NCBI GenBank assembly: GCA_914767715.1
Contig: OU612073.1
Location: 370,001-434,000 of the forward strand
Direction of reading: 5' to 3'
Source: Membranipora membranacea
Lineage: Eukaryota > Bryozoa > Gymnolaemata > Cheilostomatida > Membraniporidae
DNA length: 64,000 nt
Position 1 is the stretch's first letter; each line of letters starts with the position of its first letter. Below are positions 1 through 64,000 of the stretch, one piece after another. Position numbers and translations under genes: made by a program. Below the pieces are notes generated by a model, which was given only the letters and a program-made list of their open reading frames with translations, ran no database searches and was not told the origin of the DNA.

Positions 1-2
1 GC

Positions 3-3000
3 AAAAAACTGAGGCGAAAATTTGGTGAGCTGATTAAGAATAAGCTAGGGGACAGTAATATCACATTCAAACAGGTAAGGTTTGTCCACCAAATTCATCT
101 TTTGTGACAATAAGTCACCTTTCACCACCGCAGTCCTGCGTGGGTGGCCGGTTCCTGCTTGATCCCAAGTTCTACCAAACTCCTCCATCGCACTCGATCT
201 TCAGCATCTGAACCATCTGGATCAAGCCATCTAAGGTTATCCAATTTGGTTTGTTGACACATGTAAATTTGCAGAGGCTCTCCAAAGGTCCCCGATGTGA
301 ATAAGAGCCAACTCTTATAAGTCAAGTTTTATAGAGAGGGAAACGAGTGTTCAAATATTTATTCATTCTGTCACCGTATTGACATCTTCCTGTATGACAC
401 CCTATTTTTACAGCTTTACGATAAAACTAAAAAAGAACTTTGTATAATGGCTGTGAATGTTAATATGATGAGAGCCGAGTACTTCCATGTGAAGACAACT
501 CCTAATGTGCCTATAAAGAAAGCTGTAAGGATGTCAATGTCTATTCCAGGTAGGATCACTCTCTCTGATTATAAAAAAAATGGACTAAATTCCTAATGAT
601 CTTCTCTGGATAGTAATGTTGCCAATACTTGTGAATAAATATATATGTTACAATCGAGCGATCAATCAGATCTAACTGCATTGCTCTGTCATTCGTCGAT
701 TACTTGCATGTGACATTTCCTTCTCATCAGAGCTATCTATATTGGTTCTCTTTGTTTGACACAGTGAGTTTATTTTTCAGGAGTCTTTAAGCCCGTCCAC
801 TTACCGACCATCACAGGAAGTACTGACCTATATGTAGATGGCGGTGTACTATGTAACTATCCTTTACATGCTTATGATGGTCAGTTATAACATATAATCC
901 TATCTCTAAGTGGGGTTGTGTCTTAGTTCAGGGTTAGGTATACGGGCAGAGAAGGCGGCTGGTTGACACACTATATTTGTACTATAGATATCAGCTGCTT
1001 CTGGCTGCATATTGGTAACAGTGACAGCTGCCAGCATCAGATCACATTTATTCCAATTGCCTTAATTGCAGTTGCTCCCTCCCACTGATCATGCATCAGC
1101 CTGACCAGTGGGAGGGAGCAACTCAAAATGCAGGCAAATGGACCAAACTTGGTCTAGGCCAGAACTTTCTCGACTGTTCAACGATGTTACAATCCACAGA
1201 TTAATTTTTGCTTCCGTTCCAACAATGGCTAATATAAATAGGAGAAATTTATTGAATTGATCTGCCTGTCCAATAAATCTGTCTAGTTAATTACCAGTAT
1301 TAACTTGCCTTAGTGCTTGACGGTCCTGTTTAGCCTTGTAAAGAGTCAGCGTCTGAGCTGATAGGAAGCTGAAGTCAAATTCTAGTTAGTCAGAGTAGGT
1401 CAGAATCACTGCCTTTCACACATTGCTGTGAGAGACAGGGGTTCAATACTCGGTTACTTCTACTAGGTCCTAGTCTGATACTGGTCGCTAGTCCTTTATC
1501 TGCAATTGCTTCTGGCACCGAAACCCAATATTGTCTCAGTATGCTTTGTATATATACTGCATTATTCTGTATCAACTTATTATTTTATGGCATCACATAG
1601 AGGGGCCAAGAACAATAGTAAATAAAACATAACAATGTAATGTGTAAATGTTTAACAGGTTGGTGGTTATCGATGAAGTTGGAGGACAGTTTCCTGAACA
1701 GAATTCAGCCGCTCAGCAATATCAACAAGCTCACCGATAATGATGTAAGATTTAGAGAGAGAAACGATAAATCGATCGGTTTCCTCGTTTACTCGGCACA
1801 TGAACAGGAAGTGATGAGAGCTAAGCTCGAGAAGCGAGTCGGCCTCAGACTCACACAAGATATGCGCCCAAATACTAAGCTGTACAAGTGAGTTTTGCGC
1901 AAACCATACTGACATGGAGATTACACTTTTAACATGTGTATCACTGATTTTTAGAGTCAATTTAGTAGCAGCACCTGACATGTTCCCGCCCCTTATATAT
2001 AAAGTTGACCTCGGGTTGTCACACCAAATTCCTTGAGATGGTTAACGATACTAAATGAATTAATTCACATTCTATCGATGAGAGATATACATGCAGTAGT
2101 ATATCACATGATCAGTGTGCATGCAAACAGCTGCCTCTACAATTAATGTGAAAATTCGATCGGCAAATAATGACTCAAACTTACTGTTTGCTCCTGATTG
2201 ATGTTATATTAGTTGTATTTTTGATAAAAGCAGATTTTCTGGTCTGCAGCTGAGGTAAACATCTAAAAAAATATGACCATCAACATACAAAACAGAAATG
2301 TAGGGGTTAAAACACAAACTCATTTCACTTTTTAGTATTTTATAATATATTCTGTAACCATTGATGTTTACTTTACAGAAAAAGGCAAGCTGATGTATTA
2401 GATAAAGGCAGTCACATTAAAGATCACCCCATCGTCTTTGGTGCGTTCGAGAGATTTGTAAAGGTACGTACACCATATCACCCCGTCTCTGTGTATATGA
2501 GGCCAGACCATACAGATTTTCATCTCTGAGAGTAAAGCTGATCAAGCCTGAAAGTGGAGTAAGGTTTTTTCGCTAACTACATAAACTAACCCAGCCATTG
2601 TCCCTGATAGACATAAAATGAGAAATAGGTCGATCTGAATCAGGGGAGCTCATTGGGTGAATGATAGAATAAATGTGATCATATAAATTTTTTTTACTGG
2701 TGACAATATTTACCCTGTCGATGCTGGCTGACCTCATTACTTTATACTTATAGGCTCTTCAGGAAGTAGCAGGAAATCATCAAGGTATGATTACAAGGTC
2801 AGAGGTCACCAACGTGATAACTGAGGCTAAGGTGAGTAGCATTAGGGACAGCTTATAACTTACAGTCAGTGAGATTGTCATTAAATTAAAAGCTGTCCAA
2901 ATAATGATCAGATCATTCTTAGCTGAGTGAGTGAGACATTCCATAGAAGTCTCGTGCTCAAATGGCCAACCCATCGATGGAACTACAATTGTATACATTC

Positions 3001-5532
3001 TGAGTGAGAAATGGTAAATTTCAGTGAGTTAGGGGTGTGACGAACTACCTTTTATAGCCAAAACACATGAGTTAAAGATTTAAAATAAATATTCTGCAAT
3101 CCACATAAAATTATGCATCCAATTACCTAGATGAAAAGCTGAAAAAGAATGTTTTTATACTATAAAATCTTTTAAAGATTTTCTCAAATTGTAAGGTAAA
3201 CGCTATGGTAAGATTGATGAACTGATGATTCGGATGGATTATTTGGTTAGCGTATGAGGCAAATGACCGAGGCTCCTTGACAGATGCGGGAATAACTCTT
3301 ATAAGATTTCTGAATCAATGTGCATGATGAAAATAAAATAACTAACTTCTCTTTCAGACTCATTTAATTTTCAATGATGACTCATTTCATTGAAATTTTA
3401 AACGCAAATTAACAGCCCTCCTCAATCTATACGGTTTCGAAATGGAAGGGGATGTGTTGCTTGCAATTAAAACTCACTCTGTGTGTCTGTGACTCAGGTT
3501 ATCCTCACTCAGTGTCATGACTCAGGATGCTTTATTTTTTGTCTAAGTATTTCATACTCCATTATTAACTCAAAACAGAAACTTCTGCAAAAGCCTGATT
3601 AATAAATGAACGACAAACTTGACTTTTGACTCCAAATATTATTTCAGCCTGTTGAGAGATATGATCCGTCAGCCACAAAGTTTAATACTTTTGACATGAG
3701 GATATTATTTGGGGAGGAGTTTGACCCGGATCACATATTTACAGAGCTCGACAGCGACAATATAGGAAAGGTAAGTTGATACGCCTCCACATCTACTAAC
3801 AATGGTGACAGATATTAAAGCTCTCCATAGCTGGCTGTGACTCGATCTCCTTATAATGATATCTGTCGCAAAAAACTGTAGTGTCACCCTTGATCCTATC
3901 TGACTGCAATCCAGCTGCTACCACATAAAACAGAAATATGCACACCTTTGCCGTTGAAATGAAAGGCATGAAATGGCCTGCCATCCATCTTAAATTAGTC
4001 CTGTCAACATAAATATAAATATTAAAATACAAAGCCGTGCATTCGCAAGTACCATACAACATGCTCATCACTACTCATAACTGTCCAATTGACCATCTGT
4101 AATACTCCACACCAGTCATTTAGCTAAATTTTTATTTTTGATACCGCTTACATGTTATATGGTCATTCATAATATGCCTGCAAAAAAACAAACTAACTTG
4201 CATTCAACATTATGCCTGCAAATATAGGTAATTTTATTTTTCTTTGTTCAATCTCGAATAAAGATTTAACTAACTAACTAACACATGAACTTCATAATCT
4301 TCATTTCAAGCTCGAAATTTAATTACATATATAAGATCAGTAACCGTGCTAACCATGACTTTTCATTGTCCTTCACCTTACCTGTACACATTTAGATATC
4401 ATACGAGGAGCTGGTACATTACGCCAGTAGGGCCGGAGTCAACATAAACGCGAGATACGAGGGCTATAATCGACAGCCCATACATAAACTCGGACAATTC
4501 ATTTCAGTACTGACCAACAGTCTACTTACAAACTCAACAAAGATGTATACCAAGGTACTCTTATGGAATAGTTAGATGGGGAAACCTTCTATCAAACTAG
4601 TCACCAGCTGGATTCTGAGGTGGCGCTTCTCTGCTAACAATTTGTCAGACTTATTACATTAACTGTGCTTCGATGTTTACGAATTCTGAATCACAAATAC
4701 CATCCTGGTTTAATTGTCAAACTGTGCCGGGAATAGCTGGCAGCATTTCATCAGTTCCACTGATAATAGAATGCTACTAACAGCTATCCTGGCACAAAGT
4801 TTTGAGCACTTTAACTAGAGAACATGAGAACTCAGCAAGCGATCAATATTCCATCTTCACATGTTTTATAGGCTGAGGACTTTCATAGAACTATCGGTAT
4901 TAACTGTGACTATATAGAGACGATGGACTTCACACTGGAGGAGGCAGACAGAGTGTTTGCTATAGAGGTATTATTTAATTATCAACTCTGTACAATATTT
5001 GTAACATCACTGAGATAAGAAGGATAATACTATTGTTGTAACTCCAATACCGATTATTGGTTGAGTTATCAGACCCTATAGAAAGTACAGACAACTCTTA
5101 TAGGGTGGGGTTCGTCCTAGTGATACAGGATATCATGTGATAACAAAACATGTATAACAGAATTAGTCATGCGCATATGAATCCCATCATCAGATGAGAG
5201 CCACAAATCTTGGTATGGAACAATAGAACATTGGGATATAGAGCTTAACTAAAAGCATCATTTATCGTATCCCAAAGTATAGTGGGAAGATCCTTCTTCT
5301 CTCCGACCATTATCGATTTATTGCACATTAATTTTTTTTAATCGAGTGTGTGAGGAAAGTCATGTACTGATTGTTTTTCTGATTGCTTTTATGTGAATAT
5401 TGTGTTTGTAAGGAATATGTCTTTTTTTCATAGCAAGGAAGACGATCTACAATATCATTTTTGAAGCATTACATCTACAACAACAGAGACAAAGTGAATG
5501 AGAGGGCGAAGTCGGCTGCTAATTCTAGATGA
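3..5532 (+). CDS. Patatin-like phospholipase with internal EF-hand (3' part of gene)
   Basis: The 5' end lies outside the window. Exons that join in one frame: 3-74, 414-549, 781-879, 1659-1887, 2379-2463, 2754-2831, 3648-3770, 4396-4554, 4872-4967, 5434-5532 (stop TGA). The segment around 'KTTPNVPIKKAVRMSMSIPG' followed by DGG (837-845) is typical of patatin lipid acyl hydrolases; that Asp is the dyad Asp. The nucleophile GxSxG motif would be upstream and is not seen. After DGG comes an insertion containing a canonical EF-hand loop (D-S-D-N-I-G-K-I-S-Y-E-E) split over exons 3648-3770 and 4396-4554. The chain then returns to a patatin-like end ('IETMDFTLEEADRVFAIEQG'). The role is inferred as phospholipid acyl hydrolysis, possibly calcium-tuned. 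An AATAAA lies at about 5708. The call is strong for family and moderate for the exact ends of each exon. Confidence 0.85.
122..325 (-). mobile_element. LINE reverse-transcriptase C-terminal fragment in patatin intron
   Basis: A short minus-strand reading frame contains 'DAEDRVRWRSLVELG' and 'KQEPATHAG', like the last residues of non-LTR retrotransposon ORF2 proteins. A similar but independently decayed C-terminus is found on the minus strand near 43355-43420. It lies wholly in the intron between exons 3-74 and 414-549. No other domain remains. Confidence 0.5.
1056..1137. repeat. Hairpin inverted repeat in patatin intron
   Basis: Arms 1056-1086 and 1105-1137 are near-perfect reverse complements (core GTTGCTCCCTCCCACTG against CAGTGGGAGGGAGCAAC) around a loop of roughly 18 bases. 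It lies inside the intron between 879 and 1659. It could be a very small MITE or a pre-miRNA-like hairpin; nothing else supports either choice. Confidence 0.6.
1385..1480 (+). repeat. tRNA-like SINE head (tentative)
   Basis: A B-box-like GGGGTTCAATACTC near 1439-1452 follows an A-box-like stretch at about 1398. The whole resembles a decayed tRNA-derived SINE promoter inside an intron. The body and tail are not recognisable, so the call is weak. Confidence 0.3.
4718..4803. repeat. Hairpin MITE, family 'TGTGCCGGGAATAGCTG', copy 1
   Basis: The left arm TGTGCCGGGAATAGCTGGCA and the right arm AGCTATCCTGGCACA pair to form a long hairpin with inner arms AGCATT/AATGCT. Related sequences are at about 34541-34628 and 63117-63200. 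It sits in the patatin intron between 4555 and 4871. Confidence 0.6.
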
Positions 5533-6154
5533 GAAGAAAACTCTCAGACAAGTCAGAGTGATAATAATGATGACAGTTTTTCGAGCACTTTAGTCTCATA
5601 CACCCTCAGATGGTTCATCCACCTACATACTATCTCAGGTTAAACATGTCTTACTGAAAAGGGGGGCAACAGAAATTCGGTGCTATAAGTGTTATAGAAC
5701 CTTTTTAAATAAATATTTGTGAATTTGGTATATGCATTAATTAAAAGATATGATATTTCAATATTATACATTCTGTTACCTTTTTCATACTAATATTGTA
5801 CTCACTACAAGCGTCCATGACGAACAACCCAAACTTATTTGAACTTTTTTTCTGATGTGATTATTCTATTTCATCTATTACAATCATGACATCTTGAGAA
5901 ACAAATTTTGATAATTATTTTATTGAATCAAAACATATCATATGAGTTATATGTGCATATAAATGCATATAAATATATATATAAATGCATATAAATGATA
6001 TTTTGAGCAAATATACTTGCGATTGTTCGCACAATGATGTATTATATGAGTGTCTGTAGTCCAAGAGTTAGTATAGATGATATGTCCATGTAACAAGTGA
6101 TCCATTAATCTGACACAGAAGCATGAGTATATCCGAGTAGACTATTCTGTGAGC
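5533..6154. other. Convergent 3' region between two genes
   Basis: This 622-bp gap holds the presumed 3' UTR of the patatin gene (AATAAA near 5708), an ATGCATATAAAT-rich low-complexity tract at about 5945-6000, and the presumed 3' UTR of the minus-strand lectin-like gene. I see no further gene. Confidence 0.6.
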
Positions 6155-7117
6155 CTACATCGCTGTGGCAGCCTCAGACGCGATGTCTAATTTTATTCTC
6201 TGTATTTTGTGTATTCTTATCATGAGAAAAACAGCTACTATTGCCAAAAGTAAAAAAACAACAGAGCACACAATAATGGCAGCCAGTATACTCGGTCTGA
6301 GTGAAGTACCACCACTACTAGGATAACTTACTGATCTGCTTGTCGGTCTCACCGTGTCAGTGGAATACCTCTTAGTGGTCGATGACTTTAGTACATATGT
6401 ACTCCGAGACGTATCTGTACTCGGTGACGTTGCGCTGGTAGTAGTAGAACTTAAAGTCAGATTGACATTTATTATCTCCTGAGTACAAGTGTAGTACACC
6501 ATGAGAGTATCCCGAGATTGGGAGTTACTCCCCCCACATGCAGGGTAAATCTTGTTATTATAGAGATCAGCAGAGTCTATAAAGCAGGTAATGCTATTAG
6601 TACATCTGAGTACCGTCTGACGGTAGAACAAGTCATTAACCGATAAGTTAGTCCAGCTACATCCACTGGTGGAGTTGTCCCCACATGTAGTCACGAATCC
6701 TGTGTATGTGACGGAGAGAGATGTTATGTTTATATGACCTGATCTCGGAGGACATGTGATGGTTTTAGTTGACTGAGGGTGAGGGATTGGTCCTGTATAC
6801 TGAGGATTACATAATAAAACATTAGATCCTGTGACAGCTGAGTAACAGTAGAGTATATATAATACTGACACATCTACAACAGTGAAACATCAGGCGAGCT
6901 TAACAGCAACCATCTATGCTCGTAATAGTAGGAAGAATGAGTCAAAATATTTCAATTTGGTTTTTCTCTAAATGGTCGTTAACTTTGTGGCCTAAATTAA
7001 TCCTCATACCAAGACAACAAGCTTTCTTGTGACAAGATTTACAATTATGAGTAGAGAAAATTCCATTTCTTATGACTTACATGACAGACACCAGCGCGCA
7101 CATCGAGATATAGCCAT
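6155..7117 (-). CDS. SUEL/Gal-lectin-like single-pass membrane protein
   Basis: Two exons on the minus strand: 7117-7081 (ATG, 12 codons plus one base, donor gtaagt) and 6873-6155 (acceptor ttgtag, stop TAG), giving 251 residues. The first exon completes a signal peptide: a short basic start MAISRCARWC followed by a hydrophobic stretch YVSVLYILYCYSAVTG. An ectodomain of about 100 residues follows, with the cysteine spacing of SUEL/Gal-lectin domains, including ITCPP near its start and DTLMVYYTC at its end. A Ser/Thr-rich stalk then leads to a transmembrane helix (ILAAIIVCSVVFLLLAIVAV) and a short basic/acidic tail. The type I surface-receptor topology is seen; the ligand is unknown. The domain match is moderate because the core is divergent. 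Without the first exon no in-frame ATG exists, which supports the two-exon model. Confidence 0.72.
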
Positions 7118-8204
7118 GTTTTCTGACTAAGCCAATCTAGATCCGTATAATAAAAATATCCCTGATGACAAGTGCGAACAGATTCCTTTTTCAATGAGAA
7201 GAAGATGGTAACTAAATATAGACATCAGTATTCACTGCTGATGAAGAGTAAGGCGAAGCTGCTGGCATAAATTTCTAACATGTGAATGGATAATGTAACA
7301 TGAGGAGCATAGGCGGATGTTTATACACAAATTCATTCATGATTGTCAAGACACCATTACGTATTACTTGATCATCTGGAACTGCCTCGGTGACACAGCC
7401 ATGCAAGTGCCTGACATGGAACTGCCTCAGCGACCGTAACATGCAGGTGTCTGACAGTAATATGACACTTTACTTAATGTAAGCAACAATGTTAGTCATA
7501 ACTTCAAACTGGTGTGATAATTGCTTTAAATTATTATTGTTCTACATGGAAACAGCAAATATAATATCAGATCAAAAAAATGCAGACAGCTTGTAAATTG
7601 TACAAGTAGAAAAGCTTAGAACCGGAGTAGAATTATCACAGCAAACAAAATCAGTTTTAAAATGGCAGTAGTCAAGATTCATAGAACGGGCTCTACTGAA
7701 AACCCCTGCAATAAAATTAGCCACCTAAGGTAATAAAGAAATAAACGAAAAAAATAAGATGGAATAGCTATAATATAGCCTACCGAGAGTAAAAATTTGG
7801 CGTTAATATGTAGCTTGGATTTATCCTCAAATCAAGCAGACTCGGTAAAAGCTTGGATAATAAATTAGTACCAGTCAGAGTCAGTAATATCTCCATAATA
7901 TAAACAGGCCTCTCAAGATCGATCGGCCAGGACATAATCAGTTTGGATATGAGAAGTGCGTCTACAGCCTGTCTAGCAAGGTACAGCCTGGATACACTAA
8001 GACCGGATATAGTGAATTAGGATATAGTGAGTTAGGATACAGTAGGCCTGGATACGGTCAGCTCAGTAAGCTCAGATACAGTACGCCAGGACGCGGTAGC
8101 CTCGGACACACTACGATTGGACGGACGATGCAGTATGAGATAAGACCATAAGTTACACAGCAGCACACTGCACAGTATAATATTAGAGTATAAAGTCTGT
8201 CTGT
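7118..8204. other. Intergenic region with degenerate short tandem repeat
   Basis: No gene is seen. From about 7980 to 8115 a roughly 10-base unit (GGATACAGT and variants such as GGATATAGT, CAGATACAGT) repeats imperfectly about ten times. The proximal part is the likely 3' UTR of the minus-strand CEP104 gene. Confidence 0.55.
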
Positions 8205-11200
8205 CTACTTCCTGCCAGCTTTACCTCCTTTACCCTTAAGAGCAGGTGCTCCCTTAGCTCCAGCCTTGTTCTTAGCCTTATTATGAGCGGCGACACGTCG
8301 GGGGTTCTGCTTACATGCGTCTGAAGCCATAGACATGAGGTGATGGGTCCACGAGCTATCCCCTGTAGTTATATTCAGATGACACATTGGACAGTGTGAC
8401 TTCTTAGGATCAGCGGCTTTAAAAGAGAGAAAACTGAAATGTAACGTATGAATTATTGGATGAAGACATTAGCACAGGGTACAAGACTGTCATCGTCGAC
8501 ATATGACCAATGAACTTATGAAGGTTTGACTTGTCGGTTTAATGACTCACTAGATGAATGATGGACAGTTAGGTTGTGTCACCTGACAAGAGAATATACC
8601 AACTTTATCTCAAAAAAGTGTGGGAGGGTAACCAACTCTTTAAATTATATCATAACAAATTATACAATAATAAATGATCCGCTAAAATGACCATGATATG
8701 AATAGTGTATGCGAGAATCAATTAATTCATGTAGCCTTATTAGTTCAATTCTCACTTTTGAGTGAAAGCATTTCACGTAACAACCTCTAGTATCAAAATT
8801 TGACTTTAGTTAGTTGATTGAAATCCGTCATTAAATAGGAAAGTACTGAGGCTATTCAAAATATCTGTGCGGGAGTGGGAAGGTAGGGGGGCCTTAGACT
8901 GAACCAACAGGCTACCCACCCAGAGGGCTGTCGTACGGAAAGATAGAGACTATTAGTTTAGTCTAGGGGGGCCTGTTATACTCACGATTACAGGCTTTAG
9001 CCTTGACATGCTCATCAAACTCAGATTTAGGGATGGCTTCTGTACATCTCGGGCATTTACTGTAAGTAGCCTTAGCATCACACTCAGTGAGCAGGTGCTC
9101 TGTAAGTCCTGCTATCTCAACCACCTGTCAACACATGTCAACATTATATCATATACATACAAAACTACCTGTCTACACATTATACTATAAACACAGCTAC
9201 CTGTAAATGCATGTCAACAATACATTGTATACATACACAACCAACCGTCGACCCATGCTTAATAATGTCTTTGGAAGCGCAAATTGCTTCTCTGTGTAAC
9301 AGAATTAAAGACAGAAATAACTTTTGATTTTTTGTGATATCAACATTCTACTACATGATAATCTTATCATTATTACCACAACAATACAATATTTAGATGT
9401 GTCATGGGCTCTCTGAAGACACAGTTACACACAATGGCACTACACAGGCACAAGCCCGTAGCATGGTACGGAAGTATCTTATACAATAATGATGATCAGG
9501 TTACTTGTGACAATTCAGCGTCCCACACTATTTAATGTAACATGAGTGAACAATCCGTCATGTATGCTGATTCTGTACAATGGTGAAGCAAAAAGTCACC
9601 CACAATCAATGATCCAATAATATCTGACATAATATCATATAGTTCAGAGAGTTCGGTGACACTATCTGACAATAATGTAACACAAACACAGCCATCTTAG
9701 GTTGGAGGGGGCGGATCTTAAATTTGTACGCATATTTGCAGCATTCTGTGCATGCGCAGCTCTAAGGCATGAGCTGATCTCTACAGCATTGAGTCTTGAG
9801 ATTCAAAGAGTATCTGAACCTAACTAACCAGAAAGTATGTCCTGAACTCCCTGCTCTAACCAATGCGTGCAGATTTGGTTTTCAGGAGTTGTCTTCCAAT
9901 GTTACTATCAGTTTATGTTTATTATCAAATTATACAGTAGGTTTTCCTGTTCCCCCTATCTGATACTGTTTCTAGAACCTTAACTAAAATCGCTGTATTT
10001 GTACAAAGTTGGTACAGATGCGACGGTCTTGCATGTCTAGTAATCATAGAAATGTAACTATCATAGCTGTGGTAACCCAATATAACAACAAATCATTGTC
10101 ATATAAAATTTTAATTCATTACACAGTAAATAATTGGTACGGAGTAATGATTTCATGTCTCCACTGATATATATATATATATGTATATGTGTATACAGTT
10201 AGCCATACTGTGATTAATTCCACCAATCTGAGAATACGTATCAATGCATGAATGAAGTTTACAGTCTGGATATTCACCTGTTTGCAGTCTGAGTACTAGG
10301 ACTAATAATAGACTGTTTACGGTCTGAATATTTAGACTCATCAGTCTAATGAAAGTCAACTGTTTACAGTCTGAAAATTCAGACTAATGATAGATGGCTG
10401 CTTAAAGTCTGAGTATTCAGACTAATTATAGATACCTGTTTACAGTTGACGCAGCGTTTTAACATGGGACAACTTTTCCAGTAATGTAAGTCAAGACCTT
10501 CTTCAGTGAATGAGTCATCCTGCTCATTACAGAATATACACGTCCTACAAACAGTGTATGTGAATATGTCAGTCAATACGGCAAGCCACTGATTCATAGC
10601 GGTAACAACTTTTGACTCAGGCTGATCGTTTAGTCTCAGAACACAGCTGACACAGAAAACCACTGTGGTGAAATCATTGCCAGATAACAAAAATGCAGCT
10701 GGTATTATTAATTTCCTGCGTATATGTGGCCTGATAGGTTCATTGAAGCACCAAACCACCCGAGGAAACAAGATGAACACACAGAGGGTCACTTAGAGGA
10801 TAAATAAATCGTACATGCAATAATATCAGTGCACATGTAGACATACAAGAATAAACTTATTGTTGATAATGATTTTAAACTTCCAAACCACACTGATCTC
10901 ATGATATACTATTGCATGTATATATCTGATCGATAGAGAGTGAATTAATTCACTTAGTGGTAGTAGTACCATCACAAGGAATTTGGTGTAACAACCCGTG
11001 TTAAATTTGATCAATTAGGGGTGGGTACATGCTAGGTGCTGCAACTAAATTGACTCTAAAGATCAGATAGAATGTAGAAAGTGTAATTGCGATGTCAGTG
11101 TGCTTCCAAATATCAGTAAATGATTAACGTTATATGATGGGCATTGTATATTACTCTGTACATGATGATTTAGTGTATAACAATAAATGATCTAACCTGT

Positions 11201-14200
11201 CAAACTTAGTGATGGTGGAGATAGCATCATCATCTGGCCCTGTCGGCGCTAAAGAGGCTTTCTGTAATCAGAAATAAAAGCCCAATAAAAGTAACTATCT
11301 TTTTATTCTCATAACACAGCGAGTCAAGTTCTGTCTGTCTATGAGCAGACAACTACAAGCTACTAGTGCTATATTTGTGAGTAGATAATATTAACTGACT
11401 GTGGTTCATTATAAGACAGCCAAACAACAAATAAATTAGAGCAGCTAGCCAAATGAAAAGTGAAATAAATAGTTGTGTGATTATAACTCCATCATTATAA
11501 ACAAGTCATAGAACAACTCAAAAAATACAGCATCAGGGAAAAAAAAATTAAATAAGAAATAACTCAATGAACTCGAAATAGCATCTCAGAGCGCTTTTTA
11601 ATACCTACTGGTTTGGTGTTGGTCTAAAAACACAAAATCAACACACAATCATCTATCTGCGTAAGAAAACCTGAAAATCAGGTTTGATCCAGTTTGCTTG
11701 CATTCGGAGTTGCTGATTCACTACTGGTAAGCAACTTGTCAGTAGGGGGAAACAATTTCAAACGCAGGCATCAAGTGGATCAAAATACATATTATAAGTA
11801 AATATGATGACATGATGACTCTAACTTCACCGGCACTTCAGCTTCAGAGCTATCTAATGTAGTGATTGCTTGAAGTCGATTCATAAACTCAAGTATTTTT
11901 ACTCCTAGAACTCATAATGAAGACTGTGTATACTATTATAAAGGATATATAGCTATAAATGTTATGTTATTTATGATTAATGACCCGCGGATCGAGCGGG
12001 AGCTCCCCTATACAAACTCCATCACCCTTTGTATATGGTGGAAAGCTGTCCCCAGCTACTACAGCCCTAGTTTTATTGTGCTTTACACTGGTTTGTAGTT
12101 GTAGGGAGTCAAAGGATGGGATAGCAGACTAACACATGGGCACAAAGCAGAGAAATCTGCTATCTAGCGACAGTCGACTATTAACTTGTGCATACCAAAA
12201 GCTACTGAGTCCATTTTCTATAACTTTGCTCTATGAGAGGAGTTGAATGATACACAACTTAGATGAGCCCAAGAGCCATTCTAATTATAAAGTGCAAAGT
12301 GACCCAGAACATCTTTCTAACATTCCCCGTGAGTAATATTTACTAAGTGTGAGGAAATTATACAAGTGAGCAAAACTTATAACATGATAATATTTAGTCA
12401 GCTGCACTTACCGGATTTAACTACACAGAATGGATCGGGATATTAGAATGAGTGTTTTTACACGATAAGATACAGCAAAGAACCATTAGTTAGACACAGA
12501 GGGTGTGAGGTATGTTAGTCCATGAGAATATCACGTTACCTCAATGAGATATATTAACTCTGTATGTCGACTTGCACCTCAAGGCTGGGGCATTTCCTCT
12601 GAACTTGTGATAATCAACAGGTGATAAATTCAGAGGCAGATATTGTATACGCATATCACTGATAGTAAGACATATCCACACTCACCTCTAAGTCTCTCTT
12701 ACTCGGTTTTCCATCTATCTGATCAAAAGCCTCGAACAGTTGTCTGTAGAGAGTATTCCGTCTGGTTTTCTCATCATCGGCGGGTAGATAACTCTTAACC
12801 ACAGATCTGTTTTGTTTGTATAGTTTGATTATGAGAGCCTCTGATACAGTTCTTACTTGACCCGAGTGATGCTGTAGTGCGTTCATACAGAACTTCATTA
12901 GGCTGTCCACAGTTAGACCGCTAATAAGGAGATATAATAAAAATGGGGATCAATGAGAAGTTGGGTATTGTCCTTGAGAGATGGAGTCTTACTTTGACTA
13001 TGAGAGGTGCCTGAATTAGACTAACCAATGGATATTAGCAAGTCTCAAATACTGTCTGATGTTAGTTGCATCATGTTTTCAACTACTAACTACCACTACC
13101 ACTCATATCTAACCGGACCAGAGTAAGTTTGAGCAGCAAAACTGTCATAAAGTGTATCAGATTTTAAATTTCTCAGAGATAGCGGGTTTTATAAATCCTA
13201 GCCCGTGTCCCATCAGGTACTGACAATGTATGTTTGAGTTGAGGAGGGAGAGAGCACCTTGTATGAGTACTTACCTATCCTTACTGGTAAGTTGGGTATA
13301 TAACTCATCTACTACCTCTACATGACTTTGTGCTAAGCGTGGCGCTATGTTCATCTTAAACGGTCTCACACAGAATAAGGGTACTACATGAGTCGCCTAC
13401 AATACATAAGTCATTGTATATTACATACCACAATAAGGTCAATATAAGAATATGATGGACAATGCTTTGCGGCCTATTACAAACCAGAAATATGAAGAAA
13501 AAAACTTTCAAAGAGTGATCTTTTAAAAAACGTCTGCGTCGATGTTCAGAAAATTCTCTCAGATCAACGTAAGCGGATAAGTAATGTAGAGTAAATCCCA
13601 GAGTTCACTGTTCTGGTTTGTGAGGGGATCAGGCCCTGCTTGAGCTCAGGTAGACTGAGACGGCACCGGGCATATTTACTTACATGTGTTCAGGACCTGC
13701 CCAAATGTTCATAAGGTTCTCACAAATGTTTATATGTAAGTATCTATTAAACTTTTCTTATTTATGGTAAATTTACCTCTAAAATTGTTTTTAACAAAAT
13801 TGTGTCCGATGAGGACCATCCTCTTTTTAGTCGTGTTGTTTTTAATTGTGCAAAGGTATCCTCTCGCCTACATACCATCACAGAGTAAGGATATACAGAG
13901 TGGACACTTCAATGATCCTTATAGTGCCTGCGGGTTTTTATCCACTGGGGGAAATTCATCAATCTGGCCACCTGCCAATTTCAGAATATATATAAGTTAC
14001 AGTGGAGTTTTGTCATGCAGACATAACCACCTTTGATAGGTCGTAATTCATTCTGTATTTATCCTAAAGACTGATTTCTAACTTTTCTGAAATGTCCAAT
14101 CTTCAAGCTATACACCATATTATTGTCATTTTTTGCTAGGATACATAGGCTATGAGTAATCCAGGTTTTTAAAATGAGTTTTATCATATAGATTTACATA

Positions 14201-17200
14201 GGGCTTAGGTCAATGCACGGACATTTCCTAATTTTGATGACCAGCCGTCTATCAATTGTCACATGTAAATCTATATGAGAAAACTCATTTTAAAAACCTG
14301 GATTACTCTTAGCCTATGAATCCTAGCAAAAAATGACAACAATATGGTGTATAGCTTGAAGGTTGGACATTCCAACAAAGTTGGAAATCAGTCTTTAGGA
14401 TAAATACAGAATGAATTATGGCCCATCAAAGGTAGGGATGTCTGCAAGAAAAATGCCATTATAACATATAGAGATAATGAGTTTTTGGCATCCAGCTGTG
14501 CACAATTTCCTCCCAGTGAATCAAAAACCGCAGGCACTATAACTATCATTGAACTGCCCACTCTGTATATCCTTACTCTGTGATACCATCTATCGCCCAC
14601 TCAAGTACAGGACACAAAAGCGTTTAGAGAGTCAGCTCACAACAAAATTTAAAATGTTCATTTTCATGTACCAATCCAATCTTATCGCCTGTTGATACAT
14701 GGATTGTTATAATAAACCAAACCAAAATAATTTTTTTGCAAAAAGTTGGTCGTGGATACAATATGGCAATTAACCAATAGTTAAACATTGTCTTAAGATA
14801 ACATTGTCTGATCTTTAGTGGGTGGTCTGTCTGAGATTACAAGGGGAGACAACTAGGACAGTGTTTACAGAAACTGACATCACTGTCACGGTTACATACT
14901 CTAATGTCCTGTATCTATAATTGCCAAATAAAACTGTATGGCGACTCGTCTGATTGAAGCTCCCCGCTGCACTGACAGTTTTCCCATTTCGTGTAAATTG
15001 ATAATTGTAACAAATCTTCTCGTGATAAAACTTTCAACCATCCAATAATCTAGCAGAAGCCGGAGTCACCAGCCACCAAAATCAATGTCTTTCTACGACT
15101 AGTGTATTTTTTGCTATTCCAATCATATTCATCTGTCGATATTAATCTGAGGGCGAGCCGTCACCGATTGATTAACAGACATTAACTACTCTAAACTATA
15201 TAAGAATCAGTGTGAGAGCAGCGGCCGGGCGACCAGAGTAAAGGTTACATAATCTACAGCTGCGTGCTGAATTATAGATCTATAAGCGAGGAAGGGGGCC
15301 AGTGGGAGGTGGAGAGAATGATTATATCATCATCACTGTTAATAATGTCAGGAACAGGATTATAGTATAAGATCCTACCTTAGCTTCCTAAAATATCACA
15401 ATCAATACATGTCTATATGAAGGTAGATATCTAATACATCCCTTAGGCAGGCTTTCAAAAAATGTTTTAAGCTTTTAAATATTTTATATAGGCAACGAGT
15501 CACTTGTATTCATATTTAGTAGTCAATCACAATGACACGTATAGATCAACAAACATGAAATATGAGTTGGGTGTAAACAATTTACTGATAGTTATATACT
15601 ACTGATATAATCAAATTACCTTCAGTTCAGGATATTGAGCCATTTCTATTATCTGTGTCTTTGCTTCTGTTCTTGTTCTTGCTGCCTGTGATATGAATGA
15701 TAATACAAGTCAGCAAAAGTTAACCTGAAGTTCCGAGTCAGTCTCGGACAATGTACTTTAAGTAATGTGAGGACAACTCCAAAATAATACATCATGGCAC
15801 ATAAACTGAATAATAAGGTTCTTGTTTTGTGCCGTGTTTATTATGCCGGGAAATTCTTAAACTGGGATTCAGTCCAACAATATGGAGTTATCTACTCCAT
15901 ACAACAACAAACCAAAACCCATCATCCAATCAAAACATAACCAAAACACAAGCACATGGGTTTATTCAGAAATGGACAATAGCGATACATGAGTAGATAA
16001 CACCACAGAAGCAATATCTATCACAACCCATAATACAGACAAGGCCTCATTGTTGGCCTGAATCCCAGACTAGGAGATTCTCAGATATGACTACTGAGTC
16101 ACACTCACCGTATCACCAGTTTTATGCATAATACCCGGTAGAGTTTTCTCACATGTATAATGTATATCACCTTTAGGTATTCTGTAATATACAAACATAT
16201 TATCTGATCTATCCATGTATAGGTGCATTATTATGTCTGATAGAATCATAACTCAATATCGTGTGACCAATGGTATCATTTTTATATTGCACCGGCCCAT
16301 CAGTGTCTCAAACTAAGGCTTTGGATGTCAAGAAGAAGACTAATCCAATCGCAAGGTCATGATCTTCTCATGACCTTCTCATGGCTCTTATGCTTTTTAG
16401 CAACACTTTTGTAACATTCAAATCATAACTTCAATATCGGGTCGAATAACTGTAGGATATCATTGCAGATAAATAACGTGAATGTTTCCTAATTTAACTC
16501 AAACAGACATCTGTTATGCCAAGAAGTAAGACACAGTAAACTTACTTCTTGATATATTAGAGTAAGTAACATGATAGCACTTACTACTTGATATATTAGA
16601 GTAAGTAACATGATAGCACTTACTACTTGATATATTAGAGTAAGTAACATGATAGCACTTACTACTTGATATATTAGAGTAAGTAACATGATAGCACTTA
16701 CTACTTGATATATTAGAGTAAGTAACATGATAGCACTTACTACTTGATATATTAGAGTAAGTAACATGATAGCACTTACTACTTGATATATTAGAGTAAG
16801 TAACATGATAGCACTTACTACTTGATATATTAGAGTAAGTAACATGATAGCACTTACTACTTGATATATTAGAGAAAGTAACATGATAGAACTTACTACT
16901 TGATATATAAGAGGAAGTAACACATGGTGAGACTTACTTGTGTTTAGGGGTGAACACAGTGAGTAGATATTTGAGAGAGTTGATCGTTGCTTTGAATACT
17001 GGATGTACCGAGTCTTTGAGAAGTTTCTGTATTAAGAATGTGGCAGCTTTCATCATAGCCCTAGCTTCCTCACGCTCACCAGTAAACTCAGAGAGGGCGT
17101 CTACCAGGTCAGACATACTTTCCTCCTTCTGACTCCAGCTACGTGAGTAAGCTTTCTGTACCTGTAGGGGAAGATAGCATTACATCATTATTATTGAGGT

Positions 17201-20200
17201 GCCCATTATATCAATATGCATAGTATTTTGTATTAACTCTGGATGTATATGTGGGATGCAGATCATCATCTTGTAGATAATAATTCTTACAATACCAAAT
17301 TAATGCTGCTCTGAATGGAGACTAAACAGTTGCTTGCGATGGTGCAGTATGGGATATGTCTTACAACACTCAAGGCCTATACCACAGTGTTGTGGATGCT
17401 GTGAGGGCGACGTGAGTGCTGTAAGACACTCATGTCCCATACAGCACCTGCCACACGTCTTACGTCTTTGTCACACCACGGGAAGTTGTATGGGTGTTGG
17501 TTTGGACTAGGTACCTAAAATATGTCTTAACATGCAAAATGGTCTGCACCAACAAGCCCCCTACTATGATATTTTCATAAAATTGGCTACTGCCCATACA
17601 GTACTAGACTTTTCTGTAATAATACCTATAAGTATATAACAATATGAGTGTACTAAGCTGTACAGACGCTGTAATGTTGTTGACTGGTTCATACTTACGA
17701 TCTGCAGTCCGAATAAGTCGATAACAAAACCCGACTCTCTCAGATCCTTCTCAGTCATATGAGGATTATCTGCTCCTCCTCCGCCGCCGGCAGCGTCTGA
17801 TCTGTCTGTCTGTCCTCCTGCTCCGCTGGCAGCAGTAGACTGATCTCCATCATCCTCAGTCTCTGTAGTCGGGTATCTGAGATAAGAATCAGAAAAGTAA
17901 CATGATTACTATCCTGTGAGGGTAAAACTCATAAGCTGAATTCAATTTTCAGTCCTGAGTTGAGTTGGATAACAGCTGAGGCAACATCAGGTCTGCTTTA
18001 ATTACACAGAGTCAGATATATTTATATCTGTAGCGTAGTAACACAGAATTATATCTGTGAAGGGATGGGAAGGAATTTCTTTAAATATATCCTAGCTATA
18101 TATAGTTGAGTTTAGCTAATTAGTTTAGCTTGTTTGGCGGTGACTTAGATTTAGATAGTACTTAATTTTGGCTCGCTGAGGTGAAAGTCTATGTTAAGTA
18201 AAGATAGCATGTTAATGCTAGCTAACCTTAATTTAGGTGCAATCGATTCTTGAATTGCTTTGCCTCAATATTTAATGAGCAACGATTAAGTAACAATCAG
18301 CAACTAGTCTGGTAGAACTTACTGATTTGTACAGCGACCTATGACTGAGGTATGCAAAGATGATGTGATCTGATGGGTTTATACTCTCATGGAGCGGGGA
18401 GTATGACTTACCCATGCCTAGGAGAAGGTAGTGCTCTCTCTGATCTGTCTATAGCTTCTACTTGTCCAGGACTCGGAGCATTCTGTGTGACCGGCTCACG
18501 TACTCCGCTGTAATATAACAAGACATATAATATATATATATATGTGCAATATGGTAAACATATATGAGCTTATTTGGAATCTCAAGTTTAGGTGGTGTCA
18601 GGCGTATTCAGGGGATACAAACACCTAAGCAGATTGCCAGCAGACTTTAAGATACAGAAGACAGACCCTCTCTCCTCTTTTACTCAGCTACAAAAAAAAC
18701 CCCTGTAGTAATAAATATACAACCATATAAAGGGTGTATCAAATATCCACTGAATGTCTACTACTCTCTGGACGTCAGGATAATGATGTTATGTTATTTG
18801 AGTGATACAGGTAAGAAATACGACCAACTAACTCAAGTGAACGATGTACCTGAAATAAGTGACGAATACCAGCCATCAGACATGTGGAGTGACTAAATAT
18901 GATCATATATGTCAGCAGCACAGAAAACATATGTGACAATCTTATAAGTATAGATATCTGTGATCTTACCCATATGCCTATGTACATAAAATATATACAG
19001 CACTGTCTAGCTGACACGCTATAAGTGCCACGAGATTCTCAGAAAGATAGAGTATGTATATAGCCTTGTATCTTAGACACAGATTACATGTGCGGTAAAC
19101 CTGATCTATGCTGCAGTACTGCACATTTAAAATATTTGAGATAAAAGGCTATGTGAGGTAAATGAAGCGCTGCTGTGAAATAGAACCATGTATATAAACA
19201 ATATGAAAGATGACAAACACAAACAGGTCTGCAACCAAACATCGTAAACTGTGCTAACACCACTCAAATTATATCATCACTAGACCAAGAAATATCCCGA
19301 GACCCAAAGCCTCCCTCATACACAGAGTTATAGAGGAATAGCCTGAGAACTTACTGAGTCGGGATGGGTCTATCATCATTAGGATCTGATTTTCTCACTG
19401 AAGGCTGATGATCTATGACACGAGGAGTGTTATTCTCTATCGGAGGCGGCTCGTTCTCAGAACTAAACGTCACACGATCAGCATATCAAACATAACATCA
19501 GCAGGGATACATGTAACAGTATAATCTATACATGGCAATTCCCTCAGTATATATATTATATCTCATCTATAGAGTTAGTATGGAGTTAGTATACACTCTA
19601 TGATTATGTTATAAATCTCATACAAAAAGATAATAATAATATCGAAACATTTCACTGGAGGCCAATAAAACAAAAACAGTCACCAATAGCATAAATCTTT
19701 CCACACAGGCTTTACAAATATAACTATCCCCATCCCATAACATAAAGCCTTACTCATAGTAAATCAGTCCAACATTTAATTGTGAAACGACGAAGAATAT
19801 GTATCAGAAATGAAACATCTAAAATGTGATCGAAACTAAAATAGAAAGTTCAAGAGGTATCAGAATTTCAGGTCACTCTTTACTCACAAAGGTAGAAATG
19901 TGGAGTCTGCCTCTGCGATCTGAGTGTCTCTAGTCAAAACAAGAACCCAAGTAGAAATACAACCATCAATATGAGAACGCTCTCTAACAAGCAGCACTTC
20001 AGATAAACATCAGAATAATAAATATCTAACATAAAAAGGTGCCCTGTCAGGGGAGGGCTTCACTGCCATAGATAGCATCATAAGAGGTTTAGAATTCAAA
20101 TTTACTACGATACGAGGTGTATCACTGAGAACTTCACTACAAAATGAGGCGTATCAAACTAAGACAAACACTAAACGACACACATACTCGTTATATCTGT

Positions 20201-23200
20201 ACTGAGTAGGGTTTATCTCCCTCGGTCTGATGTCAGTAAGAAACGGCTGCATCTCATTCTTCCTACAGCCAAAAGTAGGTGTGATCAACTTAGAAGAGCA
20301 TAACTCAACTTTATATTAATAGCTGTTACAAAGCGGATCATAGTAAGGTCTGAGGTGCACATTTTAATATACACTTAACTTCACACATCCTCGTGGGACT
20401 AAAGCGACTATCATGTGACTTCTCGGCCTTCTCATCGCTTCTCGGCCTATTGGCTAAGATCAAAGTGTCACTGCCAATGGCCGGAAAGTGCCAGCTCAGT
20501 TTGGGCAGCTTGCTGCACACTTATGATTAGGAGGTCCTCTATGGCCTCACCTCTAGGATGTATTCTAGTTTTCTAGAATGTATCACATTCTCAGTATGAG
20601 GATTAGGGCACCTTGTGTCCCTCTTTAGGGGCAGCCCAATCTTCTGTTTCTTAGCAAACGGCAAGAATCTCGGCCTTTTGGCTAAGATCAATGTGTCACT
20701 GCTAATGGCCGATAAGTGACAGTTTAAGTTTTGGTAGCTTTCTGCATACACAGTTCAGTGATATTTTATGGCCTCACATCTAGGACGCATTCTAGCTTTC
20801 TAGGATGTATCGCATTCTCAGTATGAGTATTTAGCGCACCTTGCGTCCCTCTTACTAAACAGCATGATTCAAGAATGTTTCTTTATAATAACTTCATGAT
20901 CAGTGAATATTAACCAATCCAAAGAGAATGTTTGTATCTATAGCGAGGCTAGTCTTTCTCTCTCACTACTCTGAACAGTTGGGCAGAATAAATAGCGATA
21001 ATCTGACATAGACTGAGAGTGACGTCTTATAACCCTTCATAGACTGAGAGGGGCGTCCTATTTACGGACTGAATGGGATACGACTTTTAATATATCACAG
21101 ACTGAGACTTACGCGTACATATCTACAGCCGATACCTTCTGGGCGTACCTACTCAGTAATGATGAGCTAATACTTATATCCGAATGTGATCTCAAATATC
21201 CAGTGAGCAGAAAAATAAGCATCTTTTAGATGAAAGTCCTAATCTTCTCAAGTTTGTACCCTATCTGCTGAAAATGTACAGATCAAGCAAGGAGTTAGAC
21301 CCCTTGGATTAAGTCAACATGGGATATTTTACTACATAATTATAATGTTTAAGGAGAGGTATACACCCAAAGGTGCTGGGGGCTGGAACAATCAACAATG
21401 AAAGCTCCCCCAGTGGGACTCAAACCCACAACTCCTCCGGCACTAATCGCCTGGCAGTGAATAGCAAGCGAGCTAACCGATTGCCATCTCACCATCCCCA
21501 GAAAAGAATGGGTCGATGGCGCTAATTAGATAGCCCGCTATTCACTACTCGGAGTTGTGTTCTCTCATCCCACAGCACATTACAATCCACCATTGCCACC
21601 CTATGAAACACACCGTACGTGTTAGGGTTATTGGCCTTACATGGCCCATTGCTGGCACCCCTTGTAGTAGGTTTAGCCTTGTTTAATGTTAGATAAGACT
21701 GCATTAATAAGGTGATATCCTCTCAGAAGGTCTTATGAGATCTTATGAAAGCAGCAGCAGCAGCAACTATCTCTACATAATCAGTTTCTAGTCTAAGCCT
21801 TTAGACAGTTGTTCGCACTGTTCTGCTGTTGTTAGAGCAGGTGTCACATAATTCCTGATCACATTGCTATAAGATCTCAGTCTACATACAGAGTCATATT
21901 AGCACAGATGACCTTAACTAGTACAATAGGCTATACATACACAGATACCTTCTTAGCGTCGCTGAAAATGATGGCTAGCTTAAAATCAGAGGTAGCCTTG
22001 AACTGTCAGATCATCTGACCATAGTATTATTGTCAAGATAGATGAGCGTATGATAAGTAGATCTACCCTTAGCACAATATAGGAGACTTTACTCAGACAA
22101 GTAGTCAGCATGACAGTAGCTGATGCACACTACAGGGAGGTACACAGAAATCACATAAAATCGCTCATAATGATTTATATTATATGTAATATGTATATCA
22201 TCTATCTTATATATACAATATATATATATATATATGATGTTCAAACTATTTATTAATCACTGATAATGATATATAATAATATACCTGTTTTGAAGAGCGG
22301 GTAGAGGACTTGGTTGATTAGGACGGCTCACAGCAGCTCTCGGTACAGGCGGACTTGGAATCTCCTTCAGCCTAGTAGGGGGAGGTTCTATACGAGGTGA
22401 CTTCTTATTCTCTTTGTTCTGTGAAACAAAGATAATAACTACAGTATTACAGAGCTACAGAGGTCACACTTTGATGGTCAGGATACTAGACTGGCATTGG
22501 GGAGGGTACAACGTCGATTGAATGCAAAAACGCTATTTTCAGTTGTTGTCCGCTCGTGTTCAAGGAGTGGGTAACTCCCAGACAAATTAACTAATTTGCT
22601 TGATTTTTACTCTTCACTGCTTTTAGAATGTCCTTAGTCTCTAAACAATATTTTTCAAATATTTTAGGAGATCAAATTTTAAGCTTTCATCCAGGTAACA
22701 ATGGATAGATCAGGGAATACCGGATCCTATCCGGCAAGAATTATTCCTGATAACCAATAAAATAATGAATTAAAATAATGTATCTGTGGAACATCGCTAA
22801 GCTATAATATAGCTGGTTACATTCCCTTACAATCACTTTATATGGCCAGTGTATAACTGGCTTTAAGTCCACAACACATATCTTGTCTTATGTCTGTGAT
22901 ATGTTTCTAATGTTCAATCCTACAAGGACCGTGTTTGCAATGATTTACTTCAGCTGTCTGAGCATGTTGGTAGGACAGCATTATATGATAAACTGCTGTC
23001 TAAAAAATTAATTTAATTCCATGCCTTCTTTTTCACACGGCTTCATTTGTCAAGATACATTTGACGGTGATTATAATTAAGTATATATAATAAAAAAAAA
23101 CTTATATATATAATGTTTTGCAGGTTTTATCTCATACTAGTTGACTTACAGACGAATGTTCCTGTAGAAGCTCATGTATATCCAGCTGTTTATACATCTG

Positions 23201-26200
23201 TAGTCTGTACTCCTCCATCTGTACTTTCTTAAGCTTAGCTTTATCATAATCTTCGTTCTCTACAGCCTGCCTCTTCTCTACTTCAAACTTTCCCAGCCTC
23301 TCTCCCACCTAAATATAAGAGATTAGAAACTGTAGGTGTAACTCCTAGCAATACAATCAACTTGGTCAAATAATAATTTCTAGTTTGAGCCCCTCTCCCG
23401 ACGGCCCCCTGGGAAACAATATCCCAATGTAAACACCATATTCTCTTTTCAGAGACTGTAATAAACTGTATCCCTATCCCCTAAAATTATTAGATTTTAG
23501 TGAAACATATTACTTGCGCTTAATCTCAATTCCCCAGGAGAAACAACTGTTCGATACTTGAGTGCTAAATAGCATCTTACTACATACTTTGTGAAGTTCA
23601 GCTATAGCCTGCTTCAATCTCTTTGCGTAATCATATTTTTCCTCTATAAATATAAGAGCATAAATCAAGTCATTGTTGTTATCAGTTATTTATAGGTAGA
23701 GGAGTGTGCAGTCCTCTATAAATGCCTATTTTACAGGAATACAATGAATATCATTGATAACATGGGAAAGAAGGGGGCTTCTTGTGCAAATACGTGTTTC
23801 TATGTATACTAGACACTGAATTAGATTCTTCTCTTAGAATGGAAATAGTATCATAGCGTTATACGGTTAGGACACTAAACACAGGGACCCATCTGACTGT
23901 TATCTGATTGGCTGTCCCTAGTAGCATGAATAATTAGCCTGAGAAATTGTCTTGTTTACAAAATTGCAAACAGTAATTATACCCCTACAGTGTCGATGAT
24001 TAGGGCATTTCTAGATTGCTACTAGGGACTGGCTATTTTTGCAAGCCCTTTGTTTTGCAAAAGAAAGCTAATGATGCTATTCCAGATATGGAATTCAATG
24101 ATACTAGAGTATAACTCTTCTCAGACCGGGACACAACCTCAGTATCATACACAGTCAGACTTATAGGCTAAATAGCCACACTGACATAGAGATTACACTA
24201 TTAGCATGTGTGTCTATGATCGTTAGAGTTAATTTAGTTTTAGTTCATTAAGGGTGCCGCTCTTATTGCCGCTCTTATTTTAAATATTGACTTCTTGTGA
24301 AGGAGCTGAGTCTACATAAATCAATTCATGCTCTATTGATCAGAACATATGCAATATTATATCACATGGTAAGTGTGTCCACCGGCTATCGTTACTATAG
24401 TCTGAGGGAAGAGGCTGTAGGTCTTGTGGTACTTACAACTAAGTTCAAGAATTCATACCAGAAGCTTTACAACAGTCTAATGTTTCACACTTTCTTCTCT
24501 TGGTGACTTCCACTCAATCAAAGTCAAATAAATAGCTAATAGCCTATAAGAACATCTTCTTCTCAATTGATGACCATTGATGACTAAGTAAATTTTACTG
24601 TTTATAATTTCTATGCTTGCTTTTTAATTAATTTTTGCCTCACTTTTTTAAATTTGCGACTTCATGCATGTATGTTTTAACTGTTTCTGTTATCCGTCTC
24701 TGACTTATCTGCACCAGAATAAATATGGAAAATATAAGGATGACTAAAGATTATACCGAGTACAGATTCCTGCTTCTTCTTCTCCAGTTTTCTGATAATC
24801 TGAGCCACTTCTGTATCCTGGTACATATCAAAGGCAAGGTCATCTAAAGGTGAGATATAGTCAGGCTTCTGTGTACTACCCATTATATTACTGTTCTCAT
24901 CATCCTACAAACACGAGAGACATATGAGATGAGGCAGGCTCACTGTACTAAAACAGATGAACAGGAGAGTCTCTTAATCAAAAGTTGCCACAATTACCAT
25001 CTGGTGATCGCACTGAGAGTGAGAGATCAGCTAGGGATCTCGTTTCAATCATTTGGTTCATAAATTGTACCTATTTGAAATGAAGTGCCTCCCAGTATGA
25101 GAAATTCATTATTATCATGATATGTGCTTAATTTCTTTAAATTTGGCAAAAGGCCAAACTCAAACTCACTCATCTCGAGAATCTAAACCTTTGATGGGGG
25201 TATGTAACAATACCCTCACTACAATCCATTGAGTATGAGACAATGGCACTCAACAGGCTACCTAAATATTAATACGTGTTGTTATTCACAGTCTGATACT
25301 GGGGGTCTTTCAATTAGAAACAGCAAAAATTCCAATCTGATCCCTCAATCAGTCAGTGATACCTGCTAGGCTCTTGCTTTCAGATCGCCCAGTCATAGAT
25401 GGAACTAAATACATTCTGAGTGAGCAACAGGTTTTGTCTAATTGAAAGACAAAGTTAGTGATAATTTTCAGCAATAATAGCGAGAACTTGCTTTAGTAAA
25501 GCATTGCTCTTTCTAATTGAAAGACCCCCCTGTATACTATATAACGTATACATTGAATTCCATATCTGGAATAGCATCATTAGCTTTCTTTTGCAAAACA
25601 AAGGGCTTGCAAAAATAGCCAGTCCCTAGTAGCAATCTAGAAATGCCCTAATCATCGACACTGCATGGGGTATAATTACTGTTTGCAATTTTGTAAACAA
25701 GACAATTTCTCAGGCTAATTATTCATGCTACTAGGGACAGCCAATCAGAGAACAGTCAGATGGGTCCCTGTGTTTAGTGTCCTAACCGTATAACGCTATG
25801 ATACTATTTCCATTCTAAGAGAAGAATCTAATTCAGTGAACGTATACTAGAAGAAGAGATATCTGTATAGCCTCACCGTGTTTATCTTATTTAGATCATC
25901 TCCAATCACATTAATAGCTATCACTCCAACCTAACAAACAAATCATTACAAGATTATATACTCAATAAAGTACCTATACACAATGATACTAACAGTAAGA
26001 GATAAGGGGAAACAAACAGGGGAGACAACTAAGAGGATCACCATTAATTTCAGTCTTCTCAAAGATCATACACATGAATCCAATTTGTCCCCATCCATAT
26101 GACACCCATAGCATACTAGTAAGATAAATTATAGCTGACTTTATCCTCAATGTTATTCAAATTTGAAAAAAAAACCAACGACTTAAATCATAATAATTTA

Positions 26201-27390
26201 TCATTATTACCAAGTCCACGTCCACTCGACTGACTGATTGACTAGACCAATGTTTGTCCACAAAACTGTGAACACTTACAACTGTCGCTGACAAATAAGC
26301 TTCAATAAAACCTCACAAAAGTTTACTAATATAAAGTCTTGTAACTCTACATAAGAACAGAGGAGTGGCAGAGTTGAGTTTATATAAGTGTTGTTATACA
26401 CAGTTGATTGTATAAGACACAGTAGGTACCTGATTATAGAGATTATATTTGTTGACGTGATTCTTGTGTATAACGAGTTTGAGATAGATCCCTACAGCAT
26501 CTACATGTACTGACTTGAGCTCCCTGGCCTTATAATCTGTCTGTTCATTATCTGACAGCGCGACATATCTATATAATAAACAAAATAGCGTTACATATAT
26601 ATATAAGCAATAAAACATACTTATCATGCATTCTGTAGTTTAACAGGTAGATCAAGGCTTACCCAAGTCGAGTGAATCACATGTTCTGCAGACTTACCCA
26701 AGTTGTGTGTGTAGAGTGTTCTATAGAATTACCCAAGTTCTGTGTATTAGGAGTTGTGTAGACTTACCCAAGACGTGTATATCGAGCGTTCTGTAGATTA
26801 ACTGGAAGATCAGGAGGAATATCTCCGACGAAGAACTCCACCCGACTTGCTATAAGATACTGATGCGATAAAACCTGAACCTTCTTAAGTCTGCTTCTCT
26901 TCTCTAACTGTATAACTATGTCTTGTGGATACAAACAAAATCTACAATCATACAGTAGGCTAGATACATGTCAGTACAATACAGGTCAATACAATACATC
27001 TCGGTACAATACATGTCGGTGCAGTACACCTCGGTGCAATACATGTTGATACAATATAATACATATGGTTGATAAAAGTAAAAATGGATATATATGTCCT
27101 CCTAAATCTGAATCGGTTGATCACAAACGCATTATAAAGCTTTTTCATGCTGTTAGCCATCAGGTTGACATGACCAAGTAGTCGTGACACACTGACCAGA
27201 TCAGCTATAGGAGTGATAATAACAGTCAAAGCCGTCATTATATCAGGTGTGTTACAGTAATGTTTGATTACCTTGAGGAAGACCATCCTCTGGTGAGAGG
27301 ACTGTGTGTGTTTAGCTCAGCAGCTCTGAAGTTATCGTCCTGTCCCGAGGCGTGCACCACATGGAAGGATACTTTCTCTGGCATCTTCAT
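8205..27390 (-). CDS. CEP104: CEP104, centrosomal/ciliary-tip protein (22 exons, complete)
   Basis: Exons in coding order: 27390-27272, 26941-26768, 26568-26430, 25930-25877, 24904-24757, 23643-23588, 23308-23150, 22418-22285, 21148-21113, 20262-20188, 19462-19355, 18507-18412, 17876-17699, 17161-16938, 16181-16109, 15685-15620, 13396-13275, 12920-12686, 11261-11197, 10544-10436, 9124-8986, 8416-8205. They sum to 2721 nt in one frame: 906 residues, close to vertebrate CEP104. Order: N-terminal jelly-roll (1-162; 'KARELKSVHVDAVG', 'KNHVNKYNLYNQ'), coiled coil (about 195-310; 'LKQAIAELHKVGERLG'), Pro/Gly-rich linker with polyglycine, TOG array (about 480-735, tubulin binding), then C2HC zinc fingers (about 754-872; CIFC, CVNC, CPRC, CPMC). 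The product is known to bind tubulin and cap ciliary microtubules. The tail is Lys/Ala/Gly-rich, with no visible SxIP EB1-binding motif. The most speculative exons are the short ones, 21148-21113 and 20262-20188. Confidence 0.93.
9121..9245. repeat. Tandem repeat at a CEP104 acceptor
   Basis: About three imperfect copies of a unit beginning CTACCTGTC/CACCTGTC run from the exon edge at 9124 into the intron. The first copy contains the real acceptor (on the minus strand), so the acceptor sequence itself is repeated. Confidence 0.55.
10253..10440. repeat. Minisatellite of about 50 bp at a CEP104 donor
   Basis: Roughly four copies of a unit containing CTGTTTACAGTCTGAATATT-like sequence abut the exon boundary at 10436. 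The unit includes the last bases of the exon (CTGTTTACAG in plus orientation), so it looks like a repeated duplication of the exon edge and donor. Confidence 0.65.
11262..12685. other. CEP104 intron, no further gene
   Basis: A 1.4-kb intron. No conserved reading frame or recognised transposon is seen. A 19-nt segment at about 11606-11624 is flanked by splice-like sites but would bring a stop in frame, so it is not part of the model. Confidence 0.5.
13865..14600. mobile_element. Fold-back (long inverted repeat) element in CEP104 intron
   Basis: Two arms of about 340 bases (about 13865-14215 and 14245-14600) are reverse complements with scattered mismatches and one diverged inner block. Examples are CATCACAGAGTAAGGATATA near 13877 against its complement near 14565, and CCAGGTTTTTAAAATGAGTT near 14161 against its complement near 14285. 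The loop is short. No transposase is seen, so it is a non-autonomous fold-back element. In the pre-mRNA it would form a very long duplex. Confidence 0.85.
14601..15619. other. CEP104 intron remainder
   Basis: About 1 kb of AT-rich intron between the fold-back element and exon 15620-15685. I see no gene or clear repeat family in it. Confidence 0.4.
16541..16937. repeat. 39-bp minisatellite, about ten copies, ending at a CEP104 donor
   Basis: A 39-bp unit (start ACTTACTACTTGATATATTA) repeats with almost no change from about 16545 to 16900 and becomes slightly degenerate toward the exon edge at 16938. Because 39 is divisible by three, the minus strand reads through as a periodic 13-residue peptide, which is not a gene. 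Each unit carries ACTTAC, the complement of a consensus donor GTAAGT. Confidence 0.95.
17342..17448. repeat. Hairpin repeat in CEP104 intron
   Basis: GTGCAGTATGGGATATGTCT near 17342 pairs with the complement of GACACTCATGTCCCATACAG near 17425, and the inner arms TACAACACTCA / TGAGTGCTGTA extend the stem. It resembles a small MITE. Confidence 0.55.
20434..20665 (+). repeat. U2-snRNA-headed repeat, copy A
   Basis: The first 30 bases or so (ATCGCTTCTCGGCCTATTGG, then CTAAGATCAA) match the 5' stem-loop region of U2 snRNA. The sequence then leaves U2 completely: no branch-point recognition stretch and no Sm site. The body has a small palindrome (TCTAGGATGTATTCTAG...CTAGAATGTATC) and ends near TTCTTAGCAAACGGC. 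It is directly followed by copy B; a third copy lies at 32941-33166. It looks like a SINE with a U2-derived head rather than a functional U2 gene. Confidence 0.75.
20668..20869 (+). repeat. U2-snRNA-headed repeat, copy B
   Basis: It starts at TCTCGGCCTTTTGGCTAAGA, here with the canonical U2 TTTT loop, and then follows the same body as copy A with many substitutions. It ends at CTAAACAGCATGATT, the same terminal sequence as copy C. It forms a head-to-tail pair with copy A. Confidence 0.72.
21000..21112. repeat. Tandem repeat of about 45 bp at a CEP104 donor
   Basis: Three or four degenerate copies of a unit reading ATAGACTGAGAGTGACGTCTTA run up to the exon edge at 21113. The last copy contains the real donor (GACTGAGACTTAC in plus orientation). 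Confidence 0.55.
21340..21715 (-). repeat. tRNA-derived SINE in CEP104 intron
   Basis: On the minus strand, GGTGAGATGGCAATCGGTTA resembles a tRNA A-box region and TGTGGGTTTGAGTCCCACTG a B-box. They are separated by a typical tRNA-like distance at about 21410-21500. Flanking sequence of the same element probably extends to about 21715. Confidence 0.55.
23804..24100. repeat. Left arm of intronic inverted repeat flanking a CEP104 exon
   Basis: About 295 bases that recur as the reverse complement at 25551-25850 with only a few mismatches (inner end GAATTCAATG, outer end TATACTAG). Exon 24757-24904 lies between the arms. No coding capacity is seen; it is probably a non-autonomous DNA element present twice in opposite orientation. 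Confidence 0.9.
25301..25530. mobile_element. MITE with TIR GGGGGTCTTTCAATTAGAAA, copy 1
   Basis: A 230-bp element whose ends are perfect inverted repeats (GGGGGTCTTTCAATTAGAAA at 25301 and its complement ending at about 25529). A relative with the same TIR and length lies at 42476-42712. An inner copy of the TIR core (TCTAATTGAAAGAC) occurs near 25436. It has no coding capacity. Confidence 0.85.
25551..25850. repeat. Right arm of intronic inverted repeat flanking a CEP104 exon
   Basis: Reverse complement of 23804-24100. It ends about 26 bases before exon 25877-25930, so its outer end is very close to that exon's donor side. Confidence 0.9.
26650..26800. repeat. Tandem copies of an exon 3' end plus its donor (CEP104)
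   Basis: About four copies of a unit of roughly 35-40 bases, each containing the plus-strand string CTTACCCAAG or TTACCCAAG (complement of CTTGG|GTAAG). The copy nearest the exon, at about 26761, is the real donor of exon 26941-26768. The others repeat the exon tail and donor within the intron. Confidence 0.75.
26960..27062. repeat. Short tandem repeat (about 16 bp) next to a CEP104 acceptor
   Basis: Six or seven copies of a unit like GGTACAATACATGTC lie immediately upstream (minus strand) of the acceptor of exon 26941-26768. Confidence 0.7.
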
Positions 27391-27699
27391 TCACCTCTCC
27401 CTTCAGCAGCAACAAACAACACACAGAGGTACATCAGAGGAAGATTAGAGTTACAAAGACAGAAATATTCAAACTTATACAGCTTATCGTAACTTGTCGT
27501 GTAGTTATTTTCTACAGGATAAGGGACGAAACAAACATCAAGATCTGCTACATTCATCGCTCATGTGGCCAGTATGATATAAATAGAGCTGCGACTCATT
27601 AGAGGTGCGGCCCAGACTAAGTGAACATAAAAAAGAAGATGCAGGAGTAGGAGATGGCTAGATTTGTTAGGTTGCTGGTGCTTCAGCACGTATGTGTCG

Positions 27700-27805
27700 A
27701 CTACAAAAATTAGGTTTCTCCCCTGGTGTGCTCCGACCTGACTAAAACCAGAGCACAACCTGGCAACTTATATCTCGCCGCCCATGCTTTGGGATGTGGC
27801 ATCTA
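27700..27805. repeat. SINE body fragment
   Basis: Shares TGTGCTCCGACCTG, AGAGCACAACCTGGC and ACTTATATCTCGCCGCC-type blocks with the SINE at 33740-33905 (reverse orientation there). It lacks the tRNA-like head. Confidence 0.55.
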
Positions 27806-28250
27806 ATTTTTAAAAAAAAAACAATTTTAATCAACCACACAAAGTTTCCATGAGTTGGGTCACTACAATGGCCAAATTAAGTACAACTAGTACGACTGTT
27901 GCAGCTGCAACTTGGTTGCAGTATACCAGTTTACTACAACAGGTCTCCAGTAGAGGTCTCAAAGCGCAATGCAGCCATAAGTCTTTCACACCAAATGTTT
28001 ACCTGTAGAGCCTCAATTACAGCCTCACAAAACCCACCCAGAGCCTGCAGAAGACCAATGGACGGCCTGCAGTACTAACGGGTTGTCACAATATTACTAA
28101 TCTGGTCAACACGGAGTAAGACTACGTTAGATGATGTTAACTTGTTTAGCAAACAACAAGTGATGATGAGTGACTAAAATACTGGTTGGTTGTGCTCTGT
28201 AGAAACAACCATCAGTCAGTTTTGGCTCAGGACCACAGGGAGTACCCTCA

Positions 28251-28304
28251 CTCTAGCTTGTCTTAACAAGCCCCCACTGAACAAAGCTTGTTAAGACACT
28301 AGCT
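28251..28304. repeat. Hairpin repeat, family 'AAGCTTTGTTCAGTGGG', copy 1
   Basis: TAGCTTGTCTTAACAAG is followed by a CCCCCACTGAACAAAGCTTG arm that folds back on it. Related hairpins are at 29605-29678, 33484-33559 and 60033-60108. Confidence 0.55.
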
Positions 28305-29604
28305 AGACAGGTTACCCTCACTCACATAGGGAGAGGATACTAGTTGTATGAATGATAAAGGGCAGTACAGCACATGACTGACATATTGAATGAATTCATT
28401 GTAATTACCATGACAATTTTCACTTGTCTTTTGTATCTAAGTGTGTGCCCAAGGAGTGACCCTTGGTCACTGACTCCAGTCTTGGTGTGACACTGACTGT
28501 CACCAACCATAGTCCATAGCATAGATGGCATAGGCCACCAATTGGTATAAGATACATACATTATACACCATTAGGCCTACATGAAAACATGGTGATGTAG
28601 GCCTACCAATCAGAGTGATTTACTTAACCTTTTTATTCTCACACAAACATTAAAATATGAACTCATCACCACTAGTCACATTTGATAGTAGGCCATGTTC
28701 AGAACCTCATTCACCAGAGAAACACACAAACATTCACTATTTGAACATCACGTGACATAATCTCAAAGCTACAAATTGCTTTTTCATAGTTTTCGCATAG
28801 TTTTTACAGAGCAAGATACATATAGAGGGGACGACTCTGTAACTCTTGACTCTTGCTCTGGTGACATCAGGGAGGGTGACATTGGTGACATACTCCCCAA
28901 AGTGTGCGGATTTGTTATTAATAGTTATCCTCTCTTGTCATTATTAGCTGATTTTTATTAACAATTTATGCAGGGGATATCCCATTTCCCCTTTCCAAAG
29001 TTGCAATCAGAACCCAAACTAAACTCATTGTTCTTGCACATGCGCAAATTCAAGTTACGCATGATGCATACTTTGCCTTACGACACCTGCTTTGTGGTAA
29101 TGATAGCCTAGTTTATCAGTGATCTACATGCCCAGTCAGATCACGAGAGTCAGTATGAAATAACGCTGATGTTGATCGTCACATATTGGATGGAAATTCA
29201 AAACATCGAGGAATTACTCCCTGGAAAAATCAAAGGAGTAAAAGTTTTACTCCTTAAAGTTTTGGACGTGTCCCAAGCTCCCTGCTGTTACACAAATCAA
29301 AAATGTCCCATCCTCAGATTGCGATAAACATTAAATCGACGACAAAATGCTTACAATTTGGCGTCTGGAGACCGTATTCAAAATATATTTGCGTCATTTG
29401 GTCGTATAGACCGTTCCATATAAGATAAAGTTGTAAGTACTATTCCAACTAATCGATCACCTTTGCTGATTCACAAAATGTTTGAAACACATTTTATTTA
29501 GCTGCAAATTTCTTCAATACATTATTTTAAAAGTTAATATAAATAAAATCTATAAAAATATAAATCTCCCATAGACTTAGTATAGTTTATTTAGGTAAAA
29601 GTAT

Positions 29605-29678
29605 CACCCAATATAGCCGTTAGCCTGTTTTGACAAGCTTTGTTCATTGGGTGTCAAGACAGGCTACACCCAATATAT
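29605..29678. repeat. Hairpin repeat, family 'AAGCTTTGTTCAGTGGG', copy 2
   Basis: TAGCCTGTTTTGACAAGCTT and GTGTCAAGACAGGCTACACC form the arms; outer copies of CACCCAATATA / CACCCAATATAT flank them. It lies directly before the target-site duplication of the 2.3-kb element. Confidence 0.6.
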
Positions 29679-29690
29679 ATGAGGCAAGTG

Positions 29691-32007
29691 CGGTAGGTAC
29701 GAAAAACCGAACCACGAACTCACAAGCTACGAACCTTTAAAAAACCGAACCTTCAATGTGTCTGATAACATAATTTCGGCCAATGATGTTCTTTGTAACA
29801 AAAAGTCAAAACTTTGATGAACAGTTATCCTCTCTTGCACTTTGGCAAGTGGTAGAGGACAACTCCAATCCAAGCAGAGAGTTTGGGACATATGAGCAGG
29901 GAGAGTGGGAAGGGAACAGGGAGGGGAGCAGGGAGTTTTCCCCCGACTGAACAAAGAAGGGGATTTTGTTCTAGAAGAGACACCAGGCTAGATCATGGCC
30001 TGAACGATTTCCAGATTGAGACAGAGGTTCCGGAGAGCTGGGAGCCACCAAGTTCAAACTTAGTGATTATTACCATGGTGGTGCGACTGATCCTGGATAA
30101 TTGAGTGATTATGCACAAATGCACGCAGTGATGCTTTTACTTACTAAATGATGCTTGCAAATACTCTGTTTATGTGATCATTGCACTGTTTGAGTGATAA
30201 GGTGATCCAATCAGATAACATTTATTATATGCGCATTCAAATAAAGGTAATGGTTCAGAGAAGAGACATGGTGTTTACACGTGTATTCAATGAACTTATT
30301 TGTATATTATGGTGCCTGAAAAAGCGGCAAAATGAGAGGCAGAAAAAAAGGCCTGAGAGAATAGTAATGGCTCAGGTGGATTAATACTGAAGTGTGAGCA
30401 TTCATGGCTGTGAATACACATGTGATGGTAGACCATCGGGGACATAAAGCAGTTCCTATCCAATCGTAGTGGCAATGTACGTTGTTAATGACAGTAAGCT
30501 AACTATCAAGCCATCACTGATGCATAACAGCTATCACTAGGATTGTGCTGTGACTTCTGGTACTGCGTAACTAAAAAAACAGAAAATATCACATTCAAAT
30601 TCAAAGAGAAGTGTTTGATATCATATGTCATGATATTATCAGTTAAAATCTAAAACTCACTTTTTGCTCACTGCGCTCTACTCATAGCTTTAGGGCAGCA
30701 TGAGGCAAGCTCCCTGTTTCTTCATTGCCGGTTAATATTATTTGCTTTTTTTATGGCTAGATGGTGACTGGTGAAGCTCACACCACATTACATTATCAAT
30801 CATGCTCGACTGGGATTAAATGAATAATACACCAATTAATTTTGGTACATACCTGACCCAACTTGCAGCTTAATTACTATGAAGTTGTTTTACACGAGGC
30901 CGTTTCAGAAGACTAGGATATTATCATTATCAGTTTAGTCCGGGCCACCACAGCTTGAACCTGACTTCGTTACACAGCTATAGTACAGCATGTTAGTCTG
31001 ACCATCGGACCAAAATAATTTTGTATTCTGTGGTACGAGTCAGAGAAATCAATAGCTGAGGTTGTAATGAGTAAGGGCCCGCATGGATATCTACAAACAC
31101 AAGATTTCTTTGTTAGTTATTACAGAATATGCAGTTAATATATAGTATTCGCCTAACCACTTTCATACTAGTAGGATCATTTCATAATTTGATGAAGCCT
31201 GATCAAGCTAATGTAAATTTCAGAGAGGCAACACTGATCTGATATCTCTTAGAGTAGCACAAAATGCTCTATGTAAGACCTAACAGTTAACAGTTATAGT
31301 TATATATATATATAGTAAATAAGCTCAATTTTTTATAGAAGAATTTTAATGTATATTAGAGGTCCTACTTTCCCCCTCATGCTTTGTTTGAAACCAAAGA
31401 ACAGCCATGAACTTTCAAAACAATATTTCAAGATAGGCCAACACCCATAGTACATACTTGTTAACTCTGTTGAGAGGTGATGATTCAGGAGGCAGCCTTC
31501 TGCTCCTCCTGTGACGAGTCAAAGGGGCTCCAATTTACTAAACTGTGACCATTTCTAATAAATAAATAAGTGTAGTGTGGTGTGTCCTCCATTACAGCCT
31601 TCTGTAGTAGCTCCACCTACTTCCATCATTTTCAAACTTGCAGGAATATATATATATATAGTCAAACCATTCCTCTCTCCAATGCAAAAGTTCATTTGGA
31701 TTCATGATGACTAATTTGACAATGGCATCTACTTGGTGTGTACCAAACTGTGCCATCTTGCTCTCCATAATTTTTCATCAAGTGACCTTGAGCTAGTGCA
31801 CCTAGTTAGGGTGCAATGAGCTCTATTAAAAGTCAAAGTTTGATGTCTGTTATATTATTGGTCACTTATCAAAAACATGACATTTCATTGGCTACTGACA
31901 ATTTAAACTTTGAGCAAATTGATTTAAGCAGGAGAGGATAATCCTGAGTTCGGTTTTTAGAGGGTTCGTAGTTCGTGAGTTCGTGGTTCGGTTTTTCGTA
32001 CCTACCC
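29691..32007. mobile_element. 2.3-kb DNA transposon (non-autonomous) with about 60-bp TIRs and 10-bp target duplication
   Basis: The left end GTAGGTACGAAAAACCGAAC (from about 29693) recurs as the reverse complement ending at about 32006. The TIRs extend through CACGAACTCAC...ACGAACC for about 55-60 bases. Both ends are flanked by the same 10 bases, GAGGCAAGTG (29681-29690 and 32008-32017), as expected for a target-site duplication. A duplication of this length fits Mutator-like elements among known superfamilies, but no transposase is visible inside. The interior has only short chance reading frames. Confidence 0.88.
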
Positions 32008-32718
32008 GAGGCAAGTGATGATAAAAGATTATTTAATAAGAACTACAGATGAAAGATTAGTTGTGCACCATTAGATACTTTGCTGAATCTCCAGTATACC
32101 TATGAAGGGTTTAATCTAACATTAGGCTATCGATAATCAGCATAATCCAGTAAAATGTTAATGAGTGTATTGTATCAGTAAAAGTTACCTGGTAACGCTA
32201 CAAGTATCACATCCATTGTTGATATCTGCACCTTGCTATTACAAGGGAATTCTATTAAGGTGAGAAATTTATTTTACCGTATATGTTCAAAGAAATAATG
32301 TACAGGGCCTCTTTTATCTGCTCGATTCTCAGGAACAAACTTCTTTCTTGACTTTAAATTTGAGCGGATTATTTGTATTTGAAATGGCAATAATTGCTCT
32401 GAACGAAGGAGAAGACTGAGTTAGCTAACTTTTAGTAAGTATGTAGTTTAGGTAGGGGAGACCGGCAGTCACCAAGCCATCAGAATGAAACCTTAGACTT
32501 GTGTATTGACCTCATGGGCCATGGCCTGCTTAATGAGAACCGACCCAGTTGCTCGGCACAAAACATCAGTAACTAAACCATTTGATGGATCCTCCATTAC
32601 AGATTTGGAGAAAATTTTCTATTCATATACAAACAGCTCATTAAACTATGATGAACAACCGGTATGATATGATATGTATGATAATCTCGTTCTAAACCTG
32701 TACTCTTGACTTTTGTAG

Positions 32719-35700
32719 ATGAAACAGAAAGCTGAGGACAGGAGAAGCATGATCTTGACCTCTGTACTGATTATCACATTAACCCTGATACAGAATATAA
32801 CTTCATCTCCTCTGTCTGCAGGTGGGTATGAGAGAAGTCTGTTCAGACCGCAAATCCTTACTTGCATTCTTCTTCCTCGAAACAAATTACAGTAAATTTT
32901 ATTAGATACTTCTACATCTGATTCTGATGTGACTTTAAATCATGCTGTTTGCTAAGAAACAGAAGATTGGGCTGCCCCTAAAGAGGGACGCAAGGTGCCC
33001 TAATCCTCATACTGAGAATGTGATACATTCTAGAAAACTAGAGTGCATCCTAGAGGTGAGGCCATAGAGGACCTCCTAATCATAAGTGTGCAGCAAACTA
33101 CCAAAACTGAACTGGCACTAATCAGCCATTGGCAGTGACACTTTGATCTTAGCCAATAGGCCGTGAAGGGATGTGACATTACATCTCTTGATCAGTGATA
33201 CAGGCCACGCTGATATCGAGACTTCACTACTAGCATCTGTAGTATCTCTGATGGCTAGAGTCAATCTAGTGTGAGTACATGTACCCGCCGTTGTAGTCTT
33301 TTACTGACATCGTGTGTATCCAATTTTTCCCTACGGGCCTTATTAGCTCCATATATCACTGACAGCCATTTCCCATATTACAGATAAAATTCTAATATGT
33401 GGGAAACAAAACTTAATGGGAGAAACTAATGGGCATATCCTGGTAATCCTGGTCTCTTTAGATCACAGATCATCACCTCAATTGGCCTGCCATGACAAGC
33501 TTTGTTCAGTGTTCTCCCCCCCCCGTCCCCACCGAACAAAGCTTGTCAAGACAGGCTTAATCTCAATGTACTATGAAGCTATGGTGTAAACTGCTGAGTA
33601 AGACATCAAGATTTTAATGCCTCCTCTGCTACTTGACTACAATCACGATTGGTTGATTAAAAAATGGCTGATTAAAATCAGGTGTCTTATCACTCGCCCA
33701 TCCCGAAGAATAGGCGGCGAAATATAAGTGCCTTAATGGCTAGGCCACAATAGCTGCGCCAGGTTGCTCTCAGTTTGCAGGCAGGTCGGAGCACTCCTGG
33801 GGGCCAACCAAATCCCAGTAGTCAATGGACTGCAGTGGGATTCGATCCCACGACCTTCAGTATTTTCACACTGAAGGACCGGCGCTCTAACCAACTGAGT
33901 CACCTCCTACTATAACTTATTACATCCCGGAAATAAATCATCATACTGCAGCCCTTATCACATCTCCTCCTATTATTACAGACAAGAGGGAAGTTATAAG
34001 TCATGGCAGCAGTGACTTTGATATGAGAAGACGACTACAGAGGAGTACAGGATTGGCTGCTGCTGACTTTGCTGGAGACTCGATTGGTCAGCATAATTTT
34101 TATACATTTAATGCATATTTATTCTGGTAGTAAATAAGTCTAGGAACATAAAACATATATGAAAACAATTACTTAAATGTACGACAATAAAACTACACCG
34201 TCCTCACTGTCTGCTTTCGATTAACGTTCGGCCACTGCGTCAAACTGTGCTGGATAAACATAACATCAAACTGTGGAGGGCAACCACCACGTCGACACAT
34301 GCTGGTCAAGCCCACATTTTGTATGAGTGAACATGTCGAGGACCATCAGAGATTATACATATGTATATTTTTTCTCAGATAATATTGCCAATGCTGCCAT
34401 TCTTGCCCAACGATTCTTTCAAGGCTTGTATCCTTCATTATTTCTTAAACTATCTCTCTATATATCTGATCTATATGTCTGATGTATATATCTGATCTAT
34501 ATGTCATAGTATAGATCATTAGGTTAATGCTAGTCTTAGCGCTCGAACAGTGCCGTGGATAGCTGGTAGAAGCATTTCACTACCAACAAAGATAATGCAA
34601 TGCCACAACCAATATCCGTAGCACAGTATGAGTACGTAGGTTATGACTCAAGTTTATTTCTAACACTAACACGGAGATGTTGCAAAAAAAGAATGCATAG
34701 TGCTCCCGCAATTAAATGCCCTTATTTGGTAAATGGTGATTTTTCGTGCTAGTAGCCGAGTATTTCATTAGCAGAATTGTGTGTAAACTGTGCCTGTTAG
34801 CAATCCCAGACTGATCTTTCGATGAGTAAATGAAGTGATCAGATTCCTTTCAATGCAGTGTATGATTTTTTAGGTAATCCAGAGAATAAATCGTGGAGTT
34901 GTCCCTTTCAGCTGTACATTCACCATGCCTGTCACTATAGAGATCACAGAATACTGGTATAACACAGATAAGATATCAGATCTTACTCAGAGAGAACTAG
35001 TCATGCAAGCCGCTAAGGTAAGACATGTGTCAACAAGTTGTTCTTAATTTGCTTTAATTATATAAACTTTTAGACAACCTCAATAAATAAATATGTGTGT
35101 TGTGTTCGTCAGATACGAGTTACCCTGCATCCTGATCCTGACCCGATAAACATAGAGGGATATAAAATTATCATCAGAAGATGGGCTCCTTGTTTATTGA
35201 TCTGTAACACTGATATATATTATATGGATGACATGAACATATCTGACCCTGAACAAGCATACGGTTATTTGTGCATGGCTGCTGGACCGCATTTCTCATC
35301 TTTGATTGGTCCAGAATCTAATAAAGCTGACCCTAGTAGACTTTTGTCAAGCAGCTTGCCTGAGTTTTTGAAGGTTGTAACTGGGAGGTCAACCAATACA
35401 GATTTTTAGCTTCTGAAACAAAGCCTTATACTGATGGCATATCTCCACAAATAGCCGCACTATGTAGTTTACCACTGAGACATAGATTCATATCAATGAT
35501 CTGTAAATAAATGATAAGTACTGCTTACAGAAATGGGAGGCAGTTACTGGTAATCTCAGGTTTGACTGGGTAACTCCTGGTCAGAGAGCTGATATAGAGG
35601 TGTTCTTCGCTTTCATAGATGGACAGCACAAGGTTGTGGGAAAGGCGTCCGACCCGAGCCCTGACTCCCCTCAGGCTACCTGGGTCCGGTTAGATGATCA

Positions 35701-37199
35701 GGAAAACTGGAGTACAGAGGAACTCACAACTGGCTCCGACGGTATTTATAGTTAATACTTAGACTAAATAATTATAAGATTGTAATTGCCCTAACATTGC
35801 TTATGCACGTAACTCCAGCGAAAAACAGGTCTACACTTACTCATGAGTATATACACCTGTAGAATCAAACATTCTCAGGTAGACTCTTTCACTCTATGAT
35901 CAGACAACTGCACTCTTGTATAGCTTGTCTTTTTCTCTGATCAGAATATTCGCTGCCGATGACCTTGTTACATGAGTTTGGCCACGCTATCGGTTTGAGA
36001 CATTCAGATAACGATGATGATGTGATGTATGTACAGCTCATTGAGGATAAAAGGCCTATACTGAGCATCGGAGATGTCTGGGCTGCTCAAAGGTTCTATG
36101 GAAGCTTTCGTGTCGGTGAGAGAAAAGTGTTTTCTTAATGCAGCATTGCTCACTTAACTTAAGCCAAGAGAGCACAATCATCTGATATATAGAGTGTTTG
36201 TTTTAAACTTTAGGTCATACTTGATAAGAGTATTGGCAATAATGTATAGATATGATCTGGAGATACTAAATTAGAAACAAGTAGAGAGGAAGTGTAACAT
36301 AGATATAGTGTGTTGGATGAAATAGTATTTGTGTGATTGTATATCTACACATATATATATTCTTAACCAAAAAAAACAAACATTGCAATCAATTCTTTCC
36401 CTGAAGGGGCTTGATACTAAAGTTGGATGCAATTTAGTTCACATATTCTGTTAAAAAAATTCACTGCTATGTACAACATTCAAAGCGCCCAAGACCACAA
36501 GATCTATTCATCACAGTAAAAAATTCTCTGAATTGTTGGATTTATCTTTTGATGTTTGAAATTTTTCAAGTACCACTGAAGACGACTGCGAGGATACCGA
36601 TGATACCACCCTCAGTGACTCCTGAGCTGAATGTTATCCCTGAGGCTACACCACTGGTTCCTTTTGTCAGACCACCACTGAGCTCTAACCCCAGAGATAC
36701 ACCCTCAGCTGGGATTATAATAATTGATGGTGATCTCCCGGCTCCTCTGTTACCTGGTGTACCATCTGCTCCACCAGCACCAGATGGTGGAAGTGTCAAT
36801 CAGGAAACTGGGTGAGACAGGGAGTCATTCAGTTAGCCCTCAATAAACTTTTAAAATCTGTTATAAGACATATAGTTTTCTTTTTTAAGACTCTCAGTCT
36901 ATGCATCCAGTTGTAATTTGTAAATTTATAATCTTTCTCCGCCTCAGGATTTTCCTGAATATTTAATATTTCATCCACATCATATAATGCCTTGTAGACA
37001 GAGCCAGGCAAAGAGCGGAATCATCCGGACCCAAAACAACAACGAGACGACAGCTGTACCGAGAAAGGGCAACAGGAAAACAAACAAGAGAAGGAATAGA
37101 AGGAGGAAATGCACAAAACAGAGACAGCGGGCTGGAGAATGTAGGACCCGCAATAATAGAAAAGGATCACTGGCTAGAAACTCCGGTAAAAAAGAGTGA
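32719..37199 (+). CDS. Secreted matrix-metalloproteinase-like zinc protease, no hemopexin domain
   Basis: Exons: 32719-32821, 33982-34086, 34379-34427, 34885-35017, 35531-35741, 35945-36115, 36571-36811, 36998-37199. The sum is 1215 nt (404 residues plus stop) in one frame. A hydrophobic signal segment (SMILTSVLIITLTLIQN) starts the protein. The catalytic domain carries the metzincin zinc motif HEFGHAIGLRH (35971-36003) followed by the Met-turn DDVMY. The preceding region matches MMP strands (KWEAVTGNLRFDWV; VRLDDQENWS). A proline-rich hinge (36571-36811) and a strongly basic, Arg/Lys/Asn-rich tail (36998-37199) follow, in place of hemopexin repeats. The role is inferred as extracellular matrix cleavage; the basic tail may hold it to acidic glycans. 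The 34427/34885 junction is the least certain: the in-frame acceptor is CCAGAG|AAT, and a small exon could be missing there. Confidence 0.8.
32941..33166 (-). repeat. U2-snRNA-headed repeat, copy C
   Basis: A minus-strand copy of the element at 20434-20869, in the first MMP intron. The head (GGCCTATTGGCTAAGATCAA on the minus strand) is at 33163-33144 and the terminal AGCAAACAGCATGATT at the low-coordinate end. It shares copy A's TATT version of the loop. Confidence 0.75.
33484..33559. repeat. Hairpin repeat, family 'AAGCTTTGTTCAGTGGG', copy 3
   Basis: GACAAGCTTTGTTCAGTG and CACCGAACAAAGCTTGTC form the arms around a C-rich loop with a run of nine or more C. It lies in the first MMP intron. 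Confidence 0.7.
33740..33905 (-). repeat. tRNA-derived SINE with conserved body
   Basis: On the minus strand, GTGACTCAGTTGGTTAGAGC is an A-box and GTGGGATCGAATCCCAC a B-box inside a tRNA-like fold (anticodon-stem-like CTTCAG...CTGAAG). Downstream is the body shared with 27700-27805 and 59885-60000 (GGAGTGCTCCGACCTGCCTG). It is in the first MMP intron. Confidence 0.75.
34541..34628. repeat. Hairpin MITE, family 'TGTGCCGGGAATAGCTG', copy 2
   Basis: CAGTGCCGTGGATAGCTGGT at the left and a degenerate complement (CCAATATCCGTAGCACAGT) at the right. It is more decayed than the copy at 4718-4803. It lies in an MMP intron. Confidence 0.5.
35085..35460 (+). repeat. Unclassified interspersed repeat in MMP intron
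   Basis: This intronic stretch has a 104-codon open frame and a close relative at about 43980-44250 (shared ACATATCTGACCCTGAACAA and GCATTTCTCATCTTTGATTG). The frame is broken in the second copy. It is a dispersed or duplicated sequence of unknown type, not an MMP exon. Confidence 0.5.
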
Positions 37200-38689
37200 C
37201 CGTTCGATGAGGTTGAGGGAAGTTATGAAATGCAGAGACAAAGTAACCCACAAATAATAATTGAAGCTGCTGAAAACTGCTTCCCCGGACATTGACAGAA
37301 ATATAATATAATATATAATACAATACAAAAAATATATTACTACATAAACTACGGCAATGGTTAAGCATTTGTTTCATGATAATCTCAAGAAGTTTTATAA
37401 TAAATTAAGTCTTAACAACGTCTCCAACCCCTATTATATGATCACATATTGTGTTACAGAATCAACTATCTAAAAGATTTCCATCACCTGATAATTTCTA
37501 TTTTCAAAACTCCTGGTAACAGCTATCTTGGTAACTCAGGTTATCCCCCTGATAACAGTGTACTAGCAGATAAATAAGTCATCACTAACCGAGTTGAAGC
37601 TCGGCAGAGGCTTTGGAGGAGTTATCACTCTTCTCCCTTTTCACTCTTGGTTATTACTAACATGAGCCAACGTAATTATGATCAACCATGTACACTGTTA
37701 TCATTCCATGGTAGTTTTAAGATAGCAGTAGTACTACTCCGCTCTTATATAAAAAGTCACCATCAAGTTGTTCATATAGGTTTGACTTTAGACCACATTT
37801 GTGTTATCACAAAGTTCCGGGTAGGCCTATAGCACAAAATCCCGGGTAGCTGTTCTACCTGTTGTTATGAGGTAAAACAGCTTTGGTAAGTGTACATTAT
37901 TTGTATAGACCATAGAGTTATCCCCCTAACTCTATGGTATAGACTGATATTAGGTACTGGAAGACTCTCAGCTCTACGTGATTTATCTGTGTAATATATG
38001 TTAGCATATCTGCATGGAGTCTTATATTTTATACTGTGCTGCAAATCAGCGTTAACTATTCCCCAATACTCTTATACCCTGAAAAATTCATTTTATACCT
38101 TTCACTGAAGGACAATTATACAGTATAACATACATCTTGGTACTTGTCTACTCTTACAAGATGAGAAGATAACTATAAATAACTTGTAAAGTTCTGACCT
38201 GTTTTATTTATCTGGACTGATTTTGGTCTGAATATCCTTATATTATTGTTATACTTATACACATAGACATCAGACTATCTATATCTACTAATTATAAATG
38301 TATCTATCAATGGGACCGCTTCTTTGATAGGAAAAAAAAAGAATGCTGTTATACCCAGTTGTTAAAATGAAGCAGTGGTAAAATCAGCAGTTGCTGTGGA
38401 TCAAGTTATGTAAATAGCAATTAAGATGATCACGATGAGTTGATAATAAATAACATACCCGAGAAACAGGCATTTTCTCTCCTGATGGAAGTAAAGGGGA
38501 GGGGGGTTGTAGGAAGTAGAAAGATACTGGGCTATCTTGTTGTATTTCTGTAGAAGTTTGCCAAAGTGTTTGGAGGTGAATTCAGCTCCATGATCTGACA
38601 GTATTTATATTTCTGTGCCCAGATGGGTGGTACATCATGATAAAATTGTCTATCCTTTTATTATGGCTGTTGAACAAAGACTGGCAATC

Positions 38690-38912
38690 CTGATTGAGTT
38701 GTGATCTGTTAGGTCCAGGTCCAACTTCCGTGGTTGGCAGTCATTCCTTGTTATCTACTGGCAAGCCATTCATCCTAGCCAGGCTCAGATCCTTGCGTAA
38801 TGGGAGAACGCAGGGAACTGAAAACCTTCCACAGTTACAGCCCCTGCTCAGCTCTGCAGGATTTACCTGCTGCTTATAAATCTGATTGCCTTTACCTTTA
38901 CCTTTACTACAA
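38690..38912 (+). mobile_element. Retroelement 3' end with CTTTAC-repeat tail
   Basis: The sequence ends in repeats of CCTTTA (TTGCCTTTACCTTTACCTTT near 38888), a microsatellite-like tail typical of several SINE and non-LTR retroelement families. The preceding 200 bases have no long frame. Confidence 0.45.
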
Positions 38913-40730
38913 TTTAGATCGGGATTTTAAAACTAGAATCATGTGAGAACAACCATCATCAACCTCATATTTGGTACGCTTAGCGCTAGCCGTACTACAC
39001 ATGCGAAGGTGGAACTGCTAGCCACTAACATTAAGGTTGGCAATCAACTATATACCATGCGGCATCCACCACACTTTCCTATAAAACAGAGTAATAAAAT
39101 ATATCTTTCCACACACAACAACTGCATTGAAAAGTGAGAAAGTGAATTCGTCATTAAAACAAAATGATTTATCGATTAATGCGCATTCAGATCATTCGGT
39201 GGCAGAGTATGTTCTGGTTTCGCTGTGTCATATTTTAAGACTTTGCTGTAATTAATAATTGACAAAACAACTTGATCAAATCCACTTTTGAGAAATTACC
39301 CGGTCGATTTTTATGATTTGTTTTACAATCTTTGTTCTTTATTTCTCTTTTTTTTGGGGCAACAAAATTGGACAATTATTTTTGTTTTTCTATCATTTGA
39401 CTTTGTGACTTTTGGATGAAATCATTAATTTAGATATATTTTCTTCACTCATCATTAACTCTAAACTTGGCCGTCTACCTACATTCGAGACAAACCATCA
39501 CAGGCGAATCTCTGACAAACTGATATGAAATAACGCTCACTTTATCGAGACGAGTCAGATAACCGAAGTGCTAACTGTTGACTCATTAAGTTGTTTTTCA
39601 TGTTGGATACTTAGTAAGGACTCTGATAGGAGATGGCTTTATCAGTCTTACCCGAGAGAATACAAATTTCACAATTTAATCACCGCCGAGTCAACCCTCT
39701 ATGTTTACAAACAACAATAGCCACCAGGCTGTAGTAATTAGCAAACATGTGATCCTGTTTTTTTCGTTGCTGTACACCAGCCAGCCAATAATGTTGATGT
39801 CCTTGTGCAAGTGTGATGACAAAATTTTTTGAAATAAATACCAAATCAGGGAGAAATCTCCCTGAGTCCCTGGCCAAATAAAGTTGTCCCTGCTCCCTGG
39901 TATTATGTTCCTAAAATGTGAAGTTGTCTTCACTATGTCAATTAAACAAACTTGAGTGAAAACTATCAAGCAATCCCCATATTGTTTCCTTTTTTCGTAG
40001 TGAAACTGCATCCAGCTTCCTGATAACAAACTTGCAGTGAGCTGAATTTCGCATTCTCCAAAAGAATTAGCCATTTTAATACAGTATTTATAATATGAAC
40101 CTTGAATTCTAGCCAATGTGTTGGCTACAAAAGAATACTTCTGCAGAATCTCATACATAATATACACATAACTGTAGGAAACTGTAGGATCTTCACTAGT
40201 AAATGAAGGTGAGCTTCTCTTCATTTTTTTTGACCTTATTTATTATAACAAACAGGGAAACTTTACTTTAACTTTTCTTTCTTTGGAACTGACCATAGGA
40301 CTATTGCATTTCCTGACTTTGGGCTTTGCGTGGATGGTTGGTTTATTGGGCTGTGAAGGATGGAAGCTCTCTCTGTTTCTTAAACTCTGATCAATTTTTG
40401 TCAAAAAAAATCTTTCAACAGCCTCCTACCTAAGGCTAAGTCCTTTTTTTTCACAATCCTCATACTAGACACAGTAATGGTAGTAGAGAAGAGAAGATTA
40501 TTCCAAATGCGTGTGGAATAGACTCTTAAGTTGTTTTGTCTTCTCCACCAGGGAGTCTCCACTATTAGTAACTGTTTGTCGTACGAAAATTGTGTTCACC
40601 TGCAAGTGTGCGGGTTAAAAACTCCGGCCTCTCCAGCTGTGATTTGAAGGAACCTATTTAGACATTGTCCGTCGATCAGTCCAGTTCAAAACCGTAAATT
40701 AATTTGAACAGCTATGTACAGACTAGGGGA

Positions 40731-41018
40731 TCAACAGTGGACAGGTTGAAGGTAGTATATTCCAGTTCTTATCAGTTCCAAAGAAGAAGGATCGACGGCA
40801 CACATGCGTTGAAAGAGCTTCAGAAGTTTGAGATGTTCTCTGAGTCCAGTGGTGTATGTTTTCTTGTTGTTCCGTCTTATTCCGCAGATAGGGCGTGTAG
40901 GCCTCCTTTGCACGGCTTCAAGTCTGGTGGCCAGACTATCACTCACAAGAGTCCCATGCTGCCGAAGCGTATTTGGGCAGTTAAAAGATATTTTGACAAA
41001 TGTATCAGAGTATGCCAA
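40731..41018 (-). mobile_element. LINE reverse-transcriptase C-terminal fragment
   Basis: The minus-strand frame contains 'HGTLVSDSLATRLEAVQRR' and 'ICGIRR', typical of the region after the reverse transcriptase in non-LTR elements (thumb/C-terminal segment). Nothing upstream of it is preserved, so it is a decayed fragment. Confidence 0.6.
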
Positions 41019-42475
41019 ACAGAGAGAGCTTCCATCTTTCTCCTAGAGACTCTGAAACACAAATATGTAATATTGAATATACAACAGGAGGGTACCGTAG
41101 CCTGGACATGCTGCTGGGTGGTTGGGGGTCATGGTAAGTTAATTAAACAATAAGTGTGATTGTATAATGACCTGCGAGGTCAGTGCAGGTCTGATTCATA
41201 GTTCTAATTATTGTATGTTATAACATTTATTGTAGCCTTGACTGGAATGGGACCAACTTGACGGCACGCATATATATCAGGACTAGGCTCCCATCAGACT
41301 TAAAACTGGTAATTCAGTTTAGGACTCGGACTTAGTGTGACCAGGGAGAATTCTCCCTGGTGGTGTGATACAGACTGGTGCTCATACAACCTTCTCCTGG
41401 CCTCCACCATTATAATATGAGAAACATGACTGATTAACAAAGGTAAGAGTGACATATAAGTACTACTTTGGACTGTTCCCTGTATTGTTAAGTTAATTGT
41501 TTGATATGATTCGGCAAACCGGCAATAACCGAAGTTTTGGAGTTTAGGATAACCGATATCAGATTCCAATCAATACGATACCGTCAGAAGAACAGGCTCA
41601 CCTGAAATCATGGTTACCAGTAACTAATTTAGACAAGTAATATCCACATCAGGATGAAGCTATCAGTGGAGTGTCAAGTCTTCTCCTCTAACTTCCAGCC
41701 TTTAGATGAATCTACAAGTAACATCATCCTCACATCAGTAATATAGCCGTCTTGGCCAGGAGACCCGTTGTCCACTATACAGCCTACGAAGAATCCATTT
41801 ACCAATCCCGCCTTCTTGTTTTTGTCTGTTTCTTTGTTGTAGCATTCAAAATTTTGTGGGTTCATTTAGTTACTTTTTAGTTTGAGAGTTGATAATATGG
41901 TAGATTAGATATGGATATGGTAATATTGTAGCTACAAAAGTATGATATAGTTCCTCAGTATGAAATATTAGTATCCTGTTCCATCTGGTCTCCGCTGTTT
42001 GTTTGACTGCTTTCTGGCTGAGTCGTGTTATCAAGGAGTAACTCCTTTGTGTTATTATACCTTGGTACTCAACTACTAGTAAAATGGGAGTTGCCTTCTC
42101 TTCATGTAAGACTGGGCAACTCCAGAGCAAAAAATGATGACTGTTTGAATTTTGCTATTTTTTCAATACAACAACACACACAGACTTTATAGTGTTTTGA
42201 TAGATATAATATAGTCTTTTTGTAAAGTATTGCAACATACCATGTCAAGACACAATCGTGATCTGAATAGCACCACCAATAACATTGATTGGTATACTTT
42301 CTACTCACAGGAGCCAATTTACATGGTTGAATAATTTATTATTCAGATTCAGACATTGTGTAGTTAAGTTATACATACTGATACACTGTCATCTCTTCTA
42401 CATAGACTCATTCCCTTACTGATTGGTGCTGACACGACAATATGTCATCTACCATTAATGTGAAGAATTCAGCAA

Positions 42476-42712
42476 GGGGGTCTTTCAATTAGAAATTGCT
42501 ATGCTTCACTAAAGCAAGTTATCCAGCACATTGCTCAAAATCATCACTCTCTCAGTCTTTCAATTAGACAAATTGTTTCCAAGATCGCTCACTCAGAGTG
42601 TATATAGTTTCTTCATTGACTGAGTGATTTGAAAGCGAGAGCCTAGCCAGTGTCTCTCATTCACTGAGTGAGCGATCAGATCGCGATTTTGGCTGTTTCT
42701 AATTGAAAGACC
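42476..42712. mobile_element. MITE with TIR GGGGGTCTTTCAATTAGAAA, copy 2
   Basis: About 237 bp with the same TIR as 25301-25530, lying just upstream of the first identified exon of the ROCO-caspase gene. An inner TIR-core copy (AGTCTTTCAATTAGACAAA) is near 42558, matching the internal copy of copy 1. Confidence 0.82.
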
Positions 42713-42769
42713 AGACAGATCAGACAGATCACATTCTCTTCAAAAATAAAAAATAACTTGAATTTTTAG

Positions 42770-45700
42770 GACAGTAAGAATAAGATTCAGAATAAGCATC
42801 CCTCAGTCAGCTCAAAGAATCCTTTTTTGCAAGTTGGAGATCCTGCAGGGAGTATGAGTCTCACACAGTATAGAAAAAGACTGAAGCTAGCCACGGAAGA
42901 GAATATGTCAGAAGGTAAGGGTTATATAAGGGGAGTACGATACTTAACATAACCAGTTTATAATCGTGATGCATTATGAGACAAACTTTATACTGGTGTA
43001 GCACGGTAGTGATTATAGCCAGATCCCCTGTTTCACCGCTCCTTATACGCCACAGAACAAGCACCGAAGATCCAATGAGGTACTATTGCGCAGAGAATCA
43101 ACAATAAGGTTCTTCTTCTATGGCACCAAATATGAACAAACATTTACTAGGACGGCAGCATTGTCGAATAGAGTGTCAGATTCTGACATGGGGTCAGAAA
43201 TTATTGACCTTCTGAATGTGAAACTCAACCAACTTTCATTTGAGGAATTTCCCACATATTATCAAAGAGGGAAGGCAGAAAAAACTGTTTTTACTATTCC
43301 TCACCTATACTCACCTATCTCTGCTCTATCCTGTTCGAGTAGCGGGTGCCTGCTTGAGGCCTAGCTCTATCAAACTTCTCCATCTAATCCTGTCCTGAGC
43401 ATCCTCTTCATTGAGGGAACATCATTGGAGATCCTTCTTGATCGTATCCTTCCATCTATGCTCTGGGCATCCCCGATTTCTCCTTCTATCCACTCACTTC
43501 TCATGTACTCTTCTGAGGTCATCATATTCCTCTCTTCTGCACACATGCAAACACTGCAACCTTCTTCTTCTCATCAGGTCAAACACACTCATGACATTTG
43601 CTTCTTGCCTTATACTTTCGTTGGTTTTGTGCTTCTCAAGACTAATTCCAAGACAGTATCGCAACATTCTCATCTCACATACACTGAATCTTTCAGCAAG
43701 ATAATTTGTCAATGGCCATCTTTCAGATGAAAAAACATTACCTAGGCAGTAGGGCGGCTGCATTGTCGAAAATGTCTGAAGTCTGAATCTGACTAGCTGC
43801 TGAATGTGAAAAGCTCAAAAAAAATTTATTTTAGGAACTTCTTTCATATTATCAAAGAGGGAAGGCAAAACATGCCTTGATTAATTCATGTTCACAAACC
43901 CACTACTTACATCAAAATTGCTCATTTCAGCAAGTCAATGAGCCATCAAAGGCTGTAACCTGTCAACACATGATTTGATTTGTCACTGACATATATTATA
44001 TAGATGAGGGGAACATATCTGACCCTGAACAAGTGTTTGGTTATTCATGTATGGATGCTGGACGGCATTTCTCATCTTTGATTGGTCTACAAGTCCAGCA
44101 TCTATTATAGTTGTGCTCTTGTAAAATTTTGCCTGAGTTTTAAGGTTGTTACTGGGACATCAATCAATGCATAACGTAAAAGCTGCCAGATTCTGACCCA
44201 AAGTTATATGCTGATGGCATATCTCCACAAATAACCATGTTAGGCCTATGTATTTTACCACCGATCCATAAATTCATATCGATGGTGTTGATGATTCGAA
44301 CACCTTCAAGGTGATTTGGTGTGTTATAAAATAGCGCAAAAAGTGATTTGCATCAACTCTGCTATATCAACGTATGAAGGGCTCATCTGCATATATCATA
44401 GCATATAATCAGATGTTATTGTTACATATATTATATAGATAAGTACAGGGTATGGTTCAGACATACCGGGGAGGAGGTGATAGAGAAGATACCTTACATC
44501 GATCCCGTTATGTACAGAGAGATGACAGTGAGTGATATCGAGTTATCTAAGGGAGATAACTCTATCACTCATCTCTGTATCTACTCCCCACAGTGTATCC
44601 CTGACTGGATATCCAATGTAGCCCCTGATGTCGTACAGCTGAGACTGTGGAATATCAATAAGGAGTCACTGAGAGAGGATCGAGTACATTGGGAGAGGTA
44701 AGTTATCTTATTGGTACCCTAATTATTTTATACTGTAAATGTGAACTCTTTTAAACATATAGTATGACACACCTGACCTAATCTTTCAGTACCTTCAGGA
44801 TGGTGGTTCAATTGAAGTATATCGAAAATATCGAAAATAAAGTCAAATTCTACAATGTAGAATAAGCTTGTCAGGAATGACAGTATCTATGTGTAGTCTT
44901 GTTATCTGACACACTTATGATGATATTATGAGGAACAGACAGTGGGCGTGATATTGTAAAGCAAGTCATCTAGCGGGGCTGTATCCATGGGTTTAGAAAA
45001 TGTAGGTCCAGGTGGGGTGGGTGCTGTGAGCCTTCCCGCCAGGGGGCATAGGGGCCTCGCTCAGAAAATTTTGAAAAATCAGAGGCAGTTTTAAGGCATT
45101 CCAGCCCTTTTGGAGCGCAAAATTGACAGAATAAAGTATATTGTCCTAGACAAGATTTAAGAATAATAACAATCGTTTTTGTAAGAAATTTTTCGTCGAC
45201 ATTCTGATTTTATTGACCACCGCAGATAAGGCTTGCGATGAGATGCCATGAACTAGTCAACATTGACATAAGACAATCTCATGTGGAATGGACGAGATAA
45301 CTGATGAGTCCCCTCAAAATATCCGCGCCACAGAAATAAGATAAAGAAAGATAAGAAAAATGTTAATAAAATGCGTTAAAGAGTTAATAAATGCGGAGAC
45401 ACAACTCCAAATTACTAAAATAGTCACTGTCAAATTGGAACTATAATGGATGCGCTCACTATTCAATATTTGTTTTAAACTTTAAGTGATAGTTTCACAA
45501 TGTATGATGGTAATTGGTCGTAATACTGCATATATTTACGATGCTGTAGATTGAATGCTATCATCTTAAAAATGAATGTCTTATACTTAGGAAGGAATCA
45601 GCTGATCTTGTGGTTGGGGACATCCCTCTTTTGTTTACTGTTTACAAACAGTTTCTACATAGTGATTTGTGGTTGCATAATGAATGCTATAAATCATCCT

Positions 45701-48700
45701 TCGATGTATGCGGTAGTAGAGCTATTGACAGTGATCAGAGTGCACAATACACTGTTGCATTCAATAACTTTATCATGCATGCTCAGATTTTTTTGTCCTG
45801 CAGATATGTGAAAGTTCTTATGATGTGGTATAACTTACTTGCAGGGCTGGACCCATACCCTACCCAATGGATGTTTTTTCTGTTATGGCTACAAAGTGAG
45901 ATGTGATTATAGAGTAACCTGAGAATATGGTTATGATATCAGACTATTATGCCCTGAGGGCATTATGGTCTGGTGAAATTACATTTTCCTATGAGACCAG
46001 ATCTACATATACAATAAAATACCACATAATGTCCCAAACTATCAGACCAGATTTACTGTGCAAAATATTTGGAGTTGTTTTTGTTATCATGTGGCATATA
46101 AGATGATAAACCGTATATAGAGGAAAATGCACCGTAAACTGACATGGAAAAATGAGAACTTTTAGAATTATATCAAATTACTAAATAGTTAGGCTTGCTG
46201 GAAGTTGAGCAAATAACAATCAAACAAAGCAGTATTAATTTAGTATTTCAGGTTGGTAAAATGCGAACAGAACAATATACAAATTTTATTATTACTCCAC
46301 CCTGATTCCTTCAGAGATAAAGTCCAATATTAAAGGAAACAAAAAGTACCTGATATATTTTCATGTTTTTATCTCGTACTCAGGATTCCTCACCTATATA
46401 TACATTGTGTATAATGTGATGTTATCTTGTAGATTATCACAGTTAGATCAGCTCAAGGTGCTGGTTATATCGGGTAACCCTGCACTAGGAGCTGTACCAG
46501 AGGTAGTGTATAATCTGACACAACTTACTGAGCTGAGACTGGAGAGGTGTGGGATCACAGAGATAAGTGACAGGTATGTCAGAGTATCTTATACAGTCAG
46601 ATAGAACACTTTTACAACATTAACATTTATCCTAACAGCAATCAAGACAATAATAAAGTGTAATATAAAAGCAAATATCTGTTGTTGTTTTTTAAACTGA
46701 CCATGGGCTGTACTAACTCAGGTACTTGGCTATATTAGTGAGATATGATTTTTTGGAGTAACCTGAAAATATGGCTACGATATTAGTCTATAAGATATGT
46801 TCTGAGGGCGTTATGGTCTGGTAAAATTACATATCTTTATGCAACCACATCTACATTTACCATTAAATACCACATTATGTCCAAAAAATTTTATTGTGCA
46901 AATAATATTTGAACTTGTTTTTGTTATCATGTGGCATATAAGATTATAAACTGTATGTGGAGGGAACTGCACCATAGACTGACATGGAAAAATGTAAACT
47001 TTTATAATTATATCGAGTAACTCAATATTTGGGCTAGCTGGAAGCTGAGCAAATAACAATCAAACCAAGCAGTATTATTTTAGTATTTCAGGTTGGTTAA
47101 AAATAAATGGGCTCCATTTAATGAAAAGCCCAGATTGATGGAAACAAAAGTACCTGCTATTTTCATGTTTTTATCTCATACTCAGTATTCCTCACATATA
47201 TACATTGTGTATGACGTGATGTTTTATTGTAGATTATCACAGTTAGATCAGCTCAAGGTGCTAGACATCAGTGATAACCGTGCACTAGTAGCTATACCAG
47301 AGGTAGTGTATAATCTGACACAACTTACTGAGCTGAGAATGAGTGACTGTTGGATCACAGAGATGAGTGACAGGTATGTGAGAGTATCTTATACAGTCAG
47401 ATGGTACACTTATATATCATCATGGTTGTTTGTTCTGTTTATTAGTGCTGAATCCAAACAGTGATCGAGGCAATAACACATGTAATGTTAAACAAAGTAT
47501 TTTTTTTGGTATAAGCTGACCATGGGCTATACTTACTCAGTTACATGGCTACAACAGTGAGACGTGATTTTAGAGTAACCTGAGAATATGGTTATGATAT
47601 AAGACTATTATGCCCTGAGGGCGTTATGGTCCGGTAAAATTACATCTCTTCATGTAACCAGATCTGCATTTACCATAAAATACCACATAATGTCCCAAAC
47701 TATCAGACCAAATTTACTGTGCAAAATATTTGGAGTTGTTTTTGTTATCATGCGGCATATAAGATGATAAACCGTATATAGAGGAAAATGCACCGTAGAC
47801 TGACATGGAAAAATGAGAACTTGTGGAATTATATCAAATACCTAAATGGTTAGGGTTGCTGGAAGTTGAGCAAATAACAATCAAACCAAGCAGTATTAAT
47901 TTAGTATTTCAGGTTGGTTAAAAATAAATGGGCTCCATTTAATGAAAAGCCCAGATTGACGGAAACAAAAGTACCTGATATTTTCATGTTTTTATCTCAT
48001 ACTCAGGATTCCTCACCTATATATACATTGTGTATGACGTGATGTTATATTGTAGATTATCACAGTTAGATCGGCTTCAGGTGCTGGTTATATCGAATAA
48101 CCCTGCACTAGGAGCTGTACCAGAGGTAGTGTATAATCTGACACAACTTACTGAGCTGAGAATGCGGATGTGTGGGATCACAGAGATAAGTGACAGGTAT
48201 GTGAGAGTATCTTATACAGTCAGATAGCACACTTATATATCATGATGGTTGTTTGTTCTGCTTATTTGTGCTGAATCCCAACAGCGATCGAGACAATAAC
48301 ACATGTAATGTTAAACAAAGTATTTTTTTGGTATAAGCTGACCATGGGCTATACTTACTCAGTTACATGGCTATAATAGTGAGATGTGATTTGAGAGTAA
48401 CTTGAGAATATGGTTATGATATGAGGCTATTATGCCCTGAGGGCGTTATGGTCCGGTAAAATTACATATCTTCATGTAACCAGATCTACATTTACCATAA
48501 AATACCACATAATGTCCCAAACTATCAGACCAAATTTACTGTGCAAAATATTTGGAGTTGTTTTTGTTATCATGCGGCATATAAGATGATAAACCGTATA
48601 TAGAGGAAAATGCACCGTAGACTGACATGGAAAAATGAGAACTTTTGGAATTATATCAAATACCTAAATGGTTAGGCTTGCTGGAAGTTGAGCAAATAAC

Positions 48701-51700
48701 AATCAAACCAAGCAGTATTAATTTAGTATTTCAGGTTGGTTAAAAATAAATGGGCTCCATTTAATGAAAAGCCCAGATTGACGGAAACAAAAGTACCTGA
48801 TATTTTCATTTTTTTATCTCATACTCGGGATTCCTCACCTATAATTATACATTGTGTATAACGTGATGTTATATTGTAGATTATCACAGTTAGATCGGCT
48901 TCAGGTGCTGGATATAAGTCATAACCGTGCACTGAGAGCTATACCAGAGGTAGTGTATAATCTGACACAACTTACTGAGCTGGGACTGGCGGGGTGTGGT
49001 ATCACAGAGATAAGTGACAGGTATGTGAGAGTATCTTATACAGTCAGATGGTACACTTATATATCATCATGGTTGTTTGTTCTGTTTATTAGTGCTGAAT
49101 CCAAACAGTGATCGAGGCAATAACACATGTAATGTTAAACAAAGTATTTTTTTTGGTATAAGCTGACCATGGGCTATACTTACTCAGTTACATGGCTATA
49201 ATAGTGAGATGTGATTTGAGAGTAACTTGAGAATATGGTTATGATATGAGGCTATTATGCCCTGAGGGCGTTATGGTCCGGTAAAATTACATATCTTCAT
49301 GTAACCAGATCTACATTTACCATAAAATACCACATAATGTCCCAAACTATCAGACCAAATTTACTGTGCAAAATATTTGGAGTTGTTTTTGTTATCATGC
49401 GGCATATAAGGTGATAAACCGTATATAGAGGAAAATGCACCGTAGACTGACATGGAAAAATGAGAACTTTTGGAATTATATCAAATAACTGAATAGTTAT
49501 GCTTGCTGGAAGTTGAGCAAATAACAATCAAACCAAGCAGTATTATTTTAGTATTTCAGGTTGGTAAAACACGAACAGAACAATATACAAATTTTATTAT
49601 TACTCCACCCTGATCCCTTCAGAGATAAAGTCCAATATTAAAGGAAACAAAAAGTACCTGATATATTTTCATGTTTTTATCTCATACACAGGATTCCTCA
49701 CATATATATACATTGTGTATGATGTGATGTTATATTGTAGATTATCACAGTTAGATCAGCTCAAGGTGCTGCTTATATCGGATAACCGATGTTAGGTAAC
49801 CAAAAGTACCTGATATATTTTCATGTTTTTATCTCATACTAAGGATTCCCTACCTACAACAGATTGTTTATAATGTGATGTTATATTGTAGATTATCACA
49901 GTTAGAGCAGCTCAAGGTGCTGGACATCAGTCATTACCATGCACTGGGAGCTGTACCGGAGGGAGTGTATAACCTGACACAACTTACTGAGCTGAGAATG
50001 CGTGACTGTGAGATCAGAGAGATAAGTGACAGGTATGTGAGAGTATCTTATACAGTCCGATGGTACACTTATATATCATCATGGTTGTTTGTTCTGTTTA
50101 TTAGTGCTGAATCCAAACAGTGATCGAGGCAATAACACATGTAATGTTAAACAAAGTATTTTTTTTTGTATAAGCTGACCATGGGCTATACTTACTCAGT
50201 TACATGGCTATAATAGTGAGATGTGATTTGAGAGTAACTTGAGAATATGGTTATGATATGAGGCTATTATGCCCTGAGGGCGTTATGGTCCGGTAAAATT
50301 ACATATCTTCATGTAACCAGATCTACATTTACCATAAAATACCACATAATGTCCCAAACTATCAGACCAAATTTACTGTGCAAAATATTTGGAGTTGTTT
50401 TTGTTATCATGCGGCATATAAGGTGATAAACCGTATATAGAGGAAAATGCACCGTAGACTGACATGGAAAAATGAGAACTTTTGGAATTATATCAAATAC
50501 CTAGCAGTATTAATTTAGTATTTCAGGTTGGTTAAAAATAAATGGGCTCCATTTAATGAAAAGCCCAGATTGACGGAAACAAAAGTACCTGATATTTTCA
50601 TGTTTTTATCTCATACTCGGGATTCCTCACCTATAATTATACATTGTGTATAACGTGATGTTATATTGTAGATTATCACAGTTAGATCAGCTCAAGGTGC
50701 TGGACATCAGTCAGAACTGTGCACTAGGAGCTGTACTGGAGGTAGTGTATAATCTGACACAACTTACTAAGCTGGATATGAGTTATTGTGGGATCACAGA
50801 GATAAGTGACAGGTATGTGAGAGTATCTTATACAGTCAGATAGTATACTTATATATCATCATGGTTGTTTGTTCTGCTTATTAGTGCTGAATCCAAACAG
50901 TGATCGAAGCAATAACACATGTAATGTTAAACCAAGTATTTTTCTTGTATACGCCGACCATGGGCTATACTTACTCAGTTACATGGCTATAATAGTGAGA
51001 TGTGATTTGAGAATATGGTTATGATATGAGGCTATTATGCCCTGAGGGCGTTATGGTCCGGTAAAATTACATATCTTCATGTAACCAGATCTACATTTAC
51101 CATAAAATACCACATAAAGTCCCAAATTATCAGACCAAATTTATTGCACAAAATATTTGGAGTTGTTTTTGTTATCATGCGGCATATAAGATGATAATCT
51201 GTATATAGAAGAAAATGCACCGAAACTGACATGGAAAAATGAGAACTTTTGGAATTACATCAAATACCTAAATGGTTAGGCTTGCTGGAAGTTGAGCAAA
51301 TAACAATCAAACCAAGCAGTATTAATTTAGTATTTCAGGTTGGTTAAAAATAAATGGGCTCCATTTAATGAAAAGCCCAGATTGACGGAAACAAAAGTAC
51401 CAGATATTTTCATGTTTTTATCTCATACTCAGTATTCCTCACATATATACATTGTGTATGACGTGATGTTTTATTGTAGATTATCACAGTTAGATCAGCT
51501 CGAGGTGCTGAATATCAGTGTAAACCGTGCACTAGGAGCTGTGCCGGAGGGAGTGTATAATCTGACACAACTTACTGAGCTGAGACTGGAGGGGTGTGGG
51601 ATCACAGAGATAAGTGACAGGTATGTGAGAGTATCTTATACAGTCAGATAGTACATTTATATATCATTATGATTCTTGATTTTGTATTAGCTTAGCCTGA

Positions 51701-54700
51701 GCTGTATTTTCTCCTATACCCGGCTGTGAATAATATGGAAATATTCCCTGATGGCAAGTTTCACCGAATCACATTTTTTGCAAACCAGATTTAAATTTAC
51801 CCTTAGACACCCATCTATTCAAAATATCAACAAAATATTTGTGTGTGCAAAATTATTAGGAGTTGTCTCATATTTATCACAGATACTTCATAAACGATCA
51901 CAGATACTTCACTCTTTATTCAATATTAATATTAGAGAATATAGTTGTCACATCATGAACCAGTGATATCATGAATAGCTTATTCGCTTTCGGCCCATTG
52001 TTATCAATAGCTGTGTACAGGTGCTTAGTTGGCTATTTATCTTGTTAGTTCTATTTCAGTATATCAATTATTGTTAGTATTGTAATCATAATCATCGCTC
52101 AGGCCAAGCAATAAAAATCTCGAAGCCCAACCTTTCCATTCTTGATAAAATACCTCTTTTTTTTTATTCGAATTTTATCATAACATGAACGTGAATTTAA
52201 TGCCATCACGAATAATTTCAGCCAGCTCTGTCATGTGATATATGGTTATGCGGTTGATGTAGCCTCCAGTTTTTATCTTCCAGTCAGACAGTCATTACCA
52301 CTATGCCTTGACTTCATTACAGCCCTCCGTACAGTTGTTCTCTTTGTTGTGTCCGTGATTTCAGATCAGTCTCTCAGTTTTTTTATGTATCGTTAAGTTG
52401 CATCCTTATATCTGAGCCTAGGTCTAACCTGACTTTCCCCTCTCATGGCTTTGGGAGTACAGTTTATGTCCAGGAAGCCGATCATTGGTCATCAAGTTTA
52501 CGTTGGAACGATCTCAGGTTTCTCTCTATGAGAATAAAATAAGCTGTACCAGACAGGAAGGCATTGGAGCACAATCCACGGTCTCAATATACCTTATCTT
52601 ATCACATCATCCGGTATTCGTCACGCATCTCAGTTCTCTCATCATGTAGGCATTTTGCTTCTTAACTTGTGTCCTCTATATCGTCCAGCTTTCATCTCCA
52701 TGTATATATACATATATATAATATATATATTGCCTTATAATCAACGCTGTGTATCTTTGGCTCTGGTGGCAACAACGCACTGTCCTCAGTAAAAAACATC
52801 TCTCTTACTAGAATAGGTATCTGGCGGGGCGAGCTATTGTCTTGTAGCATTGAGACACTCTAAAGAGATCTGCCTAATGCATTGTCTATATGAGAATCCC
52901 TTCTTTTGTATCCTTGGATGCAAATTTTAGTACAGTGTAAGCTGGTTAATTCGGACTTCATATTTGGGAACTCCCGATGATTCAGACAATGAAAATTGGT
53001 CCCTTCAGCCAGATCTCAGTGCATTCTAATGTCACTTAATTCAGACTCGGCTTAATTAGGCCGAAGTTTTGTGGTCTCCAGAAGTTTGAATTTGTCTGTC
53101 CTTGTTTGGGGTCTGCTCATTGTCAGCCTAATTGTCGTATTAATCTAGGAATGTCACTGAATTTAGGTCAAGATCTAGGTCTCACCCTTTATTTTCAGAA
53201 TGAAATACTATCACAGGTTATTGCTTCAATAGATATTGTAGTGTTTATATAATAATATAGGTGTGGTTTTCATGCACTCTTTTGAGATATTGATATTGAT
53301 TATGATACCTCAATGTCTTTAGGTCTTCCTCAAGTAAAGAAGGGTTAATTCCTTTACCATAAAAACAAATATTGTTTTGAAATGTGTAAATTTACCCTGA
53401 ATAAAAATAACCATGTGTGGAAAGGGAAAAGCAGGTCATCTACCCGTGATAATCTACATTCTTCTCTGCAGATGCAGTTTTATAGTTTGGATGCAGCTTT
53501 GAATGTGTTCACTTTACAGAGTTTTATGTATTGTAGATTGTCAGATCTCACAGAGCTTGAGGTACTGGAAATAGGATGGAATGAGTTCATCACACTCCCT
53601 ACAGCAATTCTCAAATTAACTAAACTGAAGACACTGGACCTTATGGATAACGAAAGTCTGCAGTCATTAGATTCCCGTCTGTTACTTCTACCTGCTCTGG
53701 AGAAGCTGGAATGCAGAGGTTGTGAAGCTCTGATATCTCCACCTTATGCAGTCTGTCAGCAGGGTCTGCAGGCTGTAAAACAGTATTACACAGATCTCAA
53801 ACAAACAGGAGGAATAAAACTTCCTATAGTCTCTGCTGCAGTGATAGGAAACAGGATGGCAGGTAAAACTAGTCTGATAAACAGTCTGAAAGCCCGAGAA
53901 CGTAAACTCACGTATCGTAACAAGGAGGGAGAGTATGATAACACAACTGAGGTGTTCAAAATAGAAGAGATTGAAATGGGAGATTCACAGTTAAAAGTGT
54001 TTGACTTTGGAGGTGACCGAGTGTATAACATGACTTATGTTATGACGATTCGTAGTAACTACATTCCGGTAGTTGTTGTGAATATGGAGGATTTTGACCA
54101 GCTATCTACTTCGGCTGGATCTAAGGAGGCTGTTAGGATCCTCTTAGTTGATTATATGGCCCATCTTTATACCACATGCCCTCAGCTTGGTCAACCGTTT
54201 CTCATTCTCACCCACAAAGACATATTAGACAAGAGGCCTGGGAGTTTTGAAAAGAAAAAAAACGAGCTTCTAGCATCTCTCCAGGAGCTCTGTGAAGAGA
54301 TTGTTGCAGAAGAGAAGCATTTCTCAAAAGGGACATCGGACTTCTGTAAGATCAAACTATTTGAGAAGAAGGGTGAATTTATCTCCTCTCATAATATTTT
54401 CACGCTCAGCGAAACTGATGTAAGTAATGAAGTCATCCTCCAGATATTTGATCGGCTCCAGACACGGGCTGAACCATTCTTCACTGTGCTTCCGAAATTG
54501 TGGGAACTTTTAATTAGCTTCTTTGACAGCATGATTGATGGCTCGTTCATTCTCCTCACTGATGTACAAGGGAGATTCCCTGGGGACGGAAACTTCACTG
54601 CCCTTCGCACCATGCACAACATCGGAAGAATTCTCTGGTTTGAACATGATGAGACCTTGAGAGGATTTGTTTTTCATAAGCTGACTGCAGTGACGGACAT

Positions 54701-57700
54701 GATTGCTTTACTGTTTCATCACAGATCAACTGATCTATGGAAGTCTCGTGTCAATGCTCAGCCAAACTTCATGACTATTGGAGAAGAGCACATTCCGAAA
54801 ATAAAGTACAGTCAGCTTGTTGATGATTTTATTCAGACAGGGGTTATCGATGAGGTTGTTTTGCTTAGTCTGTTCAGAGATGGAAGTTTTCCCCAGGACA
54901 TAGCATTGTCCCTACTAAAGAAATTTAACCTGCTATGTGGGCCCATACATGTGTCACCCAGGAAAACATACATAATCCCTTACTTCTCTAAAGACCAAGT
55001 GGATCTCAGCCCAGCAGACAACAAGCTACTTCAGCTTAGAGTTGACATTAACTTTATTGGCCTTTCTCCACCCTCCTATGTCTACAGTCTTCTTACTTGT
55101 AAGTTCCTATCTGCGTACACCAATCCCAGTCTGCACATCCGGGCAGCACAAAATGGAGCATTGGTGGAAGATGGCGACACTTGTATCCGTCTGGTACATA
55201 CCTGCATTCAACGTAGAGTCACTGTACAAATAGATACACCAGTAGCAGAAATCGATTCTTCCTGGAAGCAGCTGATCAGCATCACAGACTCTCTAATCAA
55301 TCACCTGCTGTCTATCTGGGTCGCAGCTCGACCTATATGTGAGTTCTACTGTGCACACTGTCTGTATCTACACGAGTCTGAGCCTAAGAAGGAGATTGAT
55401 CCAGATTGGTATTCTCCTCTCCGACCTGCCAACAAACACAAGCCTCTATCTCACCAGCTGCAAACACTATTCACTGATGCTAAGCCAGTGCGCTGTGGCA
55501 GACTCAAAGTACCAAAACCTCTGAGATTTCCATGTAGGTTCACTTCACTACACTTACATTTTTTTATTCTGCTCAAAATATCGATTATAATCAATAATAA
55601 TCAATTATATTTATTTAACCTTCTGTTTAGCCCCTTGATATTCTTTGTTTTATTCAGGCTTTAGCCTAACAGATAAAGACAAAAAGAGTATCGAAGACTT
55701 CATAACATTGCTAACAGACACATCTGTGCACCAGGGTAAGTGAGTTTGTTTGTTTGTTTGTTTAATTTATACTCTTTATCCAAAGATGTTTAAAACATAC
55801 ACGATACAGTGATGTAATAAAACATACACACATAGTAGGTACCTACTATGTGTGTATGCAGTTAAATTTTCTATTGCTTGAAACTAGTTGGTTATTTGGG
55901 ACATCATAATATATTTATCCATCATGCCAAATGTTCTTTATGGCTGCATAAGCTTAAGTACATCGTCAAAACAAAAAAGTTTTATCCACCACCTTCACAA
56001 ATCTACCCGGTCAGTAGAGGTTGTAGAGGGAGGGTCCGGGTGAGATGCTTCCAGTAATGAACCACAATTCAAGATAATGATTGTTATGTACTTTTCCTGT
56101 AGCATGTCGTGCAGTAGAAGTTACACAAGGACCAGCAGGTGGAGATACAGGCCGTAATGAACTCGAGGCTAATGAGGGAGCTATAGATGAGGTCATTGAG
56201 CTGATGACATCACAACCACCATATATTAACATCCAGCCCACCATTAGTCAGCCAGGATCCAACTCATTGCCACAGAGTACGGTATGTTATATAATTGTAC
56301 AATAGATAGCTCTGATTACTCTGATCGATTGTAAGTGGCAAGTACTGGTATGGCTTTGATGAAGATGGCTACTTATTTTTGGAAATAATTTAACACTATA
56401 GAATGTCATTTTCTGTCATAATATAACTTGCTTTATTAACCACATAACCATCATAATAACTAATACTGTAAATCTCCCTTTCTCTCTATGAGTGAGAGTA
56501 TAATAAGGAAGCTCTGAGACCAAAGAGCCATACAACATTAAAACTAATGTGATATGATTATAGGGGAGATATAAGATGACTAAGACAAGAGGTCGAGCTC
56601 TCATATTATCTAATAAGTATGAGTACACTAATCAACGAGGTCAACAAGTCTGGAGAAAGGGTGCTGACATAGATCATGAGAATATGAAGAATATGCTGGA
56701 GAACTTTGGGTTTGTTGTGAATGGAGAGTATAAAAACTACACTTCAGAGGTAACACATTCAATATAATCCATTACTATAATGTGAACAAGAAATGCACCA
56801 GATTGAAAGATTGAGCTTTCATGTATTTCACGGAACCCAGCAATATTATTGATGAAGGCTGTCACATTCCCCCAATTTTCTTATAAAATAAACATGTTTG
56901 TTTATAAAGGATATGGTGACCGAGATTCACAGAGAGACCCAGCTGGTAGACCAGACAGGCCAGTCGGTATACAAAGATCTAGGAATGTTTGTACTGGTTA
57001 TCACTAGTCATGGCGCTGAAGGAACTGTTGTCGGATCTGATCACAAACACATCAAACTTACTGATATCTATCAGTTATTATCTGCTAAAAACTTCCCGGC
57101 TATGAAAGGAAAACCAAAACTCTTAATAATACAAGCCTGTGCCGGAGGTTAGTACGTCTGCTACAATTAAAGAATTATGACAAGCAGAAACAACAGGTAC
57201 TGTTGGTATCTGACATCAATGTAACATTACCAACAATGCGAATCCTTGAGACAGAAGTTAGAATCTATCATAATTATTATTATTATTATTATCATATATT
57301 TATTGCCGACATGTTCTGAGCTATCAGATGTTTTGTACCAACAATGTCTCATCAATATTTCGTGTCATATCCTGTGATGAATTTCTATTTGCAGTTAACA
57401 GAGAGACGATGACAGACTCGGTAAATGACACAGCTGTTGATCAGCAGTATAACAGACAGGAGGTGACATCACAGACAGCAGATTATGGACATGTAGACTC
57501 AGAGCCCAGTGATATCTCTGTGGCTAATCTGTTTGTCATGCAAGCAAGCTTTGATAGTAAGTGACATCTGAGCCTATCTGCCACAGACTGAAAGTTTACC
57601 GCCTTTTCACAGCAGTATAGATGCAAAATCTCAAAAAAGAAGAGGGATGGGTTTGCACGTTGCGGATTATCATCTCTCAGAATTTTTGTGAAATATTTCC

Positions 57701-58794
57701 TAAACTAATACCCTTTTGATTGTTCAGTTCAGTTGTACAAGTTAATATAAACTGATTCAAAACTGTTGATATCACATTCAACTGTTATTCTATACATCTC
57801 TTTGATATGGTCAATCATTCTAATCTGTTGAAAATTTTCCTCTTCAGCATTTGTGTCAATAAGATCGACAGATTTGGGATCTCAATTCATCAGAGCTGTG
57901 GTTGTGACTTTCTACAAGTATGCTCATAAACAACACCTACAGACTCTGGGGAATATGGTAAGTTTCTTATATAGAAATATGTTTCATTTCTGCTCTACAG
58001 TAAATGATATGATAGTCTGATATATCAGACTGGGTATCATTCCGATCAGAGAGTTGTCCCAAAGCTTTTTTATCATCCCGCCCTCCTTGTCGATGATATT
58101 TGATGATAAATTATGATTGTTATATGCTAAACAAGAATGAGGATCAATATAGAACAGGGATATAAGACGTGTCAATTGGAATAATTCAAACGAACATGTG
58201 TTAGTTGTGGTTGCTGTGGTTGCTGTAGTGACCTTGGCGTGGTTACAAATATTGTATTCAGTTATTGAGCCTATGGGTATTATTTCTGTCTTGACAGATC
58301 CAGAAAGCTGTCAGTAAGAGCAGCGTGCAGAGAACTGATGAACTCAGGCAGATAGTGTCACCTCAGGATAGAGAGAAGGCGTATGTAGCTCAGATGCCTA
58401 TGTGTAACAGACCACTCTACCTAGAACCAGGAATAGATATGAGACATCTAGGAGAGCATCCAGCTAGTGTTACTACTGATGTCAGAGATCCTAATCCTCC
58501 CCAGACTACGATCTCCTGGCTCGCTGGTATAAATAATACATTGATAATCTACTTAGCAATCAACTCTCAAACCTATCATGTGCAGTTATACTTCAGTCAC
58601 TCATAAAACTTCCCTTTATTTAGGCCAGTAGAGCTGCGCCAATGACCTGATATTTCATACAATCAGTCAATTATGTGATTAAGTTAAATGAAACATTTTC
58701 TCGTGTATTTATAGATGATGTAGTGACAACACGCGGAGGAGGAGGAGCTACAACCTCACAGAATATCAGAAAATGGAGAATAGACAGGACATGA
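42770..58794 (+). CDS. LRR-ROC-COR-caspase fusion protein
   Basis: Exons: 42770-42914, 44439-44697, seven LRR cassettes (46433-46573, 47233-47373, 48056-48196, 48880-49020, 49892-50032, 50672-50812, 51480-51620), 53537-55533, 55658-55735, 56103-56281, 56564-56749, 56910-57147, 57395-57556, 57848-57957, 58298-58526, 58715-58794 (TGA). They sum to 4650 nt in one frame, about 1521 residues if translation starts at MSLTQYRKRL in the first exon; further 5' exons are possible. Order: N-terminal linker, about 15 LRRs, ROC GTPase (GNRMAGKTS; DFGGD; THKD), COR, Pro/Gln-rich linker, caspase p20 (histidine in SHG, cysteine in QACAG) and p10 (FVSIRSTDLGSQFI), then a Gly-rich tail. Inferred: LRRs sense, ROC-COR switches by GTP and dimer state, caspase executes. 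No death domain, CARD or kinase is seen. Confidence 0.87.
43149..43290. repeat. Direct repeat, left copy
   Basis: Shares GGCAGCATTGTCGAA, CTGAATGTGAAA and CATATTATCAAAGAGGGAAGG with 43752-43880. The LINE fragment lies between the two copies. Both are in the first identified intron of the ROCO-caspase gene. Confidence 0.6.
43355..43763 (-). mobile_element. LINE reverse-transcriptase C-terminal fragment
   Basis: The minus strand encodes 'MRMLRYCLGISLEKHK' and 'LMRRRRLQCLHVCRREE', typical of the segment after the reverse transcriptase of many non-LTR elements. A frameshift separates it from an end near 43355-43420 that is similar to the fragment at 122-325. It sits between two direct repeats. 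Confidence 0.7.
43752..43880. repeat. Direct repeat, right copy
   Basis: Second copy of 43149-43290, more degenerate, directly after the LINE fragment. Confidence 0.55.
43980..44250 (+). repeat. Unclassified interspersed repeat, second copy
   Basis: Matches 35200-35460 over most of its length, with indels and an in-frame stop. It ends about 190 bases before ROCO-caspase exon 44439-44697. Confidence 0.6.
44698..46432. other. ROCO-caspase intron upstream of the LRR cassettes
   Basis: A 1.7-kb intron. From about 45890 on it is the intronic part of the first cassette repeat unit (GTGAGATGTGATT...). The earlier part holds no feature I recognise. Confidence 0.5.
45890..51650 (+). repeat. Tandem array of about 820-bp LRR-exon cassettes
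   Basis: Seven full units plus one broken unit. Each consists of about 680 bases of near-identical intron and one 141-nt exon. Every exon has the acceptor TTGTAG|ATTATCACAG, ends GACAG|GTATGT, and keeps the same phase, so any number can be added or skipped without frame loss. Each encodes 47 residues, that is two LRRs (LSQLDQLKVLxIS... and YNLTQLTELxLxxC...). Unit starts are near 45894, 46737, 47556, 48379, 49205, 50217 and 50995. Shared intron segments include TGCCCTGAGGGCGTTATGGT. Confidence 0.95.
49741..49795 (+). pseudogene. Truncated LRR cassette exon
   Basis: Begins like the other cassettes (ATTATCACAGTTAGATCAGC) but after about 50 bases runs into the intron part of the next unit (GGTAACCAAAAGTACCTGA). 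In frame it reaches TGT TAG, so splicing it in would end the protein. It looks like the product of an unequal deletion between neighbouring units. Confidence 0.75.
51621..53536. other. ROCO-caspase intron between LRR array and ROC exon
   Basis: A 1.9-kb intron. No repeat family or extra exon is recognised, apart from a TA-rich tract near 52705-52735. The open frame running into the ROC exon from 53382 is intron read-through, because the conserved acceptor TATTGTAG|ATTGTCAG is at 53537 and keeps the cassette phase. Confidence 0.55.
53537..55533 (+). other. ROC-COR exon of the ROCO-caspase gene
   Basis: One 1997-nt exon (665 residues). It begins with the last LRRs (LSDLTELEVLEIGWNEF and LKLTKLKTLDLMDN), then a linker and the ROC domain. 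G1 is GNRMAGKTS near 53849-53875, the G3-like segment is DFGGD, and the G4-like segment is THKD, similar to the THLD of LRRK2. COR follows ('ILWFEHDETLRGFVF', 'FLLCGPI'-like stretch) to about residue 620. The residue after DFGG is Asp instead of the Gln common in small GTPases, so intrinsic hydrolysis may be altered. The donor is CCAT|GTAGGT, which gives the frame needed by the next exon. Confidence 0.85.
56564..58794 (+). other. Caspase domain exons of the ROCO-caspase gene
   Basis: Six exons. The p20-like part has the start YKMTKTRGRALILSN, an S1-pocket-like WRKGADID, the histidine motif VITSHGAEG and the nucleophile in QACAGG (TGT near 57138). The linker exon 57395-57556 is acidic (DSEPSDIS) and could hold an inter-subunit cleavage site. 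The p10-like part has FVSIRSTDLGSQFIRA, keeping the S1 arginine position of caspase SWR. All residues needed for catalysis appear present. No separate promoter or start is seen before 56564, and the frame continues from COR through two linker exons, so the domain belongs to the same gene. Confidence 0.85.
57265..57305. repeat. (TTA)n microsatellite
   Basis: AATTATTATTATTATTATTA in the intron between the two caspase exons that flank the active-site cysteine. Confidence 0.8.
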
Positions 58795-59884
58795 GTTTTT
58801 TTCTTAACTCAGCAGGAGAGTGAAAGTGAGACCAACTGTGTGATACTTATTCTTATATCTCACATTTTAATAGTGACAATGTTACAATCACTTAGTTTAT
58901 CAGTACCATTTGACGAACATTGAATTATCTACGTAATTTATAGGATGTTGATATTTTCCTTATTTAATAACAGAATGTTTACAGAAGGTTCACTTGCCAT
59001 GGATCATCAGTATGTCATGTTATTTCTCAGAATACTGTATTTATTATCCATCAAGATTAAGTTCTACAAAATAGTTATATCTTTTTTTATGATTGTAATG
59101 TAATGTGTGTCCACCATGTACATTATATTGATTTTATCAGAAGTTATTTTCCCACTGCAAGAGAGAGGACAACTACAGTTCTTGAATTTTGCTGAATACA
59201 TCAGTTTGCTGAGAAACTATCAGACATACATTTAGAGGTCCAAAACAATCCTATTAAGATTAATACAAGTTAAAGCTGTTATATCATCATATCTGACTCA
59301 AATATTACATGTCTTTTCTACTAATGATGAGCAGAATTATCAGTTATGTGATTTCTGACGTTCAATTATTTCACCAAAGATAACTTTGTTATATTACTAG
59401 TTATAACGTCTTCTCAATTTATTTTACTTATGACTCAATATCATGACACACATCTCCTGAAACCTCCATCAAATATTTTTCTTTGCTATCTTTCAAATGT
59501 ATTTAATAGCCTTCAACAACATGTCAGGTCTTTAAACAATTTGAAGGCATCCAGACAACAGACATTCATTTGTTTCAGTAATCAGTTGAACGGTCTATGG
59601 CTTCCATTTTTCTTCTTTTGTTTATTTTAATATTTTTTTGCTACCTCCGGCACATTTGGAAGCACATCACTAGAGCGATTATTATCGTTCTCAATAAATG
59701 TTTTAAAAAAAATGACCATGATAAGTAATAAAAGTAGGTCATTTTCAATCACCACAATGCCTCAGTAATGTATAAGCTGCTTCAATGTAGGATGAGCTAT
59801 TGACCGAAGGTCTATGACATTAGATAATTGCTGGTAACACTTACAGACTTTTCGAAAAAATACTTGACACACCAGTGAAGTAAA

Positions 59885-60000
59885 TCATAGTTCCTAGCTG
59901 CAGTCTACCGACTACTGGGCTCAATTGACGTCCCAGGTGTGCACCGACCTGCCTGCCAACTGAGAGCAAAATGGCGGCCGGGCCCTTAAGGCAACCTTAT
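59885..60000. repeat. SINE body fragment
   Basis: Contains TGCACCGACCTGCCTGCCAA and CTGAGAGCAAAATGGCGG-type blocks also present at 33740-33905 and in part at 27700-27805, without a clear tRNA head. Confidence 0.6.
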
Positions 60001-60032
60001 TTCTCAGTCTTCAGACAGAGACAGACAAAAAC

Positions 60033-60108
60033 ACAGTCTGCCGTATCATGCCTGTCTTCTAGCTCAACAAAGCTTGACCTAGAAGACAGATATGATACTG
60101 CAGCCTGT
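60033..60108. repeat. Hairpin repeat, family 'AAGCTTTGTTCAGTGGG', copy 4
   Basis: GTATCATGCCTGTCTTCTAG and CTAGAAGACAGATATGATAC form the arms around AACAAAGCTT. Its right edge is about 45 bases from the truncated caspase exon. Confidence 0.65.
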
Positions 60109-60359
60109 GATTCTTACTCAGACATATGATCACACTGAGCTATCAGATATAGGAATATGCTGGAGAACTTTGGGTTTGTTGTGAATGGAGAGTATAAAAA
60201 CTACTCATCACAGGTAAAACCATGCACATTGTATTTTATTTATTTGTCACTTTAGGTAATTTTAGAGAATCACCCCTATAATCAAACTTTTTTAAGTTGC
60301 TCTAAGTTGATCTGAGAGCTTTTATGTCGTTTCACAAGAACTGCCAAATATCATTGATG

Positions 60360-62725
60360 TATGTTTGTATGTATGTTTGTATTTTTGTTCCTCCTAAAAT
60401 CAACAGTGCGATGTACCGGAGTGAATTCCACTAGAAAAAAAAATTAAGTCAGTAAAATACACAGTAGTAAAATATAAAATGATAAAAATGGTCACTAAAA
60501 ATTATATTAAAAATTAGAGTATTTATAAAAAAAAGTGTTTCGTAGCTTTTCAGTCCGACAGCGGGGCATCTGGGTGGCAAGTGACACCCGAGTCTATCGC
60601 CCACTCTTCCTTATTATCAGCTTGTTGAGTGGGTGTCCCTCGTCATTAAAAATGTTGGACATGGCGTTATGTGACAGGTGAGCTATAAACTCTGTGATGT
60701 ATGGCAGCTGATAATGGCGTACAACATCTTCATGGTGCATATCACTGTTGATGACTTTCATTGCTCGCTTTTCTACCTGTATCACCTACTCCAGAGACCG
60801 CTTGGTAATAAGTGAACCCCACATTGGGCATGCATATGTGAGCACGGACCAAATGTTGGCTGTGTAGTATAGTCTGAGGCCTTGTGCGTTCAGCCCTAGT
60901 CTTTTCAGTTCCCTCATGCCATATAGACGGCGAGCTAGGCGGTCACATATGTCATCAATGTGGTCGGAGAAAGTTATCCTCTGATCAACTGTGATGCCTA
61001 GTAACTTAGCATTTGAGGATACTTCGAGATTATGCTGGTCTGATAAACTTAGGTGCAGGATCTTAGTCTTAGAGGCGTTTATCAGCATGTTGTTGTCTCT
61101 AGCCCAGCGAGAGATGTCATCTAGTGCTGTTTGGAAATAATTCACAGAGAGAGATCAGATTTTTGAAAGGCAGTATACAGAGTCAGATCATCTGCATATT
61201 TTATGATCTTGCATTCAGGAGACATGGTCAGATCGTTGATATAGATCAGCCAGAGCAATGGGCCCAGCTTCGTCCCCTGAGGCGCACCCATAGTCACATG
61301 TTTATACTCAGACTGCTCACCAAGCTTGACACGGCACTGTCTGTGACTCAGAAAATTATCAATCAGGTTGATCAGTCCACTGTTTACCCCTAGTGTTTGG
61401 AGTTTTCTTATCAGGCGGTTTGGATCTAGGCGATCAAAAGCCTTGGACATGTCGATAAAGGCGGTAGTGACGTGGCTAGTTTTCTTGTTGTCTAGATATT
61501 GGCACCAGTCATGAGTGGCATGTAGCAGGGCGTCGGTCGTGGAGAGGTGCTTTTGATATGCATATTGACTTATATCCAGTTTATTGCTGATATTCGATTT
61601 CAGTCTCTCAAGGATTACTTCTTCTGCAATCTTGCCAATATAATGTAGAAGTGAGATTGGTCTGTATTGCTCTAGAGTTGATGGATTTTTCACTTTTTTC
61701 AAGGGGATAATCTCAGCCTTTTTCCATTCTTCGGGATAGGTGTTGGTGGCTAGCATGGCATTCATAATATCAGTTATTGGTATGCAGAAGTCTTCTGCTG
61801 CTGCTTTCGATATCCATGCTGGGTAGTCATCAGAGCTGGTTGATTTGCTGGTATCAATTTGTGTCAGGAGTTTTTTGATCTTGCCTATACTCACTGGTTC
61901 TAGACAAGCAGGCTGCAGCTGGGGCTTATCGGTGTTTTCTCTTTCTCCCCTACAGAAACGAAGTAGTCATTGAGCGATGAGACAAATTTTTCTGTGCTTA
62001 CCCAGTCTCCATCAATAAGGTGGTGATTGGAGCTGAATTCCAGATGTTTGCCTTCAAGATCACGAATAGTCTTCCACCATGTTTTAGATGTTGAAGCTCT
62101 GCTTAGCTTTGTAATTACATATTCAGTCTTACGACGCCTCATCAGTGATTTGGATAGCGTGCTTAGGAATTTCCATGCCGTTTTATTCTTAGCATATGCG
62201 CGATCTCGGGCTTTCATCACCTTGAGAATGGTACTGTTAATGTACTGCTGTTGGTTTTCCCTGGTTTTGTAGGTCTGGTACGGGCAATGTCGGTCCAGAA
62301 TAGATCTTATGGTGTTATTCATGATTTCTGTCTTGGTATCTACACATTTTGCCTGAAGTACTTCAGACCATTTTGGTGTAGGTATATCTGCGAGCACTTG
62401 TTGTTTGGTGTGAGGAGTTATCTTCCTACGCTTCACGTGTACATACTTGTTCTTACTAACGACAGCACTAACTATGAATATTGAATACAGCACAGTGGTC
62501 ATTCTCATTACCTACTAAAGAAGGTAATTTTACAGGCGCAGGGTATTTAGCATTTGTAAGAATCTGATCTAGTGTATGGACACCCCTGGTGGCAAAATTG
62601 ATACATGGCATAAGGTTGAACTCAGAACAGAAAAATTCTAGTGGAATTCTATTGAAATCACCTACTAGTAGGATTTTGCTATTGGTATACTTGATGAAGC
62701 CTGTCCCCGTCACTGATTTGTGTAT
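60360..62725 (-). mobile_element. 5'-truncated LINE (Jockey/CR1-group-like) in caspase-relic intron
   Basis: The minus strand carries, in order, the end of an endonuclease (LLVGDFNRIP; DHCAVF, about 62730-62470), a linker, reverse transcriptase (YRPISLLHYIGKIAEEV; AFIDMSKAFD; GAPQGTKLGPLLW; IKYADDLTLY at about 61894-61142) and a thumb/C-terminal part to the stop near 60594. Frameshifts break it into at least four frames. The 3' end has a tail of ACATACAAAC repeats (about 60360-60395). On both sides, sequence similar to the intact caspase intron continues, which fixes the insertion borders near 60360 and 62725. The element is inactive. Confidence 0.88.
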
Positions 62726-63116
62726 ATAAATGTACATGTCGCTAATAAAGGATATAGTGACAGAGATTCACAGAGAAACTCAGCTGGTAGTCCAGACGGG
62801 CCAGTCGGTATACAAAGATCTAGGAATGTTTGTACTGGTTATAACAAGTCATGGTGCAGAAGGGACTGTGATGGGACCTGATCACAAACACATCGAACAT
62901 ACTGATATCTATCAGCTATTATCTGCTAAGGATTTTCCTGCCATGAGAGGAAAACCAAAATTCATCATTACACAAGCCTGCGCCGGGAGTAAGTCACTTC
63001 TATACGGATCCAACAACTGAAAGGCTTTTTTGAACCATTTATAAATGTTTCACTGATTCTAATAATCAGGTACACCGACTCCAGACTTTGACTACTTGTA
63101 AAACATGGTAGTGTAA

Positions 63117-63200
63117 GCGCTCAAACTGTGTCGGGATAGCTGGAAGTGGCAGCTCATTATCAACCACTTTCCTAACCGAAGTGGTTGATAATGAAATTAC
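63117..63200. repeat. Hairpin MITE, family 'TGTGCCGGGAATAGCTG', copy 3
   Basis: The left part CTGTGTCGGGATAGCTGGAA matches the other copies. The right part is a different palindrome, CATTATCAACCACTT / AAGTGGTTGATAATG. It lies in the intron of the caspase relic. Confidence 0.5.
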
Positions 63201-63385
63201 AAATTAATGTATCCTATAGGCAACAGAGAGCTGATGCTTGATGATATAGATGATCCCCCTGCTAGTCATGTGGTCACACAGAGAGTGATGTCATCACAAC
63301 AAGGAGCACAGGCTACAGGTGATGATTTAGACTCAGGACCTGAGGATATATCCACAGCTAACCTGTTTATCATGCAGTCAAGTTT

Positions 63386-63600
63386 CGGGTTCACTACAAT
63401 GCGGAAATCCGTGAACACGCAAATTCACGTGCGTGTTGCGGGAATTAGTGCGCATTTCCGCATTTTAGTCAATCCTGTGTGGGATTGACTAAAGTGCGGA
63501 AATCACCTTGTGATCTACTTGTCACCTTGAAAACCATTTTTCCGCATTTTAGTCAATCCCACACAGGATTGACTAAAATGCGGAAATTACAATTATAGCA
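63386..63600. mobile_element. Palindromic MITE-like repeat after the caspase relic
   Basis: Repeated inverted blocks: ATGCGGAAAT / ATTTCCGCAT, and TTTTAGTCAATCC(TGTGTG)GGATTGACTAAA, which appears twice in the region. There is no coding capacity. The palindromes begin within a few bases of the expected exon end, so insertion may have removed the donor. Confidence 0.65.
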
Positions 63601-64000
63601 TTTTTTACCACTGAATGGGTCCTACATATGGAAATCTGGTATGTATTTTATAAAACCACCTCCAAAGCTATGTTCATAAGTAATCTGGATCAGAATTCAT
63701 GTGGTACAGTACAGCTGTAGCACTATTTCTGTATTGCGGAATTCCCTGTGCAATGTCGACATTAATTTACAGGGGAAGATAACTTTGCACTCCAACAGTT
63801 TTTAACATTAGTCATGAGCAGAAATACTTTTGTGGGTGCTATTATACAGTGTGAGCGCAATACACCTCAATGTAGCTGAGCAATAGTAAATCTGGTATCT
63901 TACCATTAGTTGAGTTGGTGATTATCAATGAAGTAATAGTAATGTCAACTGAGGAGCATTGCAAAACAAACTCCGACAAAATCAGTCTGCTAAAATGATT
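63601..64000. other. Window end, nothing recognised
   Basis: About 400 bases without a supported frame, repeat or RNA gene. Confidence 0.4.

What the first reader, a model, noticed from the sequence alone, without database searches (positions are those of the whole stretch)
42770..58794. A leucine-rich-repeat ROCO GTPase fused to a caspase
Seen: exons with LRRs, ROC (P-loop GNRMAGKTS), COR and then a caspase with SHG and QACAG join in one continuous frame of about 1500 codons. Established: animal ROCO proteins (LRRK1/2, DAPK1, MFHAS1) carry kinase, death or no effector domains; I know of no described animal ROCO with a built-in caspase. Inference: a one-chain sensor-switch-executioner where GTP-dependent ROC-COR dimerisation brings two caspase domains together, like a covalent PIDDosome or inflammasome.
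Basis: partly seen in the sequence, partly recalled or inferred. Interest (0 to 1): 0.92.

Follow-up and report, generated by a model that had tools for sequence, protein, structure and literature searches.

The report
Leucine-rich sensor GTPase with built-in caspase
A gene of the sea-mat bryozoan Membranipora is predicted to encode a single protein that joins a variable leucine-rich sensor, a GTPase switch and a caspase protease; dozens of related genes lie in the same genome, and they likely act as one-piece alarm-and-kill receptors.

Summary
Eighteen predicted exons at 42854-58794 join through GT-AG sites into one open frame of 1,521 codons: LRRs, ROC, COR, a linker and a caspase. A model of the ROC-COR exon folds like LRRK1/LRRK2 and bacterial Roco. 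The caspase keeps SHG and QACAG. The window is chromosome 9 of the bryozoan Membranipora membranacea.

The pairing is a family trait. Of 53 ROC-COR or COR-A loci in two capped searches, 40 (this one included) have caspase exons just downstream on the same strand, 11 were not examined and 2 lack them. Public gene models of the bryozoan Watersipora show one fused protein.

LRR exons are 141-nt phase-2 cassettes that vary mostly at concave-face positions. Neighbouring genes are mosaics, as if LRR, ROC-COR and caspase segments had been exchanged separately.

The kind is not wholly new: bacterial LRR-ROC-COR proteins with C-terminal caspases are in print, and amphioxus 'LRRs-caspase' genes are probably the same architecture. 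No paper listed in seven searches names a bryozoan one. Transcripts, GTP cycling and protease activity are untested, and the proposed GTP-driven dimerisation runs against the bacterial Roco cycle.

The parts
42854..42914 (+). exon 1, predicted start codon and N-terminus
   Evidence: ATG, donor GTAAGG, frame continues
44439..44697 (+). exon 2, N-terminal region ahead of the LRR array
   Evidence: GT-AG, in frame; 73% and 86% identical exon found in two neighbouring paralogs
46433..46573 (+). exon 3, LRR cassette 1 (141 nt, phase 2)
47233..47373 (+). exon 4, LRR cassette 2
48056..48196 (+). exon 5, LRR cassette 3
48880..49020 (+). exon 6, LRR cassette 4
49741..49794 (+). truncated LRR cassette (pseudo-exon), not in the gene model
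   Evidence: frame reads ...CRLSQLDQLKVLLISDNRC then stop; the same truncated form twice in paralog c9_480
49892..50032 (+). exon 7, LRR cassette 5
50672..50812 (+). exon 8, LRR cassette 6
51480..51620 (+). exon 9, LRR cassette 7
53537..55533 (+). exon 10: last LRRs, ROC GTPase (GNRMAGKTS) and COR
   Evidence: Pfam Roc over cut-off; AlphaFold model matches LRRK1/LRRK2/CtRoco
55658..55735 (+). exon 11, linker; the motif PLRFPCF.LTD spans the exon 10/11 junction
   Evidence: same motif in one piece in Watersipora P0001
56103..56281 (+). exon 12, linker
   Evidence: related peptide (AGGENVRND..NNEEAVDEIIELM.SQPP) in 12 of 13 related loci, weaker in L020; mild purifying constraint
56557..58794 (+). 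tract 96-98% identical to paralogs c9_480 and c9_534 (running on past the gene end), beginning 7 bp before exon 13
56564..56749 (+). exon 13, caspase large subunit, first part
   Evidence: Pfam Peptidase_C14
56910..57147 (+). exon 14, caspase large subunit with SHG and QACAG
   Evidence: Pfam; caspase-2 in PDB 1.3e-15
57395..57556 (+). exon 15, inter-subunit linker and start of small subunit
57848..57957 (+). exon 16, caspase small subunit (SIR)
58298..58526 (+). exon 17, caspase small subunit end
58715..58794 (+). exon 18, C-terminal tail and stop codon

Best explanation
This is a predicted 18-exon gene for one 1,521-residue LRR-ROC-COR-caspase protein, one of a large family in Membranipora membranacea, and it likely works as an intracellular receptor that turns on its own caspase. 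Shown by sequence: the open spliced frame, intact catalytic motifs, 40 loci in this genome (this one included) with caspase exons just downstream of ROC-COR, LRR cassettes that differ mainly at concave-face positions, and a mosaic pattern in which LRR, ROC-COR and caspase segments of neighbouring genes have different closest relatives. Predicted: the splicing and the ROCO fold of exon 10. Inferred: the LRR face binds a foreign or self-marker ligand; binding lets the LRR swing off the ROC-COR switch and changes its nucleotide and dimer state; two caspase domains then pair, cut their own Asp-containing inter-subunit linker and start cell death or an inflammatory cleavage. Whether GTP makes or breaks the dimer is open. 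The repertoire of distinct LRR faces would serve immunity or colony allorecognition.
For: One open frame of 1,521 codons through 18 exons. Full-length homologs in another bryozoan: P0001 aligns at 33% identity over 92% of query residues 436-1521, and 11 of 13 hits in the Watersipora search, the query P0001 among them, carry the caspase family (capped candidate list). In this genome 29 of 44 ROC-COR exons (window gene included) have a caspase hit within 6 kb downstream on the same strand, none upstream and none on the other strand; chromosome 9 alone gives 19 of 25 against a local null mean of 1.7 and maximum of 8 in 5,000 shifts. Reading fetched loci adds 4 of the 15 misses and brings the COR-A list to 7 of 9. 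Against 11 paralogs ROC-COR dN/dS is 0.11-0.21 (silent sites near saturation) and caspase 0.05-0.48 in the 9 not saturated. Of 16 ROC-COR-linked loci whose exon-14 match reaches the pentapeptide, 15 keep HG and QAC[AS]G. Of 24 intact LRR cassettes from four genes all 24 peptides differ; pN is 0.478 at eight concave positions and 0.061 elsewhere. Mosaic structure.
Against: No transcript or protein data. Function, ligand, GTP cycling and proteolysis are untested. COR-A is below Pfam's cut-off. The full-length Watersipora model was poor (pLDDT 52.7, pTM 0.35), so the domain arrangement is not modelled. One paralog, L035, has lost both catalytic motifs, and 7 of the 44 ROC-COR matches hold a stop inside the match, so some members may be broken. 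pN/pS over whole LRR cassettes is about 1, not above it. GTP monomerises bacterial Roco, which does not fit a simple GTP-dimer-caspase picture. Eleven of 53 loci were not examined.
Confidence: 0.62

Rival explanations
1. Two adjacent genes, an LRR-ROC-COR gene and a caspase gene, that have stayed next to each other and happen to be readable as one frame.
For: No transcript crosses 55533-56564 here. Neighbouring genes c9_534 and c9_642 share 95% DNA up to +2018 from the start of exon 10 and then nothing alignable, so the caspase half behaves as a separate unit in recombination.
Against: Frame and splice phases fit through exons 10-13; Watersipora gene models hold both halves in one protein with a matching linker motif; exon 12 between the halves is a conserved peptide with mild purifying constraint, Fisher p below 0.05 in 6 of 13 related loci, which are not independent; where a caspase hit lies within 6 kb of a ROC-COR hit it is downstream on the same strand in 29 of 29 cases.
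Confidence: 0.08
2. The protein is a fused but catalytically silent scaffold or decoy, like cFLIP, in which the caspase domain regulates other caspases.
For: Family member L035 has lost both catalytic motifs; the window pentapeptide is QACAG rather than the R, Q or G forms named for amphioxus (PMC2575513 passages).
Against: 15 of 16 readable loci keep the His and QAC[AS]G; the window gene keeps them, and caspase dN/dS is below 1 in the 9 paralog comparisons not saturated.
Confidence: 0.12
3. An ordinary cell-death regulator of colony life (polypide regression, zooid turnover), expanded by drift, with no recognition role.
For: Bryozoan zooids degenerate and regenerate (recalled, no call); tandem arrays expand readily.
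Against: Variation is focused on concave LRR positions and the number of LRR cassettes differs between four neighbours, 4, 5, 7 and at least 8, as expected of ligand diversity rather than drift.
Confidence: 0.18

Closest known systems
Bacterial LRR-AP-GTPase(Roc)-COR conflict proteins with variable C-terminal effectors (Kaur et al. 2021, PMC8195603; passages and section 15 read)
   Same: LRR, Roc, COR, then an effector; caspase is among the at least 24 effector types listed; predicted counter-invader role.
   Different: Bacterial; several effector types in one genome. Here an animal gene family; caspase is the effector seen in the loci read, other effectors were not searched for.
Amphioxus LRR-ROC-COR-caspase proteins (P0003, P0004, P0011-P0018, P0020), probably the 'LRRs-caspase' hybrids of PMC2575513 (passages read)
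   Same: Same domain order; intact QACxG reported for the hybrids in that paper.
   Different: The paper's text does not contain the word GTPase. Amphioxus ROC-COR groups apart from the bryozoan one and mixes caspase-type with GT4-type members; the caspases also group apart in a small tree. Probably independent fusions.
Brown-algal LRR-ROC-COR immune-receptor candidates (PMC11378527; abstract and section 11 read)
   Same: Phase-2 LRR exons, exon shuffling, variation at concave-face sites, ROC-COR switch.
   Different: 72-nt exons for one LRR against 141-nt exons for two here; the abstract gives LRR-ROC-COR as the architecture, without a caspase.
LRRK1/LRRK2, DAPK1, MFHAS1 (animal ROCOs)
   Same: LRR-Roc-COR fold of LRRK1 and LRRK2.
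   Different: Kinase, death domain or no effector (recalled); no caspase.
NLR inflammasomes and the PIDDosome
   Same: LRR or other sensor, NTP switch, caspase as executioner (recalled).
   Different: Here caspase and sensor are one chain; no NACHT, CARD or death domain was found by Pfam.

Membership tests
ROCO protein | Roc GTPase domain with P-loop | tested here: met
   Pfam Roc 4.8e-6, 27.2 bits against cut-off 27; GNRMAGKTS; fold match
ROCO protein | COR domain directly after Roc | tested here: met
ROCO protein | GTP binding and hydrolysis | not testable with these tools
   needs protein
Caspase (Peptidase_C14) | Peptidase_C14 domain over its length | tested here: met
   4.3e-31, profile 1-222 of 233
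Caspase (Peptidase_C14) | catalytic His and Cys (SHG, QACxG) | tested here: met
   LVITSHG and IIQACAG in exon 14
Caspase (Peptidase_C14) | proteolysis after Asp | not testable with these tools
   needs protein
Initiator caspase with death-fold prodomain | CARD, DED or death domain before the caspase | tested here: not met
   no such Pfam match in any part of the chain at E up to 1
NLR / inflammasome sensor | NACHT domain | tested here: not met
   no NACHT match; the switch is Roc
Bacterial-type LRR-Roc-COR-effector conflict protein | variable LRR, Roc-COR, C-terminal effector | tested here: met
Bacterial-type LRR-Roc-COR-effector conflict protein | response to invaders | not testable with these tools
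   no functional data
Brown-algal-type shuffled-LRR ROCO | phase-2 LRR exons with concave-site variation | tested here: met
   seven 141-nt phase-2 exons; concave pN 0.478 against 0.061; no site-model test
Brown-algal-type shuffled-LRR ROCO | alternative splicing of LRR exons | not testable with these tools
   no RNA

The most novel reading that the evidence does not exclude
Membranipora carries a three-module, combinatorial receptor system: LRR cassettes, ROC-COR switches and caspases recombine as separate segments between tandem genes, and phase-2 LRR exons could also be spliced in different sets, so that one colony builds a private repertoire of single-chain sensors that each carry their own executioner. 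It would be the bryozoan counterpart of an inflammasome repertoire, used against pathogens or in colony allorecognition.
Probability: 0.35. Interest if true: 0.87.

Novelty: new variant of a known kind. Interest (0 to 1): 0.73.

Why it matters
It would put sensor, GTPase switch and death protease in one animal polypeptide, so that how a ROC-COR switch drives an effector, a question central to LRRK2, could be read out as proteolysis. It also offers a natural system in which the recognition surface varies fast while the switch stays constrained and the caspase half appears to be swapped or homogenised between genes. The one search made for bryozoans together with caspases or immune genes listed no paper on bryozoan immune receptors among its 12 rows; immunity and allorecognition in these colonies would gain concrete candidate genes.

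Tried and rejected
Sponge origin was my first guess from the LRR and caspase content; assembly lengths show Membranipora membranacea instead.

Full-length model of Watersipora P0001: pLDDT 52.7, pTM 0.35, not used.

An exclusive clade of bryozoan and amphioxus ROCO-caspases was looked for and not found, in small trees. The caspase tree used hand-picked rows: 16 homolog ids were tried, and P0043, P0044, P0051 and P0017 dropped out for lack of a motif match; P0042, P0045, P0047, P0049 and several amphioxus ids were not put in. In the ROC tree 18 ids were tried; P0008 and P0051 dropped out. L036 was left out of the discordance trees because too little of exon 13 was aligned, and the caspase rows of several loci there are partial; c2_816 rests on exon 13 alone. 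L009 and L010, caspases with no ROC-COR match in the DNA held, were not counted in the 16 loci read for catalytic motifs; L009 has no QACxG.

The exon-versus-intron contrast is strongest for the 400 bp after exons 4-8 (intron 96.5%, exon 85.8%). Over all seven cassettes the downstream mean is 80.3%, because exons 3 and 9 are followed by different introns, and the 100 bp upstream is 90.3% against 86.3% for exons. The eight concave sites come from the recalled LxxLxLxxN pattern, but I had seen the seven-exon variation before fixing them; one of the eight, position 12, is not among the twelve most variable sites, and position 41 ranks tenth. One longer and two truncated cassettes of c9_480 were left out of the 24. 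No site-model test of selection was run.

The Rfam scan of the window found nothing at gathering score. Literature searches for an animal ROCO-caspase listed no paper whose title or abstract start names one. Only the open-licence library was searched, each call listed at most 20 of up to 79,072 matching papers, and most were seen as listings only.
Full report
WHERE IT IS. The window is G000:C9:370001-434000 of a 339,339,785-base assembly. Its contig lengths (C1 41,072,641; C10 24,422,204) equal the longest scaffold and N90 given in the genome note for Membranipora membranacea, and C9 (25,735,955) fits chromosome 9, 25.74 Mb (PMC10290214, section 5 read). So the window is chromosome 9 of a cheilostome bryozoan.

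IS IT ONE GENE? Four lines agree; none is a transcript. First, the frame. Second, relatives in Watersipora subatra are single proteins with the same order: P0001 aligns at 33% over 92% of query residues 436-1521, and the motif PLRFPCF.LTD, split by intron 10 here, is continuous there. In the Watersipora search 11 of 13 hits, the query included, list Peptidase_C14 (only the candidates sharing most words were scored). Third, position: of 44 ROC-COR exons found in the genome (44 of 669 candidates were scored; three matches are partial and 7 hold a stop inside), 29 have a caspase hit (one search lists 145 hits; 140 of 515 candidates were scored) within 6 kb downstream on the same strand, 0 upstream and 0 on the opposite strand. 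On chromosome 9 this is 19 of 25 against a mean of 1.7 and a maximum of 8 in 5,000 local shifts. Reading loci recovers 4 of the 15 misses (L018-L021), and 7 of the 9 COR-A loci also have caspase exons (L031-L036, L038). In all, 40 of 53 loci, the window gene included, have them; 2 do not (L037, L039, read in 10 kb, which also did not match this gene's ROC-COR); 11 were not read. Fourth, exon 12, which lies between the halves, is a conserved peptide with fewer replacement than silent changes per site; Fisher p is below 0.05 in 6 of 13 loci, which are not independent.

CONSTRAINT AND ACTIVITY. Against 11 paralogs dN/dS is 0.11-0.21 for ROC-COR (silent sites near saturation), 0.27-0.60 for the linker and 0.05-0.48 for the caspase in the 9 that are not saturated, several of them over part of the domain only. 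The LRR end of exon 10 gives 0.65-1.55 against the four nearest paralogs and 0.22-0.43 against the other seven. Of 16 ROC-COR-linked loci whose exon-14 match reaches the pentapeptide, 15 keep HG and QAC[AS]G; L035 has lost both and may be a natural dead copy.

THE SENSOR VARIES. From the window gene and three neighbours (c9_480, c9_534, c9_642) I took the 24 intact 141-nt LRR cassettes found in the sequence held: 7, 8, 5 and 4 (the array of c9_480 may run on upstream). All 24 peptides differ. At eight positions of the two LxxLxLxxN/C strands pN is 0.478 and pS 0.374; at the other 39 pN is 0.061 and pS 0.092; the six positions with highest pN are all among the eight. Whole-cassette pN/pS is about 1. 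For exons 4-8 the coding cassettes are 85.8% identical but the introns after them 96.5%; the contrast is weaker upstream and absent where the flanking intron differs. The high pS at the same sites suggests that cassettes were mixed from a pool, not only point-mutated (inference).

THE MODULES LOOK EXCHANGED. c9_534 and c9_642 are 95% identical from -4580 to +2018 around exon 10 and then show no match. The window gene and c9_534 are 94-100% identical from -300 to about +450 (LRR end and start of ROC), 62-80% through the rest of ROC-COR, and 96% from 7 bp before exon 13 to beyond the gene end. Trees agree: c9_642 and c9_534 are sisters by ROC-COR (support 0.90), but by caspase c9_534 joins c9_480 and the window gene (0.86) and c9_642 joins a chromosome-2 gene (1.00, exon 13 only for the latter). 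The simplest reading is that segments carrying the LRRs, the switch and the caspase have moved separately, by gene conversion or unequal crossing-over. A mis-assembly is possible but unlikely in a HiFi assembly with contig N50 of 7.0 Mb.

HOW IT LIKELY WORKS. LRRs recognise, ROC-COR switches, the caspase executes. In the C. tepidum Roco protein GTP opens the LRR away from ROC-COR and breaks the dimer (PMC11052575 passages). Initiator caspases are turned on by pairing (recalled). I commit to ligand-driven release of the LRR followed by caspase pairing through ROC-COR or a higher assembly, self-cleavage in the Asp-containing linker of exon 15, and cell death. For this protein all of that is inference.

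AGAINST WHAT IS KNOWN. Kaur et al. 2021 list caspase among at least 24 C-terminal effectors of bacterial LRR-AP-GTPase-COR proteins (PMC8195603 section 15). Zhang et al. 2008 list amphioxus 'LRRs-caspase' hybrids; the word GTPase is absent from that text (PMC2575513 passages). In the amphioxus-seeded search 11 of 34 rows, the query included, carry both Roc and caspase families in the precomputed lists, while most others carry GT4, OTU or Death. The bryozoan ROC-COR groups apart from the amphioxus ones, among which caspase and GT4 types mix, and bryozoan ROCO-caspases group with two other Membranipora caspases rather than with amphioxus ones. These small, hand-picked trees favour independent fusion. 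Brown-algal LRR-ROCOs use 72-nt phase-2 LRR exons with selected concave sites (PMC11378527 section 11), a striking parallel. Seven literature searches listed no paper naming a bryozoan ROCO-caspase.

VERDICT. A well-supported fused gene model and a large, diversifying family: a new variant of a known kind. Function remains inferred.

Noticed in passing
G000 (Membranipora membranacea), chromosomes 1, 3, 5, 8, 9, 10, 11: 145 caspase-exon matches (140 of 515 candidates scored), many in tandem clusters; the caspase content of this genome looks very large.
   Followed up: partly
L035 (G000:C10:22185400-22195399): A ROC-COR locus with caspase exons whose catalytic motifs read STG and QSVEG, apparently a natural inactive copy.
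   Followed up: no
window 61142-61966 and 61900-62511, - strand: Reverse transcriptase frame (RVT_1 4.2e-25) and an overlapping upstream frame without a Pfam match: a retroelement piece 3' of the gene.
   Followed up: no
window 16540-16922: 39-bp unit repeated 9.8 times at 98% match.
   Followed up: no
window 20440-20853: 228-bp unit repeated 1.8 times; its start resembles the U2 snRNA 5' end (recalled), but no Rfam match at gathering score.
   Followed up: partly
L043 and L044, about 3.2-4.0 kb: A second caspase fragment downstream of the paralogs' caspase; in L043 its exon-14 piece carries a stop: probably a relic copy.
   Followed up: no
P0005, P0019, P0021-P0027, P0029-P0040 (Branchiostoma): Amphioxus COR-B proteins, most with LRR and Roc, that carry GT4-conflict, OTU or Death families; all but P0019 lack the caspase. 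Three of them (P0005, P0022, P0024) were put in the ROC tree and fall among caspase-type amphioxus members.
   Followed up: partly
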